A program made the position numbers and the translations under genes. 64,000 nucleotides of DNA from Peronospora farinosa (lineage: Eukaryota; Oomycota; Peronosporomycetes; Peronosporales; Peronosporaceae), in contig CANTFK010000666.1 of NCBI GenBank assembly GCA_947646735.1, positions 372,001 through 436,000 of the forward strand, in the 5' to 3' direction. Every line of letters starts with the position of its first letter. Within the stretch, counting starts at the first letter, position 1. This document shows positions 1 through 64,000 of the stretch, in pieces. A model generated the notes under the pieces. The model did no database searches, had not been told where the DNA came from, and worked only from the letters and a program-made list of their open reading frames with translations.

Positions 1-903
1 ACTGCCGATCTCCGATGTCCACTTTGGCGCATTTTCAAAGCCGTTCCTTCCGCTTTGGTAGTCGCGAATAGTCTGCTGGATCTCAGCCTCCGAATTCATG
101 ACAAAAGGGCCGTGCTGCACTACCGGCTCATTCAGAGGTTGACCACTGATAACAATAAACTCCAGACCATCTTGATCATCCGTCGTCACATGCACACCAT
201 TTCCTTCGTGCTCCAGGACGATAGCATGATGTGCCTCAATGTTGTCACCTGCACACTTTCCAGTACCGGTGAGTGTGTACACGAAGACATTATGACCATC
301 CGGGACCTTGTATTCCAGCTTTGCCCCTTGTTTCATGACGAAATGAATGTACGTCACAGGTACTTCCGTCTCAATTGGCCCTTTCTGTCCAAAGACCTCT
401 CCAGCAAATACAATGGCTTTGACCTTCTTAGTGTCATCCCACACGTGGGGTACTGAATCTCGACTGATCTCCTGGTATCGTGGCTCCATGATTTTCTTTG
501 CCTTTGGTAAATTAATCCACAGCTGTAAACCATGAGCTTTTTCCTCATTTACAGGCATTTCAGCATGTAAAATGCCTTTTCCCGGTGTCATCCACTGCAA
601 ATCTCCCGGTCGGAGCTCCCCCTTGTTGCCTAAAAAGTCCTCATGGTGCATACAACCTTTAGATGTTGGCAACATGTACGTCACAGTCTCGAATCCTCGA
701 TGGGGATGGTCAGGAAAACCTCCGGGTAAGCCAACGCTAAACTCGTCCAACATGAGAAAAGGGTCGAGATGACGAAGATATTGGGAGCCCAAGGAGCGTC
801 GTACAGTGGCTCCAACACCTTCTTGTTGTTCTGGAGCAATGAATTGAAAGGCGATACGTTTGGCATTGAACATGGTAGGAAAAGATCTTGTCTGACATGA
901 CAT
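1..903 (-). CDS. Pirin family protein (3' end cut by window edge)
   Basis: The minus-strand frame is open from the ATG at 903 to base 1 (301 codons, no stop). The translation is pirin-like from end to end: a GFPDHPHRGFETV segment with the HxH metal ligands, a GKGILHAEMPV segment with the second His and Glu ligands, and a C-terminal GFENAPKW block typical of the last residues of the family. Pirins are cupin-fold Fe(II) proteins of about 290-300 residues, nuclear co-regulators in animals and quercetinase-like enzymes in some microbes, so little is missing here. A second in-frame ATG at 873 (MFNAKRIAFQF) may be the true start because family similarity begins there. The family is secure; whether the role is regulatory or enzymatic is not shown. 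Confidence 0.93.
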   Translation of the reverse strand, partial: MSCQTRSFPTMFNAKRIAFQFIAPEQQEGVGATVRRSLGSQYLRHLDPFLMLDEFSVGLPGGFPDHPHRGFETVTYMLPTSKGCMHHEDFLGNKGELRPGDLQWMTPGKGILHAEMPVNEEKAHGLQLWINLPKAKKIMEPRYQEISRDSVPHVWDDTKKVKAIVFAGEVFGQKGPIETEVPVTYIHFVMKQGAKLEYKVPDGHNVFVYTLTGTGKCAGDNIEAHHAIVLEHEGNGVHVTTDDQDGLEFIVISGQPLNEPVVQHGPFVMNSEAEIQQTIRDYQSGRNGFENAPKWTSEIGS

Positions 904-1218
904 AGAGACAATGTCTTTGTTAGTTCTACATACGTCCAGATTATGTTGTTTATTGGGTGATAAAATAAACGAGGAATGTTGTCGAGTGCAATAGGATATG
1001 ACCAAGAAATAGACGACTAGAGATGGTCGACTCATTCTTGTTATAGAAGACCCACCTGTGCGACGTTTGGCAGATTCAAGAATGACTATTTCATTGTACA
1101 TTAAATATTATAAAACAAGAAATTACAGCTCTAGAGTGAAAACTCCTATTGCAACAAAACGTTGCAGCCTTCAGGTTGATAGCCAAATTTCTCATTTCAG
1201 TGTACGTACATGTTCCAA
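904..1218. other. Intergenic, no gene seen
   Basis: This 315-base stretch is AT-rich. It holds the 5' flank of the pirin gene and the 3' flank of the cyclase gene, both on the minus strand. No convincing coding or RNA feature was seen. Confidence 0.5.
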
Positions 1219-4200
1219 TTACCAATCAACAGCAATATCCGTGGCTAGTACGGCGGATTGGCTTTCAATGGCAAAACGGATCATGTATACCCAGTTTTCA
1301 ACTTCTTCTTCACAATCGACGCCAATAATGAAGGAGCGTCGCTGATCTTGGAAAACCTTTCCCTTTTTCATCCATTTTGAAACCTCGACTTGGAAACAAT
1401 TGAGTTTCGCTGCTACCTCTGGATCGCACGCACTCACTTTGGCGCCCTTGAGAGAAAGCGATGTACCGTGCCAAATTCCTGGATGTAGTGGTGCAGATTC
1501 AGTGGTGTTCGCGATTGGGTCGCTTTCTTCGTACTGTAGTAGCAAGCGTGCGTTCTGAAGGACTGCATACCGCGTCTTCCACTGACGAGCATTCTTGAGC
1601 CCCTTGAGTTTCAGGTGCGAGAACATACTGCTGTATTTCTTGACGACCACGCGACTTGCCTTCAGGCGCATGCAGGTTGGCAGTGCATTAGTTGTGCCGT
1701 TGGACGAAAACACCGACGCACAGGAAGCGTTACCTAGACTACCCACTGACGAAAACACATCATCGTATCCACTCTCACGAAGCGCCTGCGTCATTGACGA
1801 CTCAGACGAGGAAATGGACGTCGCAATCGCTGTATCACGAGGGGTTACACCTTGGTGCGATCCATTGAGCTCATTGATAGAGTGCGAATCACAACGAGAC
1901 AATAGATGCCGTCGTTCCCCGTCGCTAAACACTGGAGATCGAGAATTGCGCATGTCTACCGTTGGAGTGAGTGTGCGCCATTCATCCCCTCCAACGGACA
2001 AAGCTGGAATGGTCAATTGCTGTGGACGAAAAAGACTCTCATTTGCCTTTGAGAAGAACTTGTGCCGTAGCTTCTTCTGCTGCTGCTCGCGGAGGTCAGC
2101 AATACGACTGTTAAGTTTGTCCAGCTGACCTCGAAGCATTTGCTCGCGAATGATACCACACATAAAACCGTGGCTGAACTCGAACTTGACTTTCAAGTGG
2201 CTATTTGCTGATGCCGTTTGGCTATTTGTGAGGATTGCTCCACCAATCGGCTTAGAGGATGTGGGTACACCTCCAATGAACGTATCAATTCGGCGTATCA
2301 TAGCCAATTGTTCCAAGTCTTCAAGGTCTTGCGCGAACCGAGAAAGATGAGCCTCGATAGGACAAGCGCCACGGAGGATCTCTTTATCAAAAACAGGTCC
2401 AATGGCACTAGCTGTCTTCATTAGCATGCGCTGTGAAACCGTCAGCTGATCAAGCATTGTGGTCAGCACGCTCTTTACAGTTCGAGGCGGGCGGAGCGCG
2501 ATGCGATTCGTAAGCGTTTCAGCACCAGACACAGGAGGAGATTTTGATGATGATGCGGCCAACAACAAAGCTTGATCAACACCGCTTCCAGGCTGAAAAA
2601 TAGAACGCAATCGGTTTTTTGTACGCGTTCGTTTGTCCCCGGTAACCCCAACGGTAGCTCCAATGCCATGAATTGAGCCACTAGGCCGACGTGATGATAC
2701 TAAGTTGTAACACGTGCGACAGTGACGTACAGGCTCATTTGACTTTCCCGGAAGTTTTGCTTGGCATGCTTTTGGAGTGCATTCTGCGCAAAAGACATAT
2801 CCACAGCATTTGCACCGCTGCCTAGTTTTTCTTGCTCCTTCTTCACGTTGATCCAAATTCATTTCTTTCTCCTTGAGCTTGTCCTTTTTTGGACTCGAGA
2901 AGCTGGCATGACAAGCAAAGCAGAATCGTGCTTTGTATTTGTCACCCCATGGTTCCTGTACTTGCAGTTTACATTTGCGGGCACCCATCTTTTCATCCAC
3001 CCGAATCACTTGTTGCTCCTGCATCTCACCAATGATCTCGTGTAAAAAAAGAGGATTGCCTTGTGACCGTGACACGAGAATTTCCAAAAGGTTGCTGGGG
3101 ATAGAGGGTACTTTCAGGATCTGTCGCGACAGCGCCTCAATTTCATCACTGCTAAAAGTGTCCATGGAAGCACAAGCTGAAAATTTCATTCGTTTGAGCA
3201 AACGCAACTGCCTTCGATACGAAGAGCTCTCGGTATGCTCGCCAAGGACCAAGCTCGGTGGTCGTGTCCCAACCACGATTAAACAATTCGTGAAGTATTT
3301 CGCAATGATTGCGACTAAAACCCACGATTTTTCGTCCATGTACATGGCACTATCAAGGCAAAACACTGTAGCCCGTTCGCGCGACATGGCATACAATGCA
3401 CACAACAGAAGAATGCCGCTGATATCCAGGTCAACGGGTCTCCACTCGGGCTCTCGCTCGTCCTCGTCAATGCCTTGCTTGTCATTGGCAGCATCGCGAG
3501 CTGAACAATCTAGCGAGACTCGAGTCTCATCTTTTTGAGCCAAATCCATCTCTAGCAGGCCAAGAAACCATGACGCAATTTCCTCCTCTTTCACATTTAA
3601 TGTCCGGTCGGGTCTCTCAGCAAACGAGAGCCCAAATGCGCGCATCTCTTCTTCGTTTTGCCGTTGGTTCTCCTCATTTGTTTCTTCTTCGCTCTGATTG
3701 GTGTGTGACTCTTCAAGCTCGTGACAGTTGTTGTCATTATGCTTCATCCCTACTACTTCTTTATTGTCATCGGAAGGGTCAGGATAAGCATCAAAATCCG
3801 TGTCCAAGATTGCATTCAGTAAAGATGCGTATCGTATTAGCGTCGTATTAGGTGCAGCACCTTCGCAAATTTTCTGCCTGACAAATTGTGCCACGCACTT
3901 TTGACGTTCCGTTTCAGCCAGTCTGCTCGGTGCCTGCACAGCAGAATTTAAACTATCGGTGGTGCAAATGTCTGGAGAGAGGGGCGATGCAGGTTCAGCG
4001 TTATGGGTGCCACTGCATGTCCCTGACAGTTCCTGCGCGCCTCTAGTAATAAGCTCCGACCAAATTGCGTACGGTTTCTTCGTCGCAAATGGGGAAGCTG
4101 TGCCAACCAATACTTGGTAGTCTCCTGCTTCGGGACTTGCAAGAGCCGATCGAAGTAGCACTGTCTTGCCCACGCCAATATCACCCTCCAGCACGAACGC

Positions 4201-5990
4201 TCCACCAGGAGCAAACGAGTTCAGGTGTGAGCACTTTTCCATCAGTGCTGTTCGAACCTGTACAAAGCTTTCACCCTCGACAAGTTCTTCTGCCGACAAA
4301 CGCTGACGGTCTGCACGTAATGACAATCTCCGCTGAGCATCACGCACCTGTACACGGTGCATATTTTCCATCAGATTCTGCATTGGCGCGGCACGGCTTA
4401 CAACAGAGAGTGCATTGGCGCGTCCTACCCGTCCAATGATCTTCGCTGCAGGCGATGCGGTATTACCTTTAGTTGGCCGAGAGCACTGCTGGACGGCAGA
4501 TGTTAGATGATGGTCGAGAAGAATTGACATTCGTGGGTACGGTCGATGAATTTTAATGCTTTCGTTCTTGCCCTTGACCATTATCTCTGGCCGTTTCTCG
4601 AAATGCAGCAAGTCGTGCGTGTAAATTTTTGTGGATGCATCCGTGATAACGCCACCTCCTTCCGATTTCGCGCGTTGCATGAGGCGTGCCGAAAGGTTTA
4701 CAACGTCACCCAACACAGTGTATTCTCGCCGGTTTCCTTGGTGGCCAACAACTCCACATAATGTTGTACCCGTCGTAATTCCCACGGAAGCCTTTAGCCC
4801 TATGTTCCCAAGCGCAGCACAGATGGCCAGAGAGGACAAAATGCCACGAATAGGATCATTTTCATGTGTCACAGGTGACAGTCCGAATGCAGCAATAGCA
4901 GTGCTGCCCTTATCGTCCACGAGAAATTTATTGATCGTGCCTTCGTAGTCATAGACGCACTTTTGCACGAGAGCAAATGCATCTTGCAGCCGCTGGAGTT
5001 CTTTTGCTCCAAGCATTTGCGCCAAATCCTGCTCACTGTCAAAAAGATTATAAATTACATATTTGTCAGGCATTTATTTGCAAGGTAAGTACACATCAAT
5101 TGCAATAAAAGAGATGTAAAGTACCTGAAGCCAAGGTTGATAAATAATACAGTCACATCTCTTAGTTCCGAGCCCCAAAACTCATCGTGGGCATCCAGGT
5201 AAGGCCAAACAGCTCGAGATACGTATTGCTTCATACGTTTATGCAGCAATGCATCATGACGTGTAAATGATGGTCGACGCGAGCAAATCTTGACAGGTTT
5301 AATAACACCTATGATCCTGTGAAATGAGTTGACGTAATCATTCTCACCATTAGGGCTTCGAACAGGTGCACCGTGAAAGAACTCACTCACACGCTCCCAG
5401 CATGCACTTGAACAAATAACATCTCCTGCTTCTGCCTGATGTTCTGAATCAAATGCCTGTTCCAAGGCCGGCCCGACAGCTACGTACTCAATACGAGCCG
5501 TAGCTCCGTCACTCTCACCTCCTAAATGTGCAATTGTAGCTTCACCAATACCTAATCCTACCTTTACACTCAATACAACACCAGGAGCTAGCTCTGCTTT
5601 GTGTAAATGGGACTGAATACGTAATGCACATTGCAGTGCACGTCGCAACAAACTATCCATCGTATCTTCCTTGCTCTCCGGCCAGAAAATAAGCATCGCA
5701 TCACCTGCAAACTTAAACACGTCACCACCCGCACTCGACACAAGTCTCAGTAGCTGTTCAAAGTACGAATTCAAGTGTTTCGCAAGATCCTCGGCGCCTA
5801 CAGGTCCTCGTGCAGCCAATGACTCGGTCATGGCTGTAAATCCAGACACGTCAGCAAACATACTCACAACTGTCGTACGATGTGTCGTCGGCATTGACAA
5901 TGGACGTTGCAAGTCCTGTCTCTCCAAATGACGACGCACTACTGCTGGCAAATACGCCGTGAGTCGCATGTCAAGCTCTTTGCGCAACAT
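1219..5990 (-). CDS. Soluble adenylyl cyclase-like protein: two class III cyclase domains, ATPase, FYVE-like finger, PH domain
   Basis: Two exons (5990-5125 and 5035-1219) joined by an 89-bp intron, donor GTACTT and acceptor TTTTTGACAG, phase 2; the product is 1,560 aa. The first cyclase domain (about residues 40-240) has metal-binding Asp47 in FADVSGFTAMTE and Asp97 in FKFAGDAM. The second (about 280-440) carries EYTVLGDVVNLSARL with the catalytic Asn and Arg. A P-loop GDIGVGKT (about 573-580) and a Walker-B-like FCLDSA follow, as in animal ADCY10, which makes cAMP in response to bicarbonate. Unlike ADCY10, a Cys-rich FYVE-like finger (about 991-1071) and a C-terminal PH domain (about 1406-1546) are added, suggesting phosphoinositide-membrane targeting. 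The frame stays open upstream of 5990 without another ATG, so an unseen 5' exon is possible. Product and bicarbonate sensing are inferred. Confidence 0.9.
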
Positions 5991-6884
5991 GCCAGAGCTC
6001 AGTCGCTCACGCACCACGTTTTCTTGCTGACCTGCCACGATCTTGACTATGTGTGGGTATGTGGGTGTGCCTTTCACAATAGAATACAGTCTAAATAATG
6101 CGCCCTGTGTCTTTTATGAGACTTGCGCACTCTGTCTCCAAATAGGAAATGACGTTACTCGACGATCGGTCGGTTGAAGTGACAATCACTCTTGACCCTC
6201 TGGGGGTTGCGGTTTGGTTTTCCATGAAAAAAACGGCAGTATTAGAAGCCCCTCCTGTCTGCTGAAGAATAGGACCTCTGATAATGGAGATGTGTTTCCG
6301 ACTGGACGACCATTACTGCCACCACTTGCTCCGAGTCATATAGCGTCTCGATTTTGACGTGCGTGCAATAGTTTCGAACGACCACTTGCCGACTTAGAAT
6401 TTATTCACTCGATTTGAAGGGATATGTGACGTGTGCACACTTGGCATGTAAGACACCAAAGAGTTCGGAGAAAGATCCACCGACTACCTAAGAAGTTCAG
6501 CGGGACGGAATGTGTCGACTCAAATCACCACCAGTAGAGGGAAACAAGGGCTCCAGCCAGTTCATAATGGAACTACAATCGACAACAGACAACCTGATGG
6601 TTTATGGAGCCCGGGGTTTCGATGAATGCCGAGACATCATTACTGGCACGAAATGCAGCATTGTTCGATATTCATGTGGCTGAGAAGCATGCAGCTTTGT
6701 TGTGGAGACCCGGAATGTTCTACAATAGTCGATTACCCGGATCTCCTCGACACTTTTCATAAAACCAGCCTGATGTTGTATGCCAATTGTTGAACCTAGA
6801 GATATCTGCCTACATCAGGGTACATATTGCAAGTGATACCTACAGTACAGCGGTGTTAAAGAGCACACTTAATGAGATCTGGGG
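5991..6884. other. Intergenic, upstream of the cyclase gene
   Basis: Nearly 0.9 kb with short open frames only. It should contain the cyclase promoter and perhaps a 5' exon, plus the 3' flank of the next minus-strand gene. No known element was recognised. Confidence 0.4.
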
Positions 6885-7883
6885 TTATTCGTGGGCCTGA
6901 CGCCATGCAGCAATTTCATCCTTTGTTTGCTGAGACGTCCCGACGTGCTCATGTGTGTATCCAAACCGGAGACGGCAGCCTTCCATCCCACAGTCAAAGC
7001 CTAACTGTTCCTTCTCATCTTCGTCCGCAGTTTTTCTTCTGCTCGGGTTGTTCCGAGTAGTCCGCTGAGCAATTCGCTCACTGGTCAGCACGCAGCACTT
7101 GGTCAGCCATGGCAAATAGCGTGCTTCCCAGAGCACTTCTACTTCTGTGACCAATATGTTTGGGTCCAGAACAATGGAACTTACGAGCTCACCACGGCTA
7201 AATGCCGCTAAAGAAGACACAACAGGCAGTCGCAGTTGTCGCAGCACATCATCATCATCACGTGATGCCATTACCACGTACAACTTGGTGCCCAGAAATT
7301 TCTGTGCTATAGCAGTCATTTCACTGCGCATGACTTGCATGAACTCTGGCTTCATGCTCGCGTTGCTATCAACCACAAGCGCCACTCGAGGCACATCAGG
7401 TTCATCCCGCAATTCCTGGACAAGATGACATAGATCTGAATCCAGCACCACACTGTACCCATCAGCAGCGTCCTGTGCTGCCTTTTGAAGCTGCTGTTCG
7501 AGCTGTTTACGTCGCACTGCAAGCATCGTGTCCATCCCAAACTCGTCATCGCTGTCATCAAAGTCGTCCGAGTCTGACAGGGACACATGATGTAACTGCA
7601 ACCTTTCCTGTTCCATTACCAATTTCTGTGACTTTATAGTGCTGATCACTGGTGGCGGCTGGAAAAGTTGTTGGCGCATCCGCACAGCTCCAGACGTGGG
7701 GTCGTGCGCCGTCAGCACTGCCTTAAGCTTCATGATCTTTTTATACTCGTACTCATCACGTTCACAGCATGAGGCTAGTGTCGGATCAAATGCAAAGTCC
7801 ATCTCATTATAATCATCATCCTTATCGTTGTCATTGAGAGCGCTATCATGCGCATGGTCATCATGCGCGCAGGAAGTCGCCAT
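6885..7883 (-). CDS. Conserved-looking hypothetical protein with a possible thioredoxin-like fold
   Basis: An open frame of 332 codons from ATG 7883 (MATSCAHDD); the frame is open a little further upstream but the Asp-rich start here looks natural. The N-terminal third is acidic and disordered (DDHAHD, DNDKDDDYNE, SDSDDFDDSDDEF). A Gln/Lys-rich helix follows (RRKQLEQQLQKAAQDAA). The middle reads like an alternating alpha/beta fold (PRVALVVDSNASM, LYVVMASRDDDD, SIVLDPNILVTEVEVLWEARYL), reminiscent of the thioredoxin-like domain of phosducin-like proteins, but no CxxC pair is present. The C-terminus has a Cys pair in CGMEGCRLRFGYTHEH. I do not recognise the family with confidence. Base composition and absence of stops support a real gene. 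Confidence 0.6.
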   Translation of the reverse strand: MATSCAHDDHAHDSALNDNDKDDDYNEMDFAFDPTLASCCERDEYEYKKIMKLKAVLTAHDPTSGAVRMRQQLFQPPPVISTIKSQKLVMEQERLQLHHVSLSDSDDFDDSDDEFGMDTMLAVRRKQLEQQLQKAAQDAADGYSVVLDSDLCHLVQELRDEPDVPRVALVVDSNASMKPEFMQVMRSEMTAIAQKFLGTKLYVVMASRDDDDVLRQLRLPVVSSLAAFSRGELVSSIVLDPNILVTEVEVLWEARYLPWLTKCCVLTSERIAQRTTRNNPSRRKTADEDEKEQLGFDCGMEGCRLRFGYTHEHVGTSQQTKDEIAAWRQAHE

Positions 7884-8305
7884 TACAGAGCGTATACGTC
7901 CTAGTGGATAGATATCAATCAGTGTATACCTAATTGAATAATAACCACTTCTTTGCAATTTTTAGAAATGTTAAAATAGCTGCAGTATTTCTAATTTTAC
8001 AGCTGCCTCTTTCATTGGTGCGAAAATACAATTCCAGTCATCTGATTGGGTATAAATACTGCACTCGCCCTGCCCAGTCATCCACTATTCGTCCACGACA
8101 ATTTACTGACCTCACACTTCGAAGGTCAAAGGATTGACGAGATCAGTGCAGCGTCTCTCTCTCTCTCTTCTTGCAACTTCTAGGGCGTCTCGAATTTACT
8201 CTACACTTGCCTCATCACCACGTCCTTCTTTTGCTGTATTTACCCACTTAAGTTACACTCTCTATCACGTTCTAACAGTCAAGTTATTCTCCTTTATCGC
8301 TCGTC
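7884..8305. promoter_or_regulatory. Shared divergent promoter region
   Basis: This 422-base gap lies between a minus-strand gene starting at 7883 and the plus-strand mitochondrial RNA polymerase starting at 8306, so both promoters should be here. A TATA-like TATAAA occurs at 8051-8056, just after an inverted CCAAT (ATTGG) at 8044-8048. Another ATTGG lies near 8015. The pyrimidine-rich run near 8157-8170 is likely 5' leader of the plus-strand gene. Confidence 0.45.
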
Positions 8306-11300
8306 ATGCAAGCGTCGTCGTTGACAACAACTCGTACCTTACGCCGTGCGTCCAGCCACTTAACAAGTCGTACGTCTATGCAGTGTGGCGCTTTGAGTCT
8401 TCTGACACATCGTCTCAAGAGCTCACTAGCTTCTGAAGTTGCAAGGACCGAGACAGCTACGGACCCTGAAATTTCCGACGCATTTGACGCTACGGCGCCT
8501 CGTCGTCTCGCTGAAGCCGATTGGGCCGTGCGTGCACAAGAAATGATTCCTCGGTCTACTGTAGAAAAGCCGTATCAATTGGCACCATTAACTTTAGGCC
8601 TTGAAGGGATTTTTAACAAGACAGAGGAGCAATTGACTAATCCAGTTGAATCGGCTCAGAATTCCCGTTCCCACATGTCAGACGAGGATGTGGACAAGTG
8701 GCTGGAGGGTTTCGAAGTACCTAAGGAACAATTGGCCAAATGCTCGACACCTAAGGAAGTCCAGGAGATGCGTCGACGATATGCACGGCAACTCCGTCTG
8801 GAGTGCTCTGTGTATGAGATGGCAATGGATAAGTACTCGTCTTCCCATGAGAAGGTTCGGCAGCTTGGTCGATCTACGGAGACCAATGCAGCTAAAAATC
8901 TGATAAGAAAGTGGATGCCTGAAACAAAGAGGTACATTGAGGCAGAGCAAAAGAAAATTAAAGCAGGGAAACACAGCACAGACAGTAACATTTACGGCCC
9001 AGCTTTGATCCTTTTGAAGCCGGACGTGCTTGCTGCTACGGGGATGAATATCATGCTGAATTCGTGTTTGATGGAATCGAAAGGACCTAAGTTTATTAAA
9101 CTGGCACTTGGTATGGGCAAAGCTGTTCAGGAAGAGATTATTTCGAGAAAAGAGGAAGCAGCAAAGCGAAATGATGGAAGAATTCACAAGTATATTTTGA
9201 AATTGACTGAAGAAATCAAACTGGAAAGTCTTAAAGTACGCATGATGGAATATATTGATACTGTCGGTGGTTGGGACAAACGTCTACAGCTCAAGGTCGG
9301 TGCTGCGGTTGTCGACTGTATTCAGCGGACATGTTATGTGCCTAACAATTCGGGCGAGGTATCGACACCCGAGCTATGCGCGGCTAAAGGGCTACCTGCT
9401 CCTGAACCAGCCTTTATTCACAACTATGTCTTCGAGCGGAATCGCCGCGCGGGCGTGATGCAGATCCACCAGAAAATGGCTGACACTGTGTTGGCGACGA
9501 ATCCGGATGCCAATGTCTTGCCGTGGACTGCGCGCTACCTGCCGATGCTTGTACCTCCTCGTCCGTGGACTGGCATCGTGAACGGCGGATATCTGAAACT
9601 GCGCACGAAAATTATGCGGCAACGTGACTCGGCCTGGCAAATGGATTGCGTTCAGCGTGGCGACATTGATGGTATTCTGAAGGCGTTGAGTCTTATGGCA
9701 GAGGTGCCGTGGATTATCAACAAGGAAGTGTTGGACGTTATTCTTCAGATTTGGGAGGACGGCGGTGACTTTGGCGATCTGCCCACACGGAAAGATGTCC
9801 CACTTCCCGACCCAAACAGCCCAGAGTTTGCTGACGATCCAGAGCTGTATAACAAGAATGTCCGCAAGGTAAGCTCTCCTGAATATTTTTTGCATGTATT
9901 GACGCAATAGAATCAAGCCCACATGACGATTTCTTACATCATGTGGGTTCAAACTGATTGCAAAAGCAAGCGGTTGCTGCTTGGAGGCTCAACGGGTTTA
10001 ACCACGCTGTAGCCATCCGAGAGGCTCCAAACAATGGAGCTTTGTAACCCACATACTTGACAGATCTGCTATCGTGTACGAGATGCTTACTTTGACTTTG
10101 TAATGGTTGTGCAGATTGAGCAACTGAATCGGGAGTTCCATTCGCTGCGCTGTGACACTTTGTACAAGCTTCAGGCTGCGGAAGAGTTTAAAGATGAATC
10201 CGAGCTCTATTACCCGTACAATATGGACTTCCGTGGCCGCGTGTACCCGATTCCACCGAACCTGAACCACCTGGGCTCCGATCTTTCTCGCAGTTTGCTT
10301 ATTTTCCGCGATCGTAAGCCTCTGGGTGAGAATGGGCTGCGCTGGTTGAAGATCCACCTTGCCAATGTCTTTGGTGTGAATAAGTGCTCATTTGATGAGC
10401 GTGTGGAATTTGCGGATGCCCACATGGACAGGGCTGTGGCATCGGCACGTGAACCGCTTGGCGAGGGCGATTGCGCGTGGTGGAAGGGCGCTGACTATCC
10501 ATTTCTGGCATTGGGCGTGTGCTTTGAGCTCAAGCGCGCAATCGAGTCTCCCGACCCGACGAAGTACATGTCTAACATTCCAATCCACCAGGACGGTTCA
10601 TGCAATGGGCTTCAACACTATGCCGCTCTTGGACGTGATGAACGCGGTGGCGCTCAGGTGAATCTTGTACCAGCGCCTCGACCTAGCGACGTGTATATAG
10701 GCGTGGCAACGCAGGTATTGACGAAGGTGGAACACGATGCTGCCCTGGATGTGCCCAGCGTTGAGGAAGTAAATGCGATGCTTGAAACTGCATCAGGTAC
10801 GCATAAAACGGAGCTCTTGAAGTTACTTCGTCAGGCGCACAGGAAGAAGTGCGCTCAATTTCTTGACGGCATTATCACGCGAAAGGTGGTAAAGCAGACA
10901 GTAATGACAAGTGTGTACGGTGTGACATACATTGGTGCGCGCAAGCAGATTTCCGCTCGTTTGCACGAGACGTTTCTAACGAAGGGACACATCATGGACG
11001 AAGTTTTGGAGATCAACATTTATCATGCCGCGTGTTATTGTGCTGAATTGACGATGGGCTCCGTGGGTGACTTGTTTACCTCAGCACGAGGCATCATGGG
11101 GTGGTTGGCCAAGTGTGCCGCACTAGCAGGAGAAAGCGGCCAACCCATGTCTTGGATTACACCCCTGGGTCTACCGGTGGTGCAGCCGTACCGCAGCAAG
11201 TCCACAAAGCAGGTGCGGACGAAGGTGCAGCATGTCCTGATGGTAGAAAATGAAGGGCGACAGGTGAGCATTGGCCGCCAAAAATCAGCCTTCCCGCCCA

Positions 11301-11596
11301 ACTTTGTTCACTCGCTTGACTCGACACACATGATGCTGACTGCACGTCGCTGTCTTGAGGGAGACAAGATTGTGTTTGCAGCCGTGCACGATAGTTACTG
11401 GACGCACGCGTGTTCCGTGGACATTATGAACCGTCGACTGCGCGAGGAATTTGTGAATTTGTATGAGCAACCTATATTAGAGGATTTGCTGACGGAACTG
11501 CGGCTGCGGTTTCCAGACATGAAATTTGAGGATGTGCCTCGACTCGGTGACTTGGATCTCCGCAGCGTGTTAGACAGTCCCTACTTCTTTAACTAG
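8306..11596 (+). CDS. Mitochondrial DNA-directed RNA polymerase (T7-like, single subunit)
   Basis: Two exons (8306-9868 and 10115-11596) joined in phase 0 across a 246-bp intron (AAG|GTAAGC ... TTGTGCAG|ATTG); 1,014 aa. The N-terminus (MQASSLTTTRTLRRASSH) is rich in Arg/Ser/Thr without acids, fitting a mitochondrial targeting peptide. The C-terminal half holds the T7-family palm and fingers: YNMDFRGRVYP, the motif A Asp (about D681) in HQDGSCNGLQHY, motif B in KQTVMTSVYGVTYIGA, and the motif C Asp (about D947) in AVHDSYWTH. It transcribes the mitochondrial genome. The intron is longer than others in the window and holds a 9-bp stem hairpin (9918-9947), so a skipped micro-exon cannot be excluded, although the joined protein reads well. 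Confidence 0.96.
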
Positions 11597-11819
11597 GGGC
11601 ACGGTGGGATTGGGCTCATTCGGCTTGTAGCTATTTTATCACCCGTCGTTTGAATGATCGTTGGGTCTGTCTAGAGTGTATCAAAATTCAATCGAGAGTC
11701 GAGCTTGAACCAGTAATTTGTCTAGACATCGTCTACAAACAACGTGGTGGAGTCCCTGACGACACCCGAACTACAACATCAACTGTCGTGTGCACCAACG
11801 TTTGTTACCATGAAACGTT

Positions 11820-11966
11820 TCATGATCGAAACAGGACCATTTTGCTTGCAGTTCCTGTCGTGGAAGGGCGAAGACGAAGAGTTGTTTTCGATTCTGCAGC
11901 AATAAAGTCGATACTGTTCGCCACAAAGACGGCCACGAATAGAATAGAAGAGATTCGAGCTCGCAT
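11820..11966 (-). pseudogene. Truncated copy of an RXLR-like effector gene
   Basis: From ATG 11966 the frame runs 48 codons to TGA at 11822-11820. The first 33 residues are almost identical to the effector at 22582 (signal peptide MRARISSILFVAVFVA, one S-to-N change), including the RLR part of the degenerate RXLR site, here LRLR. About 12 codons present in the longer copy are missing in frame, and shortly after TTGTAS the sequence diverges and stops before any EER motif. It lies in the inverted duplication arm. A 48-residue secreted peptide could still be made, but the simplest reading is a broken duplicate. Confidence 0.8.
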
Positions 11967-13537
11967 GATAACACGTCTTCGTAAACCCCTTCCTAGCTTT
12001 TCGGTCGAAAAAAAACACGTAAGGAATGCCTTATCTACTCTGAAATCAAGTATGAGATTCTAGTTGAGGGCCCCATCGATATCTCTTTCATTCACATGTC
12101 GAATTGTATGATAAGTTTGTACGATGTGCTCGCGCTGGACTCCACCGTTTTGAATTGTCGTGTCGTTTGGTACATTAACGTTTTTACATGGAAGTCGTGA
12201 TACCCGTCAATTCTGGCGAATAACTCTCCACGAACCTCTCAATCACGTCCCATTTGCGTTGAATTTTATAGACAATGGTCCTTGCAGAGTAGCTGCAGTT
12301 CTTATAAGAAGGTCTTTGAGGTTGTGTGATACGAAGCGCGAGTGAGTGAGTAACAGATGAACCTGTACTATCATATCCTCGTTGTCTCGAATATCTCGGT
12401 GTACAAAGGTTTCGATACGTCTTGATCACAGGATCTCGATTTGGTTGTAACTTTCTCGGGTTTTGTTGTGATCACAATCATGTATTTGTGCTACGTCGGA
12501 CGGTAGCAGCTTCAAGCTTTAGCATTGATGAAATAGGCAGTGACGTAGCTGTGCCAACTCTTTGTGCCAACTCTTTGGCGTTAACTTTCTCGTCAGCGGC
12601 CTCGGTGACTTTTGTCCAAAGTGACAACATGACCAGTGCACAAACAAAAGCGTACTAGCACCGGTAGCTAGTAAGCTTTTGCCAGAGGTGCGCCAAAGTG
12701 TATTTCAACTGACGTGCGCTCTAGTCGAGCAAGCAAAGTGTGGAAACTGACCGAATACCTGAAGGGTACAACACATGCATCGGCTGCTTGTTCGTCTTTG
12801 TTGTCATCAATTGGGTCAGCATTGATGCCAATCCAGAATTCTGGCGAAGATGAGGTGCTTGTCGATGCAAGCTGTGACATCAATGTTGTGCACAATGACT
12901 CGCTTTCACGTCATGGGCATCGACGACGCTGGCTTTGGTGACCGAGAAGACTGCAATCTCAGATACAGACTAATGACTATCTTTGTTCCCATGTAAAATG
13001 GCCTCAGTGTCGTTCTGTATACAAGGCATTGAAGCGCTTCAGGAAGCAATGGAAGATAGTTAATCTGTGAAAGGCTGTCGATATGCAGCAATCGGTGATG
13101 CCAAACCAATACAAGCACAGATCAGCGTAGTCACGCATGAAAAGGAGTGTCCATGTCATTACCGTTGCATTGGTTCACCTATTTCGTTCGATCCGGACTG
13201 CCAGTTGTTATGCCTTGAGTATTGAAAGAAATTTGGATGAATCTTCGTATGAAAGCGGAAACACTGACGCCACCATTGTGCTCTCAAATCGCAGCGCCAT
13301 GAAAATCATTTCCTTGAACCAGAAGTCGACGTTTTGGACCGAAGCACGAATCCAACCACCATGCCGCAGGACGCAGCCATTGACTCGATTGACATCCAAT
13401 GGAGCAAAACCTAATGAGGTTGTCATCTGCGTCCATTTGTAGGACGCACCAAGGCATTGCTGAACTGCATGATGCTGGAGCGCCGAGTCGAAAATGACGT
13501 ATTCTTCGCCAAGTCAGACACGCCATAGCAGTTCTAA
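11840..13537 (-). repeat. Inverted duplication, degraded arm
   Basis: Read on the minus strand, this stretch repeats 21354-22745 in the same order: 3' end of the bZIP coding region, spacer, start of the effector. Identity is very high over 12,770-13,537, patchy over about 12,060-12,770, where extra sequence makes this arm about 300 bases longer, and high again over 11,846-12,025. The frames of both genes are disrupted here, so this is the derived arm. Confidence 0.9.
13208..13537 (-). pseudogene. 3' fragment of the bZIP gene in the duplicated arm
   Basis: The minus strand encodes the last ~110 residues of the bZIP protein at 20385-21695, from the LLWRV segment to the SILKA stop, with few substitutions (for example FKEMI for FKEMF). 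An in-frame CGA has become TGA at 13516-13514, and everything upstream, including the bZIP domain and two exons, is absent. No promoter or start is present, so it is a dead fragment. Confidence 0.85.
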
Positions 13538-13677
13538 GGCATTGGACGACGACCTTCTTTGAACGAAAATAAACTCATCCAACTTTAACACCATAGCAAA
13601 CAGCAATAAAGCGACCACATCAGATCCCTGACAATTTGTTACGAGTCCATCCTATCCTCCTAAAACTGTCTTTAGTT

Positions 13678-14433
13678 CTAGATCACCCCCGCTTCATTCT
13701 TCAATTTGTCCACCAGCTCGTTCACATCCGCAACCTTGATGCCGGCCTTACGAGATTCCGGATTCTTAACCTCCACGATCTCAATACGTGGGGTCAGATC
13801 CACTCCAAAACTGTCCGCTGCCAACGTTTCAATTTTCTTCTTCTTGGCCTTCATAATGTTGGGCAAAGTAGCATAACGTGGCTCATTCAGTCGCAAGTCT
13901 GCTGTCACAACAGCTGGTAGACTAAGCTTTAACGTCTCAATACCAGCATCTGTCTCCCGCGTGACGTGTACAGCATCCCCCTCCACAGCAACGTTCGAAG
14001 CAAAAGTCCCTTGGCTCCAGTCCAATAGTCCCGCAAGCAATGGTCCCGTCTGAGCAGCATCAGCATCAATACTTTGCTTGCCACAGATCACGAGCTTGGG
14101 GTCTTCCTTGTTTACGATCTCCTTGAGTAATTTAGCTACAGCCAATGGCTGAAGCTCCTGATCCGTACGTAAATCAGAAGTAATATGAATACCACGGTCA
14201 GCACCCATTGCAAGGGCCGTACGTAGCGTCTCTTGACATTGTTTCGGGCCAATGGATACCGCCACAACTTCCGATGCAGCTTTTTTTTCCTTGAGACGAA
14301 TGGCTTCTTCAACGGCAATTTCACAGAATGGATTCATACTCATTTTTACATTTTTCAGATCAACTCCTGTAAAGTCAACACGAATCTTGACAGCGTAATC
14401 AACGACGCGCTTAATTGGGACGAGAATCTTCAT
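13678..14433 (-). CDS. ETFB: Electron transfer flavoprotein subunit beta
   Basis: A single-exon frame of 251 codons from ATG 14433. The whole length matches ETF-beta: N-terminal [19 protein letters not shown], the [16 protein letters not shown] block, the AMP-binding region [19 protein letters not shown] (about residues 123-142), and the [20 protein letters not shown] signature. With the alpha subunit it forms the mitochondrial matrix FAD/AMP heterodimer that passes electrons from acyl-CoA and other dehydrogenases to ETF:ubiquinone oxidoreductase. As in other eukaryotes, no classical presequence is visible. The gene is intact although it sits between the arms of the inverted duplication. Confidence 0.97.
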
Positions 14434-14772
14434 ATTTAGAGATTGTAAGATTCAGGTATGAAGATAATTGGCAAATGAACGAGTGAGAGGAGTGACTATA
14501 ACGAATAAATCTGCCACGCGATTGGAGAAAATTATGTGAGTGTCGAGGAATTACTTAAGCGTTACTTAAGAATATCTCTCTCTTACAGGTAGGTAAATAA
14601 AGTGTCATACAAAATGATTTTTTTTGCTCAGAAGTTGAAATAATAGCAAAAATTTAATGGCTGTAAGCTAAATATTATATTATGTTTTACGTATTAACCC
14701 GTTTTTACTCTTGTCTTTTGTACCATTTAATTTGGACCTCCTTTTTATCAATTCACTAACAACACCTTATTC
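14434..14772. promoter_or_regulatory. Divergent promoter between ETFB and homoserine O-acetyltransferase
   Basis: This 339-base AT-rich gap separates two divergently transcribed metabolic genes and must carry both promoters. A direct repeat of GTTACTTAAG/GTTACTTAAG-like sequence occurs near 14551-14570 (AATTACTTAAGCGTTACTTAAG). No other motif was recognised. Confidence 0.4.
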
Positions 14773-15978
14773 ATGTTGTCTCGTGTATCTCTAATCTCCT
14801 CATCCTCTTTCCCTCTTGTGTCGAGATATTTTTCACTTGCTTCCAAGGTGTCGTCAAAAGCATCAAGACAAAATGTACCCCAATACATGGAAGATGAATA
14901 CAATAATCATGGACATCCTAGTGCTGTCTCAGATGTGTATCAATTCTCTGGGACATTACATTTAGAAAAGGGTGAGAAACTCGTAGAGCCCACAATCGCG
15001 TACACTTGTTATGGGACACTGAACGCAGCACGGGATAATGTAATTATCCTGTGTCATGCACTGACGGGACATTCACTGGTACATCAATATTGGAGCTCAA
15101 TGGTCACCTCCGAGTGGACAGACAAGTACTTTATTGTGTGTAGCAACGTACTCGGTTCGTGCTATGGCACGACAGGTCCAGCTTCCATTGACCCAATGAC
15201 TGGACGTGTCTATGGTCCCGATTTTCCAGCCGTGACGTTACGAGATGCTGTTGCATTGCAGCGTCGACTATTGGAAGAGAAATTTCGTGTAAATCAAGTG
15301 CAGGCTGTTGTTGGTGGCTCTTTGGGTGGTATGCAGACACTAGAATGGGCATTTCAGGGTCAGGATTACGTCAAGAGTTTCGTGACCATTGCGTGCGGCG
15401 CGCAGCACTCGGCATGGCAGATCAGTATCAGTGAATTACAGCGTCAAGCGGTCTATATGGACCCCAACTTTTGTGACGGACGCTATTTGCTATCCGCTCC
15501 ACCTAATACCGGTCTTGCGCTGGCTCGTCAGATCGCTATGGTGAGCTATCGTACTCATGCCGCGTACGACGAGAAGTTTGGACGATGTCAAGAACAACCT
15601 GCCGAAAACGACAAGTTAGCGTCCAAATACGGACGCTATGTGGTCCAGTCGTATCTCAATTACCAAGGAGAGAAGTTTTTGTCTCGTTTCGATGTTAATT
15701 CGTACTTGACGCTATTGCATATGATGGACACGCACGATGTTGGTCGCGGTCGTGGTGGTGTGAAGGAGGCACTGAGCTCGCTGTCCCAGCCCGCTCTGGT
15801 TATTGGCATCGACTCGGATGTACTGTACCCCTTGTGTGAGCAGCAGCAGATTGCTGATGGATTGCCAAACGCACAGTTTGCGGCACTGTCGTCGCCTCAC
15901 GGCCACGACGGATTTTTGCTTGGTCAGGAAGAGATTAGCGAGCTTACCAAGCGATTCCTTGCTACATACGTGGATTAA
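14773..15978 (+). CDS. MET2: Homoserine O-acetyltransferase
   Basis: A single-exon frame of 401 aa from ATG 14773. It is an alpha/beta hydrolase of the MetX/Met2 family: CHALTGHS (oxyanion region), the nucleophile elbow GGSLGGMQ with Ser183, the acid in IDSDVLYP (Asp349 likely) and the catalytic His378 in SPHGHDGF. It acetylates L-homoserine with acetyl-CoA, the committed step to methionine via O-acetylhomoserine. The first ~35 residues are Ser/Arg/Lys-rich with no acid (MLSRVSLISSSSFPLVSRYF), compatible with an organelle-targeting peptide; that is an inference. The gene is divergent from ETFB. Confidence 0.95.
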   Translation: MLSRVSLISSSSFPLVSRYFSLASKVSSKASRQNVPQYMEDEYNNHGHPSAVSDVYQFSGTLHLEKGEKLVEPTIAYTCYGTLNAARDNVIILCHALTGHSLVHQYWSSMVTSEWTDKYFIVCSNVLGSCYGTTGPASIDPMTGRVYGPDFPAVTLRDAVALQRRLLEEKFRVNQVQAVVGGSLGGMQTLEWAFQGQDYVKSFVTIACGAQHSAWQISISELQRQAVYMDPNFCDGRYLLSAPPNTGLALARQIAMVSYRTHAAYDEKFGRCQEQPAENDKLASKYGRYVVQSYLNYQGEKFLSRFDVNSYLTLLHMMDTHDVGRGRGGVKEALSSLSQPALVIGIDSDVLYPLCEQQQIADGLPNAQFAALSSPHGHDGFLLGQEEISELTKRFLATYVD

Positions 15979-16305
15979 GAAGATGGAGATGGATAGAGAG
16001 CAAGAAAAAAGTGACGTCTCGGCTGGTGGAGATATAGCACGCCAGTCAAGCATTTTGAGAGTGACAGTGTTTATAGGAAGCAGTAAGAAAGACTTCGTTC
16101 CTTTCGCTAGAGCCCAGTCGCCCCACAAAGATGAGGGCGATTCGGTTTGGTGATTAGCAGCAAAGACTCGTGGCCATTACCGTAATGGTTGGATAATGAA
16201 AATGGGACTGCTTTCCACATGAAATTAATGGATGTTGCAATGATGCTTGCTAGGTTGCTATGATCACAAATGTGCAAGTCGAACGAAGTTACCTTGCAGT
16301 TCGAT
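15979..16305. other. Intergenic between convergent genes
   Basis: These 327 bases separate the converging 3' ends of homoserine O-acetyltransferase and the SulP transporter. Only 3' flanks are expected; no further feature was seen. Confidence 0.5.
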
Positions 16306-19098
16306 CTACTTGTAGAGCAGAGAAGACATTTGCGAGACGCGCTTGCTCGAGTGGCGAAAGCGAGTGGCCAATCGCACATTGATGAGCTTCAACACTGCTA
16401 CAGCCGTGTGAGGTGCCTGATCCTCCAGTGTTTCCATTGCTGCAGCACGTAAACGAAGCACCACGCAGTCTGACGTCGCGAAGTATTTGTACTCGGGGTC
16501 CATGCCTGCAACATTAGGTATAATGACAGCTCCTGGTCCGATTTTTAGTAGCCGTGATTTCGCTGTCGTGAATGGTGTCCACTGCGATTCCTCTGGTACC
16601 ACGAACGACATCTTGCGTGGGTTGGAAGCTCTGATGGGTTCGTCCAATCCATCGTCATTCTCGTTCGGAAAGCCGTCGCTGTAGCCCCTGCCAACTCCGT
16701 CGTCATCACAAGCTTCGGAGAATCGGACGCCGGGAATATTATGTGCATTCGAGAACTCGGAATCCATGACAAAATTCATATAGCCAAAGCAGATGAAGTA
16801 CGTGTCATCGCGTAGACGTTCTGGGACGAGCTGAGATCCGTTGGGAACCACAATAGTCTCCAGATAAGCAGCTAGTGGAAGTAATTTCTGATAATTCGAT
16901 GTACCATCATGCTCCGTAGATGCGGCCATGAAGCGTTCCCAAAGTTCCAATTGGCTCATGCGCTTCCATTCATTTAGTGACGTGCCTGGCCTCGGAGTTT
17001 CTGGAGTAAAAAACAATTTATCGGGAACTAGCTCGTTCTCACAGATTTCGAGTGCGATATCTACATCGCTTCTGAGTAAATGCACGCGCTGCGAGTAGTG
17101 ATTTTGGCGAAGTGCGAGTTCAATATCTGGCTTGAGTCCGCAAAAGTAAATGTCGAACATGTACATATCTGCAAGGGTAGAGGACTTGCGGAAGTTTAAC
17201 AGCGCGGTGGCATCAAAGCTAGGGACAAGCCCGAAGTCAATGATGACAAACTTCAGCTTGGGAAAATCTAGCGAATGCACACGAGTCTCCATTCGCTCCA
17301 AAATGTTCACAGAAGTGCCAAAAAATAGATAACCTTGCAGTCGCAGCACAAAAATGGCACTTCCCTCACTGTCAAGATAGGCTGTCTGCTCTGGAGTGCG
17401 GTCCACTGCACTGCGAGATAGCGCTCCTGTCGTCTCGTGGTGAACGCAACCCACGGCGTGAATGCGCCAAATAAGCTCGACCATTGATATCATGATGCCC
17501 ATTGCTACGCTCTCCAGCATACCAATAGCAAGAAAGCTTGAAGTAATGAGCACAACAGTAGCTTTCTCAATAGGCTTGAGAAAATGGAACGGTGTTACTA
17601 AGTATGCTTCCAGGAAGTGTAGTCCGACACTTAGCAGTAGCCCACCAAAAATAAACTTGGGCACAAATTGCAGCAACCGGATGCCGGCCATCCACAAACA
17701 CACAACCAGAAAAGCACAAACCAGTGCCGGTACTTTTTCGTGAGCCTCAAACTGCTTCATGATGCCCATGGCTGAGAGGTAGTGACACCCACCACAGCAT
17801 CCCAACAAGCCGCTGGCCATATTAGCTAGCCCGATAACACGCATTTCATTGTCCGGCGAGATATCCCGCCCAAACAGCGTTGACAACGAAGTTGTAGCCA
17901 CACTGTACTTCAGCGCACCAAGAATGATGAGGGACACCATAAATTCCATACACTCGTGCGTCAGTGTGTGCCAATGTACCTGATTAAAGTCGATCTCGGC
18001 CCATGGAAACCACATGGGCGTCTGTGCCACCACGACAGGGTCCCACGAGAAAACCCATCCGCCGTGGCCTAACTCCTCTATGCTTACTCCATACAGGAAA
18101 GAAATGAGTCGAAACCCCACCAATGATAGCGCTAGCAGACACGGAAATGAAAAGGCCACTGGGAATTTAAAGTACTGTCCAAGTCGTGCCAAACTGGCAA
18201 ATGCTACAGCAGGTAGCAAGAGCACCTGCACTTCCAACGTAAAGAATGCAGCCGTCAAAGCTTTACTAGATGCCATATGCACTCCATTTTTCATCAATTG
18301 AGCTCCAATACCGGATAAAAAGCCTGCAATGACAGGATATGGCATATAATTTGCAATCGACGTGACTCGAAATAGTCCCATGACAAAAAACACAAGACCT
18401 AAAATGATCGACGTCATTGCAACCATGACGACCGTCGTGGGTACAACTTTGTCCAAATCTCCATGTAAATGTTTCGAGATTTTTTCGGCCATTTCGGCCA
18501 TAATTGGTGCCACGAAAACATCAATTGAGCCTAAAGTCCATGGCGCCCGACTTTGCCAAGCTAAAACAATTGACAAAATGGCTGTCCCCAATAAATTCAT
18601 GTCAATAAATCGAGCAATCACGGAAGCCAATGGTGTTTCATGTCCCACCAAGACACTGGCACATGAAACAGCCAAGGTTGATGAGAGTAAACAGGCAATT
18701 ATTCCAGATGTTCCATTGACTAAAATTTCAAGAAAAAGTGCTTTCAAACGTTGAGAATCCAGTTTTTTTGGAACGAAAGCAAGCGGCATTTCGGAAGTGA
18801 AATTGTCACTTGGGGTAGAAAAAGTCATTTGGGTACTTTTATAAGCTTGCAATGGTCCATTTAGAGCCCCATATTCAGATCGACGACGTCGATTTCGACT
18901 GGACATATCGTGTAATAATTCAAAGTTGACGGTATCTTGAGCACTGTAGACACGTCGCATCAGCTGTTGAGTTTGATGCGTCGGGGTAAGCGACTCGTCT
19001 GATACGACATGGGGTGGCGGGTCTGTTTTTGGGGGTTGGGGAAGCATTGACGTCATATCGACGTTGCCCCGTTCGAGTGGCAAAGCATCTGTTTCCAT
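16306..19098 (-). CDS. SulP-family transporter with STAS and cyclic-nucleotide-binding-like C-terminal domains
   Basis: A single-exon frame of 930 aa from ATG 19098. A disordered N-terminus (1-120) is followed by some 10-12 hydrophobic segments (about 125-545) of the SLC26/SulP type, with the family-typical NxxSGLLGCCGGCHYLSAMG region. A STAS domain follows (about 575-690; VIIDFGLVPSFDATALLNF). The tail (about 750-925) has the layout of a cyclic-nucleotide-binding fold (TYFICFGYMNF ... LLKIGPGAVI ... CVVLRLRAAAMETLE) but no clear phosphate-binding cassette. The overall plan is close to fungal SulP proteins of the vacuolar YGR125W/Vsb1 type rather than plasma-membrane sulfate permeases. Substrate and membrane are not determined by the sequence. 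Confidence 0.9.
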   Translation of the reverse strand: METDALPLERGNVDMTSMLPQPPKTDPPPHVVSDESLTPTHQTQQLMRRVYSAQDTVNFELLHDMSSRNRRRRSEYGALNGPLQAYKSTQMTFSTPSDNFTSEMPLAFVPKKLDSQRLKALFLEILVNGTSGIIACLLSSTLAVSCASVLVGHETPLASVIARFIDMNLLGTAILSIVLAWQSRAPWTLGSIDVFVAPIMAEMAEKISKHLHGDLDKVVPTTVVMVAMTSIILGLVFFVMGLFRVTSIANYMPYPVIAGFLSGIGAQLMKNGVHMASSKALTAAFFTLEVQVLLLPAVAFASLARLGQYFKFPVAFSFPCLLALSLVGFRLISFLYGVSIEELGHGGWVFSWDPVVVAQTPMWFPWAEIDFNQVHWHTLTHECMEFMVSLIILGALKYSVATTSLSTLFGRDISPDNEMRVIGLANMASGLLGCCGGCHYLSAMGIMKQFEAHEKVPALVCAFLVVCLWMAGIRLLQFVPKFIFGGLLLSVGLHFLEAYLVTPFHFLKPIEKATVVLITSSFLAIGMLESVAMGIMISMVELIWRIHAVGCVHHETTGALSRSAVDRTPEQTAYLDSEGSAIFVLRLQGYLFFGTSVNILERMETRVHSLDFPKLKFVIIDFGLVPSFDATALLNFRKSSTLADMYMFDIYFCGLKPDIELALRQNHYSQRVHLLRSDVDIALEICENELVPDKLFFTPETPRPGTSLNEWKRMSQLELWERFMAASTEHDGTSNYQKLLPLAAYLETIVVPNGSQLVPERLRDDTYFICFGYMNFVMDSEFSNAHNIPGVRFSEACDDDGVGRGYSDGFPNENDDGLDEPIRASNPRKMSFVVPEESQWTPFTTAKSRLLKIGPGAVIIPNVAGMDPEYKYFATSDCVVLRLRAAAMETLEDQAPHTAVAVLKLINVRLATRFRHSSKRVSQMSSLLYK

Positions 19099-20384
19099 GT
19101 TGGAAACTTTTTGGATGAAAAAGGAAATGATAATCTATATGGAATGGATATACGAAAAAAATGACTTGTTCATTGTAATGAAAAAAAGAAAAAAAGGAGG
19201 ATTGCATCACGTCGTATGTTGAAGTTTAGATACAGTTCTTAACCTGTGGTTCAAAATACTTGTATAGAAATTGTAGCCATTGACAATTAGTGCCTCTATA
19301 TGCAGCGACGTCATTGCTCTTCCAGCAAAAGTAGCAGCATAGGCTAATGCTACGGGCTGATAGAGCCTATTTTGTCGCTCAGGTCACAGTGTTCTTGACC
19401 TTTTATCCTTGCATACATGCAGCACTGAACTGCGTGGTGATTGTAGTAGTCGTATTACGAATAACCCTCAACTTCAGGATCAAATATGCCCTTCCCTGCG
19501 TTATGGCAAGGTACAGAAGCTCTTTGGCTCACGATACGCCTCATCATGTGTAAGACGGCCTATTCACTGTCGAGCGAGTTCGATTACGATATCTCCATTT
19601 CTATCCATTGGTAGCGGCAGATGCTTTTCCAATGGCCTTAAAGGCACGATGAACGCTTGAGCACCTCTATTCTCTTCATTAATGTTCAACTCTGAGCATG
19701 GACAATGACATGGTGCCAAGACTTCCAGGCCACCACTTTGAAATCGTATAGTCGATACAATGATCATGCTTTGCTTCGTCATACCACATGAAAATGATTC
19801 GGCTTGAGTACGAGATTGCTACTTGTCGTCATCTTCTTACATTGTTTCTTCTACGAATCTCAAAAGGATCTTGTTGATCCACTGCATGAATCAACGTAGC
19901 ATTGATCGGTACTTAACATTCCGTGTAGTTAACGTTAATGCTGCAGGACTGAAGGCTATCCCTTCATTAAACTCGTACAAAAATCATTGATACATTGACA
20001 ACCCGCTATCAGCAAGAACTGTACGTGGATTTGGACGAGCGTCTGCTACTCGAGTTGCATCATCCAAGCTTCATCCTGACGCTCGAGCAGCAAGTTCTAT
20101 GGCTATTTCTTTACAAGGAGCTACGAGTTATAGTAGGTGGAATCAAGACATGGCTCCAATGTACTGACATTGACATGAAATTTCGATCCATGGGAGCTGT
20201 CGTGTGTACTTAATCCATCTTTACTACGTCAAATGTGATCGCAACTCGTCATCACTTTGGTCAATGTGACCAAAGTGGTGACGAGTTTGTTATTGTGGTC
20301 TTACAGATCGTGAAGTGGCTAGTAGAACGAAGAAGAGCTACATATCAATAAGCTTTGATCTCTGCGGAGATATCGCCGTCTACA
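19099..20384. other. Intergenic with weak decayed coding traces
   Basis: About 1.3 kb between the SulP gene and the bZIP gene. A minus-strand ATG frame of 72 codons (19782-19564) and a plus-strand open frame around 19995-20213 have protein-like composition but no recognised family, and both lack partners. They may be remnants. A palindromic TTTGGTCAATGTGACCAAA lies at 20257-20275, just upstream of the bZIP gene, and could be a regulatory site. Confidence 0.35.
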
Positions 20385-21695
20385 ATGGCGTTGCCTACGA
20401 CGACCACGAAACTAACAAACTGGACGCCCATAGACCAACGCATCATGGAGCACTTGCTACTAGACCAGTCAGACGTTGAGAATCGAGAGAATTCTGGTTC
20501 TCTACGAAGTGTAAAACTCAGTAACACAATCATCATGGAACAGCAAAATATGTCTACGAAGTGTAGCGATTTGAATGAGGTTGATCATGGTCAGGCCAAG
20601 CCAGTGGAAGAGGATCGACGAGCTCGGCATCGAGCAGTGCAGCGTCGCTATATCAAGCGCAGGAAGGCCGAGGTGAAGCGCATCAAAGAGCTGGTACAAA
20701 CATTAGAGAACAGATATTGTTGTCTTGAAATTGCAGCAGAAGAGAGGGATCTCAAGCTCGAGAACGGCGAGTTGCGAGCTCGCATTGACGCTGTAGCGGC
20801 TTCTGTGCCCAGAGTGCCTCATGTTGATTTGATCCAGCTATTGATGCAGGTAAGTGCGAGATCTTAATGGACAGTAAAAGAACGCATGACCTAATGAGCT
20901 CATTTGACAGAATCAATTGGAGCTTGTGAAGGAATTTTATGAACCACTCACTTCCCAAGAACTAGTGAGTATCCAGCAAAAGACACAAGTGGAATACGAG
21001 ATGTCACGGCGAGATAACAAGTGTCAGACTTCGGGTGCCTCGATCATGGGATGGACCGATTTCCGAAAAATGGACGAATCATCCGTCAAATTCATGTTGT
21101 CCAAGGAATTCCCAAATGTGCAAGCATTACATCTGATGAGCGTTACGTGGGACACGTTGTCTTTGCCTGCGACCTACGCGACATTCTTCAGTCCTGCATT
21201 CCCGATCAAGGTTAGTGGCGATTGAAATCTATCATTTGCGCTCAAACTTTCACCTGCTGACATGTTATTCCATGACAGACTCAAGTCCTACAGACATTTG
21301 GCCGCGACGCAGTCGTGATTCATCGTGTGTTATTCAATCCGCATACTCAGAGCTCGTCCAATTCCTTAGAACTGCTATGGCGTGTCCGACTTGGCGAAGA
21401 ATACGTCATTTTCGACTCGGCGCTCCAGCATAATGCAGTTCAGCAATGCCTTGGTGCGTCCTACAAATGGACGCAGATGACAACCTCATTAGGTTTTGCT
21501 CCATTGGATGTCAATCGAGTCAATGGCTGCGTCCTGCGGCATGGTGGTTGGATTCGTGCTTCGGTCCAAAACGTCGACTTCTGGTTCAAGGAAATGTTTT
21601 TCATGGCGCTGCGATTTGAGAGCACAATGGTGGCGTCAGTGTTTCCGCTTTCATACGAAGATTCATCCAAATCTCTTTCAATACTCAAGGCATAA
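20385..21695 (+). CDS. Oomycete-type bZIP transcription factor
   Basis: Three exons (20385-20849, 20911-21210, 21279-21695) with introns of 61 and 68 bp, both phase 0 (GTAAGT...GACAG and GTTAGT...GACAG); 393 aa. A basic region (about residues 76-97; RRARHRAVQRRYIKRRK) leads into a leucine-zipper heptad run (about 98-145). The usual invariant Asn of the basic region is replaced by Val (about Val85), a kind of substitution known in oomycete bZIPs. The remaining ~230 residues (MGWTDFRKMDESSVKFML; the Trp/Phe-rich end FWFKEMFFMALRF) resemble the C-terminal domain common in oomycete bZIP proteins. It probably acts in the nucleus as a dimer. The last exon is duplicated in inverted orientation at 13.5 kb. 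Confidence 0.88.
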
Positions 21696-22745
21696 CAAGT
21701 GGCAGTCCGGATCGAACGAAATAGGTGAACCAATGCAACGGTAATGACATGGACACTCCTTTTCATGCGTGACTACGCTGATCTGTGCTTGTATTGGTTT
21801 GGCATCACCGATTGCTGCATATCGACAGCCTTTCACAGATTAACTATCTTCCATTGCTTCCTGAAGCGCTTCAATGCCTTGTATACAGAACGACACTGAG
21901 GCCATTTTACATGGGAACAAAGATAGTCATTAGTCTGTATCTGAGATTGCAGTCTTCTCGGTCACCAAAGCCAACGTCGTCGATGCCCATGACGTGAAAG
22001 CGTGTCATTGGGCACAACATTGATGTCACAGCTTGCATCGACAAGCACCTTATCTTCGCCAGAATTCTGGATTGGCATCGATGCTGACCCAATTGCTGAC
22101 AACAAAGACGGACAAGCAGCCGATGCATGTGTTGTATACTCACTACCGTTTCTTGTTTGTAATATATCCGAAAGAGGCAATTTAAAACTTAATTTTTCTA
22201 CAATTCCTAATACTTCGTATCTCAAAACCCTTATAAGAGCTGCCGCTGCTCTGCAAGGATCATTGTCTATAGCTACGGTCACTAAACGAACATGCTAAAA
22301 CGTCTGTATGCAATTTTTGTGTCATAAAGGGTACACCGTTAAGCGGATCATACAGAAAAAACTTGCCTAAAGTAATACTGATTATCTGGTATACATTAGC
22401 CTATAGTAATACTTTTTCAACTGATAACTTGTCTTAACTGATAGATGTCTTCGGTTATAAGGGCTCAAAATAAATACATCAGGAATGCCTTGTCCCTACT
22501 ACTAATTTACGAGTAAACAAGGCATTCCTTACGTTTTATTTGACCGAAGAGCCAGGAAGGAGTTTACGAAAACGTGTTATCATGCGAGCTCGAATCTCTT
22601 CTATTCTGTTCGTGGCCGTCTTTGTGGCGAGCAGTATCGACTTTATTGCTGCGGAATCAAAAACAACTCCTCGTCTTCGCCACCAAAATGACAAGACCCC
22701 CCGTTACCTCACAACAACTCCCACGACAGGAACCGCGAGCAATGA
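21354..22745 (+). repeat. Inverted duplication, source-like arm
   Basis: This arm contains the intact end of the bZIP gene, the spacer and the 5' half of the intact effector gene. Its reverse complement is found at 11840-13537, 7.8 kb away. The intact frames here indicate that this arm is closer to the original. Confidence 0.9.
21696..22581. other. Spacer between bZIP and effector, part of the duplication
   Basis: No ATG-started gene was recognised in these 886 bases, although about 70-100-codon open frames are kept in both duplicate arms on both strands (for example 21785-21997 plus, 22282-21962 minus); both start only from GTG and are probably preserved by recent duplication. A perfect 13-bp inverted repeat (22481-22493 with 22517-22529, AGGAATGCCTTGT) lies about 55 bases before the effector start codon. 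Confidence 0.5.
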
Positions 22746-22971
22746 GGAGAGAGCCTTCGAGTGGATGAGAAAGATGTTACCAGGAAATGGAATGTCCAAA
22801 GCCGAACCAAACATTGGCAACTATGCGTCATTGGCGCGTACTACGAGTGGGGTGGCGCATACTGTGACCAAAGAGAGCACAAGTTTCAAGGCCATCCATA
22901 AGACTGCCGTTGCTATTATCATAGCTGTGGTTTTTGCAATACTTCTACGCTTGGCCTTACGCTTGCAGTAA
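22582..22971 (+). CDS. Candidate secreted RXLR-like (degenerate RXLR, EER) effector with C-terminal membrane segment
   Basis: 129 codons from ATG 22582. Residues 1-24 form a clean signal peptide (hydrophobic SSILFVAVFVASSIDFIAA). About ten residues later comes PRLR at the place of an RXLR site (first Arg replaced by Pro), then RYLT, and an EER motif in SNEERAFEW. This layout is that of oomycete host-translocated effectors with degenerate RXLR, common in downy mildews. The mature part ends in a hydrophobic helix (TAVAIIIAVVFAILLRLALRL) that could anchor it in a membrane. A truncated copy with the same signal peptide lies at 11966-11820. Secretion is well supported; host translocation and target are unknown. 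Confidence 0.78.
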   Translation: MRARISSILFVAVFVASSIDFIAAESKTTPRLRHQNDKTPRYLTTTPTTGTASNEERAFEWMRKMLPGNGMSKAEPNIGNYASLARTTSGVAHTVTKESTSFKAIHKTAVAIIIAVVFAILLRLALRLQ

Positions 22972-24740
22972 TGGTCTTCATATACTTTAAAGTTGTGGCG
23001 GTATGTAATGTCTGATGATGTTCAAGAATTGTACCACCACGTGAGAAGTTAAGCTAATGTGTGTTTGATGTCATCATGAACTCGATCAGCTAGTCATTGC
23101 TTTAGTCCATAGAAAATAGCATAGCTCAGCTGTTGGGCAGCAAATCGTCCACTTGCCCTTGTTGTGCATGTCAACCATGACCCCATGGACGAAGTTATCC
23201 ACACGCGTGTAGCTGGTTGTACTAGTCCAGCGCAAGTCGTTGCAAGGTCATTTCCATCGGCGTTTGCCTGTTGTCATCGGACACGAAACAACACTGAAGT
23301 GCATTGGCATCTCCAGGCAAACCTTGGCTTAGAAAATACTATGCTCAGCATCGATGTACATTAATTTAAAGCCAGACGGCGCTTCATAACTTTCATTAAG
23401 TAGCACTTTCGCGAATCGCATGAGTATGTTCCGTCGTAAAGTTGTCATCCAAAAAGTCCTGGGCTTATAGAGGAGTTTACCCGTCCGGATTAAAATGTCC
23501 CTTCCAACCAATTTAATTGATTTGCATGTTTTTATGCCAAGCAATTAGATTGGTTAAAAAGCTTATTTAATCTAGAAGTAGGATTTTTTTACGAGATACT
23601 TTTACGATGGTGAAGAACAGACCGTCTATTTCAAACATTAAGGATTGGTAAGATGTCTGGAGTGCTTCTACCAGGACTTCGTCATTCTTCGCCTCGCTGG
23701 CTCAATCTGCTGGCTCGAGACGTCGGGCGTCACGGGGGACACTCCGAAAAGGGCACGTGGAATCGGGTATCCAGCCCGAGGTGTAAACAGTGGCTCAATG
23801 ATCGCAACAAGCGCCGGGCACCACACCGATCAGTCCCGATCGATCGCTGATGCACCTGGACGGGGCCGATCAATTCACGTTCTTGGCAAGTTCACTTCGT
23901 GGGACCGAGATTCGCGCTCGGCGATCGAATCGGCGTCTTGAAGGCTGACGTAGAATAGCAGGAACTATTGGGGAAAGAGGGAATGATAACCGCGGTCGTC
24001 GATCCTCTCCCCCCCGGGGGTAACAGGGTTGGTGCTCCCCTTACGGTTCGCACGCTGCGCTTGCCCCCCATAGCGCACGCAGCAGAGGGAAAACCTCCCC
24101 CCTCTTATCCTGGGCCTCCCGTTGGAGGGACTTCCCGCCCTGGTCGGAGGGGCCGGTTGACCGGCTCTTTGAAGGTCTTCGTCTCTTGGCCGTTGTAGCT
24201 CGAAGGCGCGAATTGGAAAGTGTACTTTTACGATGGTTATCGATCTCGACGTTCTTCGAGCAACCGACGTGCGCGTGCATGTACCACATTGTAACATCCT
24301 ACATAATTTATTACCGTGCTGCAATTGGAGTATACAGTACTATGCATGGCTTGCAGGGTAACTGGTCTGTTTTGGAATGTTTACGCCCTTTTAAACAGCG
24401 ATTGACAAAAACGATACGGATTTTATGTTTCTTGAAAACATATTGATGATTACGGCCATTGAAGACTTTAGCTCCGATTTTACATCTAATTTTGGGTATA
24501 ATGCTACAAATTTAAGAGATATCAGGAATGTTTACAGACTGATTACAGCCGTTTGTTTCCACGATATAAAGTAGCGTTTAATGCAAATGAATTCAATGAT
24601 AGACGCTGTATTTCATTGGTACAGGAAGCTGTAAGACGCAGTCATTTATATACTAGTTACTTGAATATTTAGGGGGGGGAGTGGTTGACGTGCATTTCCC
24701 TCCGGTTGCACGCACTCAGTTGGTCGACGAATGTAGTAAT
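22972..24740. other. Gene-poor region with a GC-rich island
   Basis: No gene was recognised. From about 23,650 to 24,220 the composition turns clearly GC-rich (runs such as CCCCCCCGGGGG at 24008-24019), unlike the AT-rich flanks. Small open frames exist there on both strands but none matches a family I know. The island could be the remnant of a mobile element or transferred DNA. Confidence 0.45.
23598..24237. repeat. 14-bp direct repeats bounding the GC-rich island
   Basis: ACTTTTACGATGGT occurs at 23598-23611 and again at 24224-24237, enclosing 612 bases that contain the whole GC-rich island. Length and placement fit a target-site duplication of a non-LTR or similar insertion, but no poly(A) end, terminal inverted repeat or recognisable transposase is visible. 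Confidence 0.55.
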
Positions 24741-25406
24741 TCAAAAGAGCAGGTCCAGTAGTTCGCTGGCACAGTCCTCGAGCGTCGGAAATTCATGCGA
24801 TTCTCTGGCTGTAGAGTCCAAAGGGATGAGGTCGTCACTACCGAACGCCTCGAGATTGACATACTTGCCGGCATCCAGCCACGTGTTACTCAATGTTTCA
24901 TCTGTGGAGACCGGTGAACCAGCAAAAGACGACGTCTTGGAGTCAAGGATTTTGATGGCATCCGCAATGGACATGTAGATTTTACTCGCATCATCCACAT
25001 GCGGACAGTCCTTTTCAAGACAAGTACACGGTGGACGACTCTTCGAGTATGAACCCAGTCCGAGTCCGCTTCCGGATGGGCTGTTCAGTGACTGTCGTGC
25101 ATTTGGGGAGTCCACTGCGACCTCAATACCTCGTTGAGCGTTGTACAGTCCATGGCGAACCGCTGCCTGTTTGCGTTGAGCCTCACGAAGTCGCCGCGCA
25201 GCTTTTAGGCGGTATTTCTGCGCATGGGTCATGGTTTGACGCACGTTGCGTGTGCCGACGTACGCGGCCACACGCTTCCAGGGTCCGTTTGAGAAGAGCT
25301 TGACACCTTCCAGAAAGCGAGCGTGCTCCTCTTCGGTCCACATACCAACGCCAACCGAAGGTTTGCTGCTGTTGTACTGAGTGTGCGCTGCTGTCTGAAG
25401 ACTCAT
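24741..25406 (-). CDS. SHAQKYF-class single-repeat MYB transcription factor, paralogue 1
   Basis: 221 codons, single exon, from ATG 25406. A single MYB repeat spans about residues 21-68 with Trp23 and Trp43 and a third helix ending in THAQKYR (60-66), the SHAQKYF signature with Ser replaced by Thr. A basic stretch (LKAARRLREAQRKQ) follows. Residues 125-150 hold a Cys-rich CTCLEKDCPH, possibly metal-binding. The C-terminus ends FPTLEDCASELLDLLF, closely matched by the paralogue at 27892-28611, so it is a conserved functional motif, perhaps an activation or interaction helix. The role is nuclear and DNA-binding; target genes are unknown. Confidence 0.88.
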   Translation of the reverse strand: MSLQTAAHTQYNSSKPSVGVGMWTEEEHARFLEGVKLFSNGPWKRVAAYVGTRNVRQTMTHAQKYRLKAARRLREAQRKQAAVRHGLYNAQRGIEVAVDSPNARQSLNSPSGSGLGLGSYSKSRPPCTCLEKDCPHVDDASKIYMSIADAIKILDSKTSSFAGSPVSTDETLSNTWLDAGKYVNLEAFGSDDLIPLDSTARESHEFPTLEDCASELLDLLF

Positions 25407-27891
25407 GGTGTTGTAGTTTGTGGGCAATTTGAAAATGAAGTTGAGATTGATGTGAGGTTAGCTCACTTTTGTTCAAGTTATGTGTGACCTGAGCTCGCTG
25501 TTGCAAATTTGTGAATGAGGCCTACGTTATGATAGACTTGAACGGCAGAGACTCTTCAGCTCGATCTCCGTGTTCATGTGGTCCCAGCACCCACTATGCT
25601 CATCTGTCATACGCCATCAATGACGCTCAAATTGATCGATCCGCACGCACCAGTCTCTCGCTCCGTAACCGTAAACCTGAGACCAAAATCCGATGAGGAA
25701 CGGGCCTTTCCACTCGATTCAGCCGTGTTTACGCGAGCTCATCCCTAATTCACGTGTCTATGATTATCTATTAGGTCTACAGAATGTAAACTGGGCACAT
25801 TGTCAAATCAAATCATGGACGCTCGAGTATTCAAGTAGCCCGAAAAATTCATCAAAACACCGGGCACGTCTCCTCGACTCTGCCGTGCTCAATCAAACAA
25901 CGAGGGCAAAGTACTGTCTGACTTGCAGCTCACTTGATAGCTGAGACGCAAACTGGTCGCCTCATCGCTCGATTTGATGGGCCGAAATTTCTAATGCTAT
26001 GGATCTGCAGTGAGAAGGCTGCTTGAACAGGCGTATAACGTGCGCTTTCTTGTAGGCGCTCGTCTGTAGTATCGTTCACTCGTGGCTATCAGGCGGAAGG
26101 GGGTTCACAATGAGTCATGAACTATTGCTTCTACATAAAACAATTGCTGGTAAGTGTTTGATTATCGCATTCTAAGAAAGAGCTTATGTATTCAGTACAG
26201 TATCGAAACCTAACTTTAGGTGAAAGCTGAATAAGTATCATGTGGTAATTCGAATTGTACTGGAGGAACATACAAGTGAACAATGGTCGACGGACTATCA
26301 GCGATATAGCGCTTAAGTCCAATCGAATGAAGCGAATCGCTATTGTCTTTGTACCTGTCTCGGAATGTGTGAAAATTTTCTCAAAAAAAATCAGCTCTTT
26401 AGAAGTGGGCACTTTTAATTTGGGTCGCGATTAGAAATGATTGTGCCAGCATAGAAAAGGATACTTTTTGAGACTGTGCTACACCAATAGTTGAATATGA
26501 TTACTACCGTAGCAACAGCAGGCAGCGTTTGTCAAGCAAGTGTGTACTCGCACCTCAGATGTGTAATCATACGTTCGATTTGAAGTAAAATCGTTTGTGG
26601 GAAGAGGACTTGCCATAACGAAGGTGTACAAGGTGACATGCGCACGATGGAAGGCCTTATGTCATTGCGTGAAAATTTAGTGCTGGTTGACCTGGAAAGT
26701 GCCACATCATGAGCTGACCAGTACTTTGAGATTGCATTGGTTTCGTCGAATTCGAGTCATCTATCGGTGACGATGTTAAAGATGGCCACACAGCGACATT
26801 TTATAGTTCGTCATATGGTTTTCTTATGATTCGGGTCGCGGCTGCAAATCGGTCGTAAAAAGCACATGAATACGCCCGCGATCCCGTCATACTATTTGGA
26901 CTCCACCACTGCCAAGTTCTAGTCCTACCTTGCAAGAGTAATCCGTTGGACGGCGGCTATCAGGCAACAGCTGCAGCCGCAAGCGACTGTCCAATGATGC
27001 AAAAACGTGCGTCTAGATGCATGGGTTTGATACTGTCTCTATCTGGAAAGAGCTTTCGAAGCGCTCCGAAGAGAAGCGTTCTGCAGTGTCGGTGGTGGAT
27101 TGCCAGTGACACCATCACCTCAAGAATGATGATTCACGGAAGGCTGAATGCGTGCGCACCTCAAGAAAACAATACGACGAATAGCGGGTGCACTTGATTA
27201 GACGCTGGTAGCGTTTAGCTATACGAAGGTGGACGGCCAACGATGGCGTAAGCACGAACGAGGTGAGCGTATCTACCCATCAACAATAGCTAACACAGCG
27301 ATCCGTGCAGCATCAGCCCCTCTGTAGCGATAATGAGCTGTATGATGGTACGCTGATTACGGTGGCACAAGTGTCGATTTCAGCATTTTTTATATCTGCA
27401 GTTTACGTCACTGTCAGAAGCTTTCGACAGCTTCAACGTGTCTAATCTTCACACAGTGTCCCTTGCGAAATCTCGAACTTTGCAGCGCTGTGTATATGAC
27501 AGCTTTCTGTGCCGGTGCATTCGACGCTGATCGGGTGCACAGCCGGTCACTAGCATGGTACAGTGCAGCATAATCACAACATCCTGTATCTTGTGAACGT
27601 AGTAATGACATCCTCAAAAACTTCCCTTAGATCTCGTGGATCACGTGAATCTTGTCCTCGAGGATCGCTGTTTTGGGTTTCCAGGGCTTAAAGGGTTCGA
27701 TCTGAGCTTCACAAATAATTGCCTTCGTTGATCTGCTTTCTGACGGCAAAGTGTAAGGATAACCGAGAGAAAGGCGTGTACATCATTAAAAGGAAGCGTT
27801 TCATTTTAACGGCCGTACTTTTGCTAAGCATCAGCTTGTATCGTGCTATGTTTTGACTGTCACCACCTACATGTACGCTTACATGCACCTG
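25407..27891. other. Intergenic between the two MYB genes
   Basis: Nearly 2.5 kb without a recognisable gene. Open frames are short, mostly lack ATG starts and have no family features. A decayed insertion is possible, but nothing specific was identified. The promoter of MYB paralogue 1 should lie just right of 25406. Confidence 0.4.
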
Positions 27892-28611
27892 TTAAAAAAG
27901 TACTTTGAGCAGCTCTGTGGCGCACTCCTCCAGAGTGGGGCTCGCTGTCAGATCTTCTAGAAGATCAATATCCTCTAGCCCGAGTAGTGTCACGTCCAGA
28001 CACGACGGCTCCTGTGCTGACTCGCTTGTAAAATGCTTGGCCCACGGTAGAGCCCCGGTGTCGGAGCATTGACCTCTCGGTTCCACTGCAGCAGTGCCAG
28101 GACGTGAATAATAATTGACTTGGGTCTGCTCATAGGTGACGCGGTGGTTGTTGTGAAAAGCGCCCATAGTGCGAAGGCGCTCCTGCATGAGTGACTCTTC
28201 GCTCACATGATGACCAAAATTCATACGCATGAGGGCCTGCTTGGTGCGCAGACCACGAAGGCGCCGTGCAGCCTTTTGCCGATACTTCTGAGCGTGTGTC
28301 ATCGTTTGTCGGACGGTGCGGGTGCCCACATAAGTGGCGACGACTTTCCATGGCCCATTAGCATAAATCTTGATTGCCTCCAGAAACCTTGCATGCTCCT
28401 CCTTGCTCCACACGCCGGTGCCCATGCCGTTCGGGCTCGTGGATCTACGTGGAGAGCCTTCGCTGTCCGTGTAGGAAGACGAAGTGTCAGAGTCCACCTC
28501 CACCTCCGTTGACCGTCCCAATTTGTCGTCTTTTAGTGTTGGTTTGATATCGTGCGTGTCGGCAGTTGCATTGGTAGACATGTCTTGGATCGATGAATAG
28601 ACTGTGTTCAT
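27892..28611 (-). CDS. SHAQKYF-class single-repeat MYB transcription factor, paralogue 2
   Basis: 239 codons, single exon, from ATG 28611. An acidic, Ser-rich N-terminus (1-60) precedes one MYB repeat with Trp68, Trp88 and THAQKYR at 105-111. The repeat is about two-thirds identical to that of paralogue 1 (WxxEEHARFLE, NGPWK, VRQTMTHAQKYR), and the C-terminal end TLEECATELLKVLF matches as well, while the linkers differ. Same orientation and 2.5-kb spacing point to an old tandem duplication. Likely a nuclear DNA-binding regulator. Confidence 0.88.
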   Translation of the reverse strand: MNTVYSSIQDMSTNATADTHDIKPTLKDDKLGRSTEVEVDSDTSSSYTDSEGSPRRSTSPNGMGTGVWSKEEHARFLEAIKIYANGPWKVVATYVGTRTVRQTMTHAQKYRQKAARRLRGLRTKQALMRMNFGHHVSEESLMQERLRTMGAFHNNHRVTYEQTQVNYYSRPGTAAVEPRGQCSDTGALPWAKHFTSESAQEPSCLDVTLLGLEDIDLLEDLTASPTLEECATELLKVLF

Positions 28612-30659
28612 TGTGAAGACAAACGGTGATCGAAGGTTTGACTAAGCTGATGTGTTTGCTGTCGCAAGACAGTTTGTTCGTCCGTGCGTAAGACCCAGCA
28701 AAATTGAAAATACACGGCACTCGATGGCCTCTGGCTTCGAAGTGGCCTCTCGTTTTGCGCATCTCCATGCGTACGTACATTCCGTAGAGGAATTGAAAAC
28801 TTCTTGACGCTTGGCCGAATATAATATGCAGACGGGGAAAAGCTTGTATAATGCGTGGCGACGGAGCTCGAGAAGGTGCCGGTTCTGCTGCCTACTGATC
28901 ACCTTTCTCACGTGGGCAGCCCAGCGACGCCTCAGGAGGGGCCAAGGACGTGATGTGTTCAGCTAACGCAGATTGTACACTCAATGCGAGCGCTCTGGTC
29001 GCATATCGCATTGAAAAATACGCCTGCTTCCACATTGCTAGCATCAATGTTTACCAAAAAGTCCAAATGCTTGCCGTATTCGCTGGAGTGAGCGGCATTA
29101 GCCAGTTTACGCCGATTGTAAGAGTTGTTCCTTGGCCCCAACAGCAGCAGACCGCGTTTCAATTGCAGTCTAGTACTGAAAGCGTCGTCTGCTAAAAGCC
29201 AACCATTGATACAGTTACTGTCTCGACAGTGGAAGCGTTTGTCGTTAACAGAACCGGACTTTATTGTAAAATTTAAGTCGGACACGAAGCGGTTGCCACA
29301 ACGAGATTCGTCGTACACCACTGCTGTAGAAGTGCTCAGTAATACCTCTGGACCGATCACCCCTGGAGATGGTTAAATGAGTGGCGCCAGCATCACTCAT
29401 TCTTGTTTCCGTATAAATATAAAAGCTTCGACGAGTACCGTCGACAATTCTAGTTGGTTGTCTTGCCACTCACAACCAAGCTCTTGCTCTACTTTACACT
29501 AAGAAGGTCGACTTGTCTTCTTCACTAATAGGTCGGCAAGCCCAAAGATACGCAAGCCGTTGTTTGCTTCAACAACACACTTGAGGCTCTTGCCAGATGT
29601 CACTTGCAAGACGAAAACGAGACGCGTTCAAAACACAACGCGGCAACACTTGCCAATCACTTTTACGTCCATGCATGGAAAAATCTGTCAAGCAGCAAAG
29701 CGTGAGGTAATGTTCGGGAGTTGATATACGATACAGTATCATGTCATAGCCAACCGAACGGAATTTTACTCGCGACAGTCGTGGCAAGAAAATAATTTCG
29801 GTAAGTAGTGCATCGTCTACAAGTATAACTTCTTGTTCCAGATTATAAAGTAAACTCAAGGCAGTGATGTAATATATTGCTTTTCATTAGCGCACGATCG
29901 GTGCTCGCGCCACAGCCTGGACGACTTTGTCGTAGAGGTTTCAAGCATATTGGTGGTATACTGAACGTTAAAGACACTAAGGCATCGACGAACCGAACAG
30001 CATGACGTCCTCGCAATTAAGTGTCAGCCAGGTCTAGATGAACATCTTGACAACCATTCCTAGCGCTACTATCAATGCCTCTTTGGCGTAAAGCGCTAGG
30101 AATGGTTGTCAATATGCTCTTTTTGTAAACGGAACAGTTTTGCTCAGTGAGGAGGCAGCCAAATGCTCATATGCTCGATTAGACAAGAACGACAAGCTTC
30201 TGGCTGTTTTTTGGTGAGTAAAATGCTGTCTTTTTTAGGTAGGAAGGAGGAGTGCTGTAGAACGAGTCCTATAGTAAAGCACAGCATGCTACAGACGCCG
30301 TCAGGGTTGCACCCAAATGCTGACCGGGCGGTGGAGATGTTTTGTATGGGAGTGAAGACACGGTCATAAACTTGCCAGAGGTAATCGTAGTGTTATTATT
30401 TCAGATAAAATACGTTCAGCAAGGTCACTTGCCATCATATGGCTCAAGAGAGGAAGACTCTCTGCATGCTGCTGGTTGTTGTGTACCGTACGTACAGTGT
30501 GTGTCGAAACACCATATGTAGTATCCATATTAGCGGAACTAAGCGAACAATTGCAGTCTTTTCAACCCTTTGTACCCCACCCCTCACATCAATCAAGTTC
30601 CAGTTTACCTGTCAGACTTTATAAACCCATCATTTCTAAAGAGATCAAATCAAAAAATC
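28612..30659. other. Gene-poor region
   Basis: About 2 kb between the divergently read MYB paralogue 2 and anoctamin genes. A minus-strand open frame of 133 codons (29360-28959) starts only from GTG and has no known features. A TATA-like TATAAATATAAAAG lies at 29414-29427 without an obvious gene behind it. One strong hairpin is listed separately. Confidence 0.4.
30047..30112. repeat. Perfect 21-bp inverted repeat (hairpin)
   Basis: TTGACAACCATTCCTAGCGCT at 30047-30067 is followed after a 24-base loop by its exact reverse complement at 30092-30112. A transcript would fold into a 66-nt hairpin of miRNA-precursor-like size; it could equally be a miniature element end or a terminator-like structure. 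No gene abuts it. Confidence 0.85.
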
Positions 30660-33600
30660 ATGCTCCCACAAGAACCTGAAGTAGCGCTGCCATTGCCTGT
30701 ACAGGGTCATGCTCCAGCTACAGATGAAGGGGAAGCCTTTATCACTCACAAGGAACGTCCGCTAGTAGACGTCTCGTTATCTGCTTCTTCGTTTGTATAC
30801 TCAGATGATCGGGATTCCCTTTCCAGCAAGAAAAAGAGTGACAAAAGTAAAGCCGTTGTTACACGTTGTCGTGGGAAAAGAAACCCTAAAAGCAATTCTC
30901 GTATGACAAAGAGTGAAGGTCATGGTGACGAGTTGTCATCATCTCCTGTCCCTGGTAAATTTAGGTATTTGAAACCTGACGAGATTCTAAATGGACAATT
31001 ACCAGATTATGATTTTGCAATTATTGTAAATCGAAAAGTTCAATTGCCGGGTTGTTTTCAAAAGACAATTCATTGTCTCTGCTGTGCTCCAGTATCAGCT
31101 GTTTCGTCACCACTTGGCAATACGAAAAGAGGATGTATTGACACTATTTCCGATGCTTCGCATGAACATGTTGGATTTAAAAGACTTTGTATGGCAAGCT
31201 CACCTAATGTAAGTGAAAGTGAAGATGAACATCGTCGCATTGTCAATAAATTGTGTACTCAAGGACTTCTTGTGGATATTATTGATGGGGGAGACTCAAA
31301 GGGAGAAATGTATTCTGGATACTTGATTCTCTTGATTCGAGCTCCGGATTCAGTCGTGATGTCATTGGTGACTCAATTTCGTACACAAATGTGGATAGAA
31401 CATGGTGCAGTGGTAGATATGGAAGCAGATGTAGCACAGCGTCGAGGTGACCCTACGACTCCAGCTGAACGGATTGAAATTGTCGACTATATTATTGAGC
31501 AACGAGCAAAGATTGACCAAGAACGATCTATGGATTCATGATCTTTTTCCAATGCATAACCAAAGTGTGACAAATACGCTGATCCAACGATGGGTCACGT
31601 CTTGGAGATTACATGAGTTAGATGACAAGAAAGTTTTACTGTCGCTACGCTACAATTTTGGTGAAAAGGTGGCTTACTATTTCGCGTTTATCAAGTACTA
31701 CAATACGTGGCTCATTCCACTTGCAGCAATTGGCATTTTACTAAACCTACTGCGTGGTGTAATCTCCATGACAGCATATATGCGACTTTTAGCATTTTGG
31801 GGTCTGGGCGTATCGGTGGTGTGGGGTTTTGCATTCCTTAAGTCGTGGGAGCGAGAAAATGCGTGCATGCAGTATGAGTGGACGGGCAAATTGCACGTCA
31901 AGCAAATTGAGTATCGGAACAAACAGTTTTATGGAGAGTCCCGGCTGAATGCCTTGACAGGCGATGTAGAATTGGTGTACTCAGGGTGGCGACGCTTGCC
32001 CAAATATTTTTGCGTGTTTCTTTTTATGTTGTGGCAGATGCTGATCATGCTGGTCCTCGTAGCAAGCTGGGTCACCATTTATGAGATTTTGAAGGCTACG
32101 TACAAGGAAAGCCACATTTTTTCGACGCAGTGGTTTCTCATCTTGCTTGAAGGGTGTGTATTTGGTTTCTTCGTGGACGTTGTTCAGTGGAACATGGTAG
32201 TCACGAAAATGGGTGCTTTGTTCACGCATTGGGAAAACTATCGAACAGAGGAGCAGTACGAAAAGGCATTGATCCGCAAGCTTTTCTTGCTTGACTTTCT
32301 CAACTACTATACTTGGTTCTTCTCACTAGCATTCATATTTGTGATTCCCGGTCTCGGCAATTATTTGACAAATACCTTCAACCACATGTTTTTCGGAGAT
32401 GCTATGAATTGCTGTTTCGGCCCATATGTGAACCAAGACGGTTCATGTACCATGTGTCCTGTGGGTGATAAGGATGCCACTTGCATCGAGTGTATCGGAT
32501 TCTTTACTTTTGATCGCCACCACGTAGACTTGAGCGCCATGTTTGTCACTCCCATCGTTATCACACAGCTTTTAAACATTATACTGAGGCTAGTGGCGCC
32601 CATCCTCGTGCGAAAACGTCGTGAAAACGCTCAAGCTCGCGCTGACACACGAGCACAACAGTGCGTTCGCGAGGCAGGCTCAATGAAGATCTTAGGATCG
32701 CTGGATTATGAAGACCAGAAGGAATCCCAATTCGGTAACAAGTCCAGCTCACGGTATCTTGAGTATACTCCGACAGAAATCGAGGTGCTGAACAAAAAGG
32801 CTCGTGAGATTCTATTTGACAGCGAGCAAGATACTTATGATCCATATGATGACTTCCACGTGCTGACAGTGCAGTTCGGCTTCACTGTTATGTTTTCAAT
32901 GCTGTGGCCGTTGATGCCTTTTGCGTGCTTCTTGATCAATAGTGTAAAGAGCCGCACGGATGGCTATCGACTCTGCAAAACACTGAAGCGTCCGATTCCA
33001 CGACGAGCCAATGGCATTGGTGCTTGGAATAGTATTCTCACCGCTTACGCATATATCGCCGTTATCGTTAACGTCTTGCTAATCTGCATCTCAACTGGCG
33101 TGCTCGAGTTCTTTGACGAAACGTGCGTGAGCGACATTCAACATCAGCTCGAAAAACAAGGGAAGACTCTGGACGACTTTGTCTTTGGTCCGGACTTCGG
33201 CTGCCTGCATATTGCTTGGCGATTACTGTTCATCCTTCTGCTGGAGCACTTGTTTGTGGCGATAGCTTACGTGAGTATGCGGCATGTTCCGCGTGTGCCC
33301 AGGTGGATCAAGGATGTCATGAGTGCGCGAGAAAACAAGTTTAAAGGGCTACTGCGTGAGCACGAGCTGGACCTGTTTCCTCCCAACAGCAGCAGCGGCA
33401 ATGAGGGAAGCTGCGACAATGGCAAGAGTGCAGATGCGGGAAGTGACAAGAGCTCAATGTCGTCGGAGGCATGCCGTATTGATGTCAAGGGGCTCGTGAG
33501 CTTTGAGGGCAATGCGTCAAGTGTGACAAACCGCAGCATTCGTACGTCTTCATCTCAATCGTCGCCATCTCGCTCAATTTCGATCGATCCCATGACACCG

Positions 33601-33705
33601 CTTTCACGAGCACCAAGCGACGCCGAATTCCCGACCAGCACTGGTGTTCGCACAAAAGCTCGTGAAAAGCTGGCGCGGCAGTGGTCGGACGGCTCAGAGA
33701 ATTAG
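30660..33705 (+). CDS. Anoctamin/TMEM16-family membrane protein (one frame change needed)
   Basis: From ATG 30660 the first frame runs to TGA at 31539-31541; the rest continues in the +1 frame to 33705, about 1,015 aa in all. The first part holds a Ser/Lys-rich leader, the cytosolic anoctamin dimerisation-like domain (LPDYDFAIIVNRK) and the TPAERIEIVDYII element that precedes the channel domain. The second holds FPMHNQ, GEKVAYYFAFIKYYNTWLIP and some ten membrane segments typical of TMEM16, ending in a Ser-rich tail. Family members are calcium-activated scramblases or chloride channels. I found no plausible GT-AG intron of the right length across 31447-31541, so the break is an indel, a sequence error or recoding. 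Confidence 0.9.
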
Positions 33706-33974
33706 TACTTCAAAGCACCGTGTCAAAGAAGAGAAAACATAGCATACCAGGCTGTTTCCTGTACTTAATGTATACTGGAAGAGACACTACCGTAGCTGTA
33801 TGCAAAGCTCATACGTCTATCGTGACGATTGAGACGTATCAATTAATATCTGCATCGACAGACTCATCATAACTTAAAGTGCGATCATCTGACAGCCCTC
33901 TGGTTCCACGTCATATCGGTGTCAATTGTGCACTTCGATCGACACTATCAAGAGCATTCTCGATTCTCCTTGCA

Positions 33975-36323
33975 ATGATACGCTCGAAGGACGGCAAACG
34001 GACGAAAAACTACAACGGAAACAGAGTAGAGCCCCCTCTTGATGACAAAGAGGCACTTACCACGAAGCAGGAGACGATGGACGACGAACAGCCGCTTGTG
34101 GACCGTGAAGATGAATCACTGGAAGATGCAAGCTCGTCGCCGCTATTAATGCAGAAACCTGTTGCGGCCTGGGCAGTTGGAGGTCTTGGCGTATTGTTCC
34201 TCTTGGTGGTGGTTCTAGTGGTCCGAGTGGGCACTTTGCAGGTCTCACGAGAGACCTTACGTACACAGACAACTACTTGGGTGGAGATGCTACCCAATGA
34301 TGTTATCAGTCATTTGGATACAGATGTGGACCCGTGTGACGACTTGTACGCGTTTAGTTGTGGTTCATGGCAGAAAAATGTGGAGATCCCGGAAGACAAG
34401 TCGAGTGTGTCCTTGTCGTTTTCTACTGTAAATGACAAGAATGAAAAGGTGCTGAAAGACGTGATGCAACAAGGTTGGCCGCTCATGGGCGAGTTGTATG
34501 ACTCGTGTATGAACTTTAACAACAAGAGCAGTAAGACGGCGAACGACGCGTCGTTAAAGGTCCTGTCGCCGGTATTAGAGCAAATTGCTACGACGAAAAG
34601 CAAGAAGGAGCTGTTTCAATTGGCAGGAGTCTTGTACAAAACAGGAACGAGCTTTGTGACAGGACTTGGTGTCGATGCAGATGCTCGAGAAGCGACCGTG
34701 TACGTGTTGTCTGCATCGCAAACTGGACTGTCACTGCCAGATCGCCAGTATTATTTGGACCGCAAGAAGCTTGACTCGATCAGTGACGCGTTCCATGCGT
34801 ATGTGGTGGAGTTATTTGTGCTGGTTGGATGGGAGTCGCGTGCAGCAGCATCGCAAGCTTCCACAGTGATTGGCTTTGAACAAACGCTTGCACCGCTTTT
34901 CGTACCGAAAGAAAAGCTGGAAGATCCTGTCGCAACGTACAATCGTATGAGCGTGACCCAAGCTGCTGATCGATATCCGTTGGTTTTCTCACAGTTCTTG
35001 AAGGGCGCGGGGTTGCTTAAGAATCTCACAGATCAGAACGCTGACGTGATCGTGCAAACACCTGAATTTTTTAACCGTGTTGAAAAGCTCGTGACTGGAG
35101 ATTCTGTGACTTTGGAGACCCTGAAAGCTGTGCTGATGTACCAGTTTATCAGTGATAAGGCAGCTATTCTCAGTGAGCCTTTCATTCAGGCGAAATTCTC
35201 TTTCTTTGCGCGGACTGTCAGAGGTCAAAAGAAGCGTTCCCCGCGATGGAAGGTGTGCCTTCACCATGTTACCGACAGCTTTCCTGACTTAATGGGCAAG
35301 TATTTTGCGCTCCTTCAGTTCGACAAGGCTAGTGAGCAACTTGCCAGCCAACTTGTGGCGCAAATTCAAGCGTCGATGCAGAAGAACTTCAAGCAGGTGG
35401 ATTGGCTGGACCAGCCCACTCGGCAGGCTGCGGTTGAAAAACTTGGCAACATGACCAATCTTATTGGGTATTCGACTCTCTCCGAGCACTTTCCGTACGA
35501 ACTACGCGGCGACGCACTACTTGCAGACAATATGCGGATCATCAAGGAGCATCAGTTTATTCGAGATTCAGGAAAGATCGGTGGTCCAGTGAACCGTAAC
35601 AAATGGGCAATGACGGGTGCTGAAGCGAACGCGTATTATCAGCCGAAGGCAAATCAGATCGTATTCCCTGCTGGCATCCTCCAGTCGCCATTTTTCGCTT
35701 TTGAACACCACCCTGCACGCAACTTTGGTTCTATAGGTTCTATCATCGGTCACGAACTGACGCATGGCTTTGATGCCTCCGGAAGATACTACGCTGGTGA
35801 CGGCAATTTGCGAAACTGGTGGAGCAACGACACAGCAACCAAGTTTTCACAGCGGGCTGATTGTCTCGTGAAGCAATACGATAGTTTTGCAGTGACGAGT
35901 GATGCAGATCAGGATAAGGTGCTGGGCCACGTCAGCGGGAACTACACTTTGAGCGAGAATATTGCCGACAATGGCGGCCTCAAGTTGTCGTTTAACGCAT
36001 ATCAAACATACATTACGATGCAGGCCCGGAAGCTGAGTAATGTGAGCGAAGACGAAGCGACAGAGCTGACTAGTTCAATGAGCCAAGTGGGGCGTAGCTT
36101 GCCTGCTGATGTAGCCGACAGACTTTTCTTCATCTCGTTCGCTCAGACATTCTGCGGTAAGACAAGCGACGCCATGACGATACAAAGCTTAGCCACAGAC
36201 TTGCACTCGCCTGCGCGGTGGCGCGTTAACGGAGTTGCAAGCAATTCGCACGACTTCGCACGCGTGTTCTCATGTCCCGCTAGCTCACCCATGAACCCAA
36301 AGACAAAGTGTCAGCTATGGTAG
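33975..36323 (+). CDS. M13 family zinc metallopeptidase (neprilysin/endothelin-converting-enzyme-like)
   Basis: 782 codons from ATG 33975, single exon. A cytosolic acidic N-terminus (1-61) is followed by one membrane segment (about 62-86), making a type II protein with the peptidase outside the cytosol. The ectodomain opens with VDPCDDLYAFSCGSW, the M13 N-terminal signature. The catalytic HELTH is at 593-597 in GSIIGHELTHGFD, and ENIAD at 661-665 supplies the third zinc ligand Glu661 and the Asp. The C-terminal CxLW end, here KCQLW, closes with the Trp typical of M13. It should cleave peptides at the cell surface or in the secretory pathway. It is intact. Confidence 0.96.
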   Translation: MIRSKDGKRTKNYNGNRVEPPLDDKEALTTKQETMDDEQPLVDREDESLEDASSSPLLMQKPVAAWAVGGLGVLFLLVVVLVVRVGTLQVSRETLRTQTTTWVEMLPNDVISHLDTDVDPCDDLYAFSCGSWQKNVEIPEDKSSVSLSFSTVNDKNEKVLKDVMQQGWPLMGELYDSCMNFNNKSSKTANDASLKVLSPVLEQIATTKSKKELFQLAGVLYKTGTSFVTGLGVDADAREATVYVLSASQTGLSLPDRQYYLDRKKLDSISDAFHAYVVELFVLVGWESRAAASQASTVIGFEQTLAPLFVPKEKLEDPVATYNRMSVTQAADRYPLVFSQFLKGAGLLKNLTDQNADVIVQTPEFFNRVEKLVTGDSVTLETLKAVLMYQFISDKAAILSEPFIQAKFSFFARTVRGQKKRSPRWKVCLHHVTDSFPDLMGKYFALLQFDKASEQLASQLVAQIQASMQKNFKQVDWLDQPTRQAAVEKLGNMTNLIGYSTLSEHFPYELRGDALLADNMRIIKEHQFIRDSGKIGGPVNRNKWAMTGAEANAYYQPKANQIVFPAGILQSPFFAFEHHPARNFGSIGSIIGHELTHGFDASGRYYAGDGNLRNWWSNDTATKFSQRADCLVKQYDSFAVTSDADQDKVLGHVSGNYTLSENIADNGGLKLSFNAYQTYITMQARKLSNVSEDEATELTSSMSQVGRSLPADVADRLFFISFAQTFCGKTSDAMTIQSLATDLHSPARWRVNGVASNSHDFARVFSCPASSPMNPKTKCQLW

Positions 36324-36371
36324 AATATTATCTGCATTCACAATAAGTTTGTTCTGAAGCTGCTATTTGCT

Positions 36372-38296
36372 CTAGACGGGAACAGAGCCAAGCTGCTCAT
36401 CAAGAAGCTTGGTCCTTGCTTCAACCTCGTCATCCTCATCAGCTTCTCCGCCAAGCCCAAAGCAGCGCTCCTCTACATTTCGAATGAGGCCGCGGTCATA
36501 CGAACGCAAATTGCCCCCGCTCCGGAAACGATAACGATTCGCATTAAGCAACTCGTTTGTAGTGCGATTGCGAGCTATGAGGTAGAGGTGGAAACCCGCA
36601 AGTTGGGCGACTGGGAGCAAAATCAATAGCAGGTAAATCATGCCCACGACTGCGTAGACGCGCAGGTCGTGATGGTAACGCCATAGTAGATACAAAACAT
36701 ATTCCATTCCAACCAGGTCAACGGCCAAGAATACGACGAATAACAGAAATGCTGCGTAGTTATCGCGTCCCACGCAGTTGTCTACAAATGGGCAGCTAGA
36801 GGCACAAAGGTCGCAAGTTAGTCGATCGAGCAAGTTAGTCTCTCCAAGGAAGGGTCATTTGTCACTCACTGATGGTCAAAAACAGGGACACAAGTTTTGC
36901 AAATGCGGCAGTGCTTGGATCTGGCAGGTCTCTGGATGTGGCACGTGTGACACAACGGGCGCTCCATACATTCACGCTGAGCACGCGCACTGGCACTCTC
37001 TTTATTCGTGTCTTCCTCTTCCCCGTCGCCATCGTCGCCGCCAATGAGAGCTTCGGTGACCTTCTTGTACGCTATTGCATACTCCTCATTGTCGTTTGGA
37101 GCACTACCGGGCTTGGTCGTTACAGTGCGATAGAAGAAGTACCAGGTCACTGCATCCCATGCTAAATGTGGCACTATAAAATTGCGTCTATCTGGCATTG
37201 CTGGCAGTACGAGGAGCAGATAAATTAGCGCGGTGGCCACCGCATTAAGTACTGTGAAGTAGTACGGAGCCCGACTGCCAGGATCACACCACCACGTAAA
37301 TGCAGCAATGTTCCACGCCGCAACTCGCACTTCATGCTGCTTAAGGTATCGTACAACTTCCCAAAAATGCTTTAATTGCGCCAGATCTCTCGGTGTTCGT
37401 TTTTTCGCATCCAATGCCATGACGTCTGCATCAAGAGTCTCTACTAAAAACTGCACCGTATCTAACTCTCCTCTCATTGCTGCAAGATGCAAAGGGGTTT
37501 GACCAAACTTGTCCGGTGCGTCAGAGCTTACTTGAAGATACTGAAACACTGCTACAATCTCCGTCGCTCCTTTATACGCTGCCCAATGTACTGCCGTGTC
37601 TCCATCATCGTCGACGAGCGTCACATCTGCTCCATTTCTCACACAAAACAGCACCAACAATGGATGTCCGTTCTGCGCTGCTACCAGTAATGGCGAGCGG
37701 TGTTTCTTAGCGTCGCACTGGTTGATATCCACCCCAAGTCTCAGCACGAGTGTCCTCAACGCACTCAAATTTCCTGCTGCACAGGCCCAATGTATCGGGT
37801 GCAACTGGGCCCTCCCATCTTCACTTGGAGAATCTATAGGTGCTCCTATAGAATTCAAATAGTACAGGAACTCCCCGTCAGCTTTCTGCGCCGCCCAATG
37901 AGCGATCGTGTGGCCTTGTGCATCTCGTCGCTCACGTGCCAATTCGTCGCCGTATTGAGCCACAAGCAGTACAAACTGCGCCAGATCATTGCGTTTCGCG
38001 CATGCAAACATTTCTTCGATTGGAGTCAGTGGCAATTGCTTCTCAGGTAAAGAATCATGGGAATTATGCTGACAAGTGTGCGAGTGGCCGTGACTGTGTC
38101 CATGTTGTGAGGTAACTACTGCCTTGTTCGAAACGGTAAGAATTGCGTTGGAAGAAGAAGACACAAGAGAAGAATCTTGAGTAGATGATGAGATGGTTTG
38201 GTCCGTGGAAGGCGCTTGCAAGAGCGTAGAGATGTCCACAATGACATCGGTGTCGCTCATGTTAGTGAGATTACTTGTAAATTGTACGCACATCAT
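36372..38296 (-). CDS. Ankyrin-repeat DHHC palmitoyltransferase (Akr1/HIP14-like)
   Basis: Two exons (38296-36870 and 36795-36372) with a 74-bp intron (CA|GTGAGT ... CCTCTAG|CTGC) that splits the catalytic motif: the join creates D474-H475-H476-C477. Product 616 aa. A His-rich Ser-rich N-terminus (HGHSHGHSHTCQH) precedes five to six ankyrin repeats (about 95-330; DTAVHWAAYKGA, QTPLHLAAMRGE), two membrane segments, the Cys-rich domain [34 protein letters not shown], then two more segments. It is expected to S-acylate proteins at Golgi or endosomal membranes, with ankyrin repeats recruiting substrates. A second ATG at 38260 is an alternative start. Confidence 0.95.
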
Positions 38297-38716
38297 GAAA
38301 CGTTTCGATTGGTGGAAAATAAAAATGTATTTGAATTTGAGTATCTTTTTTTAGATATAGCCATTTACATCAGGAATTTAGCAGCTGTTTTGAGTTTTCT
38401 AAACCTGGACAAAAATAGGCGAAAATAACCATGCAGATACTGCATGAAGGAATCTTTGGTACCGGTATTTTTATATGCTTGTTCTCAGCAGAACAAATTT
38501 GCATCACAAGATTCGTTTCATCTGGCAATTGAATCTCAACATTCGATGATTACACAGTGAGGACAATCTCGTCAACAGTCGTGGTCTCCACTATCAGAGT
38601 ATAATATTGAACTGGTACGTGCAACGTCGCGCATATAAAGCATTATCTTCACGCTGATCAAATAATTCTCACTCTTGAATCTACCAACAGTAGCATCCTC
38701 TCACATTCTGCATCGC
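38297..38716. promoter_or_regulatory. Divergent promoter region, DHHC gene and SPX-RING gene
   Basis: A 420-base gap between divergent genes. It is AT-rich next to the DHHC gene. ATATAAAG at 38633-38640 lies about 80 bases before the SPX-RING start and could act as a TATA element. Confidence 0.4.
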
Positions 38717-40043
38717 ATGAAGTTTGGCAAGCGCGTACGTAGTTTAGCGTCTCCGGAGTGGACTGCTGACTACGTGGACTACAAGGCACTGAAGCGAGAG
38801 ATTAAGCTGTCATTTTCCGGTACTGATAATGCTGACAAACGCGTGATGTGGTTCCGATCACTGTTGGAGTCTGAAATGCAGAAACTCAACGAGACCCACG
38901 CTCGAATCCTCGACGAATTAATGAATCGTGAATTGAAACCACTGCAACAAACGTTGGGAACTCGGTGGGTGCTTTCGCATGCCACCGCTCGGTCATTGTT
39001 GCTAGACGTGCTCTCGCTTTCACACAAGGTGGACGCATTCCGTCGCTTCGTGGTGTTAAACAGCCTAGCCATCGTCAAGATCGCCAAGAAATTTGACAAG
39101 GCAACAAACTCGGAGGGTGAGATTGAAGACAACTCGGCCGCAACGTCACGACTCAAGGCTATAGTGCTGGAAGGCCTAAAGTGTCAACCATTCTATGATG
39201 CAGCATCGCTCGATGCTTTGTGCGATGAAACAGCAGCACTCACTGACCGAGTGATGTTGTGTGTGTTACCCGATTATAACTTCCGCCTCGGGCCGCGAGC
39301 TTTAAGGTGCCCAATATGTCTTTGCGTGGATGTCCAAGCCCCGATTACACTCTCTTGCGCACACACATTTTGCTGGTCATGTTTGTCCCAAGCAGCTCAG
39401 CATCGTTTTCGCTCGTGTCCGCTTTGTCGTCGCGCGCAAACCGTCGATCCTCGTGACTTCGAAATTGACGGACTAGTGAAACGCTTCAAGCGCACTTACG
39501 AATTCGTGGAGAAATCTCTAGATGCAGTTCCGTTGGTTTCGAGCCCCATGCGGCAGATTCTTGCAGAGGCGTTCAACGTTAGTAATGATTATCTACGTGA
39601 AGTCGATGAACGGTACGCAGCGCTAGCTTTGTTACCATCGGCATCTTTTGACGAGCCACAGCCCACAACAATTGCAATCAAAAACCTTAAAACCGACGTG
39701 GAGAAGAAGGTGCCTCTTGCAATTGGTGTATCCGTTGCTGAGAAGGAGGTGGAGGAAGCAGAAATGGAACCGCCTTTAGTTTTTGACAAGGGTGACATGG
39801 TCGAAATTTTTCATAGCGAGCAATGGTATGCCGGTGTGGTACTGGAGCGCAACGAAGACTAACGTTGGTGACACGTATTCCGTGATATGGCGTGTAAAGG
39901 ACAAGTCCCAGCGGTTTGGTCAGCGTACACCACGCCACCTTCTACGCGAGCCACAAGAAGTCCCTGCACCACCTGCATTGTACAAGTATGCAGCTGAAGC
40001 TTGGCGTACAGCTGCGAGCTGGGCATTCGAGCCTTTTCGGTGA
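38717..40043 (+). CDS. SPX-RING protein, probable E3 ubiquitin ligase (single-base frame change near the 3' end)
   Basis: From ATG 38717 the protein begins MKFGKRVRSLASPEWTADYV, a clear SPX domain start (SPX about 1-150), and has a C3HC4 RING finger from Cys198 (CPICLCVD ... CAHTFCWSCL ... CPLCRR). SPX domains bind inositol polyphosphates and report phosphate status; SPX-RING proteins such as plant NLA ubiquitinate phosphate transporters. Toward the end VFDKGDMVEIFHSEQWYAGVVLE starts a small SH3/Tudor-like module that hits TAA at 39860-39862; its second half (DTYSVIWRVKDKS ... EPFR) continues in the +1 frame to the TGA at 40043. Dropping one T of GACTAAC restores it. Confidence 0.88.
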
Positions 40044-40285
40044 CTTCAATTGCGGTTGACGAAGGTGGCGTTAGCAATACCATGGTCAGCATAAATCCTA
40101 TACGTTTATCTAAAGTTTTTATGCTTTACAAGCAATCGAAATGTAGCCATAAGTTACTTGAAGTGCACTTTGAAGGTATCTCCTTTCTAGCCAATCATCT
40201 CTTTTCGTTCCACTCTATCCAATCACATCACTTTATTAGAATCAACCGATCAGTTACGAGAACAGAAACAAAAGAGTGATTGTCA

Positions 40286-42371
40286 ATGAGTTCGCCCCCT
40301 TCGTCGTCGCTGCCTCCACCGTCGCCCGTGACGCTCGATCCTGTAAAAGAAGTGCCTCGTGCCCTTCAAATCGTCAGTATAAATGAGGAAGGTACAAATT
40401 TTACATTAGACGAAAAAGCGCTCCGTGATATCTTTCACCAGGTCCCAGAAGATATGAAAGTCGCTATTTTTTCCGTCGTGGGCGCTTTTCGCACTGGTAA
40501 AAGCTTCATTCTTGACTTATTCTTACGCTATTTGCGACATGCAAGTTGTGGTCCGATGCTGAAACCTGATGGAGCGCAGGATGAGAGTACGGAAGTATGG
40601 AAAGCCTGGGTTATGGAAGGTGTAACGGGTAGTGGAGAAGTAAAGCTTGAAGGCAATTCAAATGTGGAACAGACCCATGGAGAGAAGGGGTTTTCATGGA
40701 GAGCAGGAAGGAAACGTAATACAACGGGTATTTGGATGTGGGAGACGCCTTTTATTCGCAAATGCCACACGGGTGAAGATATTGCAGTGTTTCTCATTGA
40801 TACACAAGGCATGTTTGATTCAGAAACATCTCAGATGCTTACAGCTAGTATCTTTGGACTCAGTACATTATTGAGTTCGTATCAGATTTATAATGTGGAC
40901 AAGAGAGTGCAGGAAGATAATTTACAACATCTTGCGCTGTTTACGGAATATGGACGGTAAGGAGGAGAATTTGATTATTTTGGTGAATGTAACGGTTGTT
41001 TATTAACTTATTGTTTTTCTTTTTGGAGGATAGAATGGCATTATTTCGAGATGATTCGTCGTCGTCGTCTTTGACAGACAAGCAGCAGAACTTGCAGCAT
41101 GCAGCGTCGACGGCTTCGACGGTGACGTCGGAGGCTTTGCATGATTTGGACAAGACGACGTCTTCAGTGAGTGAGAAAAGCGACGTGGAAGAGAAGGAGG
41201 AGAACGAGGACAAGGCTAAGGAGGAGGAGGACGACGACCACGTGCCCAAGTACCCCTGCCCGTTCCACCGTCTTGACTTCTTGGTGCGTGACTGGCAGGA
41301 TTATTCGCGGAACCAGACATTGGCTGAAAAACGTGAGGACATGAAGCAGTATATGGTGGAGCTATTGTCGTCTCGCAAGCAAAAGGATCTGGCAGACACG
41401 CGCGAACAGATCAGCTCGTGTTTTGAGAAGGTGGCGTGCTTCTTGTTGCCCCACCCCGGTCACGCGGTTACGGAGCGTGAGTATGATGGATCGGTGGAGG
41501 CTATTGACAATCGGTTCTTAGAGCTTCTGACGGCTTACCTTGATGACCTCTTCACCCCTGCGAACTTGTACCCGAAGAAAATTCATGGAGTAACGGTAAA
41601 CTCACGCGAGCTGTTCACGTACATTAAGACGTACGCGGGACTCTTTCGTGAAGCGTCTATCTTTCCAGAGGCCAAAACGCTGCTGGAAGCTACTGCCGAG
41701 GCAAATAATGTGAATCAGCGTGATAAGGCTTTGCTCATGTACAAACGTGAGATGGAGAAAATTGCGGGGTCAAAGTGTCAATACGTTCCAGTACAGGAGC
41801 TGGAAAGACACCACAAGATATGTTTGGAGGGTGCCATGGCTGTGTTTGATGACGGTGCACGTATGGGCCGCCGCAGCGAGATTGTGCGCTACCGCCATGA
41901 AGTGGCAGAACAGATTGAGAAGGAGCGTCACCGTTTCCTAGAGATTAACGCTGAGCGTGACCCGTACAAAAACTTGGAGTTCTACCTGATTCCCGGGTGT
42001 CTAGCGTTGGCGCTGCTCGTGTTTCGCATCTCTCAGGACCTCTTCTGCTACGAGCACATCGGCTACGATATTCCACTCTATGACTGCAAGTACGTTGCCC
42101 TCGTACTATGTGAAGTGCAAGGGGCTCCCAGCTCAACGTTTCTTAATCTTTGTGGTCGAGTTGGACTCACACACTTGCTATGTTTTCTGTGCTAACTTAC
42201 AGGCAAGTGAGTCACACGCTATCGCACCTGTATTGGGCGCTGATCGTATTCATGCTGTTGATCATGATGTCCACTGGACAAGTAATGTTCAAGCGCGTGA
42301 AGACAGTGATTTCCATTGTGAAAACCGCTATGGACGCCTCCAAGGACGACGGCAAACGGAAGAAGGACTAG
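40286..42371 (+). CDS. Atlastin-like GTPase (ER membrane fusion)
   Basis: Three exons (40286-40956, 41034-42089, 42203-42371), introns 77 bp (GTAAGG...GGATAG) and 113 bp (GTACGT...TTACAG); 631 aa. The G1 loop GAFRTGKS is at 66-73, followed by TTGIWMWE, the G3-type DTQGMFDSE, and FTEYGR at the first splice join. A long acidic Ser/Glu/Lys-rich insert (about 230-285) separates these from FLVRDW and the middle helical bundle, an unusual extension right after the intron. Two hydrophobic segments near the end (LEFYLIPGCLALALLVF; YWALIVFMLLIMM) form the ER hairpin, and a basic amphipathic tail ends KRKKD. It should fuse ER tubules. Confidence 0.95.
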
Positions 42372-42665
42372 GTTGCAACAAGGTGCCACTGAAAGCACCA
42401 CGGCACAACAGGGATAGTTGCTATTGTGTAATTGGGTGCAAGGTGCTGGCTGCTGTGTATTACGTGCATAGTGTTCATCAATTTGCTTCCTAGTTTTCGA
42501 ATATTGTGGTATCAACTTTCTTGATCTGCGTATGATGTATCGAGTGGTAAATTTCTCTAAAACCTACTATTAGTGCCCCAAAAATGGCGCCAAATCACAC
42601 TCTATTCGTACTTATCCCAGACATCTTCAGTACTTCTTTTTCCGCATTCTCTAAACTTCCTTGCG

Positions 42666-45504
42666 ATGGTTGCAGCCATGTCCGTGTCTCTCTCGGGTCC
42701 GCCGCGTGTCTCAACAAGAACTGTGTGTCCTACCCCATCCATACCTTCATCCGCTGCTTCTCAGCGTCGTCGACAATGCAGCGCTGGACCTTTAAAGGGT
42801 GTCGTGGCAATCGTAGACGTCCGCGTTGGCGCAGACGCTCAGATCGACTGCAGTGACGTTGTCGCGAGGAAATTACGAGAACTTGGAGCGTCTACCGTCA
42901 AGAGATTTACACCTAAACTCACACACGTGGTACTGAGTCATTTTACACCTGTATGGAAGACAAAGATCACGAAATGGCAGGCAGGAGGCGGTTCAATGGC
43001 TGCAGCTGCAACGAGATACGAACTAAAAATTGTGTCGCAGTTGTGGGTCAATGCCTGTTATGTGAGTAAAAGGAGAATGGACGAGTGTCCGTTCTTTCCT
43101 GTGAGTCAATACAATTTGCTAGAGAATGTCGTTCTTCAAGCCAATTTTAAGCTTAATAGACGTCAGTCACTGGGAGCAGAAGAATGGAAAGTTAGAGCAG
43201 AAGAAGAGGAAGTAGACCAGAAAAAAAATGATACGGAGACGAGTGTTGATGCTGTGAATGGAGTGGCACCATCGACACCATTGTCATCATCTTTTAGGAT
43301 AAAAAAGGAGCTGAATGACGGAAGAAGGAAACGACGTGCACTATCAATGGAGCCGATGGCATCAGATGCAATATTAAAAATGCTTGGTACGACCGATGCT
43401 ATGTTGGGAGAAGTAGAGATGACGACACCAAAGCAACCAATTCGATGCAAAAGTGGGAGCACATCGGTGAGGCGGAGAAAGACATTGAACGGACCACCGT
43501 CTCAACAGGATGAAGATGAAGCTACAGTATCACAAGTAAGTGGAACTGTAGATGAAATTGAGTTGGAGAATGAAAAGAAGGATGTGATCAAGGAGACGGA
43601 AAATAACGTGATGGTGATTCAGGAGAACCAAGCTATACCTGGTCTACTGTTGAAAGAGGATACAGCTGCCGTCGTCATGTCAGGCTTGAGCACCACTACA
43701 TCCTCAAAAAATAATAGTGGAAAATTAGATACTTCTGACGACAATAGTAGGAAAAAGGACCCTACAGCACGGGAATTACGACGCCGAAACAGGACTTCAC
43801 TTTCTTACGGCAGTGGATTAACGCTTAAATCGGGTATCTGGTCATGCGCAGCATGCGGTTGCTCAAACCCTCGAACGCGCAGAAATTGCAGAGATTGTCA
43901 AGTCTCAAAGGGTTGTGCTAAATCGCCGGGCGCTGATACTATCAATCGTGCACCACTTGCAGCCGTCGCGAACGCTGTAGCGGGCTCACTAAAGACATCT
44001 GCCTTACCGTCTGCAGCCGCATTAACTCCGGCTACACCTGGAACAAAGACTTCGACTCCTACGAAGAAAATAAGAACACCGACGAGCTCTGCCAGCGGAC
44101 AAAAAACGCCTATCAGCAGCCCATCTGTGCTAGAACGGACACCACGGTCACTGACTCGACCAACAGCTAGCTCGGCTGCGAAAGTTTGTAGTACTCCGAG
44201 CCCGGCATCGTCTAGAATTACGCGGCCAACTAAAATTTCAAGCCCTAGCTTCGCCACGAGATCAACAACCCAAAGTCCCGCAATTGGAAGCTTTACGTCA
44301 AGGCAGACAATGCGTTCCTCTCTGGCGAGTGCTTCAGTCTCGACTGATGTGCAAGTACAAAAGCATTTAGTGAAGAAAGCACAGCAAAGACTGCCAACGA
44401 TGGCGGGCCGATCGAGTGCCATGGAAATCACGCAGAACGCAGCGAGAAAGCGTGCTTACTCGCCTGTTTCCAGCAACACCTTGACAACCCCAGTCGTGAA
44501 GAAAGCGCGACGGGATAGCAACAAGGAAAATACTGTAATGAAGCATATGGCAACTCCAGGCTCTGTGTCGGGGTTTTTGAGAAAGCATCGGGACGTGAAC
44601 TCTACCCCAATTCCAATGGCAATGAATTTTTCTAGCACAACGAATAGAAAAACTCTACGCAAGACTCCACGCAACGTTATAGGCATTACGGGGGTAAGCG
44701 CAGAGACACGTGGGGTGCTGCAGTGCGCGATTCATGCTATTGACGCCAACATGTCAAATGACTCTGGGCATCGAAAGGCACGTGTGGTGAAGAGCGTGGA
44801 CTACACTGCTGGAGTAACACACCTTATTGTGGGCAAAGATGCTAGACGAACTATTAAAGTGCTTTTCGCAATTGCTCGTGGGGCTTGGATTGTATCAGAA
44901 GACTGGGCTTTTTCATCCCTTGAACAAGAGCGGTGGCTGCCGGAAGAAGACTACGAGCTGACTATGTTCGCAAACAAACGCGCACGTGAGCATCCAGAAT
45001 GTCGACAAATCTTCATGGGCATGAAGGTTCATGTCGGATCCAATGTTGATCCATCTCGTGAAGTCCTTCAGTCTCTAGTGCAAGTTGCAGGTGGAGAGGT
45101 AAGTGATGGTTAGGCTATATGTGGAGCTGAAAGTGTGCATGCACATTTACTTATGATGGTCCTTGTTTTCTATGCACTGCAGATTTGCAACCAGATTTCA
45201 GTAGCAGACATTTGCATTTGCGGTGATGCTTTACTGTTTCGACGAGCTCAGAGGACTGGCATTAGAGCTGTCACCTCAAAGGTACACGTGCTTGCGTGTA
45301 GAGATAATTGATTTGTTGCAGATATTTTTAACGTTTGTTCTGTTTCTGGAATAGTGGGTGTTTGATAGTATTGCTGCAATGAAGCTTGAAGATGATGCGA
45401 AGTATACCGTTGCAGAACCCTTTGGTACACCTGCAAAAACTCCGACAAAAAGTCGTCGAGCTGCAGTTTCAGGGCTCGAAGCGCACTCCACTGTGCCAGA
45501 ATAA
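42666..45504 (+). CDS. Multi-BRCT protein with RanBP2-type zinc finger (microcephalin/TopBP1-like)
   Basis: Three exons (42666-45098, 45183-45281, 45355-45504), introns 84 and 73 bp, all phase 0; 893 aa. The N-terminal BRCT domain (about 40-165; LRELGASTVKRFTPKLTHVVLS ... LWVNACYVSKRRMDECPFFPV) resembles microcephalin. A long Ser/Thr-rich linker holds one RanBP2-type finger (about 394-415; WSCAACGCSNPRTRRNCRDC). The C-terminal region carries a BRCT tandem (KSVDYTAGVTHLIVGKD ... GAWIVSEDWAFSSLEQ; then MGMKVHVGS ... WVFDSIAAMK). A nuclear phosphoprotein reader for DNA damage or mitosis is likely; the exact orthologue is not certain. Confidence 0.88.
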
Positions 45505-45917
45505 AGCATCGATGGCGACTATGACACAGTATGTGCATTAGTACGGTGCAGCATCGCAGCATCCCCTTATTTGAATGTAAACGTTGTTTTCGAGTCTTCC
45601 AGACGATTTGTACCGCGTCGGCAAATATTGTAGTCAACCAAACCGACAGTTTTGCACGGTCTCGCCTGGGGAACGTATATGTATCGAGCACTAATAATTT
45701 TACAATGAACATAATACCACCACATTGGTATATCTACGTATATTGATGCTTCGTGCTTATTCGATACGTGAGCTCTATTGGTCCTCTTGGTCATCGGCAC
45801 TCGACGGGGCTCAGCTTTGTGTTACGCTACAAGAAGCTAGCTGAGAAATAGAAAAGTTGAAGGAGTTGTAGCGGGTCAAGCTGGAGCTAGAGGAGTTTAG
45901 GCTATTGCTTGAGGAGC
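45505..45917. other. Intergenic between convergent genes
   Basis: 413 bases, AT-rich, between the 3' ends of the BRCT gene and the CAP gene. Nothing coding was recognised. Confidence 0.5.
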
Positions 45918-46615
45918 TTAAAGAGCTGGAGCTGATCCTGGACCTGGAGCTGGAGCTGATCCTGGACCTGGAGCTGAACCTGGAGCTGAACCTGGAGCTG
46001 GAGCTGGAGGAGCAGGACCTGGAGCTGATTTTGGGTCTGGACCTGGAGCTGATCCTGGACCTGGAGCTGATTCTGGACCTGGAGCTGGACCTGGAGCTGA
46101 TTCTGGACCTGGAGCTGGACCTGGAGCTGGAGCTGGAGGAGCAGTACCTGGAGCTGATTCTGGACCTGGAGCTGATTCTGGACCTGGAGCTGGACCTGGA
46201 GCTGGAGGAGCAGGACCTGGAGCTGAACCTGGAGCTGGAGGAGCAGGACCTGGAGCTGAACCTGGAGCTGGAGCTGGAGCTGATCCTGGACCTGGAGCTG
46301 GAGCTGGAGGAGCAGGACCTGGAGCTGATTTTGGATTTGCAGCTGGACCTGGAGCTGATCCTGGAGCTGGAGCTGGAGGAGCAGAACCTGGAGCTGATTT
46401 TGGATCTGGAGCTGATCCTGGATTTGCAGCTGGACCTGGAGCTGATCCTGGAGCTGGAGCTGGAGGAGCAGAACCTGGAGCTGGAGCTGGAGCTGATTCT
46501 GGATCTGATTCTGGATCTGATTCTGGATCTGACTCTGAATCTGATTCCTGATCTGACTCTGGATCTGATTCTGGATCCGATTCTGGAGCTGAACCTGGAG
46601 CTGGAGCTAAACCTG
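45918..46615 (-). repeat. In-frame degenerate tandem repeat in the CAP gene
   Basis: Plus-strand units such as GGAGCTGGAGGAGCAGGACCT and GGAGCTGATTCTGGACCT recur over about 600 bases, followed by a (GGATCTGATTCT)-type block near 46496-46590. All are multiples of three, so copy changes keep the frame. The opposite strand is also fully open here (Leu/Glu-rich), which is an artefact of the repeat, not a gene. Confidence 0.92.
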
Positions 46616-47432
46616 GAGGAGTTGCAGGAGTTGAAGGAGTATCTGGAGTAGCTGGAGTTTTACCGGGTGCAGTTGGTGAGTTCTTGAGATTAGCAAAAGT
46701 AATCGAGTTCCCGGTGGGACTACTTGCACTCTCGGAGGTTCCGCTGATTTCAGTTGGTGCCTTTACTTTCGCAACAAACGAACCTCCATCCGACGGGACC
46801 TTGGCTCCGTCCAACGGAGTTTTACCAGCTTTAGGAGGTAAAGTCTTCAGATCATCAAAAGTCAACGGGTCTTTCGTATTTTGAGACTTTTCAACGGTGG
46901 AAATACGCTCCTCGCTATTTGTGGCATCTCCATCGCCGCATTCACCGTCCGAGAAATCCACCACCCAGTAGTGCATGTACTTCTTCTTCTTCGCCTTGTC
47001 GAAAGCGTAGCCGAAACCCATAACACTGTGATTGCTGAATAAGGTTTCCTTCACGCTTTTAGCATTGGCCCACTGAGCGACCACGTCGAATGCGGTCGAG
47101 AACCCCCCACCAACGATTTCCGTCACCTTTTTGGCGTTAAAACCCGCTTTTACAGCACGCATCTCGGGTGTCGATTCGCTCGCGCCCATGCTGGTGATTA
47201 AGTCTTTTTCAACCAAGTAGTTTGCCTGAATCTGCGCTGCATTCATGAGCTTCTTATTGGTGCAAAGGTCTTTGAGACCTTTAGCGGCACGGGCATCGTT
47301 AATAGTCTTCAGCAGTTCCTGACGGAAATTGAGAGCCGGTTGATCGTGGTTAGTCACGCCTTCCTTGGGAGCGGTCTCAGCTCCCACGAGGGCCATGCTG
47401 GCAAAGATGAAAATACTGCAAATTTTAACCAT
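45918..47432 (-). CDS. Secreted CAP/SCP-domain protein with long Pro/Ala/Ser/Gly repeat tail
   Basis: 504 codons from ATG 47432. Residues 1-18 are a signal peptide (MVKICSIFIFASMALVGA). A CAP (PR-1/SCP) domain spans about 35-172, seen from LLKTINDARAAKGLKDL, ANYLVEKDLITSMG, EIVGGGF..AFDVVAQW and the closing MHYWVVDFSDGECGDG; the expected catalytic-like His pair is partly altered. A Thr/Pro/Lys linker follows, then SD/ESDPESD repeats and about 190 residues of APGSAPGP-type repeats to the stop. CAP proteins are common in oomycete secretomes and several bind sterols or lipids. The tail looks wall-associated or mucin-like. Host-pathogen interface location is inferred. Confidence 0.92.
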   Translation of the reverse strand: MVKICSIFIFASMALVGAETAPKEGVTNHDQPALNFRQELLKTINDARAAKGLKDLCTNKKLMNAAQIQANYLVEKDLITSMGASESTPEMRAVKAGFNAKKVTEIVGGGFSTAFDVVAQWANAKSVKETLFSNHSVMGFGYAFDKAKKKKYMHYWVVDFSDGECGDGDATNSEERISTVEKSQNTKDPLTFDDLKTLPPKAGKTPLDGAKVPSDGGSFVAKVKAPTEISGTSESASSPTGNSITFANLKNSPTAPGKTPATPDTPSTPATPPGLAPAPGSAPESDPESDPESDQESDSESDPESDPESDPESAPAPAPGSAPPAPAPGSAPGPAANPGSAPDPKSAPGSAPPAPAPGSAPGPAANPKSAPGPAPPAPAPGPGSAPAPAPGSAPGPAPPAPGSAPGPAPPAPGPAPGPESAPGPESAPGTAPPAPAPGPAPGPESAPGPAPGPESAPGPGSAPGPDPKSAPGPAPPAPAPGSAPGSAPGPGSAPAPGPGSAPAL

Positions 47433-48043
47433 AACTTCTTCTAAGAATTAAACAACCGAGCTTTAGGTCAAATGAGAGAGATGATGGTCCTCTGTCGGTA
47501 CCTAAGCCAATCGCAGAGTGAAGTATTATTTATACGCTCAGATTTTGACGCACGCATTGACAGCCTGAGCATTTGCAAAGCTCAAGAAAAGCTGAGCACA
47601 AGAAAAAGGCCCTTCCATACAGACGACAACCCAATACAAAGACATTGTGAAATATCGAAGCCAGTGCAAAACAAACGCGACTTTCAACCAAAAACGACAA
47701 CAGTTGGCAAGACCAGAAACCATCTGAGAATAGGGATTTTTAATGCACCTATATATGTAAAAATACCTCGATCAGAATTGACAGACTTGACGATTTCTTG
47801 ATAGGGATCGAATACCTCCTTGGCTGTCGAGTTGTATAACTGTGGAGTCACTGAATTTACAATTAAAAGCGCCATTTTGTAGAGTCTTAACTTTACACCG
47901 ATAATTCACAGGGGACAATTTGAAGCCGTTTTTCTTAAGAAAAAGGTAGGTATTAATTATTCGATCTGTGCTCACGAAAAATGTATTCAGCTGTGAGTTA
48001 AACGGAACACTATTTTACATTAAGTACAAGTGTAACGATGTTA
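47433..48043. other. Intergenic upstream of the CAP gene, to the first LTR
   Basis: 611 bases. The CAP promoter should be just right of 47432; ATTTATAC at 47527-47534 is TATA-like but on the plus strand reads away from the gene. No other feature was recognised before the LTR at 48044. Confidence 0.4.
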
Positions 48044-48277
48044 TGTATGTTGACAACTTGCCCTCCACTCATTGCGCGCGTCCATCGGTCATTTGTCAGC
48101 GCGTTGGTCGATATGATGGCCCATATCAACCAATGAGAGGGCATCTCCAACTTCAAGGAGGTCTAGGAACAATATTATTAGAAAAGGTAATATTGTCAAA
48201 TATTATTAGTTATAATAATATTTTAATTGACACTTCATATAAGTGTCAATATTATGTAACGGGCTCACCCCGTTACA
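48044..48277 (-). repeat. 3' LTR of element 1
   Basis: Starts TG and ends CA on the plus strand, with a terminal palindrome TGTAACGG...CCGTTACA (48255-48277). Nearly all of it folds into successive hairpins: 48169-48196, 48198-48223, 48226-48250 (ATTGACACTT stem) and 48255-48277. About 96% identical to 55629-55862. Confidence 0.95.
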
Positions 48278-48291
48278 TCACCCCCCTCAAC
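48278..48291 (-). promoter_or_regulatory. Polypurine tract of element 1
   Basis: On the minus strand GTTGAGGGGGGTGA lies directly against the 3' LTR start (TGTAACGG). This is the purine run expected as plus-strand DNA primer and it fixes the element's orientation as minus. Confidence 0.8.
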
Positions 48292-48322
48292 CAACAGTCA
48301 CATTAGTGACTGTTTAGTGACT

Positions 48323-49209
48323 ATGGGAAAGGAGAACCTCTTGAATTTTTTTTCATTTAACAATTACGCTATGACAAAGTCAATGCGCGTCGCTGCTAAG
48401 GCAGCCAAGAGCTCGGCTGCACACAGGCGTGCAGCCGCTACTGAGGCTTCACAGCATCAGCCTGCAACGCCTGTTGCAGGTTCACGTAGCGCTTCGCCAC
48501 GTGAAGATGTTGACCCAGACTTAGTCGTTGACTACTCTGGTGAGTCGGATGACGCATCCGGCTCAAAGTCACCTATTCCACTCCCGGGCTCTCCCCGGGG
48601 TGATACCTCGTCGTCTAATGTTACGAAGAGGGATCGTGGTACATTGAGTGAATCAATGTACCGTGAAATGTTCGGGTCGTCGGATGAATCAGACGACTCG
48701 CCAAACGAGTCGAAGGATAGTGACTCGGGTGGGGACCGTAAGGGTGATGTCAGTGCTTCTACTGACATCAATGCTCATAGTGTAGGTACTTCTGTTGACA
48801 CTAATGCTCGTGGTGTCGGTACTTCTGTTGACACCACGCAGGAGGCTTTAGACCGCAACGTATTGCGACTTGCTCCTGATCGCAAGCCATGGATGCTACC
48901 TAAGCATCTGCTTGATCGTTGGTCTGGAAAAACCAACGAACGGTTCCCCATACCGTTGTTTGATGCGTCAAAGCTTCATGGCCTTGACGCCAGTGCGAAG
49001 AACTTTCGCACTGAGAACGATTATTACATCAATGTGTTCCTTGAACATCGATGGTATGGCCACACAAGAAGCGTGAGGCTGACGCGTTCCTCCAATCTTG
49101 GAACGCGTTTATCACCAACGTTTTAAACGTTGGGAAAGAGGCTTGGTTTCGAAGACTTTTTGCTAGCCGCAATAAGTTTGAGAAACGAAGTAAGTCCGGT
49201 GCATGCTAA
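48323..49209 (+). CDS. Antisense accessory ORF A of element 1, unknown function
   Basis: An ATG frame of 268 codons (48323-49126) on the strand opposite to gag-pol, between the 3' LTR and the end of pol. It has an Ala/Lys/Arg-rich N-terminus (RVAAKAAKSSAAHRRAAA), a motif DPDLVVDY near residue 75, a Ser/Asp-rich acidic region, and a tract beginning KPWMLPKHLLDRW. Near 49045-49075 good coding character moves to another frame (WPHKKREADAFLQSWNAF ... to TAA at 49209), so a frameshift has probably occurred. The DPxLxVDY motif recurs in the matching antisense ORF of element 2. I know no family for it; nuclear localisation is a guess from the basic start. Confidence 0.6.
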
Positions 49210-49355
49210 CGTTTGCACCGGTTATCTAAAGAGGCAGGCCTGTTATGCCTCTCTTCGGGCGACCCATGCCCGGGGCGCCTGAGCACCTCGTCAAGAGCGC
49301 CTAAGGAGACGTACTCCTTACTGAGCCCTGGTGGAGGGCTCGCATCTCTTCTGAA

Positions 49356-50015
49356 ATGCGTGAAGGGATTGCTACTTTGCAATCCCTTTACGAGCGCGCT
49401 GGGCGCTCGTTTTCCGATGGTCCTTCACCATCGGGTGCCCCTTGTCGTACTGTTCGACAAGGCCGGGAACGTCGGCCATCAGTTGGGCCCGAGGTTCCCA
49501 GCTATCCGCCGAAGGCGGATAGCTACGCCACCGGACGAGATAACTCGTCCGACGTCCCTTCAGCTCGCGGTGCTTTAGTAAGCGTTCCACGAGAAAGCGC
49601 TTCCCACCATGGGAGTCCACCAGCGGATGCGGTGGTGGAGGAAAAACCCTGTCCGATTCTTTCATCGGACTTGGCTGCTGAGTTAGAAGGGTTTGCCCGT
49701 GTATCTCGTGAGCTCCGTTGTGATGTTGATCACGAACGGGATAAGCGTCGCCACTTAGAGGACATTGTGCGACAGCTTTGGTTTGACCATGAGAAGTCTC
49801 GGGCAAACAATGCTGTCGCACTATTGGAGAATGAACGGCGGCTTCATTCTCTAAGTAACGAGCTGGTGACAGCTCGTCAGGAGATCGTCCAATATCATGG
49901 GAAGATCTCATCTCTACACGACCAGATATCGAATCTGATTCGTGACAACAAGAATCTGAAGGGGATTCTTGAGAATAACGGCTATCTTCGTTGTGTCGAA
50001 GAAGCCGCGTACTGA
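49356..50015 (+). CDS. Antisense accessory ORF B of element 1, coiled-coil protein overlapping pol
   Basis: An ATG frame of 219 codons on the plus strand. Residues 1-100 are Pro/Ser/Gly-rich; residues about 105-210 form a long coiled coil (DLAAELEGFARVSRELRCD, RHLEDIVRQLWFDHEKSRA, ERRLHSLSNELVTARQEIV, HDQISNLIRDNKNLKGIL). The same bases on the minus strand encode the integrase-to-chromodomain linker and the chromodomain, so two coding sequences overlap head-on. The coiled coil sits over the linker, the part of pol with the least constraint. It may be the 3' part of accessory ORF A, separated by a ~150-base gap without a clear frame. Confidence 0.6.
   Translation: MREGIATLQSLYERAGRSFSDGPSPSGAPCRTVRQGRERRPSVGPEVPSYPPKADSYATGRDNSSDVPSARGALVSVPRESASHHGSPPADAVVEEKPCPILSSDLAAELEGFARVSRELRCDVDHERDKRRHLEDIVRQLWFDHEKSRANNAVALLENERRLHSLSNELVTARQEIVQYHGKISSLHDQISNLIRDNKNLKGILENNGYLRCVEEAAY
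49372..49911 (-). CDS. Pol C-terminus with chromodomain, element 1
   Basis: A 179-codon minus frame. A Pro-rich linker leads to a chromodomain at about 49602-49444 (KRFLVERLLKHRE, SYLVRWRSYPPSADSWEP), with the aromatic and Trp-Glu-Pro features of chromatin-binding chromodomains. In chromoviruses such a domain at the integrase end guides insertion to specific chromatin. It is not in one frame with the integrase C-terminal domain upstream. Confidence 0.85.
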   Translation of the reverse strand: MRSSHDIGRSPDELSPARYLENEAAVHSPIVRQHCLPETSHGQTKAVAQCPLSGDAYPVRDQHHNGAHEIHGQTLLTQQPSPMKESDRVFPPPPHPLVDSHGGKRFLVERLLKHRELKGRRTSYLVRWRSYPPSADSWEPRAQLMADVPGLVEQYDKGHPMVKDHRKTSAQRARKGIAK

Positions 50016-50548
50016 ACGTACGGACGAAGACGTCCCACGTAAAACGTAGGATGCGTACGCATCCTGCGTGGCAACTCGATCGTGTATGCGTTGCCTAGGC
50101 GGCGCAATACACGAAACGGGCCGATGTACTTGGGCAACAATTTATTGCTGCCCACGTTAGTCACTACATGTTTAAGTAGGTTTACTGTTGACAGTAAAAC
50201 TAAATTACCCTTTATAAATGTCTAAGCATTTGCCCTTCCATTATTGTCTGCGTTTCGTTTTTGCTTATCCACCTCTTCTGCGATGGAATCTTGCACGAAA
50301 CGGACTACCGCTTCACGAGTCAGCAGGAAGTCCTTAGCTGACTCGTTTCTTTTGGCTGCAGTGCATTGTGAGTGCACTGCAGAGATATCGGTTACTAATT
50401 CAGCGAGAAAAATGCTGTTCTCACTTGTGATACCTCGAACGATGCTGACATCTTCAGCATCATTATCAGTAAGAGCTTCATCGCTCTTACTTTCTTCCTC
50501 TTCACTAAAGTCGAATGGTACGACTTCGGTTACTTTCGCGTCGACCAT
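49982..50548 (-). CDS. Integrase C-terminal domain, element 1
   Basis: The minus frame 50164-49982 encodes KYIGPFRVLRRLGNAYTIEL and HPTFYVGRLRPY, the GPF/Y-type integrase C-terminal module. The frame 50548-50222 just before it encodes the acidic linker and the REAVVRFVQDSIAEEVDKQK helix that normally precedes it. The two are in different frames. Confidence 0.85.
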
Positions 50549-51357
50549 AACGTCGTCGCGTGATGAGCAAGAGCCAGATTGGTTCTCGCTCGAGCGAGTC
50601 CCTCCCCCCCTTTTACATCAGAGTCACCCTCTACTAAGGTGGGGACACGTGGATGGCGAAGGCCATTCACGTAGAACGGTGTATGCGTCGTGGAGGCATG
50701 CACGGAGTTGTTGATGGCAAATTCGACCATCGACAAGAACTCACTCCAACTCGTAAACGAGTGGACGTACCCTCGAAGAATCTCTTCGAGGACGCGATTG
50801 GCGCGTTCAGTCTGACCATCAGTTTCTGGATGGTCAGAAGTAGACATTGTGAGCCGTGTTCCAAGTGTTTGGAACACGGAACGCCAAAACGCAGCCGTGA
50901 ACCGGGGGTCCCTATCGGACACAAGTTCACGGGGTAAACCGTGCAATCGAAAGATTGTATCGATAAACACTCGAGCACAGCCCTCTGCTGTGATCGACTC
51001 AGGTACAGCAACAAGATGTACCATCTTGCTGAACCTGTCCACAAACACGAGAATACCATTATTCCCGTGAGCGTCTTTGAGAAACCCAAAGACGAAGTCC
51101 ATTGATACGGACTCCCAGCACTCTGCCGGAACAGGTAGAGGCTGCAATGGTGCACGGAGTGAAGGACTAGGCTTCACTCGTTGAAACACCTCGCAAGCAA
51201 GCACGCAGGTACTTGCGCACAAACTTATACTGGCGTGGCCAGTAAAAGTCGCAACTGACCGTGAGGTAGGTCTTCTCACGGCCGCGATGCCCAATTGCAT
51301 CGTGACATTCAAAAATGATCCGTAACCTGAGATCATGTTGTGGCGGTACAACGACAC
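50530..51357 (-). CDS. Integrase catalytic core, element 1
   Basis: The D,D-35-E core is intact: Asp in SMDFVFGF, Asp in LVSDRDPRFT and Glu in TDGQTERANRVLEE, followed by FLSMVEFAINNSVHAS. It cuts and joins element DNA to the chromosome. The first ~45 codons of the frame overlap the previous section in another frame, marking a frameshift near 51170-51200. Confidence 0.93.
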   Translation of the reverse strand: MSLYRHNMISGYGSFLNVTMQLGIAAVRRPTSRSVATFTGHASISLCASTCVLACEVFQRVKPSPSLRAPLQPLPVPAECWESVSMDFVFGFLKDAHGNNGILVFVDRFSKMVHLVAVPESITAEGCARVFIDTIFRLHGLPRELVSDRDPRFTAAFWRSVFQTLGTRLTMSTSDHPETDGQTERANRVLEEILRGYVHSFTSWSEFLSMVEFAINNSVHASTTHTPFYVNGLRHPRVPTLVEGDSDVKGGEGLARARTNLALAHHATTLWSTRK

Positions 51358-51679
51358 GAGGCGTGTCGTTCTTGACGGCTGTATAGTACAGGATGCCGTT
51401 TCGCTGGGTGTATCGATCGAGAGAAGATCGATACATGGAAGGCAAGCGCTTCTTAGCTTGCGTGGATGGGTCCTTGAGATACTCCATCAGGCGTACAAGA
51501 TCATTATCTTGTGCGCATGCCCTTCTAATGTCGTCGAGTAAGCTCGACGACAAGACGCTGGTACTCAGCGTGGCGACAGTGGTGTTTACATCGCTGTCGG
51601 ATTGCACAGTCGGCTCTAGGTCAGGCCGACGTGAAAGAGAATCGGCGACGACGTTAAGTCGTCCCGGCTTATACTCCAC
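51167..51679 (-). CDS. RNase H-integrase junction with HHCC zinc region, element 1
   Basis: The minus frame starts MEYKPGRLNVVADSLSRRPD, the usual end of the Ty3/gypsy RNase H module, and runs to FECHDAIGHRGREKTY ... KYLRACLRGV, the start of the integrase HHCC finger. The finger's Cys pair falls at the frameshift into the integrase core. Confidence 0.88.
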   Translation of the reverse strand: MEYKPGRLNVVADSLSRRPDLEPTVQSDSDVNTTVATLSTSVLSSSLLDDIRRACAQDNDLVRLMEYLKDPSTQAKKRLPSMYRSSLDRYTQRNGILYYTAVKNDTPRVVVPPQHDLRLRIIFECHDAIGHRGREKTYLTVSCDFYWPRQYKFVRKYLRACLRGVSTSEA

Positions 51680-51703
51680 GGAGAAGTTGTACTCCGCGAA
51701 GAA

Positions 51704-52887
51704 CTACAACCATCTCGCCATTCGTTGCGAGAGGTGTGGACTATTTACAGCCGTGCGTAGTGACGCATGGTCTGTATATACAATGAAAGGTCTATCTCCT
51801 AAGAGATAGACGCAAAAATTAGCCAGTGCATACTTCATGGCAAGGAGTTTCTTGTCATGCACCGGATAATTGCGCTCGGCCGGTTGCAGCTGACGCGATT
51901 GATAACAGACGACACGCTCTGCGCCGTCTGTATCATATTGCATCAGTGCGCAGCCGATTGCAAAATCACTGGCATCACAGACCACATGAAATAGTCTGTC
52001 TTGATCGGCAATTGCCAATACTGGCGATTGCATCAAGCTTTGCTTGATACGTTCAAATGAACGCTGACAATCAGCGTTCCAGTTACACTTTACATTTTTC
52101 TTGAGTAAACAAGAAAGATGTACTGTCATTTCGGCGTAGTTGCGTGAGTACTTAGGCAAGTACGCCGCTAGCCCAAGGAACTTCCTTAGTTCCTTGACAT
52201 AGACTGGCACTGGCCAGTCGGTGATCGCCTTAATCTTCTCTGGATCAGGGCGTACGCCGTTCTTTCCGACGATGCACCCAATAAGTGGTATTTCACTAGC
52301 TGCGAATTTACACTTCTTGAGGTTGGCGTACAACTTATGCTCGCGCATAAGTGTAAGAATCTTACGGACGTGGAGTCTATGGACTTCCACGTCTGTTTTC
52401 CGTCCATAGCCCGACTATGGACGAACACGTCATCGAAGTAACTTGGTGCGAATTCGCGCACCGGTCTCAATAGATGTGAAACACACCGATTGAATGCGGC
52501 TGGTGCGTTACTAAGCCCTTGCGGCATCATTAACCATTCCCAGAGCATACCACTGGGAGTGCTCACTGCTGTGTACGGGATGTCCCGATCAAGCATTAGG
52601 ATCTGATAGAAACCATCCATCAGATCCATGGACGAAAAGGTGGTACTCTTAGACATACCATCTATGATTACGTCCTTTCTCGGTATTGGCGTTTGCGCCG
52701 GTATCGTTGCAGCGTTCAACTTATTGAACGCGTGCACTATACGCCACCCTACTGTGGCCTTGCGCACACAGAAGGTCGGAGAGCTGTGAGGTGAAGTTGA
52801 CTCCCTCACATGGCCCGCTGCTAGGCGATCGGCAAATAACTTGTCGATCGCCTCGACCTGTTCCCGAGGCAGTGGCCACTGCTTCAT
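51704..52887 (-). CDS. Reverse transcriptase and RNase H, element 1
   Basis: Two overlapping minus frames. 52887-52400 holds the RT fingers and palm (WPLPREQVEAID, SSMDLMDGFYQI, MPQGLSNAPAAF and the catalytic YFDDVFVHS). After a one-base frame change near 52,395, 52390-51704 continues with the thumb and connection (LYANLKKCKFAA, LRKFLGLAAYLPKY) and RNase H (VCDASDFAIGCALMQ, YTDHASLRTAV). All catalytic residues appear present; only the reading frame is broken. Confidence 0.93.
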
Positions 52888-52941
52888 GACACAATATTTT
52901 GTGCCAGGAACAAGGTCGATCTCGTGTCGAGTACCTTTATC

Positions 52942-54198
52942 CTAAGGCAACTCGCACGGAACGGATTCAGGAAATACATTCTTGAATTTGACCAAATCTT
53001 TGTACAAAGGACTTGACTTCAGCGACTCCCAGGATTGCAATGTATATCGTTCAATCCGAGTCTTCTCATCAAGGACACTTTCGTCCATTGATGAGCTGCT
53101 GAGAACCCGTTCGTTCTCGGCAAAAACTGTTGCTGACCGAATGTTAGTCATGTACTCGTCTTCTGCGACGAGCACACAAATCTGCTTGACTTTGCCACTA
53201 CGCAGATCACGCAAGAACCTTTTAGGTTCTAGCGTAGGCAACTGAGTTATCTCCGAAGTTAACTTCGGAGGCGCGATCAGATCAAGCGTATAAGCGCCTA
53301 CGTTTGATCCGTCATTAACCAAGACGTTCAACGTCTCGGTTACTTCCTGGGGACTTATTCCCTCAGTGATTATCTCCTGGGGACTAATTCCCGCAGGCTC
53401 GATGGAACAAGTTCCATCGACTTCCTCTAGCTGTGGTGGCGCAACCACAGCGAGATCCTCTACGATCAACTCTCCAGTTGATCTAGGATTACCGTGTTGC
53501 CGCTTCTGGGCAACCGGTTTACTCTTCGGTGAATGCTGCCCTCTAGGCGAGCATTCATGTCCCGGTCCACTCGACTTATTCGAGTGGTGGACCTTCGGCG
53601 CTGCCTGTGCTTGTGCACAGCCGCCGGCAGCTTGCTCCGCAGCGTGACTGTCTGTCACGCTGAATTCTTGTGCAGTCGTACTAACGACCGAACCAAAAAT
53701 GAGGCCATCACACTCACTCGTAGTACATTTACACGCTTGTGAACGCTCCAAGACGTTCATCAGATGGCCATCTGATGAACAAACGGCAGGCATTTTCACG
53801 GTTCGATGCTGCCAGCTGACCCATGGCTCGTACCTTCTGAGCCATGGTAATCCTAGGATGACATCAAATTTGTCATCCAGGTCAAGTACGATGAAATCAT
53901 CATCGTACTTTTTGCCTTCAAGCGTGTAGTGAATTCCCACTTCACGTTTCTTTACTGTTACGGATGCGCCAGTTGCAAGGCGCACCGTCATCCTCGTGGG
54001 AGGGGTCTCGCGCTCAACATATTTGAGCCTACGATCATCTAGCGGTTGGTGTCGAACAAAGTTGTTCGAAGCCCCACAATCAACTAGGGCGCGAAGTGAC
54101 ATGTTCTTTGTCACTTCGATCTTCAATGTGATGAGGGATACCTCATCACTGGGAGCGGCAACACACAGTGACTGTGTGTTGGGAGCAACCTTCGTCAA
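52942..54198 (-). CDS. Aspartic protease region, element 1
   Basis: A 418-codon minus frame. The retropepsin-like fold appears early: LRALVDCGASNNFVRH with the active Asp (Cys in place of the usual Ser/Thr of DS/TGA) and DVILGLPWLRRYEPW. A long variable region precedes the RT start. The frame is offset from gag, as is common where a frameshift regulates Gag-Pol ratio in this group, but decay is equally possible. Confidence 0.88.
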   Translation of the reverse strand: MTKVAPNTQSLCVAAPSDEVSLITLKIEVTKNMSLRALVDCGASNNFVRHQPLDDRRLKYVERETPPTRMTVRLATGASVTVKKREVGIHYTLEGKKYDDDFIVLDLDDKFDVILGLPWLRRYEPWVSWQHRTVKMPAVCSSDGHLMNVLERSQACKCTTSECDGLIFGSVVSTTAQEFSVTDSHAAEQAAGGCAQAQAAPKVHHSNKSSGPGHECSPRGQHSPKSKPVAQKRQHGNPRSTGELIVEDLAVVAPPQLEEVDGTCSIEPAGISPQEIITEGISPQEVTETLNVLVNDGSNVGAYTLDLIAPPKLTSEITQLPTLEPKRFLRDLRSGKVKQICVLVAEDEYMTNIRSATVFAENERVLSSSSMDESVLDEKTRIERYTLQSWESLKSSPLYKDLVKFKNVFPESVPCELP

Positions 54199-54229
54199 GA
54201 GTCCCGCGAACTCTCTTGACGTTGCTGGA

Positions 54230-55278
54230 TCAGTAGGGCGCTCCGCCCCTACTGACCCCGACCGTTTTCTGATGGTCCACCACGTTGTTGCGATTTCGCA
54301 GCAACGTGGGACCCACGTCTCTGGCCCTTCTTGGCAGACGGTCGATCGTCACTCCCAGTGTTACAAGACACTGGGCGTGGGCACTACACTCATAAGCGTA
54401 GTGGCCCAACTTCTGACAGCGATTGCACTTTTGCAATCGATTGTACCCTGGAGAGCGAGGTCTCTCGCTCTCTACATAGGAGAGGTCCATTGGTTCTGGA
54501 CCTCCGCCCTCCTGTCGTCTCGGTGGACGATAGAATCCCGAGTGGACGTGAGCCTGTTGTAGGCTAAAGTCCTCCTGTTCCGCTGCAGAGATCGCTTGAT
54601 CCAGCGATTCTAGTTCCAAGCGGAACAGGTGGGTCTTGACAGGACCATCTGTCAGACCCTTGATGAACACAGTAACCTGCGTGTGTTCATCGATTGGGTT
54701 CAGTACGATACAGCTAACGAGGTATCGTACGTGTTGGGCGTAAGCGTGTATATCACGCTTACCCTGTTTCAAATCCAGGAGCTCAGCCCGAGCCCTGATT
54801 CGGCGCGAAGCGGTTCAAACGTGTGTTTGAGCCGCGCCTTGAAGACGTCATACGTTGGGAAAACGTATGGGTCGTGCAGTTTGAGCCCTAAGGCCCAAGC
54901 TTTGGCACGTCCTGCCAAGCTCGACATGGCGAACTTGACCTTCATCGCATCGTCATCGATGCGACGAGCCTCAATGGCATCGTCGAGCTCGACGAACCAT
55001 CTCAACAAGGAGTCGCTTTCGACTGCCTTGTACTTGGAGACATCAATCTTCAAGGACTCGGGTCGACGTGCATACGCCGACCCGGCAGCAACAGCACTAG
55101 CCTGCTGTTGTCTCAACAGTTCAACCTGTTGAGAACCTTGCTCCTCTAGCAAGGTGAGTTTCTTTACAACTTCGTCAAGTTCATGTTGTATGAACTTGGC
55201 GATGGTTGCATGTTGGTCGTCTCCGCTAAGAGAGAGCAACATGGAACCAACGGCAGGGTTGCCGATGGTTTCAGCCAT
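54230..55278 (-). CDS. Gag, element 1
   Basis: Two minus frames meet near 54,775: 55278-54769 (from ATG 55278; coiled-coil segment EVVKKLTLLEEQGSQQVELL and capsid-like KFAMSSLAGRAKAWAL) and 54772-54230 (DIHAYAQHVRYLVSC, MDLSYVESE and a CCHC zinc knuckle CNRCQKLGHYAYEC). Gag forms the particle and binds RNA through the knuckle. One base must be gained or lost in GGGCTCGGGCTGAGC to join them. Confidence 0.9.
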
Positions 55279-55628
55279 ACGCTGAACCGCATTCCATTCG
55301 AGGTCACTCAAATGGCGGAAATCATCACGCGTTGCGTGATACCCGCTGAATCCATAGCGGGTGGTGCGGTGGTCGCTGAACGGACCACGAAGTGCTACCA
55401 GGTGTAATGGGCCACCCTCCGACTATAATGATTACAGTATAGTCTACTTTCACTGATGACAGTGAAAGCAGGTGCCTCAATTACCTCTCTTACACAAGAG
55501 GCAGAGGAAGCTTTACTTCTAAACAAACGCTTAGAAGTAGAGGAAAAGAAAACTGTATTTAATATAGTTAACTATCTTAATAAAACTAATCTGTTATAAC
55601 CTATGTTAACTATATTAAACTACAACTA

Positions 55629-55862
55629 TGTATGTTGACAACTTGCCCTCCACTCATTGCGCGCGTCCATCGGTCATTGGTCAGCGCGTTGGTCGATATG
55701 ATGGCCCATATCAACCAATGAGAGGGCATCTCCAACTTCAAGGAGATCTAGGAACAATATTATTAGAAAAGGTAATATTGTCAAATATTATTAGTTATAA
55801 TAATATTTTTATTGACATTTATATGAAGTGTCAATATTATGTAACGGGCTCACCCCGTTACA
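55629..55862 (-). repeat. 5' LTR of element 1
   Basis: A 234-bp direct repeat of 48044-48277. Besides three isolated substitutions, the centre of one hairpin (55811-55835) is inverted relative to the other LTR. It should hold the minus-strand promoter for gag-pol. Confidence 0.95.
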
Positions 55863-56155
55863 TGGCAGGTCCAGTCTCAAGGTTCAGACTGCTAGAAGAA
55901 CTTGAGTCCTTGACTCCCCTGTTAGTTGTACCCGGTCCAAAGGTGTGAGACATGTCGTGAACTTGTATTTTATGTGCTATTAGTGAAAGCTATATGTAAA
56001 TTTACGATGTTTAATAGTGTCTTGCCTAACTAGATAGTAGAAGATGTCGAAAAGCTGGAGCAGGAGCTGAGAGACCATCTTGAGCAGCAGCGTATCCACG
56101 AACAAATGACGATTTTGGAGCTTCGCAATCCTATCGTAGAGGATGAGACTGCTTA
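55863..56155 (+). pseudogene. Two exon pieces of an unidentified host gene between the retroelements
   Basis: Directly after the LTR a frame reads PVSRFRLLEELESL ... VVPGPK and ends at AAG|GTGTGAG (55941). After a 91-base intron-like stretch ending ACTAG it resumes IVEDVEKLEQELRDHLEQQR ... ELRNPIVEDETA and stops at TAG 56155. Phase 0 is kept and the second part is a short coiled coil. The 5' part is missing, removed or displaced by element 1. I do not recognise the protein. The frame after the TAG stays open (PELSESEICG) to about 56,190, so the stop could be a secondary mutation. Confidence 0.55.
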
Positions 56156-56249
56156 GCCGGAGCTGAGCGAGAGCGAGATTTGTGGAAAAGGTAAAAGCTA
56201 GAATTTTTAGTAATCCTGATTCTGTGATTCAAGACTGAGCCATATTATA

Positions 56250-56583
56250 TGAATTATAATTAAATATAAACTTAACTACTGATTGGCTATATATGTATAG
56301 ATATATCGATCGGATACGCGACTCTTTAGAAGCGTATCCTGACGCACGAGCTTCAATCTAGATTCAAGCTTGCGAATGACGTCCTTCTGAGACGTCGCGA
56401 TGCCTAGCTTCAACTAGCGTCATCCCTTCCCATGTGAATCCATAAATGGATATCACATTCACGAGGGTGGATCACGTTTGTGTATCGCACCCAAGTGACA
56501 GGTCAAAAGTAATCATGGATACTTTTAGACCAAACATTAAGTATATTACTTAATGTTTACGTGTAACTAGATGCCCTGTTACA
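56250..56583 (-). repeat. LTR-like block A of element 2
   Basis: The right edge is set by TGTAACTAGATGCCCTGTTACA (56562-56583), the same kind of terminal palindrome as in element 1, followed by a polypurine-like run on the minus strand (AAAACGGGGATGG). The left edge is uncertain. Hairpins include 56312-56339 (GGATACGC stem). It shares AACTACTGATTGG and scattered blocks with 63760-64000 but is strongly diverged. Confidence 0.65.
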
Positions 56584-56656
56584 CCATCCCCGTTTTAGAA
56601 CGATTTTTATATTTTGCAAAACATCGCCTAGGAGACAGAGAGACTTGCGAGCCGTT

Positions 56657-56662
56657 TATAAA
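56657..56662 (+). promoter_or_regulatory. TATA-like box before the antisense ORF of element 2
   Basis: TATAAA lies 29 bases before ATG 56691 on the plus strand, close spacing for a very short leader. It suggests the accessory ORF may once have had its own promoter. Confidence 0.4.
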
Positions 56663-56690
56663 CGCGCCGCTTTAGTCTACTCAACTACTC

Positions 56691-58090
56691 ATGCCACCGA
56701 AACGTGGTTAGGCTGATGGGTCGCCTGCAAAGGCACCCATGCAGTCCAGCACTAAGCGCACGCGCCGCGATTTATCGCAGCCGTCGCCAAGTGCTACAGG
56801 CATTGAGATGGATCTTCCATCTTACTATAATGTGGATGAAGATCCATCTCTCATTGTAGACTACAATGAGACTACGCCACTGCCATCACCCCAAAGTGGC
56901 GATGAGCGAAGCGCATTGATGAGACATATGTCCCCATCATTTGAGGCACCTGTCCTTGAGGAAGCTTCTATGCTTCCTGCAAGTGAAGGTAAGGCCTTGT
57001 CGCCTGCGCCTACAATCGCAGCGACTTAGAATGAGCGCGCTACTTCGAAAGGAACATTCGCGACTCAATCTGATGTGACTCGTCACTCTGATGTCTTGAC
57101 AATCCATAACGGAGAGTCAAACTCAGGTGAGTGTGAGCTTAAAGATCCACCGAGTACACCTTCGGCCTCACTAGGCCGCCGTCACGATGGCGGATATGAG
57201 TGGTGGCTTACCACCAATGCCACCTCCATCCGAGTGGATAAACTCTAAAGGGTGTAGCGCAGCGCTTTTGCAGCGTGCAAATATATACGCGTATAAATTT
57301 TATAGCGTCTTTCGTTTCTGGAAGAAGAACGGCAAAGCACTTGGTCGTGCTTTCCCAATTTCAGTCGTGCTGCGTTTTAACGAAAAAGCCGACGAATATG
57401 AAGCTGAACTTCGGCGCCGTCTAACGTTGCAGGAAGATTCAACGAAACAACGGTCGCAGCGAGTCAGCTTCGCCATGAAGCGTGCGCATGAAATCTTGGG
57501 TGGTAAGCGACCCCCAATTGATTCTCGCTACGCTTCTTCTGCTAGTCCATCCGTACCTAGCAGAAAGACATCAGCTGGTGCTGCTTCACATAAGCACCCA
57601 CCAGCCCAGGCAAGTCGACGCGCAAAGCGTTCACAGGCTCCCACGAGTCAAAGCTCGTTGGGTAACCCTTCCACTGGACAAGGATTTGGAGCTTTCGCAT
57701 TCACAAACCGGTGGGCCAACAGCCTTCCAACAAGGAAGCGCGTATTCACTTCCGCGTCCACCAACACAGGTGGCGCCAGATAGGAGTGGAGATTACGCCC
57801 ACCTACTCGCGACTGCCTACCCTGCTGCTGTTTAGTCGTAGGATGAGACCGCTGCGCTGAAGAAGAAGGTGACTGATCTCGAGAGTCAATTTTCGCGACT
57901 GACTTCGGATCTGCGCGATGTGAGGGCGAGGGACCGTCAGGGGTATGACCGCCTGAAACCTCGTTTGGATCATCTTAGAGCGACTGGTAATGATAGACTC
58001 GCGTCAAGCGCGGAGTCCTCCTCGTTCACCGAGTCCTCCACCGAGCCCTCGTTCGTATACGGGAAGCCCCTCGGCTTCCTCTTCGCCTGA
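56691..58090 (+). pseudogene. Antisense accessory ORF of element 2, decayed
   Basis: From ATG 56691 (MPPKRG then TAG) the frame resumes at ATG 56739 and runs to TAG 57029. It has a basic N-terminus (STKRTRRDLSQPS) and DPSLIVDYNETT, matching DPDLVVDYSGES of element 1. Coding resumes at 57187-57783 (FWKKNGKALGRAFPISVVL; EYEAELRRRLTLQEDS), changes frame to end at 57835, and after two TAG codons continues as a coiled coil (LKKKVTDLESQFSRLTSDLRD) to 58090, overlapping the integrase end on the other strand. Several stops are TAG where CAG would fit, suggesting C-to-T decay. Confidence 0.65.
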
Positions 58091-58449
58091 TCGGCCGCGA
58101 CGCTCAACTCACAGTTGACGTCACCATCGGTCTCGTTAGATCGATGTGGATATGTGATCTCTTCTTGATCAACATATCGTTTCAAACGACCCATGTAAAA
58201 TACGGGGTGCGTCATCATATAAGGTGGGAGAGTGAGCCTATAGTTTAGGTCTCCAACCTCCTCGACCACCTTAAATGGCCCAATAAATCGGTCCAATAGC
58301 TTAGTAGTACCACCAGGTAGTACAGAAATTGCATGTTTAGGTAGGGTAGCAGTACTTAATAGCACTTTGTCCCCAACACTAAAGTGTTCATTGTTTTTGC
58401 GACCATGCTGGTCTGCATATTGTTTTTGTTTGTCCTGTGCGCTTGCCAT
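57970..58449 (-). pseudogene. Integrase C-terminal domain remnant, element 2
   Basis: A 159-codon minus frame with VGDKVLLSTATLPKHA, LLDRFIGPFKVVEEVGDLNYRL and HPVFYMGRLKRYVDQEE, the GPF/Y-type module. The frame ends without a chromodomain, unlike element 1. Confidence 0.85.
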
Positions 58450-58660
58450 CGCGTCAAGGACTTTACGTGTGATGGATATCGCTCATCCACAAATCGCTGA
58501 TCTTCGCTCACGTTTTTAGTAGCATCCACCTCGCCTATGACACCCCCAAAAGGTCGGTCATGGATCGACGCTGTTGATAACACAAAAGTGACATCGTCAA
58601 GGAGCACATGCATTTCTTGCCGTGCCTCCTCATTGAAACCTATAGGTGTCGTGACCACTG

Positions 58661-59356
58661 CTAGAATAGCAGTGTCACTAGGGTAATTTTGACCCTCTTT
58701 GGCATTCGCACCGACGAAGTGAGGGGCCCTCCCCCACTAAGGCTCGGGCTGCGCACAAACGATACTGGCGTCCGAGGATGACGCAGTCCGTCAATAGAAA
58801 ACGGTGTTTCACCCATACTGGCGTGAACACTGTTATTAATAGCGAACTCCACGAATGGCAATTGATTGCTTCATTTCTTAGGAGTCAATACAGTACGCAC
58901 CACCACGACTCGATCGTATCGTTCCGTTTAGCCATCTATATGGGGATGATCAGCGGTTGACATGTAGAGCTTGATTCCCAGCAGCTCAATCACATGTCGC
59001 CAAAAACCCGACGTAAAACGCGGATCCCGGTCCGATACTATAGACTCGGGCATCCCGTGTAGTCGATACACGTGATCCAGAAACAAGAGGGCAGCCTCTT
59101 TTCCTGAGATCTTGGTGCTACATGGTGCCAAATGCACCATCTTGCTCAGTCTGTCTACAAAGACGACGAGCCTCGTCCTGTCTTTATGGTCAGGCGGTAA
59201 GCCAAACATGAAGTCCAAACTGAACGACTTCCAACAATCCGTTGGAGTCGGCAGCGGCTTCAGTGGCGCACTGTTGAAGGTGCAGGCTTTATGCGCTGAC
59301 ACTCTTCGCAAGAGCGAATATAGTTGGCCACCCACCGATATAGGTGGGGCCACCAA
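58661..59356 (-). pseudogene. Integrase core remnant, element 2
   Basis: Minus frames 59356-58928 (SLDFMFGLPPDHKD; SIVSDRDPRFTSGFW; STADHPHIDG then a stop where Gln is expected) and 58861-58661 (MPFVEFAINNSVHASMGETP). The region that should carry the catalytic Glu helix is scrambled, so it cannot be active. Confidence 0.85.
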
Positions 59357-59985
59357 AATTCCTCTGACACTCGTAAGAATGTCTTTTCACGGCCCAGATG
59401 CCCACTAGATGGCGCATCATGGCACTCGTGAAGTATCATCAGCTTGAGATCTGTGTCATGAGGGACATAGATTCTCAAGGGATCACAGGGTGACAGCTGA
59501 TGCCATAATAGGCCATCACTGTAACTAAAGCGATTTAGCTTCGCTTTGAGGTGCGACGGAAGGGTAACCTTTCGTCCACCAAAATGGTCCAACAGCAGGC
59601 GACAATGTTCGTCCTGACTGTAGCACTCCTTTGTATCGGAGTCCAATGAGCTCGTCACATGGTACGCCTTTACGGCTGCCAGTGTTGGCGACTCAACTTG
59701 TGTTTCGCACGAGACACGCTTTCCTGGTGTCTTGCCTCGAAGTCTGGTCTGCGCGATAGCGCATCAGCCAAGACATATCGACTTACCTGGCTTATGTTCA
59801 ACTTTAAAATTAAATTTAGAGAAGAATGTCAGCCATCTCGCCATTCTCGGCGAGAGGCGTGGTGTATTTATAGCCGTCCGTAGTGATGCGTGATCCGTAT
59901 AAACCACAAAAGGTTCGGTGCCCAAGAGGTGCACCCGAAACTTTACAAGGGCATACTTAATTGAAAGTAGCTCCTTGTCATGCAC
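59260..59985 (-). pseudogene. RNase H end and HHCC finger remnant, element 2
   Basis: 59985-59764 encodes the RNase H piece YALVKFRVHLL and VVYTDHASLRTAI; 59658-59260 encodes the spacer and the complete HHCC finger (HECHDAPSSGHLGREKT ... SCEECQRIKP). The two are separated by stops and a frame change. Confidence 0.85.
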
Positions 59986-60175
59986 AGGGTAATTCAGATC
60001 TACGGTTTCAAAAGTCGAGACTGATACTATATGACACGGTCAACGTCGTTGTCATCCTTTTGCATGAACGCGCTCCGATTGCAAAATTGCTTGCATCGCA
60101 GACGACGCTAAAAGGCTTATCCGCGTCTGACAATGCTACGAGTTGATAACACCGAACCAAATGGCAAAACAAGCC

Positions 60176-61140
60176 TCAGCCAAGACCGGTGGCTCTACAA
60201 GAGATTGCTTCACTAATGTGAACGCATCTTCTTGCTCCTTTGACAAAGTCCATTCTGTATCCTTTTTCAAAGGTCAGACAATGGCTTAGTCTACTCCGCA
60301 TAATTCTTGCTGTACTTATGCAAGCAATTAGCGAGCCCAAGTAATTGGCGCAGATCCTCCACATGACGTGAAACTGGCTATTCCTTTACAGCCTTTACCT
60401 TTTCTGGGTCTGCTTGTACACCATGTGCACCTACGATGCAGCCCAGCACAGGTATCTCGTGGAACCCTATGACGCACTTTGCAAGTTCACGTATAAGTGG
60501 GCGTCACCCAGAGTCTGCAACACAGCGTCTAAATGACGCTTGTGCGACTCTATTGCACTCAGACCGTCCTCCGCCCTACTATGCACGATACATCGTCAAA
60601 GTAATGGGGCGCGTAGGCACGGTGCTGACGCATTAACGTGAACCGCCACTCGGTTAAAATGTTGCCGGAGCATTTCTCAACCCTTGTGGCATCACAAGCC
60701 ACTCCCACAGCATACCGCTTGGGGTGCTTACTGCCGTCTTGGCTACATCAGTATCTCTCATGAGAACCTGATAGTAGCCATCCTTCAGATCCAACGCGGA
60801 AAAGATAATTGACTTTTCCATGGAATTCAACAAACATCTTTCCGCTGAGATCGGCGTTCGAGCCGGAATGGTGGCCGTGTTCAGCTATTATAAGCATTAA
60901 CCATGCGCCATCCACCTGTTGCTTTACGCACACAGAAGGTTGGGCTGCAGGGATGCTACTTGCTCTCACATACATGTCCGCCTTGGCTCGCTTGTCGAAG
61001 AACTCATCGATGTAATCGACTTGTTCCTTCAGCAACGGCCATTTCCTGGTCACACGATACTTGGTGCCAGGCTTCAGGTCAATCTCGTGCCTGATGCCCC
61101 TATCGGCCGGTAGGCGGCTCGGCACTTCTGCTGGAAACAC
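60176..61140 (-). pseudogene. Reverse transcriptase remnant, element 2
   Basis: 61140-60748 begins VPSRLPADRGIRHEIDLKPG, the usual lead into Ty3/gypsy RT, with KWPLLKEQVDYIDEFF and scrambled palm motifs. Between 60,750 and 60,370 motifs can be matched only across several frames. 60364-60176 is a short connection piece. Confidence 0.75.
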
Positions 61141-61152
61141 ATCACGGCATTT

Positions 61153-62258
61153 CTACAGAACATGATAGAACGGGCTGTCCTTCAAGGCATCCCAGCCTTG
61201 AGCAGCGAACCGTTTCTTCTTGTCGGTTTCCAAGACGCTCTCGTCCATTGTGGATGAAGAGCAACAGTCCACCACGTTCTCTTCTGGAACTGGTGCGACT
61301 ATCTCGTGGATCTTTCCTTCCTTTACTTCGGACAGGAACAGATCCCACTTCATCTCCGAGAGATTTACTATCTCCTCGGAAGATGCCAAGACAAGTTGGA
61401 GCACCTCAACTGAGGATGCCTCCGGCATTTTGTCTTCGACGGCCTCGAACAACTCGTTCGTAGGTCCGTCCTCTTGGACCGAGACTGATCCAAGGGTCAC
61501 TCATTTCGACGTGCCCTTGATCGTCTTAATACGTATGGTGCTAGTTCTTCGAGTCACCACGACCTTTGACCTGGATGAAGGTGTCGTTGCTATTTCAGCT
61601 AACGCACTCCTTTCAATCGCACCAGGCTCTGTGCCGGTTCTTGTGGCACTTGAATTCCTGTCAGCCCACCATCAACTGCCACAGGCTCTCGGCTCTGTGC
61701 AGGACCATTGTACGCTTGACTACCTATCATCTTTTCATTTACTACACCAGTCTTTTCGACCTGGGTAGGAATATGTGTCACCTGGCTTCCTGCCAGGGCA
61801 CTTCCAACTACACCACTCTTTTCGAGCTGGGTACTACCTGGTGCCGATTGACATACCGTCATCGCACCCTCGACTGAGTTGGACACAGCATCAGCCACAT
61901 AAGCCTCTCGCAAGAGCACATCCTTTTTGGTGTCTTGCGTAGAGCTAGCGACTGTGCGTGTACGCTAGTCATTCCATGGTTGATGTTTAGCCAACCAAGG
62001 CATGCCTAGGATGAGGCCATACGGACTCTCCATACCTAGCACTGTAAACTTCTCTGTCCAAGAGAAATCACTGAAGCTGAAGGCGAGTTCAACTTGAACT
62101 ACCTCCAATTTAACGAATGCGCCGTTCGCTAAACGAACGATCGCCTCTTCTCGCTTGCCATCCTGGCAAAGCGACTCATAACTCGTCGGTCTCTTTTTCA
62201 GAGCCGCGAGTTTCACAACGTTTTGTGATGCACCCGAATCCACGATAAGGGTCATCAC
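61153..62258 (-). pseudogene. Protease and variable pol region remnant, element 2
   Basis: 62258-61965 encodes an aspartic protease (MTLIVDSGASQNVVKL with the active DSG; YGLILGMPWLAKHQPW). The following open pieces 61919-61599 and 61500-61153 (MDESVLETDKKKR) correspond to the variable region before RT; element 1 has the same MDESVLDEKTR words there, confirming common descent. Confidence 0.8.
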
Positions 62259-62439
62259 TTGGTCATAGCCTCGTACTCGAGCGCTATAGACTAAAAGGGT
62301 TGAAGTCCAACCTTTCGGAACCTCAGGGAAATTTGTTCGATCACTCTGAACTTATGGGTAGCTTCAGAGTCCACGACAGTAGGGCATCCCGCCCCTACTG
62401 CGCTCCCAGATTTACCAACCCATCTTGAGAAGGTGCTGA

Positions 62440-63435
62440 GCCCTAGAAACGGTAACGCTGATTATTAGCACCTTTCTTCGGGTATGGAGACTTCTTGCTG
62501 GACGCCTTAGCATCAGCAGCAAGTTTGGCATAGCAGCAAGCCATCACATGGCCTCGCTTGCCGCACTTGTAGCAGACAACATCTGCATTGTCTAATTCCA
62601 TAGGAGTGGCATCAGACTTCTCGGTCGACTTCCTGTAATAGGTTGTCGTCTAGGCGCTGTTGTAGGATTGCTCCTCAACTAAGGCAATGTCAATTGCCTC
62701 TTCCATCGTCGCTGGCACCTTTCTAAAAAGGGCCTGACGCGATGGGCCATGCCTAAGTCCATTCATGAATGTGGACACCTTAATATGTTCCGGTATCGGA
62801 CTTCACATTAATGGACGCCCACAGCGAACGCATCTCCTGCACAAATTCTTGCAGAGAGCGTTTCGCCTGTCGTGCTCCAAAGAAGCGCGCCATAAGCAAC
62901 ACTTCGTTGTTAGGCGGCTGATACATGGCGCGAATCTTTGCCTTAAAGATCGCCCATGATGGAAATGCATCAGCATTAGCCATCAGCGCAGAGTATGCCC
63001 ACTCTGACGCTTTGCCACGCAAGTTGGACATGGCATACGACACCATCCTGGTGTCGTCTTCGATGAGCTGCGCCACTCCACATTGCTCCACTGCTAATAG
63101 CCAGTGAAAAATCGTGTGAGGGCTAGTTCCATCGAACTTCGGAGGGTCCATCCGAATGGGCCTCGGTTGAGCAGGCCGGGCAGAGAGCGTTTTAACAGTT
63201 CTGTTGAGCGCCTCATTCCGTGCCTGCTTAAGCCTAAGCTCATCCTGAGTCTTATTGATGGACTCAGCGGTGGCTTGGCAGTTTGCCTCGGACGCATTTT
63301 TGGCTGTCCGAGCACAAACGCTTCATATTGCTCCAAGTGAGTAACATGTTGCTCAGGAGGACAATGCAAGAGATCGTCCACCAAGTCCTTGCACCAAATG
63401 CTCTCTATGAACTTAGGAGAGGTGAGGCAAATCAT
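62440..63435 (-). pseudogene. Gag remnant, element 2
   Basis: 63435-63094 and 63151-62780 carry capsid-like sequence (SYAMSNLRGKASEWAYSAL; FGARQAKRSLQEFVQEM), and near 62,575-62,530 a CCHC knuckle reads CYKCGKRGHVMACC. Frames are broken between pieces. Confidence 0.8.
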
Positions 63436-63759
63436 CCCAATCCACGCTGAAAGACATACGTATCCACACGCACGCTCAGAGAGACGGGTCGTGGGAACGG
63501 CTCACAGTGCTACCAAATGTAGACGAGCGCTTCGTAAAGAATCTTCTACGTACTACGCGGGCACACCTTCAAGCAGCGCGGGAAGCGGTTATACCGTCTT
63601 ACCTCCGCGTGCGGTGGTGTTTGCGTTGGTCGTTCGCTTAAAGTACCGAACCAATTTTTGCCGGCTGCTTAGAGATATCCACTCAACAAACAACTAACAA
63701 GTGCTTCGCTTACGTCACGCAGAAGTTTATTTAGCTTCTCATGCGCAGTGAACGGTAAT

Positions 63760-64000
63760 TAGTAAATTTATGACCAATTATATTTAATAGAATTTAACTT
63801 AATATATATATAACTACTGATTGGTTAATACTAAATGATGGGTGCCATCTATATAGATGCGCATACCAACGTGCGAGCCTAAATATATTTAAGATCGCTT
63901 AATGGCGTAACTGACTGACATCATTTGATGACGCCTAGTCCCAGCTGGGCGTCATCCCCATCAATGTGAATATACCTAGTGTATCTCACATACGCAAGGG
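63760..64000 (-). repeat. LTR-like block B of element 2 (cut by window edge)
   Basis: Shares AACTACTGATTGG and the order of small hairpins with block A, for example GATGACGCC...GGCGTCATC at 63927-63956, but overall similarity is low. It is placed where the 5' LTR of element 2 should be. Divergence this large means an old element or LTR from a different copy. Confidence 0.55.

Follow-up and report, generated by a model that had tools for sequence, protein, structure and literature searches.

A Ty3/gypsy LTR retrotransposon with a chromodomain (element 1, family A) in the genome of Peronospora farinosa was found to be packed with short, mostly perfect hairpins throughout its length. The element lies in a DNA stretch of 64,000 nucleotides, which is referred to as the window. 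As the best joint reading of the data, with a probability of roughly 55%, we propose a selected fold of the whole element, with protection of its transcripts from RNA silencing as the most likely function.

Structure and copies of the element

The following features were assigned (window coordinates, strand, description).
48042..55862, minus: element 1 (family A), hairpin-packed Ty3/gypsy LTR retrotransposon with chromodomain
55402..55862, minus: 5′ LTR, estimated from the other copies at about 461 nt, starting with a 9-bp hairpin
48042..48278, minus: truncated 3′ LTR, retaining about 237 of the 461 nt
54233..55422, minus: gag, frame broken in the window copy, weak Retrotrans_gag/Ty3_capsid and CCHC matches
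52945..54348, minus: protease part of pol (RVP_2), containing the ten hairpins first described
51704..52941, minus: reverse transcriptase and RNase H
50530..51703, minus: integrase (H2C2 and rve)
49375..50094, minus: third sense frame with chromodomain (PF00385, 1.2e-13)
48260..49123, plus: antisense open frame, part 1
49305..50012, plus: antisense open frame, part 2, overlapping the chromodomain frame
53251..53910, no strand assigned: ten clustered perfect inverted repeats, stems of 8-13 bp
49390..49670, no strand assigned: six clustered perfect inverted repeats, stems of 7-11 bp
56227..63827 (approximate ends), minus: element 2 (family C), a related element of the Ty3/gypsy type, its hairpins made up of short helices with bulges of one base

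The LTRs, gag, the order protease, reverse transcriptase, RNase H and integrase, and the chromodomain after the integrase identify element 1 as a chromovirus-like Ty3/gypsy element. The repeats and the location given in a preliminary description of this DNA were borne out; its layout has to be corrected, in that the element lies on the minus strand, with the start of the 5′ LTR at 55862 and the cut 3′ LTR at 48042-48278. In copy L016 gag is an open frame of 407 codons (PF03732, 5.5e-13), the third sense frame contains an SH3_Tf2-1 match and the antisense frame is continuous (633 codons; 615 codons in L024).

For the antisense protein no Pfam family was found above the cut-off, and the search against the PDB gave one weak match, the kinetochore protein SPC25 (E 0.58). 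The model of the L016 protein is confident in the C-terminal long helix only, with a mean pLDDT of 44.6. No significant tblastn match to it was found in the stretches of families B to E, of which those of B, D and E may not include the matching 3′ region.

A 660-bp probe gave at least 40 near-full-length matches in the genome, element 1 included (40 of 257 candidates were scored), and 20 long copies were taken for study. Of these, L025 and L028 are partial or rearranged and remained unaligned, and L013, L014 and L018 were left out of the variation, copied-block, inter-family and locus-presence counts owing to poor alignment; the latter three were kept for the loop inversions. The dN/dS estimate was made on 7 chosen copies. 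In the viral, bacterial and archaeal contig collections no relatives beyond the P. farinosa genome were found. Elicitins are an oomycete marker, and the host genome has 22 elicitin matches; the control genomes of this search are prokaryotic, to the extent that they are named.

Hairpin density and folding energy

All 21 inverted repeats listed in the preliminary description are perfect, including the 20-nt and the 26-nt palindromes. Their stems, extended to the maximum, measure 7-13 bp and their loops 0-9 nt. For the counts, a repeat was defined by a stem of at least 8 bp and a loop of at most 10 nt, and 2-kb tiles were compared with 10 dinucleotide shuffles each. Element 1 contains 76 such repeats in 7.8 kb, whereas 17 were counted in the window outside it, of which 12 lie in the 48 kb left of the element. 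The four tiles spanning 48001-56000 hold 23, 14, 15 and 24 repeats and the remaining 28 tiles 0-2 each, compared with a mean of 0.1-0.6 per tile after dinucleotide shuffling. Codon shuffling of the L024 open frames abolished the repeats as well (36, 20 and 15 observed; 1.0, 0.7 and 0.4 after shuffling), so that the claim of a density far above chance holds under both kinds of shuffle. The most frequent loop lengths in element 1 are 4 and 5 nt (17 each, stems of at least 8 bp).

The anoctamin-M13 stretch, whose peptidase gene had been named as a host control that could refute the claim, contains no such repeat in 4.9 kb and has a mean fold z of 0.04. Hairpin richness is common to all 20 copies examined. 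As first described, repeats are present in the LTRs, gag, pol and the antisense frame; in L016 their density in the LTRs and the antisense-only stretch is as high as in gag, and it is lowest in the reverse transcriptase-RNase H and integrase parts.

Folding of both strands against dinucleotide shuffles, which had been suggested as a check, gave MFED values of 42-52% for element 1 (window copy 42%, L016 52%). In family A the sense strand reached 52% and the antisense strand 54%, and against codon shuffles the MFED was 41-45% across the three L016 frames. The fold z was −6.1 for L024 and −6.5 for L016; 98% and 100% of their tiles (42 each) had a z below −2, and the share was 95-100% in L016, L024 and L036. 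With one locus taken for each, the MFED of the related families was graded, with 21-30% in C, 17% in D, 11% in E and 9% in B, the structure of B and E being weak, and it was about 0 in copia, LINE and host sequence.

Variation among copies and families

Upkeep of the hairpins by selection is suggested by several patterns in the aligned sequences. Inherited changes, that is, those shared by at least two copies, were scarcer in stems than in comparable sites. At third codon positions and in columns outside the sense frames, the ratio of shared to private changes was 19:188 in stems, 97:410 at other sites (p = 0.0008) and 24:65 in loops. The stem test is weaker when the two groups are taken separately, with 11:72 vs. 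60:205 at third positions (p = 0.085) and 8:116 vs. 37:205 in columns outside the sense frames, the antisense frame included (p = 0.018). At codon positions 1 and 2 no stem difference in shared changes was found (p = 1 and 0.77). In the coding pairs of family A, 1x1 mismatches avoid pairs that include a third codon position (15 of 45 vs. 1,110 of 1,852 paired, p = 0.0006; 25 mismatches outside the frames were excluded), and the codon phase 1:2/3:3 occurs less often than expected (12 of 70, p = 0.003). The mismatches and bulges of family C showed no codon bias.

Covariation in stems is nearly absent, as 6 double Watson-Crick changes, all private, were found in 1,012 pairs of 16 copies. Among the fixed single mismatches of four family A copies, A-C (16-18) exceeds G-T (8), opposite to what sense-strand tolerance of G-U would give; among shared stem changes G-T was found 15 times and A-C 6 times (p = 0.08). 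The tetraloops of family A are not enriched in GNRA or UNCG. No clear sign that the fold belongs to one strand was found in family A.

The hairpins could instead be the trace of fold-back copying during reverse transcription or repair, with protein constraint filtering the result, a reading which we consider unlikely. Perfect Watson-Crick stems that are equal on both strands would fit it, and the codon-position patterns would also be expected if protein constraint filters mutations. Loops are more variable than stems, and loop inversions were found at about 10 hairpin loci, where 44 of 633 allele pairs (not independent) were reverse complements compared with 4 reversed and 3 complemented. A loop flip between a copy's own LTRs, found in 2 of the 15 copies with two LTRs, also favors fold-back, but such flips can occur after insertion, so reverse transcriptase is not needed for them. 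Small inversions at hairpins have been reported in plastid and bird genomes, where loops between inverted arms flip, as at the loops of element 1. The plastid and bird cases are single hairpins, compared with about 10 in one element here.

The distribution of the hairpins argues against fold-back copying, since 98 of the 128 loci are found in at least 12 of the 16 copies. At most of the 20 loci that occur in no more than 4 copies, one or two substitutions in a nearly perfect repeat account for the hairpin, and among the aligned copies no clear case of a new stem as a copied block was found; the picture is ambiguous at an A/T-rich locus of the LTR and at a few loci with gaps or polymorphism. 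The depletion of inherited stem changes likewise speaks against it, as do the regular bulges of family C, which simple fold-back copying would not make. Of the palindrome-making mutational process offered in the preliminary description, the loop inversions stand, whereas the lack of a clear copied-block stem and the regularly bulged stems count against it.

Geometry differs between the families. Family A has perfect stems, mostly of 8-11 bp, whereas the hairpins of element 2 consist of helices of 2-5 pairs interrupted by single-base bulges. In family C, 29 Watson-Crick ladders with at least 2 single-base bulges were found in 7.8 kb, compared with none in 5 shuffles and 1 in 47 kb of host sequence. 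This difference would fit a fold serving the particle or the cDNA, either as dispersed packaging or compaction signals read by a family-specific Gag or as self-pairing of single-stranded cDNA, which we regard as quite unlikely. It is also favored by the purine bias of the bulged bases on the sense strand of family C (189 of 277, compared with 168 of 352 in stretches of the host; p = 3e-7), a single-strand mark that has to be read with some freedom of the folding programs in bulge placement. Against it, the loops of family A are without a visible common motif, and hairpins also fill the LTRs and the part coded by the antisense frame alone. Packaging would seem to need far fewer hairpins.

Most hairpin positions are not shared between related families. 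In the reverse transcriptase-RNase H part, comparison of family A with each of the other families matched 1-3 of its 21 hairpins (stem of at least 6 bp). Coinciding hairpin centers were somewhat above chance over the 10 family pairs (16 vs. 6.1 expected), the B-E pair alone accounting for 4 vs. 0.6 expected.

Base composition, low complexity, codon usage, chance or assembly error can practically be discarded as the cause of the hairpins, because shuffles with the same dinucleotides and the same codons lose them, they recur on many contigs, and copia, LINE and host controls are without a hairpin excess of such strength. Where copia loci showed raised counts of repeats (L043 and L045), these were due to flanking family A DNA.

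Proposed function and comparison with known systems

Of the three readings offered in the preliminary description, a genome-scale ordered structure fits best, given the MFED of 42-52%, the mostly unshared positions and the host silencing machinery; a clear mark of an RNA strand was not found in family A. The best reading is a selected whole-element fold that resembles genome-scale ordered RNA structure (GORS), though with a stronger signal and with the same strength on either strand. Long-lasting selection would have shaped the whole sequence, that is LTRs, gag, pol, third frame and antisense frame, into consecutive short hairpins, whose most likely function would be to shield transcripts of the element from RNA silencing. 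Self-pairing over short distances may bury the RNA away from small-RNA guides. Since the two strands fold similarly and the element carries an antisense frame, folding may also slow the annealing of sense to antisense transcripts. The helices would be kept short (mostly 7-13 bp, family A) or cut by a bulge every 2-5 bp (family C), and short or bulged helices are expected to fall below the needs of Dicer-like enzymes.

In the host, 4 Piwi and 4 RNase III matches were found, two of the latter in one frame. For Phytophthora, the available text describes 25-nt small RNAs mostly from transposon loci, and the highest small-RNA yield per Mbp from inverted and tandem repeats (PMC3804510), so that hairpins could also attract silencing. 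Only tentatively, the elements can be seen as an ambisense retrotransposon lineage with both-strand folding in two or more geometries (perfect stems of one turn in A, bulged ladders in C), a defence against silencing that would evade both Dicer-like cutting and sense-antisense annealing. Graded folding and two geometries in the families of one genome provide a natural series on why RNA-borne parasite genomes fold, a question that is also open for RNA viruses.

The earlier statement that no such element has been described agrees with our literature searches among open-licence papers, in which no report of such a fold in this class of element was found. Chronos is likewise an oomycete Ty3/gypsy element with a chromodomain, and the accessible part of its description mentions neither hairpins nor inverted repeats (PMC5348765). 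It has a second, archaeal-type RNase H (PMC5348765, in part), whereas the 1,289-codon L016 pol showed one RNase H region by Pfam, with RT_RNaseH/RT_RNaseH_2 at one place and no second match up to E 0.001. Yeast Ty3, also a Ty3-type retrotransposon whose RNA forms stable stems, was shown by probing to have a well-folded, state-independent core that takes up about 19-20% of its RNA, compared with predicted hairpins throughout here, although the measures differ (PMC11381356, in part).

According to the text available, GORS viruses share with element 1 a whole-genome excess of folding over dinucleotide shuffles in 350-base tiles with many consecutive stem-loops, and their pairings are poorly conserved between relatives, as between the families here (PMC3950689); hairpin positions mostly differ between relatives (PMC7642675, in part). 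Element 1 has elevated MFED throughout and poorly conserved pairing. It is an LTR retrotransposon and not a positive-strand RNA virus, and for this reason it is not filed as a GORS virus, but it may work like one. In contrast to GORS, its stems are mostly perfect Watson-Crick helices, both strands are equal and two family geometries occur. Printed genome means are 7.5-17.5% for the viruses named, with 23.4% as the highest value found (PMC7642675, in part), compared with 42-52% for element 1 and 21-30% for family C. Single genes, such as ORF3a of SARS-CoV-2, have an MFED peak above 50% (PMC7642675, in part). If the fold is selected, the signal of element 1 is the strongest for a whole element met in print or in this analysis.

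Hairpin packing in element 1 and family A

Element 1 (window 48042..55862, minus strand) is a Ty3/gypsy LTR retrotransposon with a chromodomain, as shown by two direct repeats and by minus-strand matches to gag, CCHC, protease, RT, RNase H, integrase and chromodomain. Other copies of its family (family A) have LTRs of about 461 nt; the 3′ LTR of the window copy lacks its end. The better copies hold open frames for gag (407 codons) and pol (1289 codons in copy L016, 1280 in copy L024) and a third sense frame of 411-413 codons with SH3_Tf2-1 and chromodomain. Of 16 copies tried, 15 have both LTRs; within these pairs 0.2-3.9% of the aligned positions differ, which indicates that family A moved recently. 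The RT frame of the window copy is matched over residues 1-250 by some family A copies and over 1-183 by most, which suggests a subgroup sharing its frame shift. A CAP-domain protein frame (window 45918-47432, minus strand; 12-nt repeat array at 46502-46621) adjoins the truncated LTR. The host genome (46.85 Mb, 274 contigs) has 22 elicitin matches, consistent with an oomycete, and the 14 control genomes have none; these are, as far as named, prokaryotes and thus a weak control.

All 21 intervals listed for element 1 in the preliminary description proved to be inverted repeats without mismatch; their stems measure 7-13 bp and their loops 0-9 nt. Using a stem of at least 8 and a loop of up to 10, 76 repeats were counted in the four 2-kb tiles over window 48001-56000 and 17 across the other 28 tiles, 12 of them in the 48 kb left of element 1. 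Dinucleotide shuffles yield means of 0.1-0.6 per tile, so the claimed density above chance holds. The anoctamin-M13 stretch, set beforehand as the refuting host control, holds no repeat of stem 8 or more. With stems from 7 bp and loops of up to 10, the counts in element 1 were 23 (7 bp), 28 (8 bp), 27 (9 bp), 14 (10 bp), 6 (11 bp) and 1 (13 bp), the commonest loops being 4 and 5 nt.

The 20 family A copies examined carry 5.9-13.1 repeats (stem ≥8) per kb of retrieved sequence, with the lowest values in partial elements; the packing is a family-wide property, not peculiar to the window copy. Within L016 the density is highest in the LTR, gag and the antisense-only stretch and lowest in RT-RNase H and integrase. 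The proposed codon-shuffle control, in which synonymous codons were permuted within the L024 open frames, left means of 1.0, 0.7 and 0.4 repeats where the native frames have 36, 20 and 15.

Folding strength in family A and related elements

The folding excess over shuffled controls (MFED, 350-base tiles) reached 52% in L016 and 42% in the window copy; against codon-shuffled controls the three L016 frames gave 41-45%. On 200-base tiles the mean folding z was −6.1 (L024) and −6.5 (L016), and 98% and 100% of the 42 tiles each were below −2. Printed genome means by a comparable measure are 7.5-10.7% for hepatitis C virus and about 15% for SARS-CoV-2, the highest for a vertebrate RNA virus being 23.4%, with higher peaks in single genes, such as more than 50% in ORF3a (PMC7642675); these values used the NDR program, whereas Euler dinucleotide shuffles were used here. 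The closest kind of phenomenon is genome-scale ordered RNA structure. For yeast Ty3 RNA, a well-folded core is described as covering about 19-20% (PMC11381356). The oomycete chromodomain group Chronos is described with a second RNase H (PMC5348765), whereas our domain scan of the L016 pol frame shows a single RNase H region. The assumption that no such element had been described agrees with a literature search (titles and abstract openings of open-licence papers), in which none was recognised.

Folding of further Ty3/gypsy families in the same genome
Family B (L029, L030, L033): MFED 9%, z −1.4
Family C (L036 and window element 2, about 56227..63827, minus strand): MFED 30% (window element 2: 21%), z −4.4
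Family D (L037, L039, L041, one end of L040): MFED 17%, z −2.5 and −2.6
Family E (L038): MFED 11%, z −2.0

The Ty3/gypsy families share 62-76% nucleotide identity over RT-RNase H. MFED was 0.2% for copia (one locus), 1.5% for a LINE (one locus) and −2% for host sequence, and z was −0.1, −0.2 and −1.0 for copia loci L042, L047 and L048, −0.6 for the LINE (L046, classed from RT and endonuclease domains) and 0.0 to −0.4 for host. On the few loci examined, the strong signal is therefore a trait of this Ty3/gypsy lineage. Copia loci L043 (z −0.7) and L045 (z −0.6) have flanks in which 517 and 789 bases belong to family A or to a relative; apart from these, their repeats are the same two that L042 and L044 have. 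L048 has 5 repeats (stem ≥8) in 3.8 kb, or 1.3 per kb compared to 0.2-0.3 in host, and no strong folding. The piece beside the copia element at L045:3-791, about 84% identical to family A, is an older or diverged relative and could serve to date hairpins. The family B pol region contains a tandem repeat array that differs between copies (L030:808-1545, L029:4046-4389), and family D has direct repeats with register steps of about 87 nt, varying between copies (L037:2938-3450, L039:2734-3246).

Family C folds with a second geometry. Long perfect stems are rarer than in family A, and single-base bulges outnumber 1x1 loops (277 vs. 54 in the 7.8 kb of L036, 202 vs. 72 in window element 2), compared to 75-81 vs. 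68-81 in three family A copies and 183 vs. 181 (16 kb) and 169 vs. 232 (18 kb) in two host stretches. Helices between successive bulges are mostly 2-5 bp, and consecutive single-base bulges number 116 in L036, 8 in L024 and 7 in host (8 kb). A search without folding energy for Watson-Crick ladders (at least 2 single-base bulges, at least 12 pairs) found 29 in L036, 12 in window element 2, 3 in family A, none in families B, D and E or in five shuffles of C, and 1 in 47 kb of host. Bulged bases are purines on the sense strand in 189 of 277 cases (host: 168 of 352); this is taken as suggestive, because the position that a folding program gives a bulge is partly arbitrary.

Selection and copying as possible origins of the hairpins

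The patterns that speak for selection come from substitutions, stem mismatches, the distribution of repeats within L016 and the comparison of families. At third codon positions and columns outside sense frames, the ratio of shared (at least two copies) to private changes was 19:188 for stems compared to 97:410 elsewhere (p = 0.0008), and 24:65 for loops. Split, the stem test gave p = 0.085 for third positions and p = 0.018 for columns outside sense frames (antisense frame included); codon positions 1 and 2 showed no difference. Private changes were nearly even (stems 318/2019 columns, rest 812/5581, loops 106/544). Mismatches within coding stems of family A are scarce at pairs that involve a third codon position (15/45 vs. 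1110/1852), and family C mismatches show no codon-position bias. As for covariation, double changes in stem pairs numbered 6 in 1012 pairs, all private. RT-RNase H hairpins are mostly unshared between families (16 coincidences vs. 6.1 expected over 10 pairs, B-E most), so the majority were gained independently.

A palindrome-making mutational process, one of the readings offered in the preliminary description, is a less likely source of the hairpins than selection. About ten hairpin loops do occur in both orientations among copies (44 of 633 differing allele pairs vs. 4 and 3 in two controls; the pairs are not independent), and two elements, the window copy and L019, show opposite loop orientations in their own two LTRs. 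Loop inversion at hairpins is on record in other systems, but alone it does not account for hairpin origin. Against copying, 98 of 128 hairpin loci are present in 12-16 of 16 copies, and most of the 20 loci in at most 4 copies arose from one or two substitutions. No clear case of an arm rewritten as a block was found among these copies, although the picture is ambiguous at one A/T-rich locus of the LTR and at a few loci that are gapped or polymorphic.

Possible escape from silencing, strandedness and the antisense frame

The host has four Piwi-domain and four RNase III domain matches, two of the latter within one 810-codon frame. In Phytophthora, 25-nt small RNAs are described as deriving mostly from transposon loci, and inverted and tandem repeats as the richest source per Mbp (PMC3804510). 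From these we infer that the elements may benefit from the fold by escaping silencing: their RNA would be buried in helices whose shortness or frequent bulges make them poor substrates for Dicer-like enzymes, and self-folding would keep sense and antisense RNA from meeting. In animal cells, viral RNAs with such structure are reported to evade both RIG-I and PKR (PMC3950689). The small-RNA yield of repeats also allows the opposite, that hairpins draw silencing to the elements.

The strand evidence in family A does not point to sense RNA specifically. MFED is alike on both strands (52 and 54%), loops show no excess of stable RNA tetraloops, fixed single mismatches in four copies are A-C (16-18) and G-T (8), and shared stem changes are G-T (15) and A-C (6). 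If both strands are transcribed, equal folding would be the expected pattern. An antisense open frame lies at the 3′ end of family A:

L016:6026-7924, minus strand, 633 codons (615 in L024)
Window 48260-49123 and 49305-50012, plus strand, the frame in element 1

The frame is present in many copies, at least 6 of them stop-free over at least 600 residues, among 70 of 927 candidates scored. Its antisense-only stretch shows 142 silent and 222 amino-acid differences (dN/dS about 0.47; 7 chosen copies, summed over non-independent pairs). The predicted product matched no known protein family; its C-terminus is modelled as a helix about 100 residues long. A 33-nt tandem repeat (2.5 copies, window 48756-48836) lies inside the frame.
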